This document shows positions 1-64,000 of a DNA stretch of 64,000 nt, piece by piece. The DNA comes from Isoetes taiwanensis (taxonomy: Eukaryota; Streptophyta; Lycopodiopsida; Isoetales; Isoetaceae): the NCBI GenBank assembly GCA_021234155.1, contig JAJEKV010000063.1, positions 1,894,947 to 1,958,946 on the forward strand, given 5' to 3'. A program made the position numbers and the translations under genes. The stretch's first letter is position 1, and the number at the start of each line of letters is the position of its first letter. The notes beneath the pieces are model-generated. The model did not search any database and had not been told where the DNA came from. It saw nothing but the letters and a program-made list of their open reading frames with translations.

Positions 1-114
1 TTTCGTAGGGTAGAAAATAGGATTTTTTTAAATCCTGTAATGGTGATGTGCCATATTCTCAGTTGAGCGCCTTGGCTCCTTCGTTGCGTCGGCTATGGTA
101 ATACTCACCCTCTG

Positions 115-605
115 ATGGCAGTTCTACTCAGGCGAACAGTCCCATGGTTTCTGTTCCCTTGCTCCGTCAGATCATTCAGTTTCAATAAGAAAAATTACCG
201 CCCTTCATTCAGTTCTGGACAGAGCCGCATGGAAGAAGCTCTCTACATTCTGCATTCAGAATATAGCTCGCCCACGAATTTGCTGGAACAATTAGGGCAG
301 CTGAACATAAGGTACAGTCCCGGCATCGTTTGCAAAGTGCTCCAGAACACGAGGGGTCACAGACTTGGTTTGTTGTTTTTCGAATGGGTCGCAGCAAATC
401 AAGGTGTTAGGCATAATATATATTCCTACAATAATCTTATTCAGTTGCTTCTCAGATGTCGATGCTATGGCCAGGCCTTCTCTGTTGCTTTGAGAAAGCT
501 TACCACATTGTTGCAGACATGGAAAAAAAAGGTTGCCCTCCTAATTCTGTAACTTGTAGTATGTTGATTCACGGGTTATGTCGGAATAACAGAAATATGC
601 CATGT
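115..605 (+). pseudogene. PPR protein N-terminal fragment, frameshifted
   Basis: The reading frame from the ATG at 115 starts with an arginine-rich, serine-rich segment resembling an organelle-targeting presequence. It continues into the spacer typical of plant pentatricopeptide-repeat proteins (LGLLFFEWVAAN, then NIYSYNNLIQLLLR). That frame ends at 552, but from about 480 a different frame carries the next PPR helix pair (EKAYHIVADMEKKGCPPNSV, then TCSMLIHGLCRNNRN). A frameshift between roughly 480 and 495 therefore separates two halves of one PPR array. PPR proteins bind organellar RNA. Only one to two repeats are visible and nothing follows after 605. This is seen directly in both frames; pseudogene status is inferred, since an intron at the shift is not excluded. 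Confidence 0.7.
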
Positions 606-1170
606 TCAGTATCATAACTAATAATATTTTGATATGTTATAGTAGCGGCGATAATCCTCACAGAAAATTTCTCTCACAGATTCTTGGGCAGCGTTTAATA
701 CGGATTTGCATTCCGTTTATGGGTCTATGGGTGACGGATTCGGCCATGTTTTGGAGCTTCGCCTTTGCGCATTTCGTCGAGTAGAATCCAACTTGCTGCA
801 TTTGACACCATTTTATTAATTTGTGGCCGCCTTCTGATATGAGGTGTGAACACTTTTAAGTTCAGTTTTCTGCATTTTTTCCATGTCTTGGTATTGGCAG
901 CGATATGGAACTCAGGCCTTTTTGAAGCTCTGCTCTCCTCTATCTGGTAACAACCTACTTCTATTTTTTATTTTCTCTCATTTGACCTCCTCTGTGTTGT
1001 GTCGGCTATGGCGATACTAAATATGAAGCGGCTTTCTTTTTGCAAAGTCTTTGGGTTCGACTTCAACTCGGACATGGCGGCCTTTTTTTTTTATGCGGGC
1101 CGGAACCCCAGACTCCAAATTTCTTTTATGCCTCTCGGCCTATTGAAGATCTGTCCCCTGCTTGGCTAGT
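606..1170. other. No gene recognised
   Basis: Intergenic or intron-like, T-rich DNA. The words GTCGGCTATGG plus a nearby ATACT occur at about 88 and again at about 1000, which may mark a short dispersed repeat. No coding similarity seen. Confidence 0.4.
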
Positions 1171-2106
1171 TTTTTTACTTCGCCCCCCTGTCCGGTGCGG
1201 TGACGGCTTGCTACAGGTAAATAAGACAAAACAGCATGCGATGGCCGAAACAAGACAAAACAGACGAAAAAAACAGAATGGTTTCGTGTTATTGGAAGGG
1301 GAAACTTTCGAGAGCAGAAAGTTTCCCGCCGTAACCTTAGGGACCTAGAAATTTCCTTTAATCCTGTGTTTCCGTTCTTGATCTGTGTTTTTTGTTGAGA
1401 TTTGTAGAGCGAATCAAGCAGATCTGTTCAAATCTGTAGAACGAATCAAGCAAGAGATGGACAAGAAACGTCTGGCAGTGTACAGAATGGGAAGAATAGC
1501 TCAAACAGGGCAAATAGTCTCCAAGATCTGGCTGGAATGGGATCAATAATGTAGATTTGCATGGAAAAAGGAGTTAAATCGGGAGTAGCAGCTCCTGATC
1601 ATCGCTAGAAAACCGAAATAAACAAAGGAAAAGCACGATTTGCAGGGGAAGCCCTGTTCCGGCGACAATCCTCCTTTCTTTCCCTAAATTTTCTTTGAGC
1701 CGACCCGCAGAGTTCCAAATCCGCCAGGTTAGAGTACTGGCAAGGCAAGAAGCATGAAGCATGATCTTGTCGGACTGCATAAAAGTCTTGTTCCGGCAAA
1801 GCTCTGTTCTTGCAAAAGCCCTGTTCCGGCAGTAGAAGCTCTGTTCTGCTGTTCTTGGGAAAGCTTCTGGCTCAAAACCCTGTTTGGCGGCGCCACCAGA
1901 TCGCCACCAAAAAATAGACCCAAAAGTTACCTGGAAAAAAACGACACTGAAATCCACGGAAATTTCCAGGTCCCTAAGGTTACGTTTGTCTTATTAACCA
2001 TGTCGCGACACAAGAACCTGGTGCACGCGACAAAAGAACCTGGTGCAGGCGACAAAAGAACCTGCTGCAGTCCGTCGCCTTCACCGGGGGGGGGCGCAAA
2101 GTAAAA
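1171..2106. mobile_element. Fold-back (imperfect inverted-repeat) element
   Basis: The best-matched arm segments are 1331-1356 and 1958-1983, which are reverse complements with one mismatch (GTAACCTTAGGGACCT in the left arm). Weaker inverted similarity extends outward to about 1171 on the left (ACTTCGCCCCCC) and 2106 on the right (GGGGGCGCAAAGT). The interior contains short internal repeats, such as GAACGAATCAAGCA-like words at about 1410 and 1440 and CTCTGTTC-type words at 1800-1850. No transposase is encoded and no clear target-site duplication was found. It is most likely a non-autonomous fold-back DNA element. Confidence 0.5.
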
Positions 2107-2955
2107 GTCTCCCGATGTTCTTTCTTATTTAGGCACTATAACTGAGTCGTTTTTACAGTCCGGCTTGGGTGTCAGGTAAAATAGTTGTGTAGCATCATTT
2201 CAATGAGATTTCTGCTTGGTTTGGTGCAACCAGACCTTTGTTACAGAAATCCTTCTTCCTGGAGGCACGATGCGGTATTTGTGTCGGCTTATACCTGTTT
2301 TAGATCTCAGCTTCTATTGGAAATATGAGTTTATCTCTTAATCGATCTTGGCGGAGCGTTTGGAGCGGTATTTGTTTTAGCTTTTCTTTGTCTTAGATCC
2401 CAGCTTCTATTTGGAATATGGGCTCATTTGTTAATCGGTTTAGTGCTTCTATAATAGCATTTAGCCCAACTTTTACTGTGGCTTCAGCGCACAGGTTATC
2501 AAGTACAGTCTCAGTTTGGGAACAATGCATTTTATCGTGAAAATTACGTACAGGTGATACCTTTTTTTATTTTATGGACGGTTTTAGGTCTTGTTTTCGA
2601 TGTATCAATGTATCGTCTTTTTTGTTAGCCTATGATAAGGTTCTTTACTGTTCTTTTTAACATGTGATATTGTTTGCATCTGTGCAGCATTCATATGTCT
2701 CATCATGTGTGAAGTGCTGTTTTCCGCTGGATTTTGAGTGAATCTGATTGTTTATAGAGCATTATTCCATGCTTTGCATTGGGAGGGGATTGTTTTTTGG
2801 CTGGGACATGAAAGAAAGTCTGGGCTAGTTTTTATTGCACGATAAAGCATGGCAGAGGATTATGAACCCTATAAAGCTCACAGGTCACAAGTCATTTAGA
2901 CTACGCGGTGAGAAGTTTATGAGACCATTTGCTGTGGATGTTTTTTTTTTCTAAG
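2107..2955. other. No gene recognised; intron-like
   Basis: T-rich DNA. It ends in a run of T followed by CTAAG, a good 3' splice-site context for the exon at 2956. No other signal recognised. Confidence 0.4.
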
Positions 2956-3154
2956 AAGTTTATACATGCCAATATCATGCATCGGGTGACAAGCAGGGTC
3001 ATTGCAACTGTTGTCACAAACTCCAAGCATCTGAAAGCAGAGCTTCCTTTTCGAGTCGATTCTACAGCATGCAGAATTGTGGGAGAACTGCTTGCTGAGA
3101 GAGCAAAGGAGGCAGATTGCTACACAGTAGTATACACACCCAGAAGAACGAAAA
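2956..3154 (+). pseudogene. uL18 (L18p/L5e-like) organellar ribosomal protein exon fragment
   Basis: A 199-base open segment lies between a polypyrimidine/CTAAG acceptor and a GTAAGA donor. Its translation contains RVTSRVIATVVTNSKHLK and then DSTACRIVGELLAERAKEAD followed by YTVVYTP. This matches the pattern of the L18 family, in which a beta-strand segment precedes the helix A-x-x-V-G-x-x-L-A-E-R-A and then a V-V-Y/F-D strand. L18 proteins bind 5S rRNA in the large ribosomal subunit. The following exon, which should carry the conserved K-x-H-G-R-V-like tail, was not found nearby, so this looks like an isolated exon or gene fragment. Family membership is from recognition of the motif; the expression status is unknown. 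Confidence 0.55.
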
Positions 3155-4091
3155 GTAAGAAATTTCACTTAAATTTTCTATCTTTAATATCCCACGCAGT
3201 TTACACATGATATATCACTCTGTTCTGAGTGATAAGAACTTATTTTTAATTGTTTTGGCAAGGCCAATCCAATAACTATTCTGGCACAATTCTTTTATGT
3301 ATTTATTTGGTATATCTTTGCCATATGATCAGAAGTAGCCAGTGTAGGGACTTTTCAGTGGAAAAGGCAAACTTATGTTGGAAAATTGAGCGCCTGACGG
3401 ATGGTGCAAGTGTATTAATATATCTCACTTTTGAAGTAGTCTGTAACATTTTCCATTCTTTCTCATGTTGATGTTGTGTACCGAAACTATTAACATTCTT
3501 GTTTTTGGGTTTTTTATGCTGTCTAATTCTGAACACCGTGTCGATGTTGCTGTTGTACGATTTGTACCAGGTACCTTCAGATTCCGTTACAACTCTTTCA
3601 TGTGAAGATCTTTGCACCCCATTTATATGCTTAATACCTGCTCAGTGGAATGTATACCCACTGATGAAATTCATGAAAAGAGGACATGGAAGCTACCTTA
3701 GTCAATTATTACATGATATAACAGCCACTAGTAGCTATGATAAGATGGGATGGATGCTAGCTTAGTCAATTATTATGCATCCCATTGTTGGAGCTGCATT
3801 TTCAACAATTTGTACCATCATACAGGGTTTTAGAGTTTTCATGAGCAGAAAGTTATAAATGCCATAGGCTAAAACGATATACTCTATCCTTCCAATTGGG
3901 TTCCTGAAATAGACATAGCAGCAATTCTATCTTTGCTCTCTAGGTCAAGATATAAATTTGTAATGACAACAAAAGAGTACTTAATCCATGGCTCTCCTAT
4001 GCGTCCCTTCTTCATAAAAATGATATTAGTGACCTTTGGAATGATTAGATATGCATATTGGTGTTGTTGAAAGAAAAGTATTTTTTTTCAG
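3155..4091. other. No gene recognised; intron-like
   Basis: AT-rich sequence with short open frames and no recognisable homology. It ends in a strong polypyrimidine tract plus CAG at 4082-4091. Confidence 0.35.
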
Positions 4092-4316
4092 GCTGGCAAT
4101 GGGAATTTGAAATTTTACCATTTGCTGTCTAGAAATAACGCATCACAAGATTACCCAGAGATTGGCTATGAAAAGTTAGGGAGATTGTGGAAAGGTGGTA
4201 CTATTGGGAATCCGATGAAGGTGCTAGATCTTTTTTTTCAAGCGAGAACAGAACTAGAACATGCAGGCGTGTATATGGATGTTGCAAATGATAGCATCTG
4301 GCAGCATATCTTCTGA
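4092..4316 (+). CDS. Possible last exon, unidentified
   Basis: A T-run plus CAG acceptor precedes an open segment ending at TGA (4314-4316). It encodes about 74 residues, including DYPEIGYEKLGRLWKGG and a C-terminal ARTELEHAGVYMDVAND. I do not recognise the family. It could be a downstream exon of the uL18-like fragment, or belong to an unrelated gene. The evidence is the acceptor, the clean open frame and a coding-like composition only. Confidence 0.25.
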   Translation, partial: AGNGNLKFYHLLSRNNASQDYPEIGYEKLGRLWKGGTIGNPMKVLDLFFQARTELEHAGVYMDVANDSIWQHIF

Positions 4317-4643
4317 GGTCATTGTATGTAAGATGTTAATAATGGCCAATGCTGATAAGAATAATGATGTTAACTGTAATGCATCCGGTGGCTTAGATTT
4401 GCGTGAGTAAAGAATGTGTAAATGCTGGTAATCTGATTGTATGCCAATAGATTGATATTATGTCATAAACGTGGTGGCAAGGTGGATGGCAATGTGGCCT
4501 TGGGGCATAGTTTTGATAATTGTAACTTAAAATAAACATTATAAAATAGCTAAGGGTCCTAATGGTTTTTTTAAGAATGCATGAGCACCCTTAAATAGGG
4601 GCCACGATTACTGCAAGGTATCAAGGCAGCCGATTGAGGCATG

Positions 4644-4893
4644 CCTATGCAAAATTCGAGCCTTCAACAGACCGGATGGGCATCTGGAAGTAAGCCTTAT
4701 CAGCAAATGAGTTTGCAAGGTGAGGTTCTCTCCATCAAGCAACGCTATATAAGAGAGAGAAGGCAGATGGGCATACCTATGCAAAATCCGAGTCTCCAAC
4801 AGCCCGGATGGGCATCTCGAAGTAAGCCTTGTCAGCAAATGAGTTTGCAAGGTGGGGTTCTCTGCATCAAGCAAAGCTATATAAGAGAAGGAA
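4644..4893 (+). promoter_or_regulatory. Duplicated TATA-box block (132-bp tandem repeat)
   Basis: A 132-bp unit starts at 4644 and repeats at 4776 (CCTATGCAAAAT..., GGATGGGCATCT..., AGCAAATGAGTTTGCAAGGT). Each copy ends with CTATATAAGAGA, a good plant TATA box, at about 4745 and 4876. The second TATA lies about 40 bp upstream of the hairpin at 4919, so a transcript starting at the usual spacing would begin with it. This could be part of a degraded LTR or a small-RNA promoter. Confidence 0.5.
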
Positions 4894-4918
4894 GATTGAA
4901 GATTCAGCGCCCTCCAAT

Positions 4919-5003
4919 CTTCAGCGCCCTCCAATCTTCAATCTTCCAGTGTCTGCCCATCCGCCTACTACAACTTAGCACTGAAGATTGGAGGGCGCTG
5001 AAG
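4919..5003. repeat. 22-bp perfect inverted repeat with 41-base loop
   Basis: The left arm 4919-4940 (CTTCAGCGCCCTCCAATCTT...) is perfectly complementary to the right arm 4982-5003 (...AAGATTGGAGGGCGCTGAAG). The left arm core is duplicated: CAGCGCCCTCCAATCTT also occurs just upstream from about 4905, so two alternative pairings exist. The position just downstream of a TATA box makes a hairpin RNA (miRNA-precursor-like) possible but unproven. The complementarity is seen directly. Confidence 0.65.
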
Positions 5004-8000
5004 AAGCTGAAGCAAGGAAGCTTAAGTCTGGCTAAGTTGAAGTGCAAAGAAGTAGAAACCGTAGCTCTGGAACCAGTTGCTAATCCGACCCGAAGTACTT
5101 GCTATGCAAATCGATTTGGGTTTCCAAAATTTCACACTCGACTGTGAAATTTGGCCAACAATCTTGCCAGTGTCTTCAATAGAAATCCGTTCTTTTTGCC
5201 AGGTCGACCTCTACCTTGTGATAATCCATAGCCTTGGTTATTGAATCTGGATTGAACTTTGAAGTTTGCTTTTGGTGATCTAAATCTATTTCCATGTTGT
5301 CAAACTCCTTGCAATGAACTTTGAATTGGAACCAACGAAATAGCCTTGTGAGATGCATTTTCACTATAAATTAACGATTTATATGTTTGAGAGAACGAGA
5401 ATCATAGGGATTGCTTGTTGCAACATGACAAGCAGTGAGGATGGTACAAACAGTGAGGATGGTACAAACAGGACCTCTGCCAATGAAAAGACATGGTGCA
5501 CATGAATTAGATGGCATAATTGAGGTCAAGTGCCAACTAAAGGTCTATGAAGCTTGCGATATGATGCGTTGATGTCATTGACATGCTTTTCTATCTTTAT
5601 CTGCTGCATTTGGTAACTAGAAGCAAGCAATGTTGGATACTAGGACTGAAAGGGTTTGATTCTAATTGCAATTAAAGATCGGGATGATTGTATTTGTGAT
5701 TGTGCTCTTTGTAACTTATCCTTGATGTGTCTATAATGCATATTTGTCTTGATAACTAATGACATACCAACTGAACTATTACGTTTTTCCATTTTCTACC
5801 CCTAGTTTGAATTGAAAGCAAAATGGGAATTTCAAATTCTCATGTGGCATGGTAGTTGCTATGTTTTAGGCACTTTGCCATGGTGGGAGAATTAAGAAGT
5901 TTTGTGGAATAGATTTAGACTATCTATCGGTTGCACTCAAGCATTCTAGTAGTGTCCTACAGGGCTCTGAAAAATAGTCCATTGACCATGGGTTTGCGTT
6001 CCTTTCGCGCTCGTAGATGCTATGTATGCTTATTTTATGTAGCATAACAAGTGGACATTAGAAAAGATAGATCGTGTACCTTACGATACCATAAAACAAC
6101 ACATGTACCTTGCGTGCACCAAGAGACGAGGTAAAATCTCGCGTTCAAATCTTGCATGTTTATGTTGAGACAAATTCGTTACTAAAGAAGCTTTACGTTG
6201 TTGAATGTTGGATGCGAATAGTGATTTCAACTCCACAGGCTTTGGACAGATAAAGTCTCAACCAGCAAGAAAATGTTCTTGCATAATTTCGCATATTGCT
6301 ATACAGAAATTTCAATCACAAATGATAAAAGATTTCATACTGATCATTTTAAGCTTGGATTTGACTCCTACATCTTCATAAACCATAGCTAATAAACACA
6401 TTGATAGTACAAAAACTTGTATATATATGCCCCCTTGTTTCAGACCCGAGGTGTCGCCGTCTGGACGGTCCAGGTTGTGAAATCCAACGGCCCAGACCAA
6501 GCCACGTCATGATCCCCAAGCAACCCCCTTATTTGGGGCTTTTGATTTAGGCCATTGGATTTTAGGGGTTCGATCTAGACCGTTGGCTAAAAAGTCAATG
6601 CAATTTAATACAATTTAATGCATTGAACTTAATGCATTTGAAGAGGTGGCACCACTTTAGGCCAGTATCTGGTGGTGGCATAAAAAAATAATGATATTCT
6701 CTCCTCCGTTTACCTTTGCTAAACGTGTCAAAAAACCATTAATGGATATGCCAACAGAGCCGATATTCGTTTGTTGAAGGCGGCTTCAGGTCCAGGGATT
6801 TTCGAGCTTCTAATGCGAAGTAGTGAGAGTGATCCAAAATGAGGTTGCTTCCCTCCGGTAAAAGGACGTTCTCGAGCCGGCCGATTTACTACCAGGTTTG
6901 CATTTGCATTTGCTTCTGTTGTTCGATTTGGCAGATGCCTGTTTCTAAAGCCATAAGTTTCTAAGCACCTGCATTTGGATTTACCTGCTTTCTCTTGCGC
7001 ACAGGTTAGACTATTGAAAGACTCCTTGTTGAATTTCGGGCTCGGATTTGTATGGGAACCCTAAACGGCTGACCAGCTTTGCCGGATTTGATCGCGAAAT
7101 AGGCTGGGGTTTGGTGTTGCCATCTATAAAATCGAATGCTCTTTGCAGACCAAGACGTGTGCCAAATATGGTCAGGTTAATACATGGATTTTTGCCTGAT
7201 ATAGTTCAATCCGAAAGTGGAAGATACGCTTTATTTTTGTTCTGGCAAGGATAGGGCAAAATGTGGAGGAACTCTAAACAGCTAAAGTTGCTTCGTCCGA
7301 TTCATTTCGACAAGATGGGTTATGCAGGCGAGGGAATATTTGACCCATCATCAAGTAGTATGGAGCTCCGGTAAACCTTAAGTGGAGAACGAAATGTAGC
7401 CGGATGAGGGTAAGGGTTTCCTGTACACATAGCATTCTGCCAAAAATTGCATGCTGGAGTTAAATTTTCCAATGTCCTGTGCTCTGTTACCTATGGCTAG
7501 GTTTTGGCAGTAATCTGGTTCTCAGGTACTCCAGGATTTCGTTAAACTCAGTTGCATCATTCCATTTTTTATGTTTTGCTTCATGCAGGCAGTCGTTGCC
7601 CATTTAACAGAATCTATAGGAACATGAGGCAGTGAAAGATCTGCCGCCCTCTGTTTATAGCAACACTTTTTTGAAGAAGTGTGTTTCTCATGACAGATGG
7701 AAGTTAACATTTAGAGGTTCCAAATCCAACTTGGTGCAAAAACTTTTGAGCATCTTGAACTTGTGTCTTTCTTATCTGGCTGGATCATCTTGTGCAGGTA
7801 TTGATGCCTTTTTACTCAAAAAGTTCATCTGTCATTGTTGCAGATGGGTATAATGGAGGAGATGTTGCAACTACATGTTCTCTTCCTTAATACCAATATG
7901 GAAATTTTGTTGTCCAGGTTGGAGTAGTCTTATCCTTTGTTGCACTATCGATAGGGTAGACATTGGATAGGGTATCAGCAATGACAGTAACATCCTACGG

Positions 8001-8130
8001 CTATAAGCAGGGTATATTGCGGGGAAATCATGCATTCTTGTGCATGGCGTGCTTAGGGTTTGGGTCTCATTGCCAATGCTAGCAAGAGCCGTGCTTTAGG
8101 AGCTGGGCTATCTAGAATGTGGATTTAAGA
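5004..8130. other. Mostly non-coding; one weak first-exon candidate
   Basis: AT-rich sequence. Around 6430-6530 it becomes GC-richer, with CACGTCATG and a short palindrome GTCTGGACGGTCCAGG, which looks promoter-like. At 6839-6895 an ATG opens 19 codons (MRLLPSGKRTFSSRPIYYQ) and ends at CAG|GTTTGC, a plausible first exon with a targeting-like peptide. I could not connect it to a downstream exon with confidence. Confidence 0.25.
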
Positions 8131-8379
8131 ATGGCTGTATTAATGAAAGAATCAGATTTTCAGAAGTTGTTGCAATCACTGGTGGACCTCGTAAATGGAA
8201 TCTCAGCCCTGGGAGATACAATCAAGCTGTATAGAAAAGATTGTGCTCAATTAATAAGAAGGATCAAGTTGCTAGCATTACCTGATGATGTTGTACTACA
8301 GTTCAGAATCTTCAAAGATGTGCTGAGCGAGGCTAAGCAGCTGCTGCATCTTTGCCACGATGGGAGCAAATTGTATATG
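8131..8379 (+). pseudogene. Plant U-box (PUB-ARM) N-terminal domain exon
   Basis: From the ATG at 8131 the translation contains FQKLLQSLVDLVNGISALGD, RKDCAQLIRRIKLL, then FKDVLSEAKQLLHLCHDGSK followed by LYM. This is the order and spacing of the U-box N-terminal domain of plant PUB-ARM E3 ubiquitin ligases, in which a helical bundle ends in A-K-x-L-L-x-x-C-x-x-G-S-K-I/L-Y. A GT donor follows ATATG at 8379. The U-box and armadillo repeats are not recognisable downstream, so this is an isolated first exon or remnant. The acidic loop normally present between RRIKLL and the next helix is shortened here. Function is inferred from the family only. Confidence 0.6.
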
Positions 8380-9156
8380 GTATTATTTCCACCGTAGCTC
8401 ATCTAATGGACCTGATAATGTAGTATAATTTTAGGCATAGCCATGCTAATTTGAATGCGCGCAGCATGAATAAATCAGGCAACGTTGTAGCTTCACAACT
8501 CATAGGCCTATATAACGCAATAACTCATGGTGTTTGAAATATGGGTTGATTTTTTTATTCTTGATTATTTACCCATGCATCTGTCAAACATGCAACAATT
8601 TTACACTTTATCAATACATAGAATTAGGCAACTTCACTCTGGAATTTGGCTAGAATATGTGATTACTGAAGCGAAAAAATTATGTGGTAGCAAGAGTTCT
8701 GAATATGAGTTGATGAAGAAAGATGGGTTGCATTAAATTTCTATGGCCCGTATATGGTTGTAACTTATTCTAATACCACTGTACCTTTTCACTCTGTACC
8801 TTTTGGCTATGGCAGAGCTACCGATTGTTGGCCAGAATCTTGGTTGGATAGCAAATTTTTGTTTCAGATTTATTAAATGCTCACAGGGACTTTGGTTTTA
8901 CAGAAATGCAATGGGAAAGAACAACATAGATGCTGGTTCTTCCAGCGCTCTGCTCTCTGCAAGGCATGTGATAGCCTGCAACTCTTTTTCAGTTTTTTGT
9001 GATTTGAAGAGCATAGAGAGAGTTATGATTCTTTGAGGTTCCTAACATTTTGGTCTTGCAAGGATATGCACATGGTTATAGCAAAATGCTGTTGCCATTT
9101 TAGAAAAGCTACTGTATGATAGATGAATTTTATCTGGTCTAATTTGGTTATTGCAG

Positions 9157-9395
9157 GAAGAAGGGGCTGATAATCTGGCCCCAGGCTTACAGAAGCAAAT
9201 AGATGAGACTTTGGAAGAGATAACACCACGATGCATGCTTGAGATTCTTGCTTATCATTAGATGCAGAACATAAGTCCCCGCGTGAAGCTGGTCTACAAG
9301 AAGAGCTCAAACACTTGTTACGGGATGCAGGAAATGTGTCCTTTATGGTTCTTGATGGGGCATTCACACGTGAGAAATTTATGAAAGAAGCTTAA
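9157..9395 (+). pseudogene. Frameshifted coding-like segment, unidentified
   Basis: TTGCAG at 9151-9156 is a good acceptor. The following frame reads EEGADNLAPGLQKQIDETLEEI and then hits a stop near 9259. A shifted frame continues with DAEHKSPREAGLQEELKHLL and ends at TAA (9393-9395). Both halves look coding and helical. It may be a later exon of the U-box gene fragment or an unrelated gene; I cannot name it. Confidence 0.3.
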
Positions 9396-9461
9396 GGATG
9401 GCTGCACCAGAGCAGGCAATACATAATGGCAAATGCGACAGTGGTCTAATAGATGGGAAGA

Positions 9462-9775
9462 CACTGCTATGTAAGAATTGTTCAGCTATCTCCATGTGAT
9501 GGCTCTGCCTATATGCTTATGTCAGGCATCTATTCTGAGGCATGTATGTGGTCAGATGCTGTGCGAATAGATGAGCTTAGGCAGTGTGCAGATGCATGGA
9601 AAAAACCTGCAATGGCATGGATCGAGATTGATAACAACGTGCATGAGTTCTTTGTGAAAGATAGAAGCCATCCAAGAAGTGAAGAGATCTATGCCACATT
9701 GAAACGTCTAAGTAGACAAATGAAGGAAAGTGGATACTTTCCAAAACTTGATGATGCCAAATCCAGTGCAAAGTA
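9462..9775 (+). pseudogene. PPR protein C-terminal E/E+ domain fragment
   Basis: The frame reads IVQLSPCDGSAYMLMSGIYS, then WSDAVRIDELR, then PAMAWIEIDNNVHEFFVKDR followed by SHPRSEEIYATLKRLSRQMK and ESGYFP. This matches the E and E+ motifs at the end of PLS-class plant PPR proteins (consensus L-x-P-x-x-x-x-x-Y-V-L-L-S-N-I-Y; S-W-I-E-V-x-x-x-V-H-x-F; H-P-x-x-x-x-I-Y). The frame stops at 9775 without a DYW domain, and no PPR repeats are visible upstream. It is a detached C-terminal fragment. It differs in subclass from the fragment at 115, so the two are probably not parts of one gene. Confidence 0.75.
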
Positions 9776-10079
9776 AGTGCCTTAAGTATTTACTTACTGC
9801 CTTTTCCAATGTTCATCAGCAATTGCTCTGTGATTCACTAAAAACAAATGTTAAAACTCATTCCTTTTGGGAAGAAATAAGCTGGCTATTGTGGTCTCTA
9901 TTTGTCCTGTGACAACTATGGAACTACTGCAATCACTCAGTTAGATCCATAATTGCAACCTTAACTAAAGTGCCAATGAGGAAATGTCATGATAAATCTT
10001 AGTTTTTGATTTGTAAAAAGCTGCTGCTGCTGTAGATTTCTTGAACGGTATAAATGTCAAATGTCAGTCAGATTTTCTA

Positions 10080-10565
10080 GAAACGTGGCCGTAACTCCCA
10101 AATTGAAGCTCTGTTTTATGCACAAGAACATCCGTTGGAAAGGTCACTGGAAGGTCCACAATTGATGCTAGGCGTCCATTTTCCAAATTCCTAGCAGAAA
10201 TGGGCCAAAACAGTGCCAAATCAGGCAATGTCTTTGCTGCCACAGTTTTACAGTCGGGTAAAACTCCAAAATGAAAGCTCTATTTTCTGCACAGGAACAT
10301 CCGGCGGAAAGGTCACTCGAAGGTCCACAATTGATGCTAGGCATCCATTTTCCAAATTCTTAACATAAATGGGCTAAAACAGTGCCAAATGATCTAATGT
10401 CTTTGCTTGCCACAGTTTTACAGTTGAGTAAAAATATGGCCATAACTCCTAAATGAAAGCTCTATTGTCTGTGCAAGAACATGTATTGGAAGATCATTGG
10501 TCAGTCCACAAATGTTGCTTGGCATACATTTTTCAAATGCTTAGCATGAATGAGTCAAACCACCA
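10080..10565. repeat. Three tandem units of a roughly 175-bp minisatellite
   Basis: Each unit contains the words ATGGCCATAACTCC, AAATGAAAGCTCTATT, GAACATCC, AAGGTCCACAATTGATGCTA and CCATTTTCCAAATT. Units begin near 10085, 10260 and 10430. The same family recurs at 52640-53130 inside the Helitron described below. Confidence 0.7.
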
Positions 10566-12553
10566 GGTATGCACTCTTGAACTTGGTTTTTTTATGTTAC
10601 GGCCAGTTGAATGCTTTGCTTTCTAGATATCATAACATCATCTTAAAATAACCCACATTACACCAAGCACATGCTCTTCTCAAGGAACATGGCAAACAAA
10701 TATGTCCCTAGGAATATGGCTTGTTGGGCCTTCAAGTATTTCATTGTGCCTATGTTGCAAGCAACGGCATCTGCCATTTCTTCATAGTTTTGAGATTTTA
10801 TTTGTACGATTGGATCATTATCATTTGCTTAGTTATTTTGTTCTATGGTATTCATCAAATCCAGCCTTTAGTTTCTTTAGTTTACGATCTTGTGGATTTT
10901 AATTGACTCCATGTTCTTTGTTTGTCCGTAACCAGATTTTATGCGTTCAGAAGGCAAATTCCCGATTTACATCAAGGTGCACTTGGTAAGAAAGCTTGCT
11001 TTTGATCTAACATGTGTGTAACTTTAAAAGTTGTTAAATTGGCCATTTCCAGACTTGCTTTATGCTTTCATAAGCATGCGAGCTGTCACTAAAGCTATGA
11101 AGATTGCAGTCTGACACCCACGTCCAGATTTCTTCTAGTGATGCTTCCGTGATGGGAAGGGAGTAAGTTGGCCCTACATATTTACATAAAAGTCTCAAAC
11201 ATAGTTTTGTCAATGGATTATGTCTGAAACTTCCCTATATTTTGCCATATAATGCAGAGTCAGGCATTATATTAAAGGTATGAACATTATCAAGGGAGCT
11301 GTTTACATTTGTTTTGCTAGGTCCATTTTAAATGCAACCTAGTGCTTTGTCTTCAACCGAGTCCTTCCATGTTGGATAAACTAAGGTGAGGCGCAACATC
11401 CAAAGGTGTTTTTGTTCCGGAATGGCATAACTAGTTCCCTGTCATTTTATTTGGACTATTGTAGGATTTGCTTGCAATGCGGAGATCTGCCACAATCTAT
11501 AGGTGAAAGAAAATTAGATTCGCTATTGATAATGTCCTAGATGAGTATGCACATTCTATATATGATGTGCAATGTGCGTGTATCATTAGAAATGGGCCCA
11601 ATCGCTTATTGTTTATCTGACTGTTGTTCCCACTAGAAATGGAGGCAAAGAAAGTTTGGCACTCATGCTTATTTGATGCGCTTGAGTAGATTCTAAAGTG
11701 GGATTTTTTGTATCCTGGTAGATAATCAATTGTATTTCCTTAGCACATATATCTCATTAATAAAGGGAGGTACATTTTAAATGCTTATGGTGCTTCAGAA
11801 ATAGCTACTGAATGTGTTCTTCAAACTTATGCTTCCAAGTGCTATGATGCTAATCAAAGGTTGTATTTGGAGTTGATGTATCTACAAGAGGTTGCCAGTG
11901 AAATTTCAAGCTTAAATGAACTTTTTCTTAACTGGAGTAGAATCATTTCACAAAACTTTTCCAAACGCCAGTGTACATCTTCTATTTTGTTTCCATCTTA
12001 GTATGTGCAGCAGGTCAAGTTTGCAATTTTTGTCAGGACTTAGGGCTTCTGATTTCCAACGAGAATGTGTTCGTGTTTTCTATGCTAGTTTTTGCGGAAC
12101 AGTCTTGCTTCATATCGTGGAGCTCGTTTCTTGGACCTTCAAATTTTTTAGTGAATGGGCATGTAGCACATGCTGATGCTTATACATATGAATAGAATAG
12201 AATAGATTTTTTAACGTATATAATTGAAATTGACAATCAATGTCATGGACATCTCTAGCTTTGTGGATTTGTAGTGCACATTATGATGTTTGCTATTTGT
12301 CTTTTAAATGCCAATTTTTGTATGTCTTTCAAATGGTTTTTCCACTGGAGACAAGGCGTTTACATGCCCATTTCATAAATGTACTGGAGATTGACAGGAA
12401 AGTGGTTGTGCATGTTTCTACTCGTTCTTATTTTATGTTTTCATTTTGTGCCTTATGTATTTTATGAAAGGCATATCATTTTAGTGAGATGATTTATTGA
12501 TCATTGTACATTTAATACGATGTTTTTTCTAGTCATGTTGTATCTCTTAATCA
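10566..12553. other. No gene recognised
   Basis: AT-rich DNA with short open frames and no recognisable domains. A short GAATAGAATAGA-type run occurs at about 12190. Confidence 0.35.
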
Positions 12554-13024
<471 letters not shown>

Positions 13025-13171
13025 GGTGTGAGCAACAATTCATTCAATGAGGTTTTTAACTATGCGACACAATGCTTTGAACCAATTTACTAGCTCTAAA
13101 GGATGACTTCTGCTAACTTCATTTTGACACTCAACTTTAGACCTCCTTAAGCATGGTAAAAAGATTTGGCT

Positions 13172-13492
13172 GGGTAAAAGCATGTTAGGGTGTACCACTT
13201 TTGGAACCTGCAAAAGTACATACACTAGGTACTTCAGAACTGGGTACTTTCTCATTTTTATTTTCATTAAAACTAGTACAAAAGTCTAAAATAAAAGTCA
13301 CGGACGCATTAATATTAAAAGTTAAGATAAAGATAATGCTACCGGAGACCAAAATATATATAAAAGTTCTAGAATGTACCTTTTATTGAGATATTACACA
13401 GGTACCCAGTACCCAGTCCTGGGTACCTTTTTAGGTACTTTTTTGGTCACTAAGTAATACTTTTTAAGGGACACCCTAACATGCTTTTACCC
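13172..13492. mobile_element. 321-bp MITE with 22-bp terminal inverted repeats
   Basis: The left end GGGTAAAAGCATGTTAGGGT is repeated in inverted orientation at the right end (...ACCCTAACATGCTTTTACCC). The four bases GGCT lie outside both ends and could be a target-site duplication. Further in, the inverted similarity continues around tandem GGTACCCAGTACCC words. It is non-coding; the superfamily is not assigned. Confidence 0.75.
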
Positions 13493-14561
13493 GGCTATTA
13501 AATCTTGCAAGGCCATTAGCCCAAGTATAGTCTAATATTATGCCCACCGTTTACTTGGATCTTTGACCATATTTATAAACGTGTAAACATTTGCAAGATC
13601 TTCACATATCTATTTAATCTCGCTTTAAGTACATTCGTGTTAACTACCCATTACATTTACACACGTCGACAAAGCCAAAGTCTAATAAATAGATAAAATA
13701 CCACCGTCTTAATGCAATAATATCCTAAATTCTACACAATCCATTCTATTTAGAGCTAGATTTCACATCAGGAGTTAAGAGGCTGCCATTTAACTACCAT
13801 TATAATTATTGCCAATTCATAAGGTTCTCCCCTCACATTATAAAACATTCCTAACAAACTCTTGATTAAAGGATAGACAAGCTCTTTCATCCTTTAGAAC
13901 ACTAATAGTTGGCATGATAGACCTTCTGTCGCACGTCGCATCTTTGGTAGCAATGCAAAATTACCAGTTCATACTTGGGCTTTAACTTCCTGCCCGATTT
14001 TTATTGCCATAGTGTAATCTTGGGATGCTTGATGTAAAAAAGGAAGGATGCAAGTTAAAGTTTCCTCGACAATAATCTTTGGCTCTAACACTTCAAACTA
14101 TCTGTGCATTCTATTTTATTCCATTTTGTACACACACTTTCTGTATGCTATTTTAGTAGCCTACTTTTTGTAAGGGCATTCAACAAACATCCTTGCGTAA
14201 AGAAAATTGTTCTTAGCGAGATTGACTTGAGAGGTTGATCCAAGTTGGCTATGGTTGTTGACCAAGAATTTGACCATCTACATGTTCAATATATGTTGAT
14301 TGGTTGGAACTAAGTATCCTTAAAGGTACATACCTATGGTTCCCAAGGTTTGTAATGTCCCTTGATACATGGGTTTTAGGTTAAGGGGCTTAAGATTTAC
14401 TGTCAGAGTAACTATTGACTACTAGCATTTGTTTAGGTTTAAGGGTTTAAGATTTTAGAGGTTACTGTCAGGTTTAGTGTTTGGAGTTTATGTTATTTGG
14501 GTTTCACATGGTATAATTTCTCATTAAAAAAAAAGCAGTAACAGGTTAATAAAGTCTTTGC
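13493..14561. other. No gene recognised
   Basis: AT-rich intergenic DNA with no recognisable coding or RNA signal. Confidence 0.35.
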
Positions 14562-14644
14562 AACCTGTTGACCAGTGGTCTAAGGCACCAGACTCAAGTT
14601 TTGGTCTTCGAAAGGGGGCGTGGGTTCAAATACCACTTCTGACA
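14562..14644 (+). pseudogene. Decayed tRNA-Leu(CAA) copy, opposite strand
   Basis: From GGTCTAAGGC onward this matches the tRNA-Leu(CAA) genes downstream, but on the plus strand, including ACTCAAGTT and GGGTTCAAATACCACTTCTG. The 5' acceptor strand and the start of the D-arm (GTCAGGGTGGCCGAG in the others) are replaced, so it cannot fold normally. Its 3' flank is the mirror image of the flank of the next copy, which makes a large inverted repeat spanning about 14560-14880. Confidence 0.8.
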
Positions 14645-14795
14645 TTAGTGATTTTTCTTACAATTCAAAACAATGTTGTAAGATACGAAATGCCAAAGAA
14701 CATTCTCCAACTCCATCCGAGGCATGCATTATTAGAATCTATATTGGCATTTCGTATCTTACAACATTGTTTTGAATTGTAAGAAAAATCACTAA

Positions 14796-14879
14796 TGTCA
14801 GAAGTGGAATTTGAACCCACGCCCCCTTTCGAAGACCAGAACTTGAGTCTGACGCCTTAGACCACTCGGCCACCCTGAC
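14796..14879 (-). tRNA. trnL-CAA: tRNA-Leu(CAA), array copy 1
   Basis: The minus strand reads GTCAGGGTGGCCGAGTGG (A box) ... ACTCAAGTT (anticodon CAA) ... GGGGGCGTGGGTTCAAATTC (variable arm, B box) ... ACTTCTGACA. It is 84 nt including a leucine-type long variable arm. A change in the anticodon stem (GTCAGA instead of GCCAGA) weakens one pair, and the T-stem has one change, so function is uncertain. Confidence 0.75.
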
Positions 14880-15222
14880 AATTAATCATGTAGCTTATCT
14901 CTATCAAATATGTGCACATATCCCTCACAATCTCCATGCAATACTCATGACATTGCTTTGTGTGACAAGTAAATGTGGAATAAAAAAGAAAAAGATACAT
15001 CTTTCAAAATGGTTGTCTTGTGGTTCCTCTCAAATTGGAAGAATATTGCTATGTCAGACGTTGACATCCGATATGGATTTTATACGAGACTACGAGACAT
15101 TGACATCCAATATGGATTCTATAGTAGACTACAAAAGTTATGTACAACAATGGATGCTGGAGAATGCTTTTTGGCATTTCGTATCTTACAGCCTTGTTTT
15201 GAATTGTAAGAAAAATCACTAA

Positions 15223-15306
15223 TGTCAGAAGTGGAATTTAAACCCACGCCCCTTTTCGAAGACCAGAACTTGAGTCTGGCGCCTTAGACCACTCGGCCAC
15301 CCTGAC
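15223..15306 (-). tRNA. trnL-CAA: tRNA-Leu(CAA), array copy 2, B box altered
   Basis: Same 84-nt gene as its neighbours. The T-loop/B box reads GGGTTTAAATTCC instead of GGGTTCAAATCCC, and one G of the variable arm differs. The loss of the invariant TTC in the B box makes this copy a likely pseudogene. Confidence 0.65.
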
Positions 15307-15655
15307 AATTGATCATGTAGCTTATCAAATATGTACACATATCCATCACAATCTCCATGCAATACTCATGACATTGCTTTGTGTGACAAGTAAATGTGGA
15401 ATAAAAAAGAAAAAGATACATCTTTCAAAATGGTTGTCTTGTGGTTCCTGTCAAATTGGAAGAATATTGCTATGTCAGATATTGACATCTGATATGGATT
15501 TTATACGAGATTACGAGACATTGACATCCAATATAGATTCTATAGTAGACTACAAAAGTTATGTACAACAATGCATGCCTCGGATGGAGTTGGAGAATGT
15601 TCTTTGGCATTTCGTATCTTACAACATTGTTTTGAATTGTAAGAAAAAACACTAA

Positions 15656-15739
15656 TGTCAGAAGTGGGATTTGAACCCACGCCCCCTTTCGAAGACCAGA
15701 ACTTGAGTCTGGCGCCTTAGACCACTCGGCCACCCTGAC
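15656..15739 (-). tRNA. trnL-CAA: tRNA-Leu(CAA), array copy 3, intact
   Basis: This is the best copy. On the minus strand there is a 5' GTCAGGGTGG acceptor strand pairing with CCACTTCTGAC, A box TGGCCGAGTGG, anticodon stem-loop CCAGACTCAAGTTCTGG with anticodon CAA, a long variable arm, and B box GGGTTCAAATCCC. It is 84 nt plus post-transcriptional CCA. It decodes UUG leucine codons on cytosolic ribosomes. No intron is present. Confidence is high because every arm pairs. Confidence 0.9.
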
Positions 15740-16093
15740 AATTGATCATGTAGCTTATCTCTATCAAATATGTGCACATATCCCTCACAATCTCCATGCA
15801 ATACTCATGACATTGCTTTGTGTGACAAGTAAATGTGGAATAAAAAAGAAAAAGATACATCTTCAAAATGGTTGTCTTGTGGTTCCTCTCAAATTGGAAG
15901 AATATTGCTATGTCAGACGTTGACATCCGATATGGATTTTATACGAGACTACGAGACATTGACATCCAATATGGATTCTATAGTAGACTACAAAAGTTAT
16001 GTACAACAATGCATGCCTCGGATGGAGTTGGAGAATGCTTTTTGGCATTTCGTATCTTACAGCCTTGTTTTGAATTGTAAGAAAAATCACTAA

Positions 16094-16177
16094 TGTCAGA
16101 AGTGGGATTTGAACCCACGCCCCCTTTCAAAGACCAGAACTTGAGTCTGGCGCCTTAGACCACTCGGCCACCCTGAC
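16094..16177 (-). tRNA. trnL-CAA: tRNA-Leu(CAA), array copy 4
   Basis: Identical in its A box, anticodon arm and B box to copy 3. A single change in the variable arm (CTTTGAAAG instead of CTTCGAAAG on the minus strand) should be tolerated. Likely functional. Confidence 0.87.
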
Positions 16178-16532
16178 AATTGATCATGTAGCTTATCTCT
16201 ATCAAATATGTGCACATATCCATCATAATCTCCATGCAATACTCATGACATTGCTTTGTGTGACAAGTAAATGTGGAATAAAAAAGAAAAAGATACATCT
16301 TTCAAAATGGTTGTCTTGTGGTTCCTATCAAATTGGAAGAATATTGCTATGTCAGATATTGACATCGGATATGGATTTTACACGAGAGTACGAGACATTG
16401 ACATCCAATATAGATTCTATAGTAGACTACAAAAGTTATGTACAACAATGCATGCCTCGGATGGAGTTGGAGAATGTTCTTTGGCATTTCGTATCTTACA
16501 ACATTGTTTTGAATTGTAAGAAAAATCACTAA

Positions 16533-16616
16533 TGTCAGAAGTGGTATTTGAACCCATGCCCCCTTTCGAAGACCAAAACTTGAGTCTGGCGCCTTAGACC
16601 ACTCAGCCACCCTGAC
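16533..16616 (-). tRNA. trnL-CAA: tRNA-Leu(CAA), array copy 5, several changes
   Basis: The A box reads TGGCTGAGTGG, the anticodon stem has one mismatch (TTTTGG side), the variable arm has CATGGG, and the T-stem has AATACC instead of AATCCC. Several stems carry single mismatches, so the copy is probably decaying. Confidence 0.7.
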
Positions 16617-16855
16617 AATTGATCATGTAGCTTATCTCTATCAAATATGTGCACATATCCATCACAATCTCCATGCAATACTCATGACATGCTTTGTGTG
16701 ACAAGTAAATGTGGAATAAAAAAGAAAAAGATACATCTTTCAAAATGGTTGTCTTGTGGTTTCTGTCAAATTGGAAGAATATTGCTATGTCAGATATTGA
16801 CATCTGATATGGATTTTATACGAGATTACGAGACATTGAAGTCCAATTCCTCGTA

Positions 16856-17914
16856 GTACAACCTCTTATAGTACAACCCCTCATAGTACAAAAACTTGTA
16901 TATATATGTTCGTCTTACATATATGTCGCGCTCTCTACTACAATTCATCTTGATGTCCACTTAATATCATTGAAAGCTAAGCTTACAAATGAAGAATGGT
17001 TCTGGATGAAGCTGTTTACAACGGGTCGTTGAACACTTGCAACATGAATTGCCCAGATGCGCTCTATGTTGCTTCCGTGTTTTTATTTGTGGTAGAGGTT
17101 GGTAAGTCTAGAGGCGAAGGGGTCGGAATTGGCATCCTCCACTTAATTTCAAGTTACTATTGAATGCTGGAATTTGCGTCTGCAAAAGTCTCCACTTAAT
17201 TTCAGGTTACTATTGAATGCTGGAATATGCGTCTACAAAAGTGAGACGGAAGAAGATTTTTCTATTTCCTGGTCCCGGCATTGAGATTCTGAAATCAGTT
17301 GTCTTTGCCTTTGAAGCTCTGATGCTTTTGGGCTCTGCAAATTTGAAGCATTTGCATTAGATCCCGTAGTTTTCAGTGCCAGAATTTTTCATTGTCAGAA
17401 TCAGAGATTTTGACATTTGTCCATGCATGTTTGATGCGCTGAAGCATCTACGCCTTGTGACCTTTCTTCCCTGTTCTATGATTCCTGGGTCCTATATAGC
17501 ATTTGTGCTATTGCACTTGACTAGACTAATAATAGTCTTTAATTTATTATTTCCGAAGACCCAACATTGATTCCAATTTGATCTTGATGTTTTTTCATTT
17601 CAAACTCTGTTGTCAGTGCAAATTCTTACATGCTGCATGGATTGTACAATTGAGTTCAGGTTCAAGGCTGCAATTTTCTTAGCAGCTGAGATTCGTTCAG
17701 CAAGGTTGTAAAGACCCGTCGATCCTTTCATTCTTCTTTGTATAGAAAAATGGCCCAGTGTCATGCAGAACGTAAGAAGGTTGCTACTGAGTGAATTATA
17801 TAGTGGTGTTTTTCAGCGGTAAATTATATCGAAGAGTGGATTCTCCACTCGAACTAGCCCAAATATGAATCTGCCCCTAGCAAGAAGGCAAATAATGCAC
17901 ATGCCCTTCAGAAA
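16856..17914. other. No gene recognised; short repeats
   Basis: Contains three near-copies of TAGTACAACC at 16853-16890 and a tandem duplication of about 58 bp starting with CCACTTAATTTC at about 17140 and 17190. No coding similarity. Confidence 0.5.
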
Positions 17915-19420
17915 CTCATAGATTGTGATATGTGGTAAATGAATATCTGTCTGTTCAAAGTATCCTGAAATCCGTGCAAATGTCTCTTGTTTTTTCGGAA
18001 ATCCAGAGATAGTGATAGTGCCTTCAATATAACCTCCACTTTTTCTTCCAGCTAGAACATCCATCAGTGTTGTCTTCCCTCCACTACTAACACCAACTAG
18101 GGTTGTGAGCACACCTAGTCTGAATGCCACACTAATGTCCTGCAGAAGTCGAAGGCGAAAATTGGTTTAACTCTGGCCTTCCAACTTCAAAGGAACATAT
18201 TGTCTGTGAACTATAACTCGCTGCAGGCATGTCGATGTAATTATGTGATGGAAAACTAATGATAGTGGCTGAAAAGGCAAGATCATTCCTTTCTGCATTT
18301 TTTTCATTCCTGAACCTGCGTTTGAATGTTTATTAAATTGCACGTGTCAAATTTTGATTCAGATTGAAATGAAGTAACACACTATACAGGTTTGAGAACT
18401 TATTAGTTGGAAAACTTGCTGAATGTTCTTCTCTAGGCTTAGTCTGCCCGCCAGTGCTAACACTCTTTTTGGCATATTCTTCCTCCACTATGATAGCTTG
18501 AGACTTTCTAGGAGCTTCACACCAATGGTTATGGTAAATACAGAAACCAGTACAAAGTGTGATGCTATAACTTAAGGTTGAGGCGCATAATAAATATTAT
18601 GTTGAAGAGCAGCAGATAGCCAATATATCCCCCAATTCCTATCCAGTACCAGTATGCATAAGGGAACAATCCTCTAGCCTTCAATATCATGACACCAATT
18701 GTATCTGAAGAATTACTTGGCTGCAGGCATACCCCTTTGCTGCATTAAGAGATGTAAGGTATGATGGTCATATCGTGGAGCTTGTCCTTACCTGATTCCA
18801 TCGGGGTGCTAGGAATTCATTGACAACAATTGCATTCTGTCCATACATCAGTGTGATAGCCAATATCCCCAGATCCACCAAGGGTGAACGCTTGCTGTTG
18901 GAATGGATATTTCTTTTACTTCTTTCTCATTATACATCATGATGTATTGATTTATGTTTCCATTTAGGATCCATGTTTAAAATATGGCTGTGGAAGGTGC
19001 AAGGTTACCTCTTGATACAACGAAGCCACCAAGAACAAAGATAATTAGCAAGAAGAAAAAATCAAAGATATTCACGAGGACATCTGTTCGTCCTAAAGCA
19101 GCAGTGAGAGTGAAGAGGAACATGCTCACTAAATGCTGACAGAAAAGCACAAGAATTTGGGAAGAGCCTGTAACATCAGCATCTTGAATAAGAATTTTGT
19201 TATCCAGCTATTCACATGTTTAATAGTAACAATCAAAATACAATACCTCTTCCAAATCATAAATTCTAGAAAAGACACTGGTATCTTTATAATCCAATTT
19301 GAAGGGCAACGGCCCATGAAGGATAAAACATGAAGTCCCGCTGCTTATAGAAGACAGGCAGCCTCATGGTTGTTAAGGATAGCTCTGCAAATTCACTAAA
19401 CATGATAAACGGAGAGGCCA
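17915..19420 (-). pseudogene. Full-size ABCG (PDR-type) transporter, decayed, partial
   Basis: On the minus strand, exons occur in gene order. 19329-19420: FSEFAEL... and [13 protein letters not shown]. 19009-19128: AALGRTDVLVN... and FVLGGFVVSRG (transmembrane). 18791-18900: PWWIWGYWLS, a 2-base frameshift, then LMYGQNAIVVNEFLAPRW. 18425-18720: ILKARGLFPYAYWYWIG plus the linker KSQAIIVEEE, with an internal stop. 17915-18139: [16 protein letters not shown] and [11 protein letters not shown], then [20 protein letters not shown]. Splice sites such as CTGCAG|GACATT remain visible. These are TMD1, linker and the start of NBD2 of a pleiotropic-drug-resistance exporter of the plasma membrane. Walker A reads GVSSGGKTT instead of GVSGAGKTT. 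The rest of NBD2, TMD2, and everything before TMD1 are missing. Confidence 0.85.
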
Positions 19421-22400
19421 AAGAAAAGGGAACCCATTAATATGGTTCCATCTCCCACTGTACTATGATAGGCTTTTCCAAATCAGCATCTTCCCCTGAT
19501 AAAGGCACCTATTTTACAAATCAATTTCTAACAGTTTAAATCCATATTAATTTTCCAGTTGCACCTAAGTCGCAGGACAGCATAAGGAGCATAAGGAGCG
19601 ATATGATGTGAAAATGCAAAGCAAGAAACAAATGAAATAATCCAAGGCAGCATGCAGGGACTGAGCGAGATTTGGCTATGGCAGACATAGTTCTTCCACC
19701 TTCCCGAACCCTGCTATGGCAGACAGAGTTCATCATGGATGGTGCAAACAGACAGAACAGAGTATGGATCCTTTTGGTATGTCATCCTTGGGCTAGGAGT
19801 TAATTTCGCAGCATCTGGGCATGGCCAATCCTCAGCTAGCTACGTCGGTAGGCGGGATGGGGGTTCAGGAAGGGGCAATGCTTCAGAATCTCGGATCTGT
19901 GAAGAGTTCATGGCAAAGCCAAGTTCCAGTTTCTCAGAAATCAAATTATTAGGAGAAGAGGCAGTGCAGAGTAAGAAGCAAAGGATTGATAAGATGCAAA
20001 GGGGAAGAAAACGGGCTGGATTTTCGGAAACGGATAGGAGAATGCTGCTGCTATCATGTGGAGCGGGATTTTCCTCTCTAGTAGTAGGCGGAAATCTTTG
20101 AGTCCTCAACTCCGTGCCTCTTTGGCCAAGCTTTTTGAGGCACCTTCATAAAATTTTGGCTTGGTTTTCATATTGTTTAATGCGAATCAACTTAGAATTC
20201 ATCTGAATGACTGTAAGATCTTATCTTAAAGCTTCATTCCTTGCAGAGAGATAAAACTGGGAAGCAGAGAATTTGAAGCAGTCGAAGCGGCCGTCCTTGG
20301 AGATGCTTGGAGCGTCTAGCTATGCCGGAACAGGGATGCCGCGAGTGCTGAAGTACGAAAGCCAGGATTGCTTGCACAGCAAGAAACAGAGCAAGAAGCA
20401 GAAAAAAGAAATATTTTTCTGTTAAAAAAAATACACGTGTCGTGCTCAAGGTTTTTCCTGGGACGGAAATATTTCATCAAACAAAAAATCAAACAATTTT
20501 TGTTTTAGCCATTAATAAAATACAGAAATCGAATCTAGTGCAATAACAAAAGTACCCCATGATATCATCCAGTAAATATCCGACATGTTTTTACCGTGAC
20601 ATTAAGATTCTCCTCACATATTGTACAAAACTGCAATATCAAATGTTTGTGATGTATCTAGATCTAATTTGTCAATGTGAATACTGTTTCCGTGTTCCAG
20701 ACCCTTGACAACCATTATGCTCACTCTTCCTCTTAACTTGTGTTGTTATTCAATCCTTCCCACTTCTCATATAACAACCATATGCAGTTGGCTAACACTG
20801 GATCACGAGGTCAAGCCCCCTTAACTGCTCTGCTATCTTACTCTCCAGAATTCTAGACATTTTAATCATGCATTGGTGTGTGCGCTCTTAAATATATGTC
20901 CTTATACTTCATAGAATCTAACATTGGCATTATTCAAAAACATCTTTGCACCTTAAAACAATTTTAATAGGAAAGAAGACATGATGATGACTTGCTTATG
21001 TGTATTGTGTTCCTTGCAATGAAGGGGTTGGTTGGCTTTTGTTGCTCTTTCGCCCGTAGCAGTACATTCCATATTTTAACTCCCATGGCCTATTGTGACT
21101 TAGAATGCAATACTTACTGCCTTAAATGCATACACAAAGAATGCTCTGCCGACCAAGTATGAATGTGCCCTTTACACAACAAGGACAGATAAAGAATATT
21201 ATATATATTATGGTCAAATGGCTTTTCAGTCCATCAAATCTAGGGACATTGTTGGATTTCATGCAAAACAATCTAGATTGGGTGTATGCCCATGATTCCT
21301 ATATAAATAATGTCAATTTTGGAAATGCTAATGATTCATGACGTCTTGCACAAATAGAAACATGAGCAACATCATCTAGACATAGTTTAGGGTCCATTCT
21401 TTTTCACATAAGTTTTTTCATTATGGGGGCTACCATTAGTTGAAGGTTGAAATTGAGAAGCAATGACAAACTGTTGTAACAATTTTCTCAAACTTGCGTT
21501 CCATTGTCTTGTATCCCTTTAGGATTATTTTAAAGATGGCTCTTCCCTTTAAGGTTATCAATGATTCTAACATGAGCTTGTTTGGATTAGCTGCAAATAA
21601 GTAGACCATTTGCCACTATGCCCACATATCAAGATCAACAAACATGTTGATGGGCATTACTTAGAATAAATTATAAATGATCATGTCAAATAAGAGGTCT
21701 ATAATCGATGATTGATCAATTAAAAATATGCTTTTATTGGCTACACACTCTAAAGAGATCCATGCTTTTATTGCCTATCCACTATGAACAGATCCTTGTT
21801 AAGACATTCAAGTCCAACTTTTTTGCTTGCACCAACTTTTCTAGGTTGTGTCTAGGCACATAACAAAATTCTCCCATGTTGCATGTATCGTTTTGAATCA
21901 TCCATGAGATGTTCACTTGCCATCTGGTATCTTAATGGTCATAATGAAACTTGCACCAACAACAATTCAAGCTAGAGCCTTTGCTTTGGCACCAGTCAAT
22001 CTTCAATGATTGATTGCTATTTCCATTTATCTATTTTTTCCCTTCATGCGAGCAACCCTTGTTTCAATTTTTGGGGCGTAACGATTCGTATAATACCATG
22101 CAGAATTGCACTTGTCTAATTTTTTCCATGCATTTTTTGAAGAAGTTAGTTCTGCTGGGTACATATTTTGTGACAGCAATGAAGACAAAATCTACATGTT
22201 CAATCTGTTCATGTCCACCTTGGTTCACTTCTTTCACGCTCTAGAATAAGATAGAATAGAATACAATCACATCTAAAAATTGTATCTCCACTACCTTCAG
22301 ACAAATGTTCCATGCCATTGCTTGCCATTAGTTTCTCACGAACAATTGTGTTGCTTTAGTGTAAGAAGGCATCTTCAATGACCTTTTCTAACACCAAAAA

Positions 22401-23595
22401 ATTGAGCTCACCCTGTTCCAAACATTAACTCGGTACTTAGCATTCTGGATTTGTCTGATTGTATACAACATAAATATGTTGTAGCTGTAGGCCATGCCTC
22501 ACTTCATCATCAATCATAGAGCACCAGATTTTCATCTTTCCCAATTTGAAAAGTGCAATAGGACTAATACTCTAACACCAAACGCATGGTGGCTGGCAGC
22601 AACATTAAGCTTAGCTATACGTATGGTGGCTTTGTTATACGTATTGATCCGGTACATCAATCCTAAACCTGATAAAGTCATTGAATGTCCAACTCATTGA
22701 ACTCAACTTCTGTTAGTAGCAAACACAGTAGCAAACTCTTGGCTTATAGTCCTAAAGGTTCAGAGTTTCTTGTTCCACATTTTTCCACAAATAAACTTTA
22801 AAAATAAAAGACAACTGCATGTTTGTAGCATGTAATGTAGGAATGCAATCAGAATGCAAAAACTCATTTCCAAACTAAAACATGATCACAAAACTGGTCT
22901 CGCCTTGACCAACGGCATACCGTATATTGATTGTTATATATGCCATCATCAGAAGATATAGGCGAGGAAGGTAATAGAAGCAATAAATGAATCAGCATAA
23001 GCAAGTATTTGCGCATGCTTACATACTTGTAGAGAAAATGGAAATGGTTGCTTAGCTGTTTGCTGCAAACGACCATATGCACCTGTATTTACTGAAAACA
23101 GTGGTTGGGCAAGATTTGATGTGGGAAAAAATGGCCAAGTTGCCATTGGCTAGAGCACGTTGCCATTTCATGGAAACCCAAAACGTTTTGCCTACCAGAT
23201 AAACAATAACATGCAAGTAAGTCATAAACGAGAGATGCGGTCATATATTTGAAACATGCCAGGTTACTTAAAGCCAGCCTAAGATTACGCACAGTCCTAG
23301 ATGGAAAAAGAAACGGCAATTTCGTCCAAGAAGAGATTTGATAACTCTAACTTTCAGAGTTTCTGTGTGCTCCTAAATTATACGTAGCAATTACAGAGAA
23401 TTTCCAAATTCCAAAGCCAGCGCTTCAAACCTGGATCAGCTGTGCTGCGAAGAGATTCTAAGGCGTCATAGCTTTCAAAATTGCTGCTCGAACCCTAATC
23501 GGGTACAATCTCGACAATCTCGGCTCTCCATCAGTCAAAACCAATCCAGTGACTCCACCCCTTTAAGCATAGGAACTGACCTAAGTATTTTATTC
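19421..23595. other. No gene recognised
   Basis: AT-rich DNA. An open frame of 120 codons at 19739-20101 (serine- and lysine-rich, low complexity) has no recognisable domain. The 21.1-22.8 kb part contains only short frames. It could hold old, unrecognisable transposon remnants. Confidence 0.35.
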
Positions 23596-24105
23596 CCTGC
23601 CCTAGCTGAACATTTTGCGTTATACATCCCTGATCTTCTCTTCTTCGGACTGCTACAACTCCTACAAATCGAAGGTGCTATAGAAGTGGCAGTTCTTGGG
23701 ACTAGTTATGGCGGATTTGTGGCATTTCATATGGCTCATTTGGCGCCTCACTTAGTGAAAAAAGTGGTGCTTGCTAGTTCTGGCATATGCATGGATCAAG
23801 CTGATCATGATCAACTCTTAGTGGACTCTAAATGTTCCGACATTCTGGACTTGCTTATTCCCAAGGACCTCGTTGGAGTGAAAAATGCCATCAATTACTC
23901 TTTATATAAACCTTTGCGATATATTCCACGTTTCCGCCTTGCGGAAATGTTGCAAAGGTTCAATGTCAACAGGGAAGAGAGGATCCGATTGTTGCAAAGC
24001 AAATGTATAGGGTCAAAAAATAGCCCTGCTTTGCCTGTCTTGGAGCAGGAAGTGTTGATAATATGGGGTTCTACTGATAGGATGTTTCCAGTGGAGCAAG
24101 CTTAG
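23596..24105 (+). pseudogene. Alpha/beta-hydrolase fragment, copy 1 (keeps nucleophile elbow)
   Basis: The frame reads PALAEHFALYIPDLLFFG, then LLQLLQIEGAIEVAVLGTSY and GGFVAFHMAHLAPHLVKKVV. It continues to VLIIWGSTDRMFPVEQA and stops at TAG (TAC in the other copies). It matches plant alpha/beta-hydrolases of the type L-V-L-I-H-G-F-G ... G-T-S-Y-G-G-F ... W-G-x-x-D-x-x-F-P. The nucleophile serine elbow (LGTSYGG) and the acid region are present. The first part with the oxyanion HGFG motif and the last part with the catalytic His are missing. Substrate unknown. Unlike copies 2-5 it lacks the upstream 1-kb block, so it is either an older founder piece or a truncated end unit. Confidence 0.8.
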
Positions 24106-24856
24106 AAGTTGCAAAGGCATCTTAGCACGTTCTAATAGACACATTTTTTTAAGAATATCATTGTTTGCTAAACACACCATTATACGGCCTCAAACAATGG
24201 AGGCACAATTTTTTTGACAAGCTTACATCAATTACAGTAGTTATTTTTTCTTGACCCATTGACTTCACCATAAAAGCCACTTGCCGTTGGCTTCCGTGAA
24301 GAAGCACACAACAAGCATTTGGTTTGAATTCCATATTGCTACAAGAAGATCTCATATCAACAATCGCTTTTTGTCAAGTGGAGAGAACATAGGGACTTAC
24401 ATTAAGATTTTTTTATGCCTAACTACATCTTAAACATGTTTTCCCATGGTATCTTTTAGAACGCACATTGTCGGGATTCCTTAATTAGAGAGTGGAATTT
24501 GGCATCTTGTGGCATATTCTTAGCATGTCTAAAGATATGGTGGTTGTGTTGTTGTCTTATACATGTCGAAAGTCCATTCAGTGCCTAAACCTCCACGGCT
24601 ACAAAGGCCCCATCATGCTCCCAGACTCTATCGACCAGCTCGCTTTCTGACAGTCCCTTGGGATAATGGGACCCAATATCAGCCCATTAATGGTAATACC
24701 AATTCCCATTATAGCCACCAATTTTATACTAATTTCTATTTTTCTACAAAGAATTTTATTTGAGTATCTAAGTTAATTTTAAGGCCATTTTTTTGTTCTA
24801 GTTCATTGTGTTCCTAACACATTGACACAATTCCTAGTGGCGTGACGTTAAAATAC

Positions 24857-24879
24857 TATCTATCTATCTATCTATCTAT
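24857..24879. repeat. CTAT microsatellite (array copy)
   Basis: Five to six CTAT units after GTTAAAATA. Homologous tracts are at about 27795, 30805 and 33756. Confidence 0.9.
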
Positions 24880-25054
24880 TATCTTAATCAGTGTGTGGAA
24901 TTTGACATCTTGTGGCATATTCTTAGTATATCCAAATATCTGGTGGTTATGCTGTTGTCTGTTGAAACTCCATGCAATGCCCAAACCTCCACGACTGCAA
25001 AGCCCTCGCCGCGCTCCCAGACTCCATTGACTAGCTCCCTCCCGACAACCCCTC

Positions 25055-26092
25055 TGTAACATTCTGCCTGTTATGGGGTAATGGGACCTGATATCACTCC
25101 ATTTCTACATGTATTTTAATCTTTGTACAAATATTGTCGTCTGAATATATAATTGAGTTTTATAGCCATTTTTGGGTTCCGATTCATTGTTTCTTAGTTC
25201 CTAAGCTCCACCTTGAGGTGGCACCCTCAAATCATCTTGCTTTCATGTGCACTAATCGGGTATGTGCCTCCCTTGGCTATCATGAAATTTTTTTAACTGA
25301 TATATGGATGGTTCTAGATCTAAAAGTCGAGTCTTGAGTAGTCCATGGATTTATTCAAGAGTCTGAAAGATGATTCTCTATTTTTATTTAATGCATGCAA
25401 TGTTGTTATGTTTGATTCAACATGCAGCATGAAAAGATTTAGATCTCGTGCTAGAGTGTAGAAGATGTATTTGAGTAGTATGCTCCTAGTTTGAAGGTCT
25501 TGATCTCATTTCAGCTCCCAAGTCGAGTCGACCTGTGGTATGGATATCTTCCAAAGGAGGACTTTGTCATGCGTCTTGTGCATTATGTGAGGCAGGCCAC
25601 AACATATTGATGGATGGATGGATGGATGGATGGATGGATGGATGGATGGATGGATGGATGGATGGATGGATGGATGTATAGTACTTTTTTACGTTAGAGG
25701 AATCTTCGTAGTAATCAGATGATCTGTAGGCTCTACGCATGAAAGCCATTTATAGATCGGATGTTCTCATCGGGTGATCAGTCTTGATGTGTCATGTTTG
25801 ACTATGTAAGAGCCCCCACATGGCTATTGAGTTGGATCTTGATGGATACCTAAGACTTGCTCATATTGAGTCATCTAGCGGACTCTCCTGAAGGTTCTCA
25901 AGCTAAAAGAAACTCTAGAGACTCTGATGCGAATGTTGTGGCATCCTAGTCCAACTTATCATTTTCATAGCATATTCTGAAGGATTCTATATTTTTGTTA
26001 AGTTACTGCAGGTTGGGGCATACTCCCTCTTTTCCACCTAGGCAATTGTCCATGTTGTAGTTGCTTATATGTAAGAAAGGGTGTATTTCTCA
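25055..26092 (+). repeat. LTR-like block of the array (first of five)
   Basis: Starts TGTAACATTC, ends ...GTATTTCTCA, and is followed at once by CTTGTATCAGAGC, close to the usual plant primer site TGGTATCAGAGC for initiator tRNA-Met. Further copies are 27993-29012, 31006-32041, 33954-34972 and 36774-37726. TG...CA ends plus the primer-like motif suggest an LTR. Against this, the sequence before TGTAAC is pyrimidine-rich (no polypurine tract) and no gag or pol is present. Confidence 0.4.
25609..25676. repeat. GATG microsatellite (array copy A)
   Basis: About 17 units of GATG. Homologous tracts of different length lie at about 28549-28596, 31558-31625, 34505-34557 and 37286-37340. Confidence 0.95.
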
Positions 26093-26178
26093 CTTGTATC
26101 AGAGCTAGAAGATCTTAGATCATCATCAGAAGCTTAAGCAAGAATTATCAACTTCTTCTACCTATATGACCTCAAAAC

Positions 26179-27070
26179 ATGGGATTCATGGGAATTGGTC
26201 TAGCAGACGTGGCCACATTTCTGAGCAGTTGGAGATTAAGATCTTTGGGTTTGAAACCCAAGCTTGTAGAGCTTGACAATGGAAGCACAATCCATTGTTG
26301 GATTTCAGACAAAGGTAAACACGGCCATAAGCCAAACCTGCTCTTAATCCATGGATTTGGAGGAGATGGAACATTGGGATGGTCAAATCAGATCCCTGCC
26401 CTAGCTGAACATTTTGCGTTATACATCCTTGATCTTCTCTTCTTCGGACAATCTTATACTACATGCCCAATGTTTGCTACAACTCCTACAAATCGAAGGT
26501 GCTATAGAAGTGGCTAGTTATGGCGGATTTGTGGCATTTTATCACTTAGTGAAAAAAGTGGTGCTTGCTAGTTCTGGCATATGCATGGATCAAGCTGATC
26601 ATGATCAACTCTTAGTGGACTCTAAATGTTCCGACATTCTGGACTTGCTTATTCCCAGCAAGGACCTCGTTGGAGTGAAAAATGCCATCAATTACTCTTT
26701 ATATAAACCTTTGCGATATATTCCACGTTTCCTCCGTGCGAAAATGTTGCAAAGGTTCAATGTCAACAGGGAAGAGAGGATCCGATTGTTGCAAAGCAAA
26801 TGTATAGGGTCAAAAAATAGCCCTGCTTTGCCTGTCTTGGAGCAGGAAGTGTTGATAATATGGGGTTCTACTGATAGGATGTTTCCAGTGGAGCAAGCTT
26901 ACAAGCTGCAAAGGCATCTTAGCACAAAATCAACCGTTGTTGTGATACCAAAGACGGGGCATGCACCTCAAATAGATAGATAGATAGATAGATAGATAGA
27001 AAACCCCACAGAGTTCAACAATAACGTATATGCATTCCTTACTAAAAAGATGGAGGCAATTACGTTCTAA
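26179..27070 (+). pseudogene. Alpha/beta-hydrolase, copy 2, broken
   Basis: From the ATG the frame reads MGFMGIGLADVATFLSSW, NGSTIHCWISDKG, NLLLIHGFGGDG (oxyanion region) and LYILDLLFFGQSYTT, then shifts frame and stops at 26517. The downstream frame resumes at AQCLLQLLQIEGAIEVA, directly joined to SYGGFVAF. Relative to copy 1, twelve bases encoding VLGT are deleted, so the G-x-S-x-G elbow is lost. A further 18-base deletion removes most of HMAHLAP. The acid motif WGSTDRMFP and the TGHAPQI histidine motif remain. A GATA microsatellite of about 30 bp (26971-27000) interrupts the C-terminal codons. No introns are seen. It cannot encode a normal enzyme. Confidence 0.85.
26971..27000. repeat. GATA microsatellite inside hydrolase copy 2
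   Basis: Seven or so ATAG units stand where copy 5 has a single ATAG between the codons for PQIE and NPTEF. Confidence 0.9.
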
Positions 27071-29098
27071 TAGACACATTTTTTTAAGAATATCATTGTT
27101 TGCTAAACACACCATTATACGGCCTCAAACAATGGAGGCACAATTTTTTTGACAAGCTTACATCAATTACAGTAGTTATTTTTTCTTGACCCATTGACTT
27201 CACCATAAAAGCCACTTGCCGTTGGCTTCCGTGAAGAAGCACACAACAAGCATTTGGTTTGAATTCCATATTGCTACAAGAAGATCTCATATCAACAATC
27301 ACTTTTTGTCAAGTGGAGAGAACATAGGGACTTACATTAAGATTTTTTTATGCCTAACTACATCTTAAATCCCATGGTATCTTTTAGAACATACATTGTC
27401 GGGATTCCTTAATTAGAGAGTGGAATTTGGCATCTTGTGGCATATTCTTAGCATGTCTAAAGATATGGTGGTTGTGTTGTTGTCTGTTGGCATATTATAC
27501 ATGTCGAAAGTCCATTCAGTGCCTAAACCTCCACGGCTACAAAGGCCCCATCATGCTCCCAGACTCTATCGACCAGCTCGCTTTCTGACAGTCCCTTGGG
27601 ATAATGGGACCCAATATCAGCCCATTAATGGTAATACCAATTCCCATTATAGCCACCAATTTTATACTAATTTCTATTTTTCTACAAAGAATTTTATTTG
27701 AGTATCTAAGTTAATTTTAAGGCCATTTTTTTGTTCTAGTTCATTGTGTTCCTAACACATTGACACAATTCCTAGTGGCGTGACGTTAAAATACTATCTA
27801 TCTATCTATCTATCTATTATCTTAATCAGTGTGTGGAATTTGACATCTTGTGGCATATTCTTAGTACATCCAAATATCTGGTGGTTATGCTGTTGTCTGT
27901 TGAAACTCCATGCAATGCCCAAACCTCCACGACTGCAAAGCCCTCGACGCGCTCCCAGACTCCATTGACTAGCTCCCTCCCGACAACCCCTCTGTAACAC
28001 TCTGCCTGTTATGGGGTAATGGGACCCGATATCACTCCATTTCTACATGTATTTTAATCTTTTGTACAAATATTGTCAAATCGAATATATAATTGAGTTT
28101 TAGAGCCATTTTTGGGTTCCGATTCATTGTTTCTTAGTTCCTAAGCTCCACCTTGAGGTGGCACCCTCCAAATCATCTTGCTTTCATGTGCACTAATCAG
28201 GTATGTGCCTCCCTTGGCTATCATGAATTTTTTTAACTGATATATGGATGGTTCTAGATCTAAAAGTCGAGTCTTGAGTAGTCCATGGATTTATTCAAGA
28301 GTCTGAAAGATGATTCTCTATTTTTATTTAATGCATGCAATGTTGTTATGTTTGATTCAACATGCAGCATGAAAAGATTTAGATCTCGTGCTAGAGTGTA
28401 GAAGATGTATTTGAGTAGTATGCTCCTAGTTTGAAGGTCTTGATCTCATTTCAGCTCCCAAGTCGAGTCGACCTGTGGTATGGATATCTTCCAAAGGAGG
28501 ACTTTGTCATGCGTCTTGTGCATTATGTGAGGCAGGCCACAACATATTGATGGATGGATGGATGGATGGATGGATGGATGGATGGATGGATGGATGTATA
28601 GTACTTTTTTACGTTAGAGGAATCTTCGTAGTAATCAGATGATCTGTAGGCTCTACGCATGAAAGCCATTTATAGATCGGATGTTCTCATAGGGTGATCA
28701 GTCTTGATGTGTCATGTTTGACTATGTAAGAGCCCCCACATGGCTATTGAGTTGGATCTTGATGGATACCTAAGACTTGCTCATATTGAGTCATCTAGTG
28801 GACTCTCCTGAAGGTTCTCAAGCTAAAAGAAACTCTAGAGACTCTGATGCGAATGTTGTGGCATCCTAGTCCAACTTATCATTTTCATAGCATATTCTGA
28901 AGGATTCTATATTTTTGTTAAGTTACTGCAGGTTGGGGCATACTCCCTCTTTTCCACCTAGGCAATTGTCCATGTTGTAGTTGCTTATATGTAAGAAAGG
29001 GTGTATTTCTCACTTGTATCAGAGCTAGAAGATCTTAGATCATCATCAGAAGCTTAAGCAAGAATTATCAACTTCTTCTACCTATATGACCTCAAAAC

Positions 29099-30077
<979 letters not shown>

Positions 30078-32127
30078 TAGACACATTTTTTTAAGAATAT
30101 CATTGTTTGCTAAACACACCATTATACGGCCTCAAACAATGGAGGCACAATTTTTTTGACAAGCTTACATCAATTACAGTAGTTATTTTTTCTTGACCCA
30201 TTGACTTCACCATAAAAGCCACTTGCCGTTGGCTTCCGTGAAGAAGCACACAACAAGCATTTGGTTTGAATTCCATATTGCTACAAGAAGATCTCATATC
30301 AACAATCACTTTTTGTCAAGTGGAGAGAACATAGGGACTTACATTAAGATTTTTTTATGCCTAACTACATCTTAAACATGTTTTCCCATGGTATCTTTTA
30401 GAACGCACATTGTCGGGATTCCTTAATTAGAGAGTGGAATTTGGCATCTTGTGGCATATTCTTAGCATGTCTAAAGATATGGTGGTTGTGTTGTTGTCTG
30501 TTGGCATATTATACATGTCGAAAGTCCATTCAGTGCCTAAACCTCCACGGCTAGGCACCATCATGCTCCCAGACTCTATCGACCAGCTCGCTTTCTGACA
30601 GTCCCTTGGGATAATGGGACCCAATATCAGCCCATTAATGGTAATACCAATTCCCATTATAGCCACCAATTTTATACTAATTTCTATTTTTCTACAAAGA
30701 ATTTTATTTGAGTATCTAAGTTAATTTTAAGGCCATTTTTTTGTTCTAGTTCATTGTGTTCCTAACACATTGACACAATTCCTAGTGGCGTGACGTTAAA
30801 ATACTATCTATCTATCTATCTATCTATTATCTTAATCAGTGTGTGGAATTTGACATCTTGTGGCATATTCTTAGTATATCCAAATATCTGGTGGTTATCT
30901 TTGTTTATGCATTTGAAACTCCATGCAATGCCCAAACCTCCACGACTGCAAACCCCTCGCCGCGCTCCCAGACTCCATTGACTAGCTCCCTCCCGACAAC
31001 CCCTCTGTAACACTCCGCCTGTTATGGGGTAATGGGACCCGATATCACTCCATTTCTACATGTATTTTAATCTTTGTACAAATATTGTCGTCTGAATATA
31101 TAATTGAGTTTTAGAGCCATTTTTGGGTTCCGATTCATTGTTTCTTAGTTCCTAAGCTCCACCTTGAGGTGGCACCCTCCGTCATCTTGCTTTCATGTGC
31201 ACTAATCAGGTATGTGCCTCCCTTGGCTATCATGAATTTTTTTAACTGATATATGGATGGTTCTAGATCTAAAAGTCGAGTCTTGAGTAGTCCATGGATT
31301 TATTCAAGAGTCTGAAAGATGATTCTCTATTTTTATTTAATGCATGCAATGTTGTTATGTTTGATTCAACATGCAGCATGAAAAGATTTAGATCTCGTGC
31401 TAGAGTGTAGAAGATGTATTTGAGTAGTATGCTCCTAGTTTGAAGGTCTTGATCTCATTTCAGCTCCCAAGTCGAGTCGACCTGTGGTATGGATATCTTC
31501 CAAAGGAGGACTTTGTCATGCGTCTTGTGCATTATGTGAGGCAGGCCACAACATATTGATGGATGGATGGATGGATGGATGGATGGATGGATGGATGGAT
31601 GGATGGATGGATGGATGGATGGATGTATAGTACTTTTTACGTTAGAGGAATCTTCGTGTAGTCGGATGATCTGTAGGCTCTACACGATGAAAGCCATTTA
31701 TAGATCGGATGTTCTCATCGGGTGATCGGTCTTGATGTGTCATGTTTGACTATGTAAGAGCCCCCACATGGCTATTGAGTTGGATCTTGATGGATACCTA
31801 AGACTTGCTCATATTGAGTCATCTAGCGGACTCTCACGAAGGTTCTCAAGCTAAAAAGAAACTCTAGAGACTCGATGCGTAATGTTGTGGCATCCTAGTC
31901 CAACTTATCATTTTCATAGCATATTCTGAAGGATTCTATATTTTTGTTAAGTTACTGCAGGTTGGGGCATACTCCCTCTTTTCCACCTAGGCAATTGTCC
32001 ATGTTGTAGTTGCTTATATGTAAGAAAGGGTGTATTTCTCACTTGTATCAGAGCTAGAAGATCTTAGATCATCATCAGAAGCTTAAGCAAGAATTATCAA
32101 CTTCTTCTACCTATATGACCTCAAAAC

Positions 32128-33031
32128 ATGGGATTCATGGGAATTGGTCTATGAGGCGTGGCCACATTTACGAAAGCGGTTGGAGATTAAGATCTTTGGG
32201 TTTGAAACCCAAGCTTGTAGAGCTTGACAATGGAAGCACAATCCATTGTTGGATTTCAGACAAAGGTAAACACGGCCATAAGCCAAACCTGCTCTTAATC
32301 CATGGATTTGGAGGAGATGGAACATTGGGATGGTCAAATCAGATCCCTGCCCTAGCTGAACATTTTGCGTTATACATCCTTGATCTTCTCTTCTTCGGAC
32401 AATCTTATACTACATGCCCAATGTTTGCTACAACTCCTACAAATCGAAGGTGCTATAGAAGTGGCTAGTTATGGCGGATTTGTGGCATTTTATCACTTAG
32501 TGAAAAAAGTGGTGCTTGCTAGTTCTGGCATATGCATGGATCAAGCTGATCATGATCAACTCTTAGTGGACTCTAAATGTTCCGACATTCTGGACTTGCT
32601 TATTCCCAGCAAGGACCTCGTTGGAGTGAAAAATGCCATCAATTACTCTTTATATAAACCTTTGCGATATATTCCACGTTTCCTCCGTGCGAAAATGTTG
32701 CAAAGGTTCAATGTCAACAGGGAAGAGAGGATCCGATTGTTGCAAAGCAAATGTATAGGGTCAAAAAATAGCCCTGCTTTGCCTGTCTTGGAGCAGGAAG
32801 TGTTGATAATATGGGGTTCTACTGATAGGATGTTTTCGGTGGAGCAAGCTTACAAGCATCTTAGCACAAAAAGGCATCTTAGCACAAAAATCAACCGTTG
32901 TTGTGATACCAATAGCGGGGCATGCACCTCAAATAGATAGATAGATAGATAGATAGATAGAAAACCCCACAGAGTTCAACAATAACGTATATGCATTCCT
33001 TACTAAAAAGATGGAGGCAATTACGTTCTAA
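32128..33031 (+). pseudogene. Alpha/beta-hydrolase, copy 4, broken
   Basis: Same unit as copies 2 and 3. Extra lesions: an altered start region near 32150, and a local duplication of CATCTTAGCACAAAA near 32858-32890 that destroys the frame just before the His motif region. A GATA repeat of about 30 bp lies at 32931-32960. HGFG and WGSTDRMF motifs remain readable; the nucleophile elbow deletion is shared with copies 2, 3 and 5. Confidence 0.85.
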
Positions 33032-35058
33032 TAGACACATTTTTTTAAGAATATCATTGTTTGCTAAACACACCATTATACGGCCTCAAACAATGGAGGC
33101 ACAATTTTTTTGACAAGCTTACATCAATTACAGTAGTTATTTTTTCTTGACCCATTGACTTCACCATAAAAGCCACTTGCCGTTGGCTTCCGTGAAGAAG
33201 CACACAACAAGCATTTGGTTTGAATTCCATATTGCTACAAGAAGATCTCATATCAACAATCACTTTTTGTCAAGTGGAGAGAACATAGGGACTTACATTA
33301 AGATTTTTTTATGCCTAACTACATCTTAAATCCCATGGTATCTTTTAGAACGCACATTGTCGGGATTCCTTAATTAGAGAGTGGAATTTGGCATCTTGTG
33401 GCATATTCTTAGCATGTCTAAAGATATGGTGGTTGTGTTGTTGTCTGTTGGCATATTATACATGTCGAAAGTCCATTCAGTGCCTAAACCTCCACGGCTA
33501 CAAAGGCCCCATCATGCTCCCAGACTCTATCGACCAGCTCGCTTTCTGACAGTCCCTTGGGATAATGGGACCCAATATCAGCCCATTAATGGTAATACCA
33601 ATTCCCATTATAGCCACCAATTTTATACTAATTTCTATTTTTCTACAAAGAATTTTATTTGAGTATCTAAGTTAATTTTAAGGCCATTTTTTTGTTCTAG
33701 TTCATTGTGTTCCTAACACATTGACACAATTCCTAGTGGCGTGACGTTAAAATACTATCTATCTATCTATCTATCTATTATCTTAATCAGTGTGTGGAAT
33801 TTGACATCTTGTGGCATATTCTTAGTACATCCAAATATCTGGTGGTTATGCTGTTGTCTGTTGAAACTCCATGCAATGCCCAAACCTCCACGACTGCAAA
33901 GCCCTCGCCGCGCTCCCAGACTCCATTGACTAGCTCCCTCCCGACAACCCCTCTGTAACACTCTGCCTGTTATGGGGTAATGGGACCCGATATCACTCCA
34001 TTTCTACATGTATTTTAATCTTTGTACAAATATTGTCGTCTGAATATATAATTGAGTTTTAGAGCCATTTTTGGGTTCCGATTCATTGTTTCTTAGTTCC
34101 TAAGCTCCACCTTGAGGTGGCACCCTCCGTCATCTTGCTTTCATGTGCACTAATCAGGTATGTGCCTCCCTTGGCTATCATGAATTTTTTTAACTGATAT
34201 ATGGATGGTTCTAGATCTAAAAGTCGAGTCTTGAGTAGTCCATGGATTTATTCAAGAGTCTGAAAGATGATTCTCTATTTTTATTTAATGCATGCAATGT
34301 TGTTATGTTTGATTCAACATGCAGCATGAAAAGATTTAGATCTCGTGCTAGAGTGTAGAAGATGTATTTGAGTAGTATGCTCCTAGTTTGAAGGTCTTGA
34401 TCTCATTTCAGCTCCCAAGTCGAAGTCGACTGTGGTATGGATATCTTCCAAAGGAGGACTTTGTCATGCGTCTTGTGCATTATGTGAGGCAGGCCACAAC
34501 ATATTGATGGATGGATGGATGGATGGATGGATGGATGGATGGATGGATGGATGGATGTATAGTACTTTTTTACGTTAGAGGAATCTTCGTAGTAATCAGA
34601 TGATCTGTAGGCTCTACGCATGAAAGCCATTTATAGATCGGATGTTCTCATAGGGTGATCGGTCTTGATGTGTCATGTTTGACTATGTAAGAGCCCCACA
34701 TGGCTATTGAGTTGGATCTTGATGGATACCTAAGACTTGCTCATATTGAGTCATCTAGTGGACTCTCCTGAAGGTTCTCAAGCTAAAAGAAACTCTAGAG
34801 ACTCTGATGCGAATGTTGTGGCATCCTAGTCCAACTTATCATTTTCATAGCATATTCTGAAGGATTCTATATTTTTGTTAAGTTACTGCAGGTTGGGGCA
34901 TACTCCCTCTTTTCCACCTAGGCAATTGTCCATGTTGTAGTTGCTTATATGTAAGAAAGGGTGTATTTCTCACTTGTATCAGAGCTAGAAGATCTTAGAT
35001 CATCATCAGAAGCTTAAGCAAGAATTATCAACTTCTTCTACCTATATGACCTCAAAAC

Positions 35059-35926
35059 ATGGGATTCATGGGAATTGGTCTAGCAGACGTGGCCACATTT
35101 CTGAGCAGTTGGAGATTAAGATCTTTGGGTTTGAAACCCAAGCTTGTAGAGCTTGACAATGGAAGCACAATCCATTGTTGGATTTCAGACAAAGGTAAAC
35201 ACGGCCATAAGCCAAACCTGCTCTTAATCCATGGATTTGGAGGAGATGGAACATTGGGATGGTCGAATCAGATCCCTGCCCTAGCTGAACATTTTGCGTT
35301 ATACATCCTTGATCTTCTCTTCTTCGGACAATCTTATACTACATGCCCAATGTTTGCTACAACTCCTACAAATCGAAGGTGCTATAGAAGTGGCTAGTTA
35401 TGGCGGATTTGTGGCATTTTATCACTTAGTGAAAAAAGTGGTGCTTGCTAGTTCTGGCATATGCATGGATCAAGCTGATCATGATCAACTCTTAGTGGAC
35501 TCTAAATGTTCCGACATTCTGGACTTGCTTATTCCCAGCAAGGACCTCGTTGGAGTGAAAAATGACATCAATAACTCTTTATATAAACCTTTGCGATATA
35601 TTCCACGTTTCCTCCTTGGGGAAATGTTGCAAAGGTTCAATGTCAACAGGGAAGAGAGGATCCAGTTGTTGCAAAGCAAATGTATAGGGTCAAAAAATAG
35701 CCCTGCTTTGCCTGTCTTGGAGCAAGAAGTGTTGATAATATGGGGTTCTACTGATAGGATGTTTCCAGTGGAGCAAGCTTACAAGTTGCAAAGGCATCTT
35801 AGCACAAAATCAACTGTTGTTGTGATACCAAAGACGGGGCATGCACCTCAAATAGAAAACCCCACAGAGTTCAACAATAACGTATATGCATTCCCTACTA
35901 AAAAGATGGAGGCAATTACGTTCTAA
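35059..35926 (+). pseudogene. Alpha/beta-hydrolase, copy 5, no microsatellite
   Basis: Frame 1 covers 35059-35397 (MGFMGIGL ... IHGFGGDG ... LLFFGQSYTT) before the shared frameshift. Frame 2 runs to the natural stop at 35926, giving WGSTDRMFPVEQAYK, TGHAPQIENPTEFNNNVY and KKMEAITF. The GATA expansion is absent: a single ATAG sits in the IENP codons. It therefore shows the ancestral C-terminus. The VLGT deletion at the elbow is present, so catalysis is not expected even here. The unit following it is more diverged, consistent with the older end of the array. Confidence 0.85.
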
Positions 35927-37726
35927 TAGACACATTTTTTTTAAGAATATCATTGTTTGCGAAACACACCATTATACGGCCTCAAACAATGGAGGCGCAT
36001 TCTTTTGACAAGCTTACACCAATTATAGGAGTTATTGTTCCTTGACCCATTGACTTCACCATAAAAGCCACTTGTCGTTGGCTTCCATGAAGAAGCACAC
36101 AACAAGCATTTGTTTTGAATTCCATATTGCTACAAGAAGATCTCATATCAACAATCGCTTTTTGTCAAGTGGAGAGAGCATAGAGACTTACATTAAGATT
36201 TTTTTATGCCCAACTACATCTTAAACATGTTTTCTCATAGTATCTTTTAGAATGCACATTGTCGTGATTCCTTAATTAGAGAGTGGAATTTGGCATATTC
36301 TTAGCATGTTTAAAGATACGGTGGTTGTGTTGTTGTCTATTGGCATATTATACATGTCAAAAATCCATTCAGTGCCTAAACCTCCACGGCTACAAAGCCC
36401 CCATCATGCTCCCAGACTCCATCAACCAGCTCGCTTTCTGACAGTCCCTTTGTAACACACCCCATGTTATGGGATAATGGGATCCGATATCAGCCCATCA
36501 ATGGTAATACCAATCCCCATTACAGCCACCAATTTTATACTAATTTTTATTTTTCTATTAAGAATTTTATTCGAGTATGTAAGTGAATTTTAGAGCCATC
36601 TTTTGGTTCTAGTTCATTAACACATTGTCACAATTCCTTAATCGGTGAGTTCAAATATCAGGTGGTTATGTTGTTGTCTGTTGAAACTCCATGCAGTGCC
36701 CAAACCACCATGACTGCAAACCCCTTGTCACGCTCCCAGACTCCATTGACTAGCCCCCTCCCGACAACCCCTCTGTAACACTCCACCTATTATGAGGTAA
36801 TGGACCCGATATCAGTCAATTTCTACATATAATGAATATATAATTGAGTTTTAGAGCCATTTTTGGATTCCGATTCATTGTTTATTAGTTCTTAAGCTCC
36901 ATCTTGAGGTCGCACCCTCCGTCATCTTGCTTTCATATGCACTAATCAGGTATGTGCCTCCCTTTGCTATCATGAATTTTTTTTAACTTATATATGGATG
37001 GTTCTAGATCTAAAAGTCGAGTCTTGAGTAGTCCATGGATTTATTCAAGAGTCTGAAAGATGATTCTCTATTTTTATTTGATGCATGCAATGTTGTTGTG
37101 TTTGATTCATCATGCAACATAAAAAGATTTAGATCTCGTGCTTGAGTTTAGAAGATGTATCTGAAGGTCTTGATCTCATTTTGGCTCCCAAGTCGAATTG
37201 ATCTGCGGTATGGATATCTTCCAAAGGAGGACTTTGTCATGCGTCTTGAGCATTATGCGAGGCTGGCCTCAACATATTAGATAGATGGATGGATGGATGG
37301 ATGGATGGATGGATGGATGGATGGATGGATGGATGGATGGTCACGTTAGAGGAATCTTCGTAGTAATCAGATGTTCTGTAGGCTCTACGCATAAAAGCCA
37401 TTTATAGATCGGCTGTTCTTCTGGGGTGATCAGTCTTAATGTGTCATGCCCACATGGCTATTGAGTTGGATCTTGATGGATAGCTAAGATTTGCTCATAT
37501 TGGGTCATCTAGCAGACTCTACCGAAGGTTCTCAAGCTAAAAGAAACTCTAGAGACTCTGATGCGAATGTTGTAGTATCCTAGCCCAACTTATCATTTTC
37601 ATAGCATATTCTGAAGGATTATGTATTTCTGTTAAGTTATTGCAGGTTAAGGAATACTCCCACTTTTCCACCTAGGCAATTGTCCATGTTGTAGTTGCTT
37701 ATATGTAAGAAAGGGTGTATTTCTCA

Positions 37727-38172
37727 CTTGTATCAGAGCTAGAAGATCTTAGATCATGGGCTTTCCTGCTTTGAGAAAACTCCCAATTGGAGTTGTTTGA
37801 CCTAAATTGTCTAGTTATCAAGTTCATAACTTGTCATCAAAGTAAAGTTTCCTAGAAATTTTGCCAATACCAAGTTTGGCCATAGGCGGCCAAAATTTAG
37901 CAAGAACATTATTTGTATGACTCAAATTTAGGATAAAATTATCTTTGGAGGGAAAGACGTCCCTTTCAAATCTAAGAATAAAAAAACCAGTGCACCAGTG
38001 ACCTGCCATCTAGCTCCTTTATTACATCTTGAGCTCATCTAGCTCCTTTATTATATCTTGAGCTAGGTCGCTCAAATTGGTCTCTTAGCTCCAGTGTGAG
38101 AAAGTAATGTCAATAAAACAAAAATAAAGTGATAATGTCTAGCACTTTTGATTTATAAGCTATTTAAACACA
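37727..38172. other. End of array, then no gene recognised
   Basis: The array homology ends at AGATCTTAGATCATG near 37757. Contains a tandem pair of ATCTAGCTCCTTTATTA words at about 38008 and 38036. Confidence 0.5.
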
Positions 38173-38177
38173 CTTCA

Positions 38178-38614
38178 TTTAACGGACCCATGGGAGACGA
38201 CTCGACGTAGATCTGGGCGTCGTGTTCCAAGACACTGGTATAAATGGGTAGAAGCCACTACTCATAAACGTCTAGACGGTTTTGCCCAGTTGGCTAAGGG
38301 CATGTTGGTTAGGAATGTTACATTTGGTATCAAAGCAGGGCTCGAGTTCGAGTGTCCATGGGGGCAAGTATGCCCCGGAATCCCGTTGGACAGTAGGTCA
38401 TGATTTGGTCTTGGACACCATGGGATGGTGTGGTCTATGGTATTGTGATGCTCGAGGACGAGCATAATGCTAGTGGGAGAGATTGTAACGAACCCATGGG
38501 AGACCACTCGAGTAGATCTGAAAGTCGTGTTCCCGAGACACCGGCACAAATGGGTAGAAGCGACTACTCATAAACATCTAGACGTCTAAGGGCATATCGG
38601 TTAGGAACGTTACA
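38178..38614 (+). mobile_element. Complete TRIM retrotransposon (437 bp)
   Basis: 5' LTR 38178-38322 and 3' LTR 38484-38614 share TAACG(G/A)ACCCATGGGAGA, AATGGGTAGAAGC, ACTACTCATAAAC and a GGTTAGGAA(T/C)GTTACA end. A primer-binding site TTTGGTATCAAAGC follows the 5' LTR directly, and a purine-rich tract TAGTGGGAGAGA precedes the 3' LTR. The 5-bp target duplication CTTCA flanks the element (38173-38177 and 38615-38619). There is no coding capacity, as expected for terminal-repeat retrotransposons in miniature, which depend on other elements for replication. Confidence 0.88.
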
Positions 38615-38787
38615 CTTCATATAATCTTCATTTTAAGATTATAAAATCTACACAACTTCAAATACACATGGCATTACCAAGTTTATAAGACACGACAATT
38701 TCAAATGTACATTGTATTACCAAATGTACAAAGTCGTACATCTCACAATTCATAGATGAATCCAATGCATCTAATGTTAATAGGAAG

Positions 38788-40364
38788 TGTGACGTTCCAA
38801 AGACGATATAACGGTCCCGGGACATATCTTGTACCGCCTCAAATCGCAGCGTACCACCGCCACCCGGACCGACGTGTATGGCGGGTAGCCCCTAGGGGGC
38901 AACTTGCAAGGTATGTGCATTTATTAATGTGCACATTTACCAATGTGCACATTTATCAAGGTGCACATTTTCCCATGTGGATACCTTTATGCCACCTAGC
39001 CATTAAAGGCAAGTGGGCCATACCCAATTATCCCACATGCTTAAAGGGATAATTGGAAACCCTAGCCCTAACCCCTTGTCTATTTAGGTTAAGGAAACCC
39101 TAACTTGCCATTTTCGTCCATAGGGTTTTAGAGCTCTGTTTTGCTCGCTCAAGGGGTCAAGACCGCCTCCCAGACTCTGTCTGAGCGAATTGCACCATTA
39201 GTTTTCCTTGTTAGCTCCATCTTTAAGCAGTTCAGCAGGATGGTCGAATTCAGCGCAGGAGAAGCGAGCCAAGGATCAGGTATTTAGTCGATTTAATAGC
39301 CTAAACCGTCTTCCAGTCATTGTATCAGTAGGTTTAGCATATTAAATCGCTCATAGCAGCCATTTAGATTCCCAGACACCAGACACTAACTAAAGAACCT
39401 AACTCTATGATATAGATTAGATTTAGTTCTTTAGTTCTTCTGTGATGTATATGGATGATGTATCTCTGTGAACTTCTTGTATTGAGAAGGGGGGTAGAGA
39501 CCCTAAAGCTTGGTAGTTGATGCTTCTAGATTAGCCTCTCTAGCACATTGTAGATTTACTTTGCACGAGGAGCCACACACGGTTGTGGGTGAAGGGGCGG
39601 ACCGGCTTATAAAGAGGTTCGTGTTTCGACTCTTGAAGCGATCCCTACGGTGTGTAAAGTCTCACAGGGGATCATTGTGGACTAGGTCTAATGGCTTGCC
39701 CGCTGCGTGTGGGCAAGGCATGGGCTCGGCTGCGTGGAGTGATCGTCACTCTCCAGTGGGTTCAAGTCGAATAAGGGCAGTGGCCCTCTAGTCACCTTGA
39801 GTCAGCATGTAGATCTCTGGAGGGAGAGATCCCTACCTGCCCCATCGGAACTGGGGAGATGCAACCCAGGAATAGCTCCTTTGGCTATGCATCCGGCGGG
39901 CTACAGTCGGGTCCCAACACTTTTTAGCCTACTCAGCAAAGTGTGCACAGGAGGGGCGGATGGAGTGGACAACCCTAAGCCATGTTCTCATGTCAGCCAA
40001 ATCCATTGCCATGAATGCATGCGCAATGAACTCACGGAGACCCAAGGCATGGGTCATCCCTTTGAGTCTGAGCCTTGGGTAGGATTTCCCATGTGATGTA
40101 CTGATCATTGTCTATGCAGATGTGTGATGAGCCACCCTACGAGGTGGTATGTGATATTGATGTTGTGTACTGACATGTATGTTTACGCTTCCGCAGCTAG
40201 GTCGACCCTGAGGGAGACAGGGTAAATGACCCCTTTATTCTTCTCACTGGAATTCATCAAGGTTGCGGTGATCGTGGGAGGCCCCGTGTCGGTGTGGAGC
40301 TGGTATGGGGGATGAACTCTGTTTGTATACGGTGAGAGCAGGTATATGAGTAGGGGCGTCCACG
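38788..40364 (+). mobile_element. LTR of the chromovirus-type element, duplicated copy
   Basis: Starts TGTGACGTTCC and ends near GGGGCGTCCAC, followed by a mutated primer site GTGGTATCGAGC. The leader continues to 40940, then is cut off by the TIR element. No coding region or second LTR belongs to this copy. Confidence 0.85.
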
Positions 40365-40568
40365 GTGGTATCGAGCAATGTTCTTGGAGACCAAGAGCAA
40401 AGCAACCGACCATCGCTTGATAGTACTAACTTGATAGGATCCTCAAACCTCAAAAAGTGGGAAAAAAATTTCTTATTTTTTGTAGTATATGCTAAGCTAG
40501 TAACAGTTAAGTGAATTGGAACATAAAAAGATTAAAAACAGTGAGCCAAAACCTTCTAAGGCAAGGTG

Positions 40569-40635
40569 GTCTCACACGTCGCGCCAGGTCTAAAAACAAA
40601 ACTTCAGTTTTTGAGCTGGGCGCAACGTGTGAGAC
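40569..40635. repeat. 67-nt hairpin, leader hairpin 1 (duplicate copy)
   Basis: Same as 48191-48257: GTCTCACACGT pairs perfectly with ACGTGTGAGAC, with further pairing inward. Confidence 0.85.
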
Positions 40636-40760
40636 ATTGGGCCAAGAACACCTTAAAACTTGATGAATTTCAGAAAAGTAACATGGTAAATCGAGTTCTA
40701 AGGTAAGATTTAGCTAGAATAGTATGTTACAATTACGTAAATTAGTAAAAAATGTACAAT

Positions 40761-40827
40761 GTCTCACACGTCGCGCCAGGACTAAAAATCAAACTCTAGT
40801 TTTTGATCTGGGCACAACGTGTGAGAC
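40761..40827. repeat. 67-nt hairpin, leader hairpin 2 (duplicate copy)
   Basis: Same as 48383-48449. Confidence 0.85.
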
Positions 40828-41224
40828 CAGTGCTTAGAAAACTCTGAAATAAGTGTATGTTTTAAGTCAATAGGTGCCCTGGCACGTTAAATAGAGCAAC
40901 TTGAATTTTGACCTAAAATTGCCCAAGCTATAAATAGATGCACAAGGCACCCAAAATTAAAACACGATATGGTTTTTCCCATGGTTATGACCAAAAAACC
41001 ATTCTACAAAACCAATACATGTAAGTGGGTTGATATCATTAAAAACCATATATGGCTAAAGTTTGTGGTTTGCAGTGGGTGTTTACTAAGGTGATTTTTT
41101 AACATGTTTAACAGGTATAGTTTAATTTAGCACTTCATGTGTACGGTTTATGAATGTGGTATTTTTACATTGTATACATATGTGATTTATATATGGTGTT
41201 CAATATGGTGGTCCTCTAACATGT

Positions 41225-41305
41225 TTCGTAGGTATGGTTTATCATAACACTTCATGTGTGTGGTTTAGTAGGTATGGTTTATCATAACACTTCATGTGTG
41301 TGGTT
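41225..41305. repeat. Short tandem duplication (about 40 bp)
   Basis: GTAGGTATGGTTTATCATAA and CACTTCATGTGTGTGGTT occur twice in a row. Confidence 0.85.
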
Positions 41306-43708
41306 GTATGTGGTTTTTAGAGTGTAAACAAATATGGCTAAATGTTGTGAATGTTTTTTGATTCATAAGTCACTATTGGTTGTTTGCATAATATTTCATG
41401 TTTAGTGCGTTGAAACCATGAATGGTTTACTAGTAGAATGCATTGGTTCTTAACATCGTTTTAACTGTGGCTAAGATTATAAATCACTAGTGTTTTGCAA
41501 TTCAAAGCATTCCAAGTTAGCCCTCAAATCAATAGTGTTTTGCAGTTCAAAGCATTCCAAGTTAGCTTGTTAACACCTCGTTATATTGTAGCGTTATATT
41601 TATATGTAGTGTTTAATTGATAAATCATCAATACTTAACCATTCATGATCACTAGTGTTTTATTGTTCAAAGCAATACAAATTAGTTTATTATAACTCCT
41701 CCTTGTATTCTAGCTTTACATGTAGTGGTTTAGTTAATAAAACATCTAATACTTTCCCAATTCATAATGTGACGTGCCATCCATAGTACTTTGGGCCAAG
41801 GGATCGAACCTTGGATCAACCATACCCCATGATATAGCAACATGGCATAATATGATTCCTCCCATGGGATTCTTTTCCTTTTACATCAAAAAAGGAAATT
41901 AAAAAAAAAATGCTATTGTTATTACCTTTCCAAGGTATAAAGAATATTTGGGCGTAATTGATCCTAAAACTAAGGCATCTAGAGCAGCAATTGAACTGTA
42001 AAAAAACTCCAAGGTGTTCTATCACACAATTAAGGCTAATAAGAAAAAGGCAAAACAGAGCTTGGAAAATGGATGGAATGCAAGGTAAAATGCTTCATTT
42101 TGCTTTATCGCTACCTCAGAAATTTAAAAGAAGATCAAGAGCACGAACCTGGATGGAGTTGGTCTGCAGCTGATGCCCCTCTATTCTCCAGGTTAAAGGG
42201 AACATAAAACTTATGTTGGGGACCATCAAAATGGAGATCTCTGAAACAGAGCCAGAAGACATGTACCTAAACAACAAAAGTTCATCGGAACAGAGGACAT
42301 AACGATCAATCAACGTTTGGTGGATAAAAACTTGCATAATGGTAAATCAGTAGATAAAATGGAGCAAGATACTCTCCCTTTTCTGTTTGCCATGTGCAAG
42401 CATTCTGCACCATACCCACCTTGCTTTTACGTTCAGCTTGCTCAAAAGATCATTTGCAAAAGCTTTCTTCGGCACCATAAATCATTATACATTTAACAAG
42501 CTTAATCTATAAATGGAGCTTCAGAGGCCATAAGCCTTTGCTATGTAAAGCATATAGAAACTAGCATACAATAATTTACCATTACATATAAAGGTGTTCC
42601 AGGCATCTTAAAAACCAGGCTCCTTATTCGTACATGACATAACCCTTCTTGAATCATACAAACCGAAATACAAAACTGCATGATCATTTCTGAAAAAGCT
42701 TTAACAGAAAAAATGTGTTGTACAAAATCCAGATTTATTCTATTAATGCTACAATACAGAACATTCATTTTTTGCTATAGTTGAAGCATCAGGAACTACA
42801 CTAATAGTATGCAGACAAGATTAAATTCACCCTGCAGAAACATACTGTAGAGAGTTCAAATTTACCATATCAAGCATGATAGAACCTTAGTTTTTGTATA
42901 TGTAAAACATCAAGAACAACACTAGTAGTATGCAGATAGAATTAGACTTCATCCCTTATTGTGTTTGTTCCCATGTTATTAAGAAAAACGTCTGCCAAAC
43001 CTGGTTAGGAGGGACGTCCTCATGCACACGGTCTTGAAAACTTGTAGCAGAGTTAAATGCGTTGCACCCAGCTCCAGTGTTGTTTGCTCCACTAGCTCTT
43101 CCATATATAGCAATTCTAACAGTGATTTCTGTTGACAACCATGTCAGTTTTGCATGCACCTTCTGTTATTGAAACAACTCCTTCAAAACTTGTCCTAGCT
43201 TGCTTCCATATCAGCAGAAATATTGCATAACGAAACTACTGCAGTGGCGTTCTTCAACTGAAAGCTTGGCGCTCATAGCACATTCGGTTCTGGTTAATGC
43301 ATTGAAGCCCAGATTTTTCCCAGCAGGAGAATTAAAAGTGCAATGGCTGCTCATAAAAGAAGCAGTGTTCTTGCATTTGGACAGGAATAATTTACTAAGA
43401 GCAAGAGAAGGGGGAGTAAACATGTTGCAAACAAGTGACTATTATATAACTAGAGATCATAAACGGTAGCATTCTAGCCCCAAAACCTTGGTACCTTCCA
43501 TTTTATATTCAAGGTAAGTGAACGTCAAATCCTGCCAGCAACAACGATAACAGAGTATTGTAGTGGTCTTGAACTTTGCATCATGTCGTGCTCCATTGAA
43601 AGAAATCTTGCTCATATCTACGGCCGCTACAAACTGGCGACCAATTTCGTGTCTAAGAACCCTAACCCTAAGTAATAGTTCTAAAAGCATGCTTGCTTTT
43701 AGGTTATA

Positions 43709-44060
43709 CGAATTAAATCATACACCGTCCTTTTCATTCTAGTATAGTGGTATAAAGCATTAAATGCCCTATCTACCATATGTCAAGTTTTCCCCTTTTA
43801 TAAGGGAACAAATTAATACAATGGTAAACTATAAAGCATTTTCAAAACGTTCTACCTTGCTAAAATAAGAATTCTAAAGTCAATCATTCATCACCGTCAT
43901 TTCCATTCTAGTTGTAAAGCATTAAATGCCCTATGTACCATATGTCAGGCTTCCCCTTTTTACAAGGAAACGAATTAATAATATGGTCAACTATATAGCT
44001 TCCCCTCCTTTTTAAAAAAAATAAAGTTCCAACTTGCTAAAGTAAGAATTCTAAAGTTGA
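43709..44060. repeat. Tandem pair of roughly 175-bp units inside the TIR element
   Basis: TTCATTCTAGT..., GTAAAGCATTAAATGCCCTA, ACCATATGTCA and GAATTCTAAAGT occur in both halves in the same order. Confidence 0.75.
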
Positions 44061-46410
44061 TATTAACCATGGGATGGGTACTTATTTCGCCTGGTCCAAA
44101 TAATTTCTATCACCAACATGCATTTTTAGAGACTACATTATTAGAAGATGTCCACTAGTGGGTTTATTTGGGCACAAGAATAGGGTTTCACAACCATGGG
44201 GTCAATCCAAATACATGGCCATTTATAGGAATAGATATGGGTTCCCAAAGCTTATGCCAGTGCTTTCCAGTAGATCCATCAACTCTATAATGTTACCTAA
44301 CAAGTGATTCATTTTCATATGCCACTCTTCAGAGCATAATGTAATGCAATGGGTAATGGTCTGCCAATCAGATGGAATTTTTCAATGATTGACAGCCAGA
44401 GATTTAGAGTGAGGAGATTCGATGTAAGCTATATTCATCTTCTTTTGCTCTTAGGCTTTAAGAATAGGCAATGATTCTCTAATGTTTGCTTTATCAGGTC
44501 AATTGTGTAGCAATGCACTTGCTAAACTGGCTACTTTGTTTGAGTTAAATTATTTTATCATGCTTAGACTTTGGTTACACATGTTGTATGGACTAGCATT
44601 TGAGTATAAGTGCCAGTTCCAAATCTTCATGAAATATCTACAGCATATGATCGTTTGAAATCAAATTGTATTGTGTTTAACTTTTTTGTTTCTTGCTTTG
44701 GTATAGGACCTTCTTTCATAATTGTATATGTCTTTTGGCATCTTGACACAATATGCCAACGTCCACTAGCAAGGGCAAGGCTGTTAGATTGTTCATGGAA
44801 TCGAATTAGGTTTCTTCTGATTCGTTAGACGATGCTTCTTAGTTGCATTTTTCTATGGAGTTACATAGGCGATACACAGAAATTGATGCAAGCATGTTTA
44901 TGGGTCGAATGTTTATGGGTCTTTGATGTTAACCTATGCAATGGTGGCCACAAGACCATCTCAAACTAATAAGCGGGTTCAAAGTTCCATTTTAACATAA
45001 ACTTCAATATTATTGCATAGAGCATTGAAATGTACATGTCCATAACTTCAAGGCTGCTTAATATGTGTTTACCCCCTTCACACATGTCTTCTTCAATTCG
45101 AATGAAACGTTTATTCAATTTAAAATGGCCGCCCATCTACAAAACTCTGAAGCAATGACTTGCTAGATTTCCAACTTCTACAATAACAAACAATAGACAA
45201 AAATAAAAAAAAGCAGTTGATTAAAGAAAGGAAAAGGAAAGAAACGTAGATATGAGAAACAATTTTTTAGAAATAAACATTATTGGTTTGCACCTTTACG
45301 ATTGCCTTTGTATTGGATCCCATAGGCAATTTATGTAGTATGGATAATAAAAAATCAATTCAATTACTAAAAAAATCATCTCCAGAAAATCATCTCGAGA
45401 ATAATTTCCATCTTTCAAAGACCATTATAGCATAACATTTTACTTCTTAATATATACTGGACGTGGATATTAACTTGGTATTGAGAATTTGAAAACCATG
45501 TTAGAAATCTCTGCTAATCAGTATAAGAAGTGTGAATGCAAAACCATATATAGTTCTAAAAAACCACTATATCTATTCCTAATGGTTTGATAGCGGCTAA
45601 TTATGATAATTGTTTTTTGGGTGCTTTATGAATAACCACTATGGATAGCCACATCCTTTTAGGTGATACCTATGAATAGTGACCATGACAATCAACTCGG
45701 TATCGAAAACCATTCTACAAACCACAACCATTTTATAACCTAATTATTAAGATAGTAAACTAGCATGAATAACCACCATGGCATTTAAATTGGTATAAAA
45801 ACCCATGCTATAAACCACTTCAACTTCTCTAAGCCACGTGAGAATAGAAAACCAGCATAAACAACCATTGCCATATTTAAAGTGTTGTTGAAAAACCATG
45901 CTACAAACTTTTGTTGATTTAATAAGTCATGCTATGTTAGAAAACCAATAAAAATAGTTACCATTGATGTTAGAAACCATGTAATAAACTAATATCGACT
46001 TTAGTATACCACATTGTAACACAATATCAACATGAATAACCACGTACTAGTTATGAAAACCACTAAGCTATGTGGTTATTACTAAGAATAGAATTTTTAA
46101 CATAAAAAACCACATCTATAGTGGTTTTTCAGTGGTTTATTATAGTGGTTAAATTTTTGGGTGCCGGCACAAATGGGTAGAAGCGACTACTCATAAACAT
46201 CTAGACGGCTAAGGGCATATCGGTTAGGAACGTTACACTTCATATAATCTTCATTTTAAGATTATAAAATCTACACAACTTCAAATACACATGGCATTAC
46301 CAAGTTTATAAGACACGACAATTTCAAATGTACATTGTATTACCAAATGTACAAAGTCGTACATCTCACAATTCATAGATGAATCCAATGCATCTAATGT
46401 TAATAGGAAG

Positions 46411-47986
46411 TGTGACGTTCCAGCACAGTATACGGTCCCAGGACATATACTGTACCGCCTCGTCACGCGTACACGCCACCCGACTGACGTGTAGCCAAGC
46501 GGGTAGCCCCTAGGGGGCAACTTGCAAGGTATGTGCATTTATTAATGTGCACATTTACCAATGTGCACATTTATCAAGGTGCACATTTTCCCATGTGGAT
46601 ACCTTTATGCCACCTAGCCATTAAAGGCAAGTGGGCCATACCCAATTATCCCACATGCTTAAAGGGATAATTGGAAACCCTAGCCCTAACCCCTTGTCTA
46701 TTTAGGTTAAGGAAACCCTAACTTGCCATTTTCGTCCATAGGGTTTTAGAGCTCTGTTTTGCTCGCTCAAGGGGTCAAGACCGCCTCCCAGACTCTGTCT
46801 GAGCGAATTGCACCATTAGTTTTCCTTGTTAGCTCCATCTTTAAGCAGTTCAGCAGGATGGTCGAATTCAGCGCAGGAGAAGCGAGCCAAGGATCAGGTA
46901 TTTAGTCGATTTAATAGCCTAAACCGTCTTCCAGTCATTGTATCAGTAGGTTTAGCATATTAAATCGCTCATAGCAGCCATTTAGATTCCCAGACACCAG
47001 ACACTAACTAAAGAACCTAACTCTATGATATAGATTAGATTTAGTTCTTTAGTTCTTCTGTGATGTATATGGATGATGTATCTCTGTGAACTTCTTGTAT
47101 TGAGAAGGGGGGTAGAGACCCTAAAGCTTGGTAGTTGATGCTCCTAGATTAGCCTCTCTAGCACACTGTAGATTCGGCCTGTGCACAGGAGCCACACCTG
47201 GTTGTGGGTGAAGGGGCCAGACTGGCTTATAAAGAGGTTCGTGTTCTGACTCTTGAACGATCCCTCTGGTGTGTAAAGTCTACCGGGGATCATTGTGGAC
47301 TAGGTCTAATGGCTTGCCACTGCGTGTGGGCAAGGCATGGGCTCGACACCCGTGGAGTGATGCGTCACTCTCCAGTGGGTTCAAGTCGAATAAGGGCAGT
47401 GGCCCTCTAGTCACCTTGAGTCAGCATGTAGATCTCTGGAGGGAGAGATCCCTACCTGCCCCATCGGAACTGGGGAGATGCAACCCAGGAATAGCTCCTT
47501 TGGCTATGCATCCGGCGGGCTACAGTCGGGTCCCAACACTTTTTAGCCTACTCAGCAAAGTGTGCACAGGAGGGGCGGATGGAGTGGACAACCCTAAGCC
47601 ATGTTCTCATGTCAGCCAAATCCATTGCCATGAATTCTGTCTGCAATGAACTCTGGAGACCCAAGCCGTCAGTCATCCCTTTGAGTCTGAGCCTGGGGTA
47701 GGATTTCCCATGTGATGTACTGATCATTGTCTATGCAGATGTGTGATGAGCCACCCTACGAGGTGGTATGTGATATTGATGTTGTGTACTGACATGTATG
47801 TTTACGCTTCCGCAGCTAGGTCGACCCTGAGGGAGACAGGGTAAATGACCCCTTTATTCTTCTCACTGGAATTCATCAAGGTTGCAGTGATACGTGGAGG
47901 GCCCTGTATCAGTGTGGAGCTGGTATGGGGGATGAACTCCTGTTTGTATACGGTGAGAGCACCGTATATGAGTAGGGGACGTCACA
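46411..47986 (+). repeat. 5' LTR (1576 bp)
   Basis: Begins TGTGACGTTCC and ends GGGGACGTCACA, with TG...CA ends inside an inverted TGTGACGT/ACGTCACA. A TATA-like CTTATAAAGAGG lies at about 47225. At 46530-46590 the words ATGTGCACATTT or close variants repeat three to four times, a candidate enhancer block. Confidence 0.9.
47226..47234 (+). promoter_or_regulatory. Candidate LTR TATA box
   Basis: CTTATAAAG followed by a GC-mixed segment; the same motif is present at the equivalent place in the other two LTR copies. Confidence 0.5.
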
Positions 47987-47987
47987 G

Positions 47988-47999
47988 TGGTATCAGAGC
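47988..47999 (+). promoter_or_regulatory. Primer-binding site, initiator tRNA-Met
   Basis: TGGTATCAGAGC, one base after the LTR end, is the standard plant LTR-element site complementary to the 3' end of initiator tRNA-Met. Confidence 0.92.
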
Positions 48000-48190
48000 A
48001 ATGTTCTTGGAGACCAAGAGCAAAGCACTGACCATGCGCCCAGTAGTACTAACTTGATAGGATCCTCAAACCTCAAAAAGTGGGAAAAAAATTTCTCATT
48101 TTTGTAGTATATGCTAAGCTAGTAACAGTTAAGTGAATTGGAACATAAAAAGATTAAAAACAGTGAGCCAAAACCTTCTAAGGCAAGGTG

Positions 48191-48257
48191 GTCTCACACG
48201 TCGCGCCAGGTCTAAAAACAAAACTTCAGTTTTTGAGCTGGGCGCAACGTGTGAGAC
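48191..48257. repeat. 67-nt leader hairpin 1
   Basis: GTCTCACACGT at one end pairs perfectly with ACGTGTGAGAC at the other. Inside, GCGCCAG pairs with CTGGGCGC (one bulge) and CTAAAAAC with GTTTTTGAG (one bulge). The stem is about 27 bp with a short loop. It lies between primer site and gag, where retroelements often keep packaging or dimerisation structures. Confidence 0.85.
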
Positions 48258-48382
48258 ATTGGGCCAAGAACACCTTAAAACTTGATGAATTTCAGAAAAG
48301 TAACATGGTAAATCGAGTTCTAAGGTAAGATTTAGCTAGAATAGTATGTTACAATTACGTAAATTAGTAAAAAATGTACAAT

Positions 48383-48449
48383 GTCTCACACGTCGCGCCA
48401 GGACTAAAAATCAAACTCTAGTTTTTGATCTGGGCACAACGTGTGAGAC
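48383..48449. repeat. 67-nt leader hairpin 2
   Basis: A paralogue of hairpin 1: the same 11-bp closing stem and the same spacing, with several changes in the inner part. Start-to-start distance is 192 bp. Confidence 0.85.
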
Positions 48450-48550
48450 CAGTGCTTAGAAAACTCTGAAATAAGTGTATGTTTTAAGTCAATAGGTGCC
48501 CTGGCACGTTAAATAGAGCAACTTGAATTTTGACCTAAAATTGCCCAAGC

Positions 48551-48558
48551 TATAAATA
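48551..48558 (+). promoter_or_regulatory. Candidate internal TATA box upstream of gag
   Basis: TATAAATA stands about 110 bp before the gag ATG, at a spacing that would give a leader of about 80 nt. It is downstream of both hairpins. Confidence 0.4.
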
Positions 48559-48659
48559 GATGTAGACCCCCCTCATTCGTACGTTCCTGCCTTAGAAATC
48601 TGCTCCCGCTCCCTAAGGCGATCTTTGGCACCCAACATCGGATTGACGAGCCATCAAAC

Positions 48660-49055
48660 ATGGCCAGGACGAAACAAACTGCTCGAGTTCCTCGACCTGG
48701 TGAATCGCCCAGTGCCCATGATCCTAGCCTGATACAGAGGATGCTTCAGGAGCGCCTTCTCAACCAAAGGGACCAGACATCATCGAGCGAGGGAGCACCT
48801 TCGGAAGAGCACCGAGAGGAAGGATCTCAGCAGGGAGGAGCACAGGACGGGGAGATGGACCAGCAGGTCGACCGAGAAGAGGAGGCGCACTCAGACGCAG
48901 GGACAGAGCTGCTCGAAGAGGAAGAGGAGGGAGCAGAGCGAGAAAGGAGAACCAAGGCTCGTGAAGAGCAGAGACTGCCGACTCCCGAGCCGACCATCGA
49001 CGAACAACTCGAAGCCTGGATTCGCGAGAAGGAGGCAGAGGAGCAAGAAGAATAG
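48660..49055 (+). CDS. Gag-like N-terminus with histone H3 tail mimic
   Basis: The ATG opens 131 codons beginning MARTKQTAR, identical to the first nine codons' product of histone H3, then diverging (VPRPGESP). The rest is highly charged and probably coiled-coil: an acidic stretch (EEEEEGAERERR) and an imperfect repeat, EAWIREKEAEE followed after the stop by AAWIKKHEAKE. The TAG at 49053-49055 interrupts that repeat, so it is probably a mutation; the same frame then continues to about 49195. No CCHC zinc knuckle is visible. By position (after primer site and leader, start of the only internal reading frame) it is Gag. What the H3-like tail binds is inference. Codons differ little from neighbours. 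Confidence 0.7.
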   Translation: MARTKQTARVPRPGESPSAHDPSLIQRMLQERLLNQRDQTSSSEGAPSEEHREEGSQQGGAQDGEMDQQVDREEEAHSDAGTELLEEEEEGAERERRTKAREEQRLPTPEPTIDEQLEAWIREKEAEEQEE

Positions 49056-49099
49056 AGGGAGCCAATGCTCGAGCCAAGCAAAGAACAAGACCTCGCGGC

Positions 49100-49492
49100 G
49101 TGGATCAAAAAGCACGAAGCAAAAGAACGCCGCCGAGAAAGGAAGAGGGAAGAGAAGAAGAGGAAGAGGAGGAGGCGAAAGCAGCCGAGGAGCTGAAGAA
49201 GAAGAAGAAGGGGAAGTTCATGCTGGGCCAAAGAAAACTCAAGGAGGTTCCACGAACAAAGACCCCCAACCCCAAGGTCGTCATCACCGAACGGTCAGCT
49301 GACCAGCCCCCGCCCTCCTCCGACGACTCTGAAGACGAAGACTTCAACCCCAACACCGAAGGTGGAAGCTCTTCTAAACCCCCAGCTGATGAGCAGGCAA
49401 TACCCGACCCCGAGCAGCCGGATCAAGCGCAGAAGCCCCCACCATATCCGACTTGGGACAGGAAGAAACAGCCACGGCCTGCCCGAGAATCC
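49100..49492 (+). pseudogene. Gag continuation in a shifted frame
   Basis: Reads EEEEEEEAKAAEELKKKKKG, FMLGQRKLKEVPRTKTPNPK, VVITERSADQPPPSSDDSED and a proline-rich tail (PDPEQPDQAQKPPPYP). It is the charged middle and disordered end of the Gag-like protein, separated from the start frame by at least one frameshift. It ends where integrase similarity starts. Confidence 0.55.
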
Positions 49493-50064
49493 TATGTGAG
49501 CAAATGTTGGCCGACATGCAACAGCTCGTGGAAGAAGTTCGAGGATATCTTCTTGCAGCAAGACATCGGACAATCAGAGAGTTCCAAGTTAGCGACGACG
49601 TATGGCTCAAGATCAAAGTGAAGCAGGCGAAGCTCCGCATCGGAAATTGTAAGAAGCTTGCTCCAAGGTGGGCTGGACCTTTCAGAATAGTCCAGAGAGT
49701 AGGAAATCAATCCTACAAGTTAGACTTGCCAGCACACCTAAAGATTCATAAAGTCTTCCACGTGAGTTTGTTGAAGAAGCACACCCCAAATCCAGACGAA
49801 GTCTTGGACACTCCAACGTTGTTGAAAATGACGGAGGAGCAGCTGGAAATAGTTCCAGAATTGATTCTTGATAAAGCCTTCAAGAAAACAAGGAGATCAG
49901 AGTTTCTCCAATATTTGGTCAAGTGGAAACACTTGCCCGTGGAAGACGCGACATGGGTACTTAAGAAAGATCTATTAAAGCAGTACCCACAGTTTATGGA
50001 GCAATGGGACGGCAAGGTCATCTTCGAAGAAATCGGCTCAGGCATGTCGATTTGTGTAGATTGA
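49480..50064 (+). CDS. Integrase C-terminus (GPF/Y module) plus chromodomain
   Basis: In one open frame: REFQVSDDVWLKIK, KLAPRWAGPFRIVQRVGNQS with YKLDLPAHLKIHKVFHVSLL (GPF/Y module of Ty3/gypsy integrases), then IVPELILD, FLQYLVKWKHLPVEDATWV and DLLKQYPQFMEQW, a chromodomain. The central W of VKW is present, but the other two aromatic-cage positions appear replaced (L for Y in KWKHLP), as in many plant chromoviruses. Such domains direct integration to particular chromatin. The catalytic DDE core, reverse transcriptase and protease are missing; the frame joins Gag-like sequence at about 49490. Confidence 0.85.
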   Translation, partial: CPRILCEQMLADMQQLVEEVRGYLLAARHRTIREFQVSDDVWLKIKVKQAKLRIGNCKKLAPRWAGPFRIVQRVGNQSYKLDLPAHLKIHKVFHVSLLKKHTPNPDEVLDTPTLLKMTEEQLEIVPELILDKAFKKTRRSEFLQYLVKWKHLPVEDATWVLKKDLLKQYPQFMEQWDGKVIFEEIGSGMSICVD

Positions 50065-50090
50065 TTCTATGTGTAGTTAAGATTAATCTA

Positions 50091-50125
50091 CGCATGCAAC
50101 CTATGCTAGGTATGGGTTGCATGCG
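50091..50125. repeat. 35-nt hairpin after the chromodomain
   Basis: CGCATGCAACC ... GGTTGCATGCG is a perfect 11-bp inverted repeat with a 13-base loop, 27 bp after the stop codon. It could act in 3' RNA folding. Confidence 0.75.
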
Positions 50126-51155
50126 TTGTTACCGATGATGAGACCGCTACGGTGATCTCTAGGACGTGGTGTAATGTCAATGTAGGCATGACCGCGGTTC
50201 CGCTTGGATGAGTTGGAAGGTAGATTAGAAAGTCTACTTCTGTCCCACGGAAGTAGACGACCTCGAGAGATAAGAGGCTATTCAGGAATGCATTGATAGG
50301 AAAAGCACCTCTAGTCAATGCCTACGGGGAGGACCCTATCCTTCACGCCCCATATCTTGAGGAAGGATTCCTATCCTCCACGTTAGGCAACTAAAATGTA
50401 GGCATAGCCATATAGGCATTATAGAGTATTTGTCTCCTCAAACCCGCGATGGAAGAAGCATCCTCTTCCTCGCCATACATTCATGTAGATAAGGTAAATT
50501 GTAGTCACCTTATAACCAAATTTTTTTATCCAATCTTGTTAATTTGGGATTTTTCGGTTTTGGCCAAAACTTTTGGAATTTTTGTTAAAGCCCAGATTTG
50601 CTATGATTTTGGGTTTCTAGCTTGGGAAAAACTCACTTAGATTGTCCAAAAATTGTCATTATAGTTTTTTTTCTTATTTCCATCCTTATCTGGCAGAGAG
50701 TGCATGCTATACAGAGGAATCGACGTGTATCGTCGTGGCATCCACGAGGATATGTTAAGTGAAATTGGCAAGCCGAGGCGAAGCATTTGTGCTTTTTTGT
50801 CGACTTTTCGTTTGATTGATTGGAAACGAGGGTTTTCCATGGCGGATGGTATGATTTTGGGGTTTGGGGTTTGCATCGAATTGCCTTGACTCCACGAATT
50901 GCGTGTGTCCGAGAAAGGGCCCGATTGGCATGCAATCTGGAACATGAGTTAATCTGCGGTTTTATTTGTGCTCAAGGCGGTCCGGATAGGCTGTGATATG
51001 CCGATAACAGAGGTATCGATACTCTAATGAAATCGTGTATTGCCAAGTTTCGTTTTGATTTGTCACGAGAGGCATTGCTATTTATCTATGATTCGGTTTT
51101 TATTCCCTTTCAAGTTTTGTTCGGAGAAACATGAGAGCCGGCTCGAAATATTAAA
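50126..51155. other. Element interior, no gene recognised
   Basis: Non-coding 3' interior of the LTR element. Open frames near 50704-50889 show no recognisable domain. Confidence 0.4.
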
Positions 51156-52639
51156 TCCTACTAAGATATGACGAAGTTTTTACAAATGAAGAAACAACGG
51201 ATGGATAGATGCATATCGGGCTCTCAAAAGATGTAGTTTTTCATAGTTTCTTACTACGCTTGAGTTCACAAAGCGACTTATTTTCCCGATTCGTATTTCA
51301 ATTGGTTTTAAGGTCAGATTTCTAAGATCCTGTTGATTTAGATAAGGGTAGAATCGGATGCTTTATGCATGTTTTTCCTCCGTAACTTGAAAACAAGGCT
51401 ACAAATTTGGTTTGCATGCATAAACAGGAGAAAAAGGAATACATGGGCAAGGCATCTAATATGTGCAAATTTTGCATTATAATTCTGTTTGAGGCATGTT
51501 CTACTAGGGAAATTGGGTCATGTTTAAGGTTCTAACTAGGTTGCCAAAGGTTCTACAAGGGAAATTGCATGCTGGAGATTGGCAAGGCTGAGCTGAGTAT
51601 TAGGTTCTCTATAAGTTTGCTTCAAATTTAGGATCTTTAGATGGGGAATGTTCATGAGCTCCTTAGCTCATTTTAGGACTTTTTGATCGAAATATCTTGC
51701 ACGATTTGAAATATGAAAAAAGGCTTTGTGCAAAGGGCTTAGTTTTCCATCAAATTATGTTGCATGTGGTTTGTTCTCTCTGTTCCTTTCTTTATACCTA
51801 GATATAGACTTGAGATGTAACATGCTTTGAGTTCGTTGTCTTTTTAACTTTGATTCATAAATATTTTTATGAATGACTTTGTCTCTTCTTCATTGTGTCA
51901 CGGGCAAAAGTTTCCATAGACATAGACATGTGCTATCAATTGTCAATATATCCATGCTAAAAGAATTATAATAGATAGATAGATAGATAGTATAATAATA
52001 AGAAGTATAGTATTATAATATAAGAAGTGTTGTACAACATGAGATAAACTATTGATATTGTATCCAGGGATGAACATCTGCCATGGCACTTGATGTGTGA
52101 ATGATATTTGACACTTTGAGACTAGATTGGCATTTACATTTTCGTTGCAGAATGGAGCTTGCCCATTTTGGAAAGATGGGTTATGCATCTAGATATATCA
52201 TAGAAGTAATTACGTATCTATTGGACAATGAGCCTTGGTTTTCTCTAGGCCTTCTGTGCTTCTTCCTCCACCTGATCAACAAATTGCTTTAGCATGGATA
52301 CAAGCGAGCATGGATACAAGCCCGGTGATGGGTTTAAAAGCAATGGCAGCAAGGGATGCCGAATTCTAATGCCCAATTCTAACATTGTAGGTTCATCTAT
52401 TGCATCTTCAACATATTGTCTTGCCTGTCTCTTGATTGTTTAGCTTGGTTACTTAATATCTTTCTTAGTTTTTGCAAGCCCTGCTCTACATGCCATTTGC
52501 ACATTACTAACATGGACGAAATCTATAGTTACATTTTCTAAATTATGTATGTATCTCTAGCTGGAGCTTGCTTTAAACAATCATTAGCGGATGTTTGCAT
52601 GCTCTTGACTCTTTTCAGAATACATGTAAGGTGGCGAGA

Positions 52640-53130
52640 ATGATCTTGGCGTTGCTTGAAGCTCGTTTTATGCTTAAGGACATCCGTCGGAAAGGTCATT
52701 GAAAGGTCCATTGATGCTAGGCGTCCATTTTCCAACTTCCTAGCATAAATGGGCCAAAACAAGTGCCAAATTAGGCGCAATATCTTTCTTTGCCACAGTT
52801 TTGATCGAAATATGGCCATAGCTCCTAAATGAAAGCTCCATTTTTTTGCGCAAGAACATCCATCGAAAAGGTGACTAGAAGCTCCACAATTGATGCTAGG
52901 CGTCCATTTTCCAAATTCTTAGCATAAATGGGCCAAAAGAGTGCCAAATCAATCAATGTATTTCTTTGCCACGCTTTTTTCTGGTTGGGTAGAAATATGG
53001 CCATAGCTCCTAAATGAAAGCTCTATTGTGCATTGCAAGAACATGTATTGGGAAGATCATTGGACGATCCACAAATATTGCTAGGCATACATTTTCCAAA
53101 TGCTTAGCATGAATGGCTCAAACCACCAGT
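52640..53130. repeat. Three units of the roughly 175-bp minisatellite (second locus)
   Basis: Same family as 10080-10565: ATATGGCCATAGCTCCTAAA, AAATGAAAGCTC, GAACATCC, TTGATGCTAGGCGTCCATTT and TAGCATAAATGGGCC. Confidence 0.75.
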
Positions 53131-53311
53131 CTGTATTTGTTGAACTTGGTTTTTACAACATTTGCAACAAATTTTGTTATGGCGGTTGAATGCTTGGCCT
53201 TACTTAGTAGTTGGCTTTCTTGCACATCTTTGAGGACCTTAGATGTAAATTCAAGCAACACTTAGGCAAGGCTTCTTCAAAGATTCCATTGGCTTTACAC
53301 ACAAAAGTGCT

Positions 53312-53725
53312 TTGCTTTGTGCAATGATGTGGATCATGACTGGTACAACATGCGGTTTCTTGCACATAGTCACGTTGAAGATGAAGCAAAAGAGAAGTCT
53401 TGGCCATTACTCTAAGTTTCTCAATTCAATTTATCTTGAGAAATGCATTGTCCATATTTTCATTCTGCGAGGATTTGTTTTAAAGAGGTATTTCAAGTTC
53501 ATAGCTGCAAGATTAATGAATTTGGATAAATCCAAAAGTTTGGTTAACCTAATTGCAGATCTTGATTATATTGATCTAGGTCTTCCTCCTAAACCTCTAG
53601 CCTTGGGGTACCTCAATATTAGTGACATTGGTTTGAATTTCAAGAATGGTCATCTTTGTAACTTAGCAAATTCTTCCAAAGTGATCAACTTTGTTTTCGC
53701 GGTACGAATGAAGGGCTTCATTTGA
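53312..53725 (+). other. Open frame of 137 codons, unidentified
   Basis: Contains FIAARLMNLDKSKSLVNLIA and DLGLPPKPLALGYLNISDIG. Not recognised. May be a captured gene piece in the Helitron or chance. Confidence 0.25.
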
Positions 53726-54820
53726 CAAGTCCTTGAATACTTGCCCACAAACAAAGTGGCTTGCAGCTTTGATTTTCATTCTCGCATATTCTTCATTCAA
53801 TGAGGAACAGCTATGAGTTGTTTTAGCATTGGAATATTTTAAGAGTTCCGAGAGGGCATACAATGTCGATTCTATGATCTTGCTTTACGCCATTTTTTCC
53901 GGAGGCAAAAAAGGATTAAAGAGATGAATTTGGCAAGTGAGAAGGGGCATCATGATCTGCGATTGCAATAATGGAGCTGCAGCTCTTCCATTCTTGCCTG
54001 CGACAACTTATTCCATTTGAGTAAAGTTTTACTGAGGTAGATAAACTGAAGCATACACAGTTAGCGGAAGAAACAAAAGCATTTGAAAAATTTGACCCTG
54101 GCCTTTAGAGATATCACTGATTTAGGACAAACTTGCTTGCCAAAATTGACATGTATGCAACTTTGAAAGTGACAAAACACGTTGATGCTTAAGTTTCTTA
54201 AATGATCCTGACATCGTTTCTTTCTCCTTGGAATGACTATTACTTCTGTCTTGGTTGATAAGTGCTTCTTGGAGTCATTTGAGGTGCAATGAACCAAACG
54301 ACCTTCAACAAGAGAAGGTATTTACATCAACTTTGTTATCTGGTAGTGTCCATAGCACTAGAGTTCGTTGTATTAAAACCTTCACCATATTCTAGACATT
54401 GATCTGACTCTGCAGACACTGTGCAGACACGCCTGCATTCCAAGGCATAACAAATTCCATTTTTTTTAATGTCACCCACGTTCTTTGATTAGGCCCTTCA
54501 GCACCAGGATTTCAATGAGGTGGTTTATGAACTTTCTTACAAGTCCATAGCACTGTAGTTCATTGCATTTCTCTTCTTTAATCTGTTGTATTGGAAAACC
54601 TTCACCATATTCCAGATATGATCATGGCTACATTCCAGATCATAACAAGTTTCACCATTTGCATTTCATTCAAGTGAGCTCAGGTAACATCTTCTTAATG
54701 TTCTTTTAAAAGTTGTTCATTCATTCAATGTAATTGTATAAGGCTTTAAATTGTGATCAAATATGTTTTTCTCTGTACTTTAGCTTCTATCCCTGAGAAT
54801 GGCGATAAACAATTAGAAAA

Positions 54821-54997
54821 GAACCAGTGGAAGATTTTAACTTATGGACTCAGGTTTATGACATTACCTCTGTGACGGAAGAGCGAATTCAGGATATCTG
54901 GAAAGCAAGTGCGGCCATGATGGAGGCTGTTGATAGAGCATCTGCAAGAGAGAAAAGAGGAGGGAAAGGCATTGTTTCCATGCAAAAAGGAAAATAA
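54821..54997 (+). pseudogene. Possible captured terminal exon, unidentified
   Basis: An open segment with coding-like composition: EPVEDFNLWTQVYDITSVTE, then IWKASAAMMEAVDRASAREK and GIVSMQKGK, stop TAA at 54995-54997. Lysine-rich C-terminus. I do not recognise the parent. Its isolation inside a Helitron suggests gene capture. Confidence 0.35.
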
Positions 54998-56383
54998 CAT
55001 TTCATCGTTGTGTACATTTGTGAAGTATTATTTCCTCTCTATTTGAGTTTTAATGGTATTAATACCACATTTTAATACTAGAAATTGGTGCTTGCCGCTT
55101 ATGTTCGATGATTTCAAAGTTCAAATATCACGACTGCAGGTCTGCCCCAGTGTCCAGCTTGCAGTTTGCAGATATAGCTCCCATTAAAATCTGTATAAAA
55201 TGTGGAATTGTTATCTCAATATAGAGAGATCATAATGTTTCAGCAGTTCAACAGTTGCTTGCTGCCTTATTGCGTAGCTATTAGTCTTTTGTGTAGAAGT
55301 TGAGATAAGTTATGAACTTGCCTTCCCATCTTTAATGCAAATGAAGAATGAGAATGCTCTTCATACAACTCAACTAAAAGGAAGTTGAGGTCTGTGTTAA
55401 AGTGAAATTATTAAAGAATCCACTTCATTGGGTTTTTGATCTATGGTTCACCATAAATATCTGTACATATTCCTGCATTATTGAGAAATAGGAAGTAATT
55501 CCATACAATTAAGTGACACTGAAGGCAAGCCAAATCTTGATGACACCCAACTCAATTCACCGGAAGGTGACAGGTGAGAAATTTTGGCGAATATTCAATG
55601 GGCTTTCTCTTGATGACTTGCTTGCTGCTTTGCAGATAGACATCTATCTGTCAAGAGTGTTCTTTGCTCAGCTAAATGTGTTGCATACAGCGAACTCAGA
55701 TATGCTAACCCGATTTGAGCCAACCATCGATTCATTTCTAGAAGTATATGTTTCATGAAAGACTACAAGTGAAATACCTCACTATGGAATAGTTTATTAA
55801 ATTCACCATCTTCAGGTTGGTATTTCCATAATTTTGTGAAATGACCACAGAATGAGGATAGGTTGCTCCTATTGGGAGCTAAAAACATATATTACTTAAT
55901 ACACACCATTTTGAGCATATCAACGTTCATGTGCAATTATTTACTCCTATGGTTTTGCTTGCCATAGATACATGGATGTGCATTATGGTTTTATTCGTCT
56001 CACAACATAATTGTAAGACACACAAAGACTAGAAGATATAATAGGACAACTGCATGTGTTTAGGTAGTAAAGATACCCTTTTGCAAATTGCTATTGTAAT
56101 AACTGTTTTTGCATCATGCCTTAAAATCTATGTTGTGAGGATGCAAACTGTGCATACAAAATGAGAACATTCAAATTTATAACATAATCATCATATCACA
56201 CTTTACAACATCCAATGATCAATGATCGTGTAATAACAACCAAAACTTAATAAATGAAGACTTAACATATATTACCTTTGCCATCTCCAAGCTACATGTC
56301 TTTTTTAGCCAATGATGAAACAACTGCCTCTTCTCCTCTTCAAATTGTTACTAAAGCCCGGCAACGCCGGGCACCATAACTAG

Positions 56384-56801
56384 TTAATAATTAAAATGGT
56401 ACTAACGTAGTGTCGACCTGCAGGCCAATAGAGCGCTCCGGAGGGCAAGGAGGTCGAGCTACGAAGACTTGCAACACAAATTTTGTTGGAATGTGTTGCA
56501 AGGAATGAAGAGTACCTCGAAGGATAATTATATATATGAAATATTAAAATTTTGATAAACTAAAATGTCGTGATAAGTGAAACTAGTGAGTAACTTGTTT
56601 TAATGATGCTACGAATTAATAAGTTATTTCATAAGATAATGGCGTAATAATGTCCTAAAAATATTACCTTAAGGTAATCATAATAAATGTGTAAGTATTA
56701 TAGTAGTATATTGTATGCATCAGGTTGATTGCAGGTTAGGAGGATTCCAAGGTGGGGAGACCCACGATGCTGCAGACAACATCATTTCAAGGTGGGGAGA
56801 A
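56384..56801. other. 3' interior of the LTR element up to the polypurine tract
   Basis: Non-coding. CAAGGTGGGGAGA occurs at about 56748 and again directly before the 3' LTR, so the polypurine tract is duplicated. Confidence 0.6.
56790..56801 (+). promoter_or_regulatory. Polypurine tract
   Basis: AAGGTGGGGAGAA lies immediately 5' of the TGTGACG start of the 3' LTR, the expected place for plus-strand priming. Confidence 0.8.
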
Positions 56802-58386
56802 TGTGACGTTCCAGCACAGTATACGGTCCCAGGACGTATACTATACTGCCTCGTCACGCGTACACGCCACCCCGACTGACGTGTACGCCAACGTGTAGCC
56901 AAGCGGGTAGCCCCTAGGGGGCAACTTGCAAGGTATGTGCATTTATTAATGTGCACATTTACCAATGTGCACATTTATCAAGGTGCACATTTTCCCATGT
57001 GGATACCTTTATGCCACCTAGCCATTAAAGGCAAGTGGGCCATACCCAATTATCCCACATGCTTAAAGGGATAATTGGAAACCCTAGCCCTAACCCCTTG
57101 TCTATTTAGGTTAAGGAAACCCTAACTTGCCATTTTCGTCCATAGGGTCTTAGAGCTCTGTTTTGCTCGCTCAAGGGGTCAAGACCGCCTCCCAGGCTCT
57201 GTCTGAGCGAATTGCACCATTAGTTTTCCTTGTTAGCTCCATCTTCAAGAAGTTCAGCAGGATGGTCGAATTCAGGGCAGGAGGAGCGAGCCAAGGATCA
57301 GGTACTTAGTCGATTTAATAGCCTAAACCGTCTTCCATTGTATCAGTAGGTTTAGCATATTAAATCGCCCATAGCAGCCATTTAGATTCCCAGACACCAG
57401 ACACTAACTAAAGAACCTAACTCTATGATATAGATTAGATTTAGTTCTTTAGTTCTTCTGTGATGTATATGGATGATGTATCTCTGTGAACTCCTTGTAT
57501 TGGGAAGGGGGGTAGAGACCCTAAAGCTTGGTAGTTGATGCTCCTAGATTAGCCTCTCTAGCACACTGTAGATTCGGCCTGTGCACAGGAGCCACACCTG
57601 GTTGTGGGTGAAGGGGCCAGACTGGCTTATAAAGAGGTTCGTGTTCTGACTCTTGAATGATCCCTCTGGTGTGTAAAGTCTACCGGGGATCATTGTGGAC
57701 TAGGTCTAATGGCTTGCCACTGCGTGTGGGCAAGGCATGGGCTCGACACCCGTGGAGTGATGCGTCACTCTCCAGTGGGTTCAAGTCGAATAAGGGCAGT
57801 GGCTTTCTAGTCACCTTGAGTCAGCATGTAGATCTCTGGAGGGAGAGATCCCTACCCCCCATCGGGCGGGAGATGCAACCCGGGAATAGCCCCTTTGGCT
57901 ATGCATCCCGGCGGGCTCTGATCGGGTCCCAACACTTTTCAGCCTACTCGGCCAAAGTGTGCACATGGGAGGGGCGGATGGAGTGGACAACCCTAAGCCA
58001 TGTTCTCATGCCGCCCAAATCCATTGCCATGAATTGCATGCGCAATGAACTCACGGAGACCCAAGCCATCAGTCATCCCTTTGAGTCTGAGCCTTGGGTA
58101 GGATTTCCCATGTGATGTACTGATCATTGTCTATGCAGACGTGTGATGAGCCACCCTACGAGGTGGTATGTGATATTGATGTTGTGTACTGACATGTATG
58201 TTTACGCTTCCGCAACTAGGTCGACCCTGAGGGAGACAGGGTAAATGACCCCTTCATTCTTCCCACTGGAACTCATCAAGGTTGCAGTGATACGTGGAGG
58301 GCCCTGTATCAGTGTGGAGCTGGTATGGGGGATGAACTCCTGTTTGTATATGGTGAGAGCACCGTATATGAGTAGGGGACGTCACA
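56802..58386 (+). repeat. 3' LTR (1585 bp)
   Basis: Matches the 5' LTR over its length, with an extra ACGCCAACGTGTAGCC-type segment near 56890, and scattered differences in the 57850-58060 part. Ends GGGGACGTCACA followed by the GGAAG target duplication. Confidence 0.9.
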
Positions 58387-59280
58387 GGAAGCAAGACATG
58401 TTAGCAAATAAACTGATAACCATATATTTCCCAAACACTGTTCATGTGGAATTGACTCTGTTACTGTAGCAGAGTTGACCCGATGACATATTCTAAACAA
58501 GGTGCACCCTCAAGTACCTCAGTCGTTGGATCTGTCCAACATACGACCCTAATCTTATTTGGAGCCTTTGGGTGTCTCTTGTTTCAATTATAATCATTTA
58601 CGATTTGGGGTGCCTATGGTTTTGAAATATGAAATGCAAGTTCGTCTAAGGTTTTGAAATCTGAAATATGAGGACACATCTCTATACGGTTTGCCTAAGG
58701 TTTTAAATAATAAAACATCGAGACTCGAACCTCTATAAAAAAATTCAATATCTAACTAGTAAATGTGTGCCCAGCATTGCCGCACATAAGTACGCATGTA
58801 TTTATAGGACTGATTGACAGTCAAAATAGGATTGATCATATGAGGTTGGTGCCTTAACCAAAGAAATTTTAGTCATGTCTCTCTATATAACCATTGCACA
58901 TTTATGTCTCCAACAGGAAACATGAATTTGCTATGATGTTTATTGCACTAAATAATATCTTTTTGCTTTTGTCAGAGTTCAACAACTGTTGAGTATATGA
59001 AAAAATTGCACAAGCATGTGTCTGATATTGCCATGTAGTGTGCTTATATACACATTCAATGTAAGACATCATGTGGAGTTGGTACTCTTCATGGCTCTTT
59101 TAGGATTCGTGTCAAAGCGTGTCCCTCTATATAGCTTCTCCATGTCCATGATTTCAACAAATCTCATTATCTTATTATATTATGTTTATCGCCCTCGAGC
59201 AATTTTTGAGAAACAAAATGTGAAAATAGGAATCCATTTTTTAAGTTCAGTCACTCTAAGAACATTCAGTATGGAGGCAG
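58387..59280. other. Flank; minus-strand Helitron 3' terminus at 58756-58786
   Basis: ACTAGT at 58755-58760 followed by GTGTGCCCAGCATTGCCGCAC is the reverse complement of a decayed Helitron end (stem GTGCGGCAATGCTGGGCAC, then CTAG and T). The body would extend to the right on the minus strand; no 5' end was identified. Confidence 0.45.
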
Positions 59281-59380
59281 AATTCCATAAGTTCCAAAAC
59301 TATTTTCGACACCTACCCTCGAGTTCGCTGAATTCCATAAGTTCCAAAAGTATTTTTGATACCTACCCTCGAGTTCGCTG
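59281..59380. repeat. Exact 50-bp tandem duplication
   Basis: AATTCCATAAGTTCCAAAA ... CCCTCGAGTTCGCTG occurs twice with three or so differences, 59281-59330 and 59331-59380. Confidence 0.9.
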
Positions 59381-59545
59381 ACCTGATGTATGATTTGTGT
59401 AAGTTCTAACAAACCACATGACCTTGAAGTGTGTTAGTGGGCATAAGTTAGGGCACCAATGATCTTCATAAGTTTCAACAAATCACATGACCGTGTTGAT
59501 GTGTGGTGTCGGTATAAGTTAGGGCAATTGTTAATAAGAATGTCA

Positions 59546-59575
59546 CGGTTCTATTGCGTATTCGCAATAGAACCG
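59546..59575. repeat. Perfect 13-bp palindrome, left copy
   Basis: CGGTTCTATTGCG, a 4-base loop, CGCAATAGAACCG. Preceded by GAATGTCA, which is also present before the right copy at 63974. A TATATATA box follows at about 59622. Confidence 0.85.
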
Positions 59576-59790
59576 CCATTCTGTGGCAAGGGACGTTGCT
59601 ATTTCGAGACTGCCTTCTTCTATATATACTCTTCCTTTTCAGTTTTTTCCTTATCGGCGTTCTCTTGAGCTACTCTATTCTGTTCCTTCTAGCTTCTTAG
59701 AGTCTCCTTACCTTAGCTACTTTCATCTATTACTCCTAGAATTATTTCAGGGCAAGGTTAATATTCGGGCGATGCCTCAGGGCGCTTTGC

Positions 59791-59912
59791 TTTTCTTGTT
59801 GCATGCAGTTCTGGTTGTTCTAGGGCTTGTTGAACTGTTTAGTTTGGATGGTTTTCTTGTTGCATGCAGTTCTGGTTGTTCTAGGGTTTGTTGAACTATT
59901 TAGTTTGGATGG
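59791..59912. repeat. 61-bp tandem duplication
   Basis: TTTTCTTGTTGCATGCAGTT ... TTTAGTTTGGATGG twice in a row. Confidence 0.9.
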
Positions 59913-60305
59913 GATTGATTCATTCTTGCTGAGATTGGATTTTTTGCTTTGATTTTTGGTTTAATGGCGAAATCCGTTCCTAGGCTTGTTTCTAGGTTTG
60001 TTTGATTTTTTGAAATCCTAGATCTTGGTACTCCGATGCCTGTGTTGTGTTTTTCGACAGGTTGGGCCATGTTTTGCCTTGCCAATTCTTTTCCTGGATC
60101 GTTTTTGGGATGCGCCCTTCTGTCGATGTGTTGTTGGCGGTGTTATGATGCTTTTGACAAATCTTGCCTGGCTCTAGCATTCTCATCTGTGAAGGCAAAC
60201 GACAAAGGTTTTGGCAACGACAAGGGTTTAGGCAAACAACAAGGGTTTGATCATTTTTGGCTGGGTCCTCTGTTTCGGATTTGCTCTATGTAGCTATTTG
60301 GCAGC

Positions 60306-60382
60306 AAGATTTCTTGAACGGCATTCCTCCTCTGGTCGGGCTGAAAGATTTCTTGAACGGCATTCCTCCTCTGGCGTTTCTA
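60306..60382. repeat. Short tandem duplication (about 38 bp)
   Basis: AGATTTCTTGAACGGCATTC followed by CTCCTCTGG occurs twice. Confidence 0.85.
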
Positions 60383-63033
<2,651 letters not shown>

Positions 63034-63973
63034 AATCAGGTGACATTGGTTTTGTTATTACATTATTACACCATACTAGGTGAGTCTTAGCTCATTGATC
63101 TATTTTTTATAGTTTTTTCACAGGGTGCTCTTATTTCCATTGTTCTTACCATATCCAAAAACATGTATGCATTTTTGCACTAGTTTCTTTTGCCGCCCTT
63201 GCTAATATAGCTTGTTTTCCTATTGACATGGCCAGGTCACGTGCTTATACCGGCCCTTATCTTGTTAGCTTCTTTTGTTCTTTTAGTCTCATTTTTGGCA
63301 TTGTTCAATTTAGTCTTTTGCTTCACATTAGTTTGTTCATGATGTTTGTTGATGTGCTCCATGTTCGTCCTTAGCTTTGCCTTGGTGGTTTTGCCAGTTT
63401 AGTCTTTTTGTATCACATTGTAATAGTTAGTCGATTTTGTCTGTTGTCCTTTTTTCTTTAGATTGTTACATAGTTCTATTGATGCCATTATTTCAGTTGC
63501 TCCCTATTCTTATTAATTTTCATCCTTTCCATCTATCTTTCTGCTTCATCGGTTCCAGTTTGTTGTTAGTTAGCATCTTTGCTCCTTTACCCCATTAGTT
63601 CCATTTTTGTTCATGGGCTATTTGCTAGCTGTTGTCACTCCTTGACTTTGCTTTGATGCTTCATTACACATACCTTAGTTTAGCTGCATCTTCAATGATC
63701 CATTCATTTACATGCTCGCATGCATCACCTTTATTACTTTGTACTTGGTTAAATAGAACATTTGAGACATTTTGTGTTTGTCCGAGTCCTCTTTTCTCGC
63801 CCAGTTCCTTTGATCATGTTTTATTACCGTTTCGTCCTTTAGTCCCTTAAGCATCCATGTCTATTTTTTGTATTTCATATTTTGTGTATTTTAGTATCAG
63901 TGGTGGTTTTGAGTTAGCTTCCTCTTCTGTCGGCTGATATATCTTGTGTCTAGGACCTTGCCATAGAATGTCA
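63034..63973. other. No gene recognised; T-rich
   Basis: Continues the pyrimidine-rich plus strand; no domain or RNA gene recognised. Confidence 0.4.
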
Positions 63974-64000
63974 CGGTTCTATTGCGAAGTATTCGCAATA
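63974..64000. repeat. Palindrome, right copy, cut by the window edge
   Basis: CGGTTCTATTGCG, a 7-base loop, then CGCAATA at the last base. Same left arm and same GAATGTCA lead as 59546. Confidence 0.8.

Follow-up and report, generated by a model that had tools for sequence, protein, structure and literature searches.

The genome of Isoetes taiwanensis contains a family of Ty3/gypsy chromovirus elements whose first open reading frame, ORF1, almost certainly encodes an H3-like histone consisting of an H3 tail, a charged linker and an H3 fold. The frame is part of the element itself. Canonical H3 residues 1–8 or 1–9 (Met excluded) are followed by a linker of roughly 300–350 residues and then by an H3-type fold. 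The explanation that best accounts for the observations as a whole, and that we consider likely to be right, is that ORF1 of this family encodes a functional H3-like histone with these three parts.

The window, the stretch of 64,000 nucleotides that was analysed here, contains at 48660–48686 on the plus strand the sequence ATGGCCAGGACGAAACAAACTGCTCGA, which translates as MARTKQTAR and is equal to the N-terminal tail of histone H3. A sequence-only reading had pointed to these nine residues lying exactly at a start codon, and direct reading confirms it. The same reading had judged a chance match very unlikely. This is upheld by the recurrence of the motif in relatives of the element and by a degenerate MARTKQTAR pattern (up to 3 mismatches), which has a single match in the window, with 0 mismatches, and was matched in 0 of 100 dinucleotide shuffles. 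The frame opened by the motif is of 131 codons and is stopped by a TAG at 49053–49055. A protein search with this 131-aa frame returned 12 candidates, none of them at E<=10. The features of the element in the window are:

46406–46410, no strand: target site duplication GGAAG, left copy (flank reading)
46411–47986, plus strand: 5' LTR (TG...CA), 95.8% identical to the 3' LTR (self-BLAST and end reading)
47988–47999, plus strand: primer binding site TGGTATCAGAGC (sequence), which we take to be of the initiator-Met tRNA type
48191–48257, plus strand: leader hairpin 1, a 67-nt imperfect palindrome (RNA fold z -8.3)
48383–48449, plus strand: leader hairpin 2, 90% identical to hairpin 1 (RNA fold z -5.9)
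48660–48686, plus strand: MARTKQTAR, the H3 N-terminal tail that starts ORF1 (direct reading; conserved in relatives)
48660–49499, plus strand: 5' remnant of ORF1 (H3-like histone), tail and charged linker without the histone fold (alignment to other copies)
49497–49509, no strand: deletion junction joining the ORF1 linker to the integrase end (alignment and domain order)
49594–50010, plus strand: remnant of the integrase C-terminal SH3_Tf2-1 domain and chromodomain (Pfam SH3_Tf2-1 E=1e-21, Chromo E=1.3e-10)
56789–56801, plus strand: purine-rich stretch AAGGTGGGGAGAA before the 3' LTR, a probable polypurine tract (sequence)
56802–58386, plus strand: 3' LTR (self-BLAST and end reading)
58387–58391, no strand: target site duplication GGAAG, right copy (flank reading)

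With its TG...CA LTRs, target site duplication, primer binding site and polypurine tract, this is a genuine Ty3/gypsy LTR retrotransposon insertion, and the frame with the H3 tail is part of it, as had been supposed from the letters. The chromodomain that marks a chromovirus was found after the integrase, in 49453–50061 (Chromo E=1.3e-10). This copy consists, in order, of an LTR, the leader, the H3 tail, the end of the integrase and the second LTR. Alignments with ORF1 copies from many loci go no further than 49497–49499, and judged from these that point is the edge of a deletion in the window copy. All that the window keeps of ORF1 is its tail and linker, because the fold was lost in this deletion along with ORF2, Gag and most of Pol. 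The remnant is interrupted in frame by the TAG at 49053 and also changes frame, and the window copy is therefore dead.

Between the chromodomain and the 3' LTR lie 6.7 kb without long ORFs (50064–56801), within which a repeat at 52656–53154 is also present at 10103–10591. The element is present once more at 38541–40940, as a partial copy that comprises the LTR and the leader up to just before ORF1 and is 96.5% identical to 46164–48562 by self-BLAST; it resembles a segmental copy, because the match takes in ~245 bases outside the LTR. Elsewhere in the window are a cluster of five tRNA-Leu(CAA) genes, arranged in tandem on the minus strand with a repeat length of about 430 bases (14795–16617), a tandem array of units of about 3 kb containing ORFs that we take to be alpha/beta-hydrolase pieces (23748–37757), and a long TATC microsatellite (62890–63033).

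To find relatives, the first 60 residues of ORF1 were searched in six frames against the genome from which the window comes (1110 contigs, 1,658,258,908 bases). The published assembly is of 1658.30 Mb, in 204 scaffolds and 909 unplaced contigs, and the main text of the genome paper has no match to 'histone' (PMC8566536). From 1145 first-look candidates 150 were scored; all 150 matched, 145 of them aligning from residue 1, and the matches of the window's element family, here called family A, are spread over many contigs. Fifty loci were examined and then nine more, picked for long open frames (L-numbers denote loci of this genome). L024, which is the same place as L047, and L059, which has no open ORF1 from the start codon, were left out of the counts. 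At the DNA level an exact MARTKQTAR start is present in 41 of the 49 distinct loci of the first set, with four Ala codons and five Arg codons all in use. Among the other eight is L041, which was read in a shifted frame and has another frame that gives MARTKQTARV. Each of tail residues 1–8 is kept in 46–48 of the 49 loci while synonymous codons vary.

In the relatives ORF1 does not end with the tail: a long charged linker follows, and the C-terminal part is, by sequence, an H3 histone fold. The Pfam Histone domain is found at E=2.5e-27 in L048 and 1.1e-24 in L047, and the best PDB match of the fold is histone H3.3 (E=4.6e-27). Open ORF1s are 407–467 aa long, as opposed to the canonical H3 size that goes without the long linker. 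Most copies are broken: the frame from tail to fold is open in 6 distinct loci of the 49, a set partly chosen by frame length, and in 8 of the 9 additional loci chosen for long frames. ORF1 of L050 stops just before the fold, despite a long open gag-pol frame in the same locus, and several other loci have no fold match in the stretch examined.

The earlier reading had also stated that K9 is not mimicked. This applies to the decayed window copy, which has V at that position, and the position is V in 29 of the 49 loci (K in 14, I in 3 and others in 3, with L041 read in the shifted frame); it does not apply to the copies with an open tail-to-fold frame, in which K is present in 14 of 14. MARTKQTARK is exact in 11 of these 14 open ORF1s and the remaining 3 carry one change each.

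Is ORF1 then a Gag protein that carries a short histone motif, as had been proposed? By that explanation ARTKQT on the particle protein would recruit or decoy H3K4 factors, and the exact, strongly conserved tail at the start codon is what it would lead one to expect. However, no Gag domain is present by Pfam in the ORF1 piece of the window or in ORF1 of L047, L048 and L050. In L050 a different ORF, which opens about 3.7 kb downstream of the start codon of ORF1, contains Retrotrans_gag/Ty3_capsid, the RVP_2 protease and RT. Gag, PR, RT and the start of RNase H were identified there by Pfam, and the rest of the Gag-PR-RT-RNaseH-IN order comes from the order of probes in the loci. Since the frame reaches the H3 fold and Gag lies separate, ORF1 is read as a whole H3-like histone, not as a tail motif on a particle protein. 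Mimicry by Gag is highly improbable. Recruitment or decoy of H3 readers by the ORF1 tail is nonetheless possible, the tail alone could work as a decoy, and the docking of such proteins on the peptide may fit as one part of the mechanism of an ORF1 histone.

Part-specific probes place leader, tail, fold, ORF2 and Gag in this order on one strand in 13 of 19 long loci (L032–L050), although among the 13 the fold match is weak in L036 and L039 and the Gag match (37–41%) in L039 and L043. Leader sequence precedes the tail in all 19 and LTR sequence is there in 18. One or more parts are missing in the stretch examined of L037, L041, L042, L044, L045 and L046, and L041 runs into pol on the opposite strand.

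ORF2 (L047 4712–5887, L050 3498–5023) encodes about 500 aa and is conserved between copies. It has no Pfam match above the cut-off, and a protein search gave one match among 7378 candidates, P0029 (501 aa), at 40% identity over 100%. A predicted structure of its C-terminal part was discarded (mean pLDDT 32.5). In seven loci (L035, L042, L044 and L047–L050) strong 67-nt hairpins come in pairs, one pair ahead of ORF1 and another between ORF1 and ORF2, those between the two frames of L048 being at 2992–3061 and 3192–3261. The RNA fold z of the 67-nt hairpins is -5.9 to -8.5, and the pairs are possibly translation or packaging signals.

Selection was assessed over all pairs of the 14 loci in which ORF1 is open from tail through fold, a set chosen for open frames. 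The pN/pS was 0.040 for residues 2–10 (bootstrap 0–0.10) and 0.12 for the fold, as compared with 0.47 for codons 11–34 and 0.31 for the linker. These values are rough because the pairs are non-independent, dS is near saturation for many of them, and pS is lower at codons 11–34 (0.33, versus 0.60 in the tail), which explains part of the pN/pS contrast. By pN alone, codons 11–34 differ six-fold from the tail (0.153 versus 0.024), and the tail is the 12th lowest of 440 nine-codon windows. Tail and fold are thus shown to be under strong purifying selection between copies, the tail being as constrained as the core of the fold, whereas the codons that come next drift. Conservation of the motif amid a drifting neighbourhood had been proposed as the check on the sequence-only reading; among relatives in the same genome this is what is found, in a protein other than Gag.

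In 18 aligned folds C110, R116 and D123 never vary and H113 is conserved in all but one; we take these four to be H3-H3' contacts. The fold differs from H3 at several residues, for example LIRKLPF changed to LIPRAPF, which are presumably sites of H3-DNA contact, and with such changes a nucleosome containing the protein may be unusual or fail to form.

A search with the fold (L048 ORF1 residues 340–451) gave 28 matches. The 12 that were inspected are long H3 variants, none with the plan of tail, linker and fold; the remaining 16 served only in the tree. P0004 was rejected as an instance of the same design: it has a MARTKQT start, but its fold lies within about 50 residues of it and the extra length is behind the fold.

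A canonical H3 query gave 9049 first-look candidates across the genome, some of which are not matches, and 150 of the candidates were scored. Fifteen are ordinary H3 genes (96–98% identity) and 135 rows are 72–86% identical, many of them in long open frames. Six of the 135 (L060–L064 and L066) were taken as a sample of a second family, family B. L060–L063 encode ORF1-like proteins which, counted from the likely start, are roughly 400 residues long. They have the H3 fold at the end and an N-terminal part that differs from that of family A and is without the ARTKQT start. Pfam E-values in two tested family B proteins are 8.1e-41 and 1.7e-40, and the six folds are 87–89% identical to the host H3 gene L065. 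In L060, the sole family B locus with context, the ORF1 region is at 245–1945 (fold 87% identical to host H3). It is followed downstream by Gag, protease and RT (64% identical to the family A probe, 57% and 84%, respectively) and by pieces of RNase H/integrase; nothing in the locus was found to resemble the LTR or leader of the window. With a histone ORF1 in family B as well, the histone frame is probably a trait of a wider element lineage.

Some plant elements carry fragments of host genes. A host histone gene may likewise have been picked up by accident and be carried without use. Most copies do read as decayed, and the identity of the family B folds to host H3 is consistent with capture from the host lineage. 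Accidental carriage is very unlikely, however, given purifying selection on tail and fold amid large synonymous change in the 14 chosen copies, the many copies, and the same position of the frame in diverged elements.

Where did the family A fold come from? Compared with canonical H3 (host gene L065), ORF1 shares the first 9 tail residues in open copies, the H3 fold and the length of loop 1, but its tail match ends after K9, the linker of roughly 300–350 residues is added, and the fold of L051 is 59% identical to host H3. With plant CENH3 it shares the MARTK start, the fold residues LIP.APF and VTLMR.D and its placement in the tree; unlike CENH3, it has an H3-type QTARK tail and no loop 1 insertion, and pairwise scores are not in favour. 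The CENH3 and H3 references in these comparisons and in the trees are assumed to be correct.

The family A fold may be CENH3-like, and one explanation is that it derives from a CENH3 of plants and directs the element, or its particle, to the chromatin of centromeres. The first fold tree used the 46 of 48 sequences that passed a length filter, and follow-up tests used 26 and 32 sequences; there were 87 columns, and the plant CENH3 references were those of Arabidopsis and rice. Family A folds form one clade (99.9/100), which adjoins the Arabidopsis and rice CENH3 references (83.9/97, and 94.9/96 after addition of host H3 and family B). The AU test rejects a grouping of family A with canonical H3 (p=0.030), and at the 7 columns that separate H3 from the plant CENH3 references family A is CENH3-like at 4, H3-like at 0 and neither at 3. 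On the other hand, KH and SH do not reject family A with H3 (p 0.08), and AU does not reject family A with family B (0.17), or with host H3 as well (0.14), though the CENH3 grouping stays best. Nor does AU reject CENP-A monophyly (0.21), and human CENP-A stands apart from plant CENH3 in both trees, a sign of low resolution. Arabidopsis H3 scores above rice CENH3 by pairwise BLAST in 11 of the 14 copies, loop 1 is of H3 length, without the insertion of 1–2 residues in the CENH3 references, and has VT instead of WT. The spread of family A over so many contigs also speaks against centromere targeting. With assumed references and 87 columns the CENH3 placement is a lead, not a result, and targeting through a CENH3-derived fold is unlikely.

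How, then, might a functional H3-like histone serve the element? With the fold and the H3-H3' contact residues kept, the protein would pair with host H4 and enter nucleosomes or H3-H4 dimers. Its free tail would be written and read like that of H3, at K4 and K9. The protein may label element cDNA or chosen chromatin for element proteins, perhaps the integrase chromodomain; alternatively, it may divert silencing marks from the element. We hold a nuclear histone role to be reasonably probable on the conserved residues, and the targeting step to be possible with the chances against it. Quite unlikely is the fullest version, in which an element-made, perhaps centromeric-type H3 with a K4/K9 tail is built into chromatin, the integrase chromodomain reads that tail as a targeting mark of the element's own making, and the sister lineage does likewise with a second H3-derived protein.

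A protein that stays outside nucleosomes would also be of use to the element if it sequestered H4 or the writers, readers or chaperones of H3 and thereby spared the element silencing by H3K9 methylation. K4 and K9 of the tail are kept in open copies, and the long charged linker could hold the protein off chromatin. The fold is conserved too, beyond what a decoy tail needs, and we consider this alternative rather unlikely.

These elements are like other plant Ty3/gypsy chromoviruses in their LTRs, tRNA-Met-type primer binding site, Gag, protease, RT, RNase H/integrase and SH3_Tf2-1 plus chromodomain end, but differ in having two additional ORFs ahead of Gag, of which the first is that of the H3-like protein. 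Virus-encoded histones, such as bracovirus H4 and the histone doublets of giant viruses, are products of DNA viruses; there too a mobile or viral genome carries a core histone, whereas here the carrier is an LTR retrotransposon and the protein is a single H3-like one. Influenza NS1 is a short histone mimic with an H3 tail-like peptide, a short motif as against the full histone fold seen here. To our knowledge there is no retrotransposon with a core histone gene, and a limited literature search, excluding preprints and most subscription papers, found no retrotransposon-encoded histone.

Histone marks are the means by which transposons are kept under control, and a reader of these marks is already part of chromoviruses. 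If an element made the histone too, the host's system of control would itself become cargo of the element. The family would thus provide a directly testable case for the choice of integration sites, for escape from silencing and for histone variants arising from mobile DNA.
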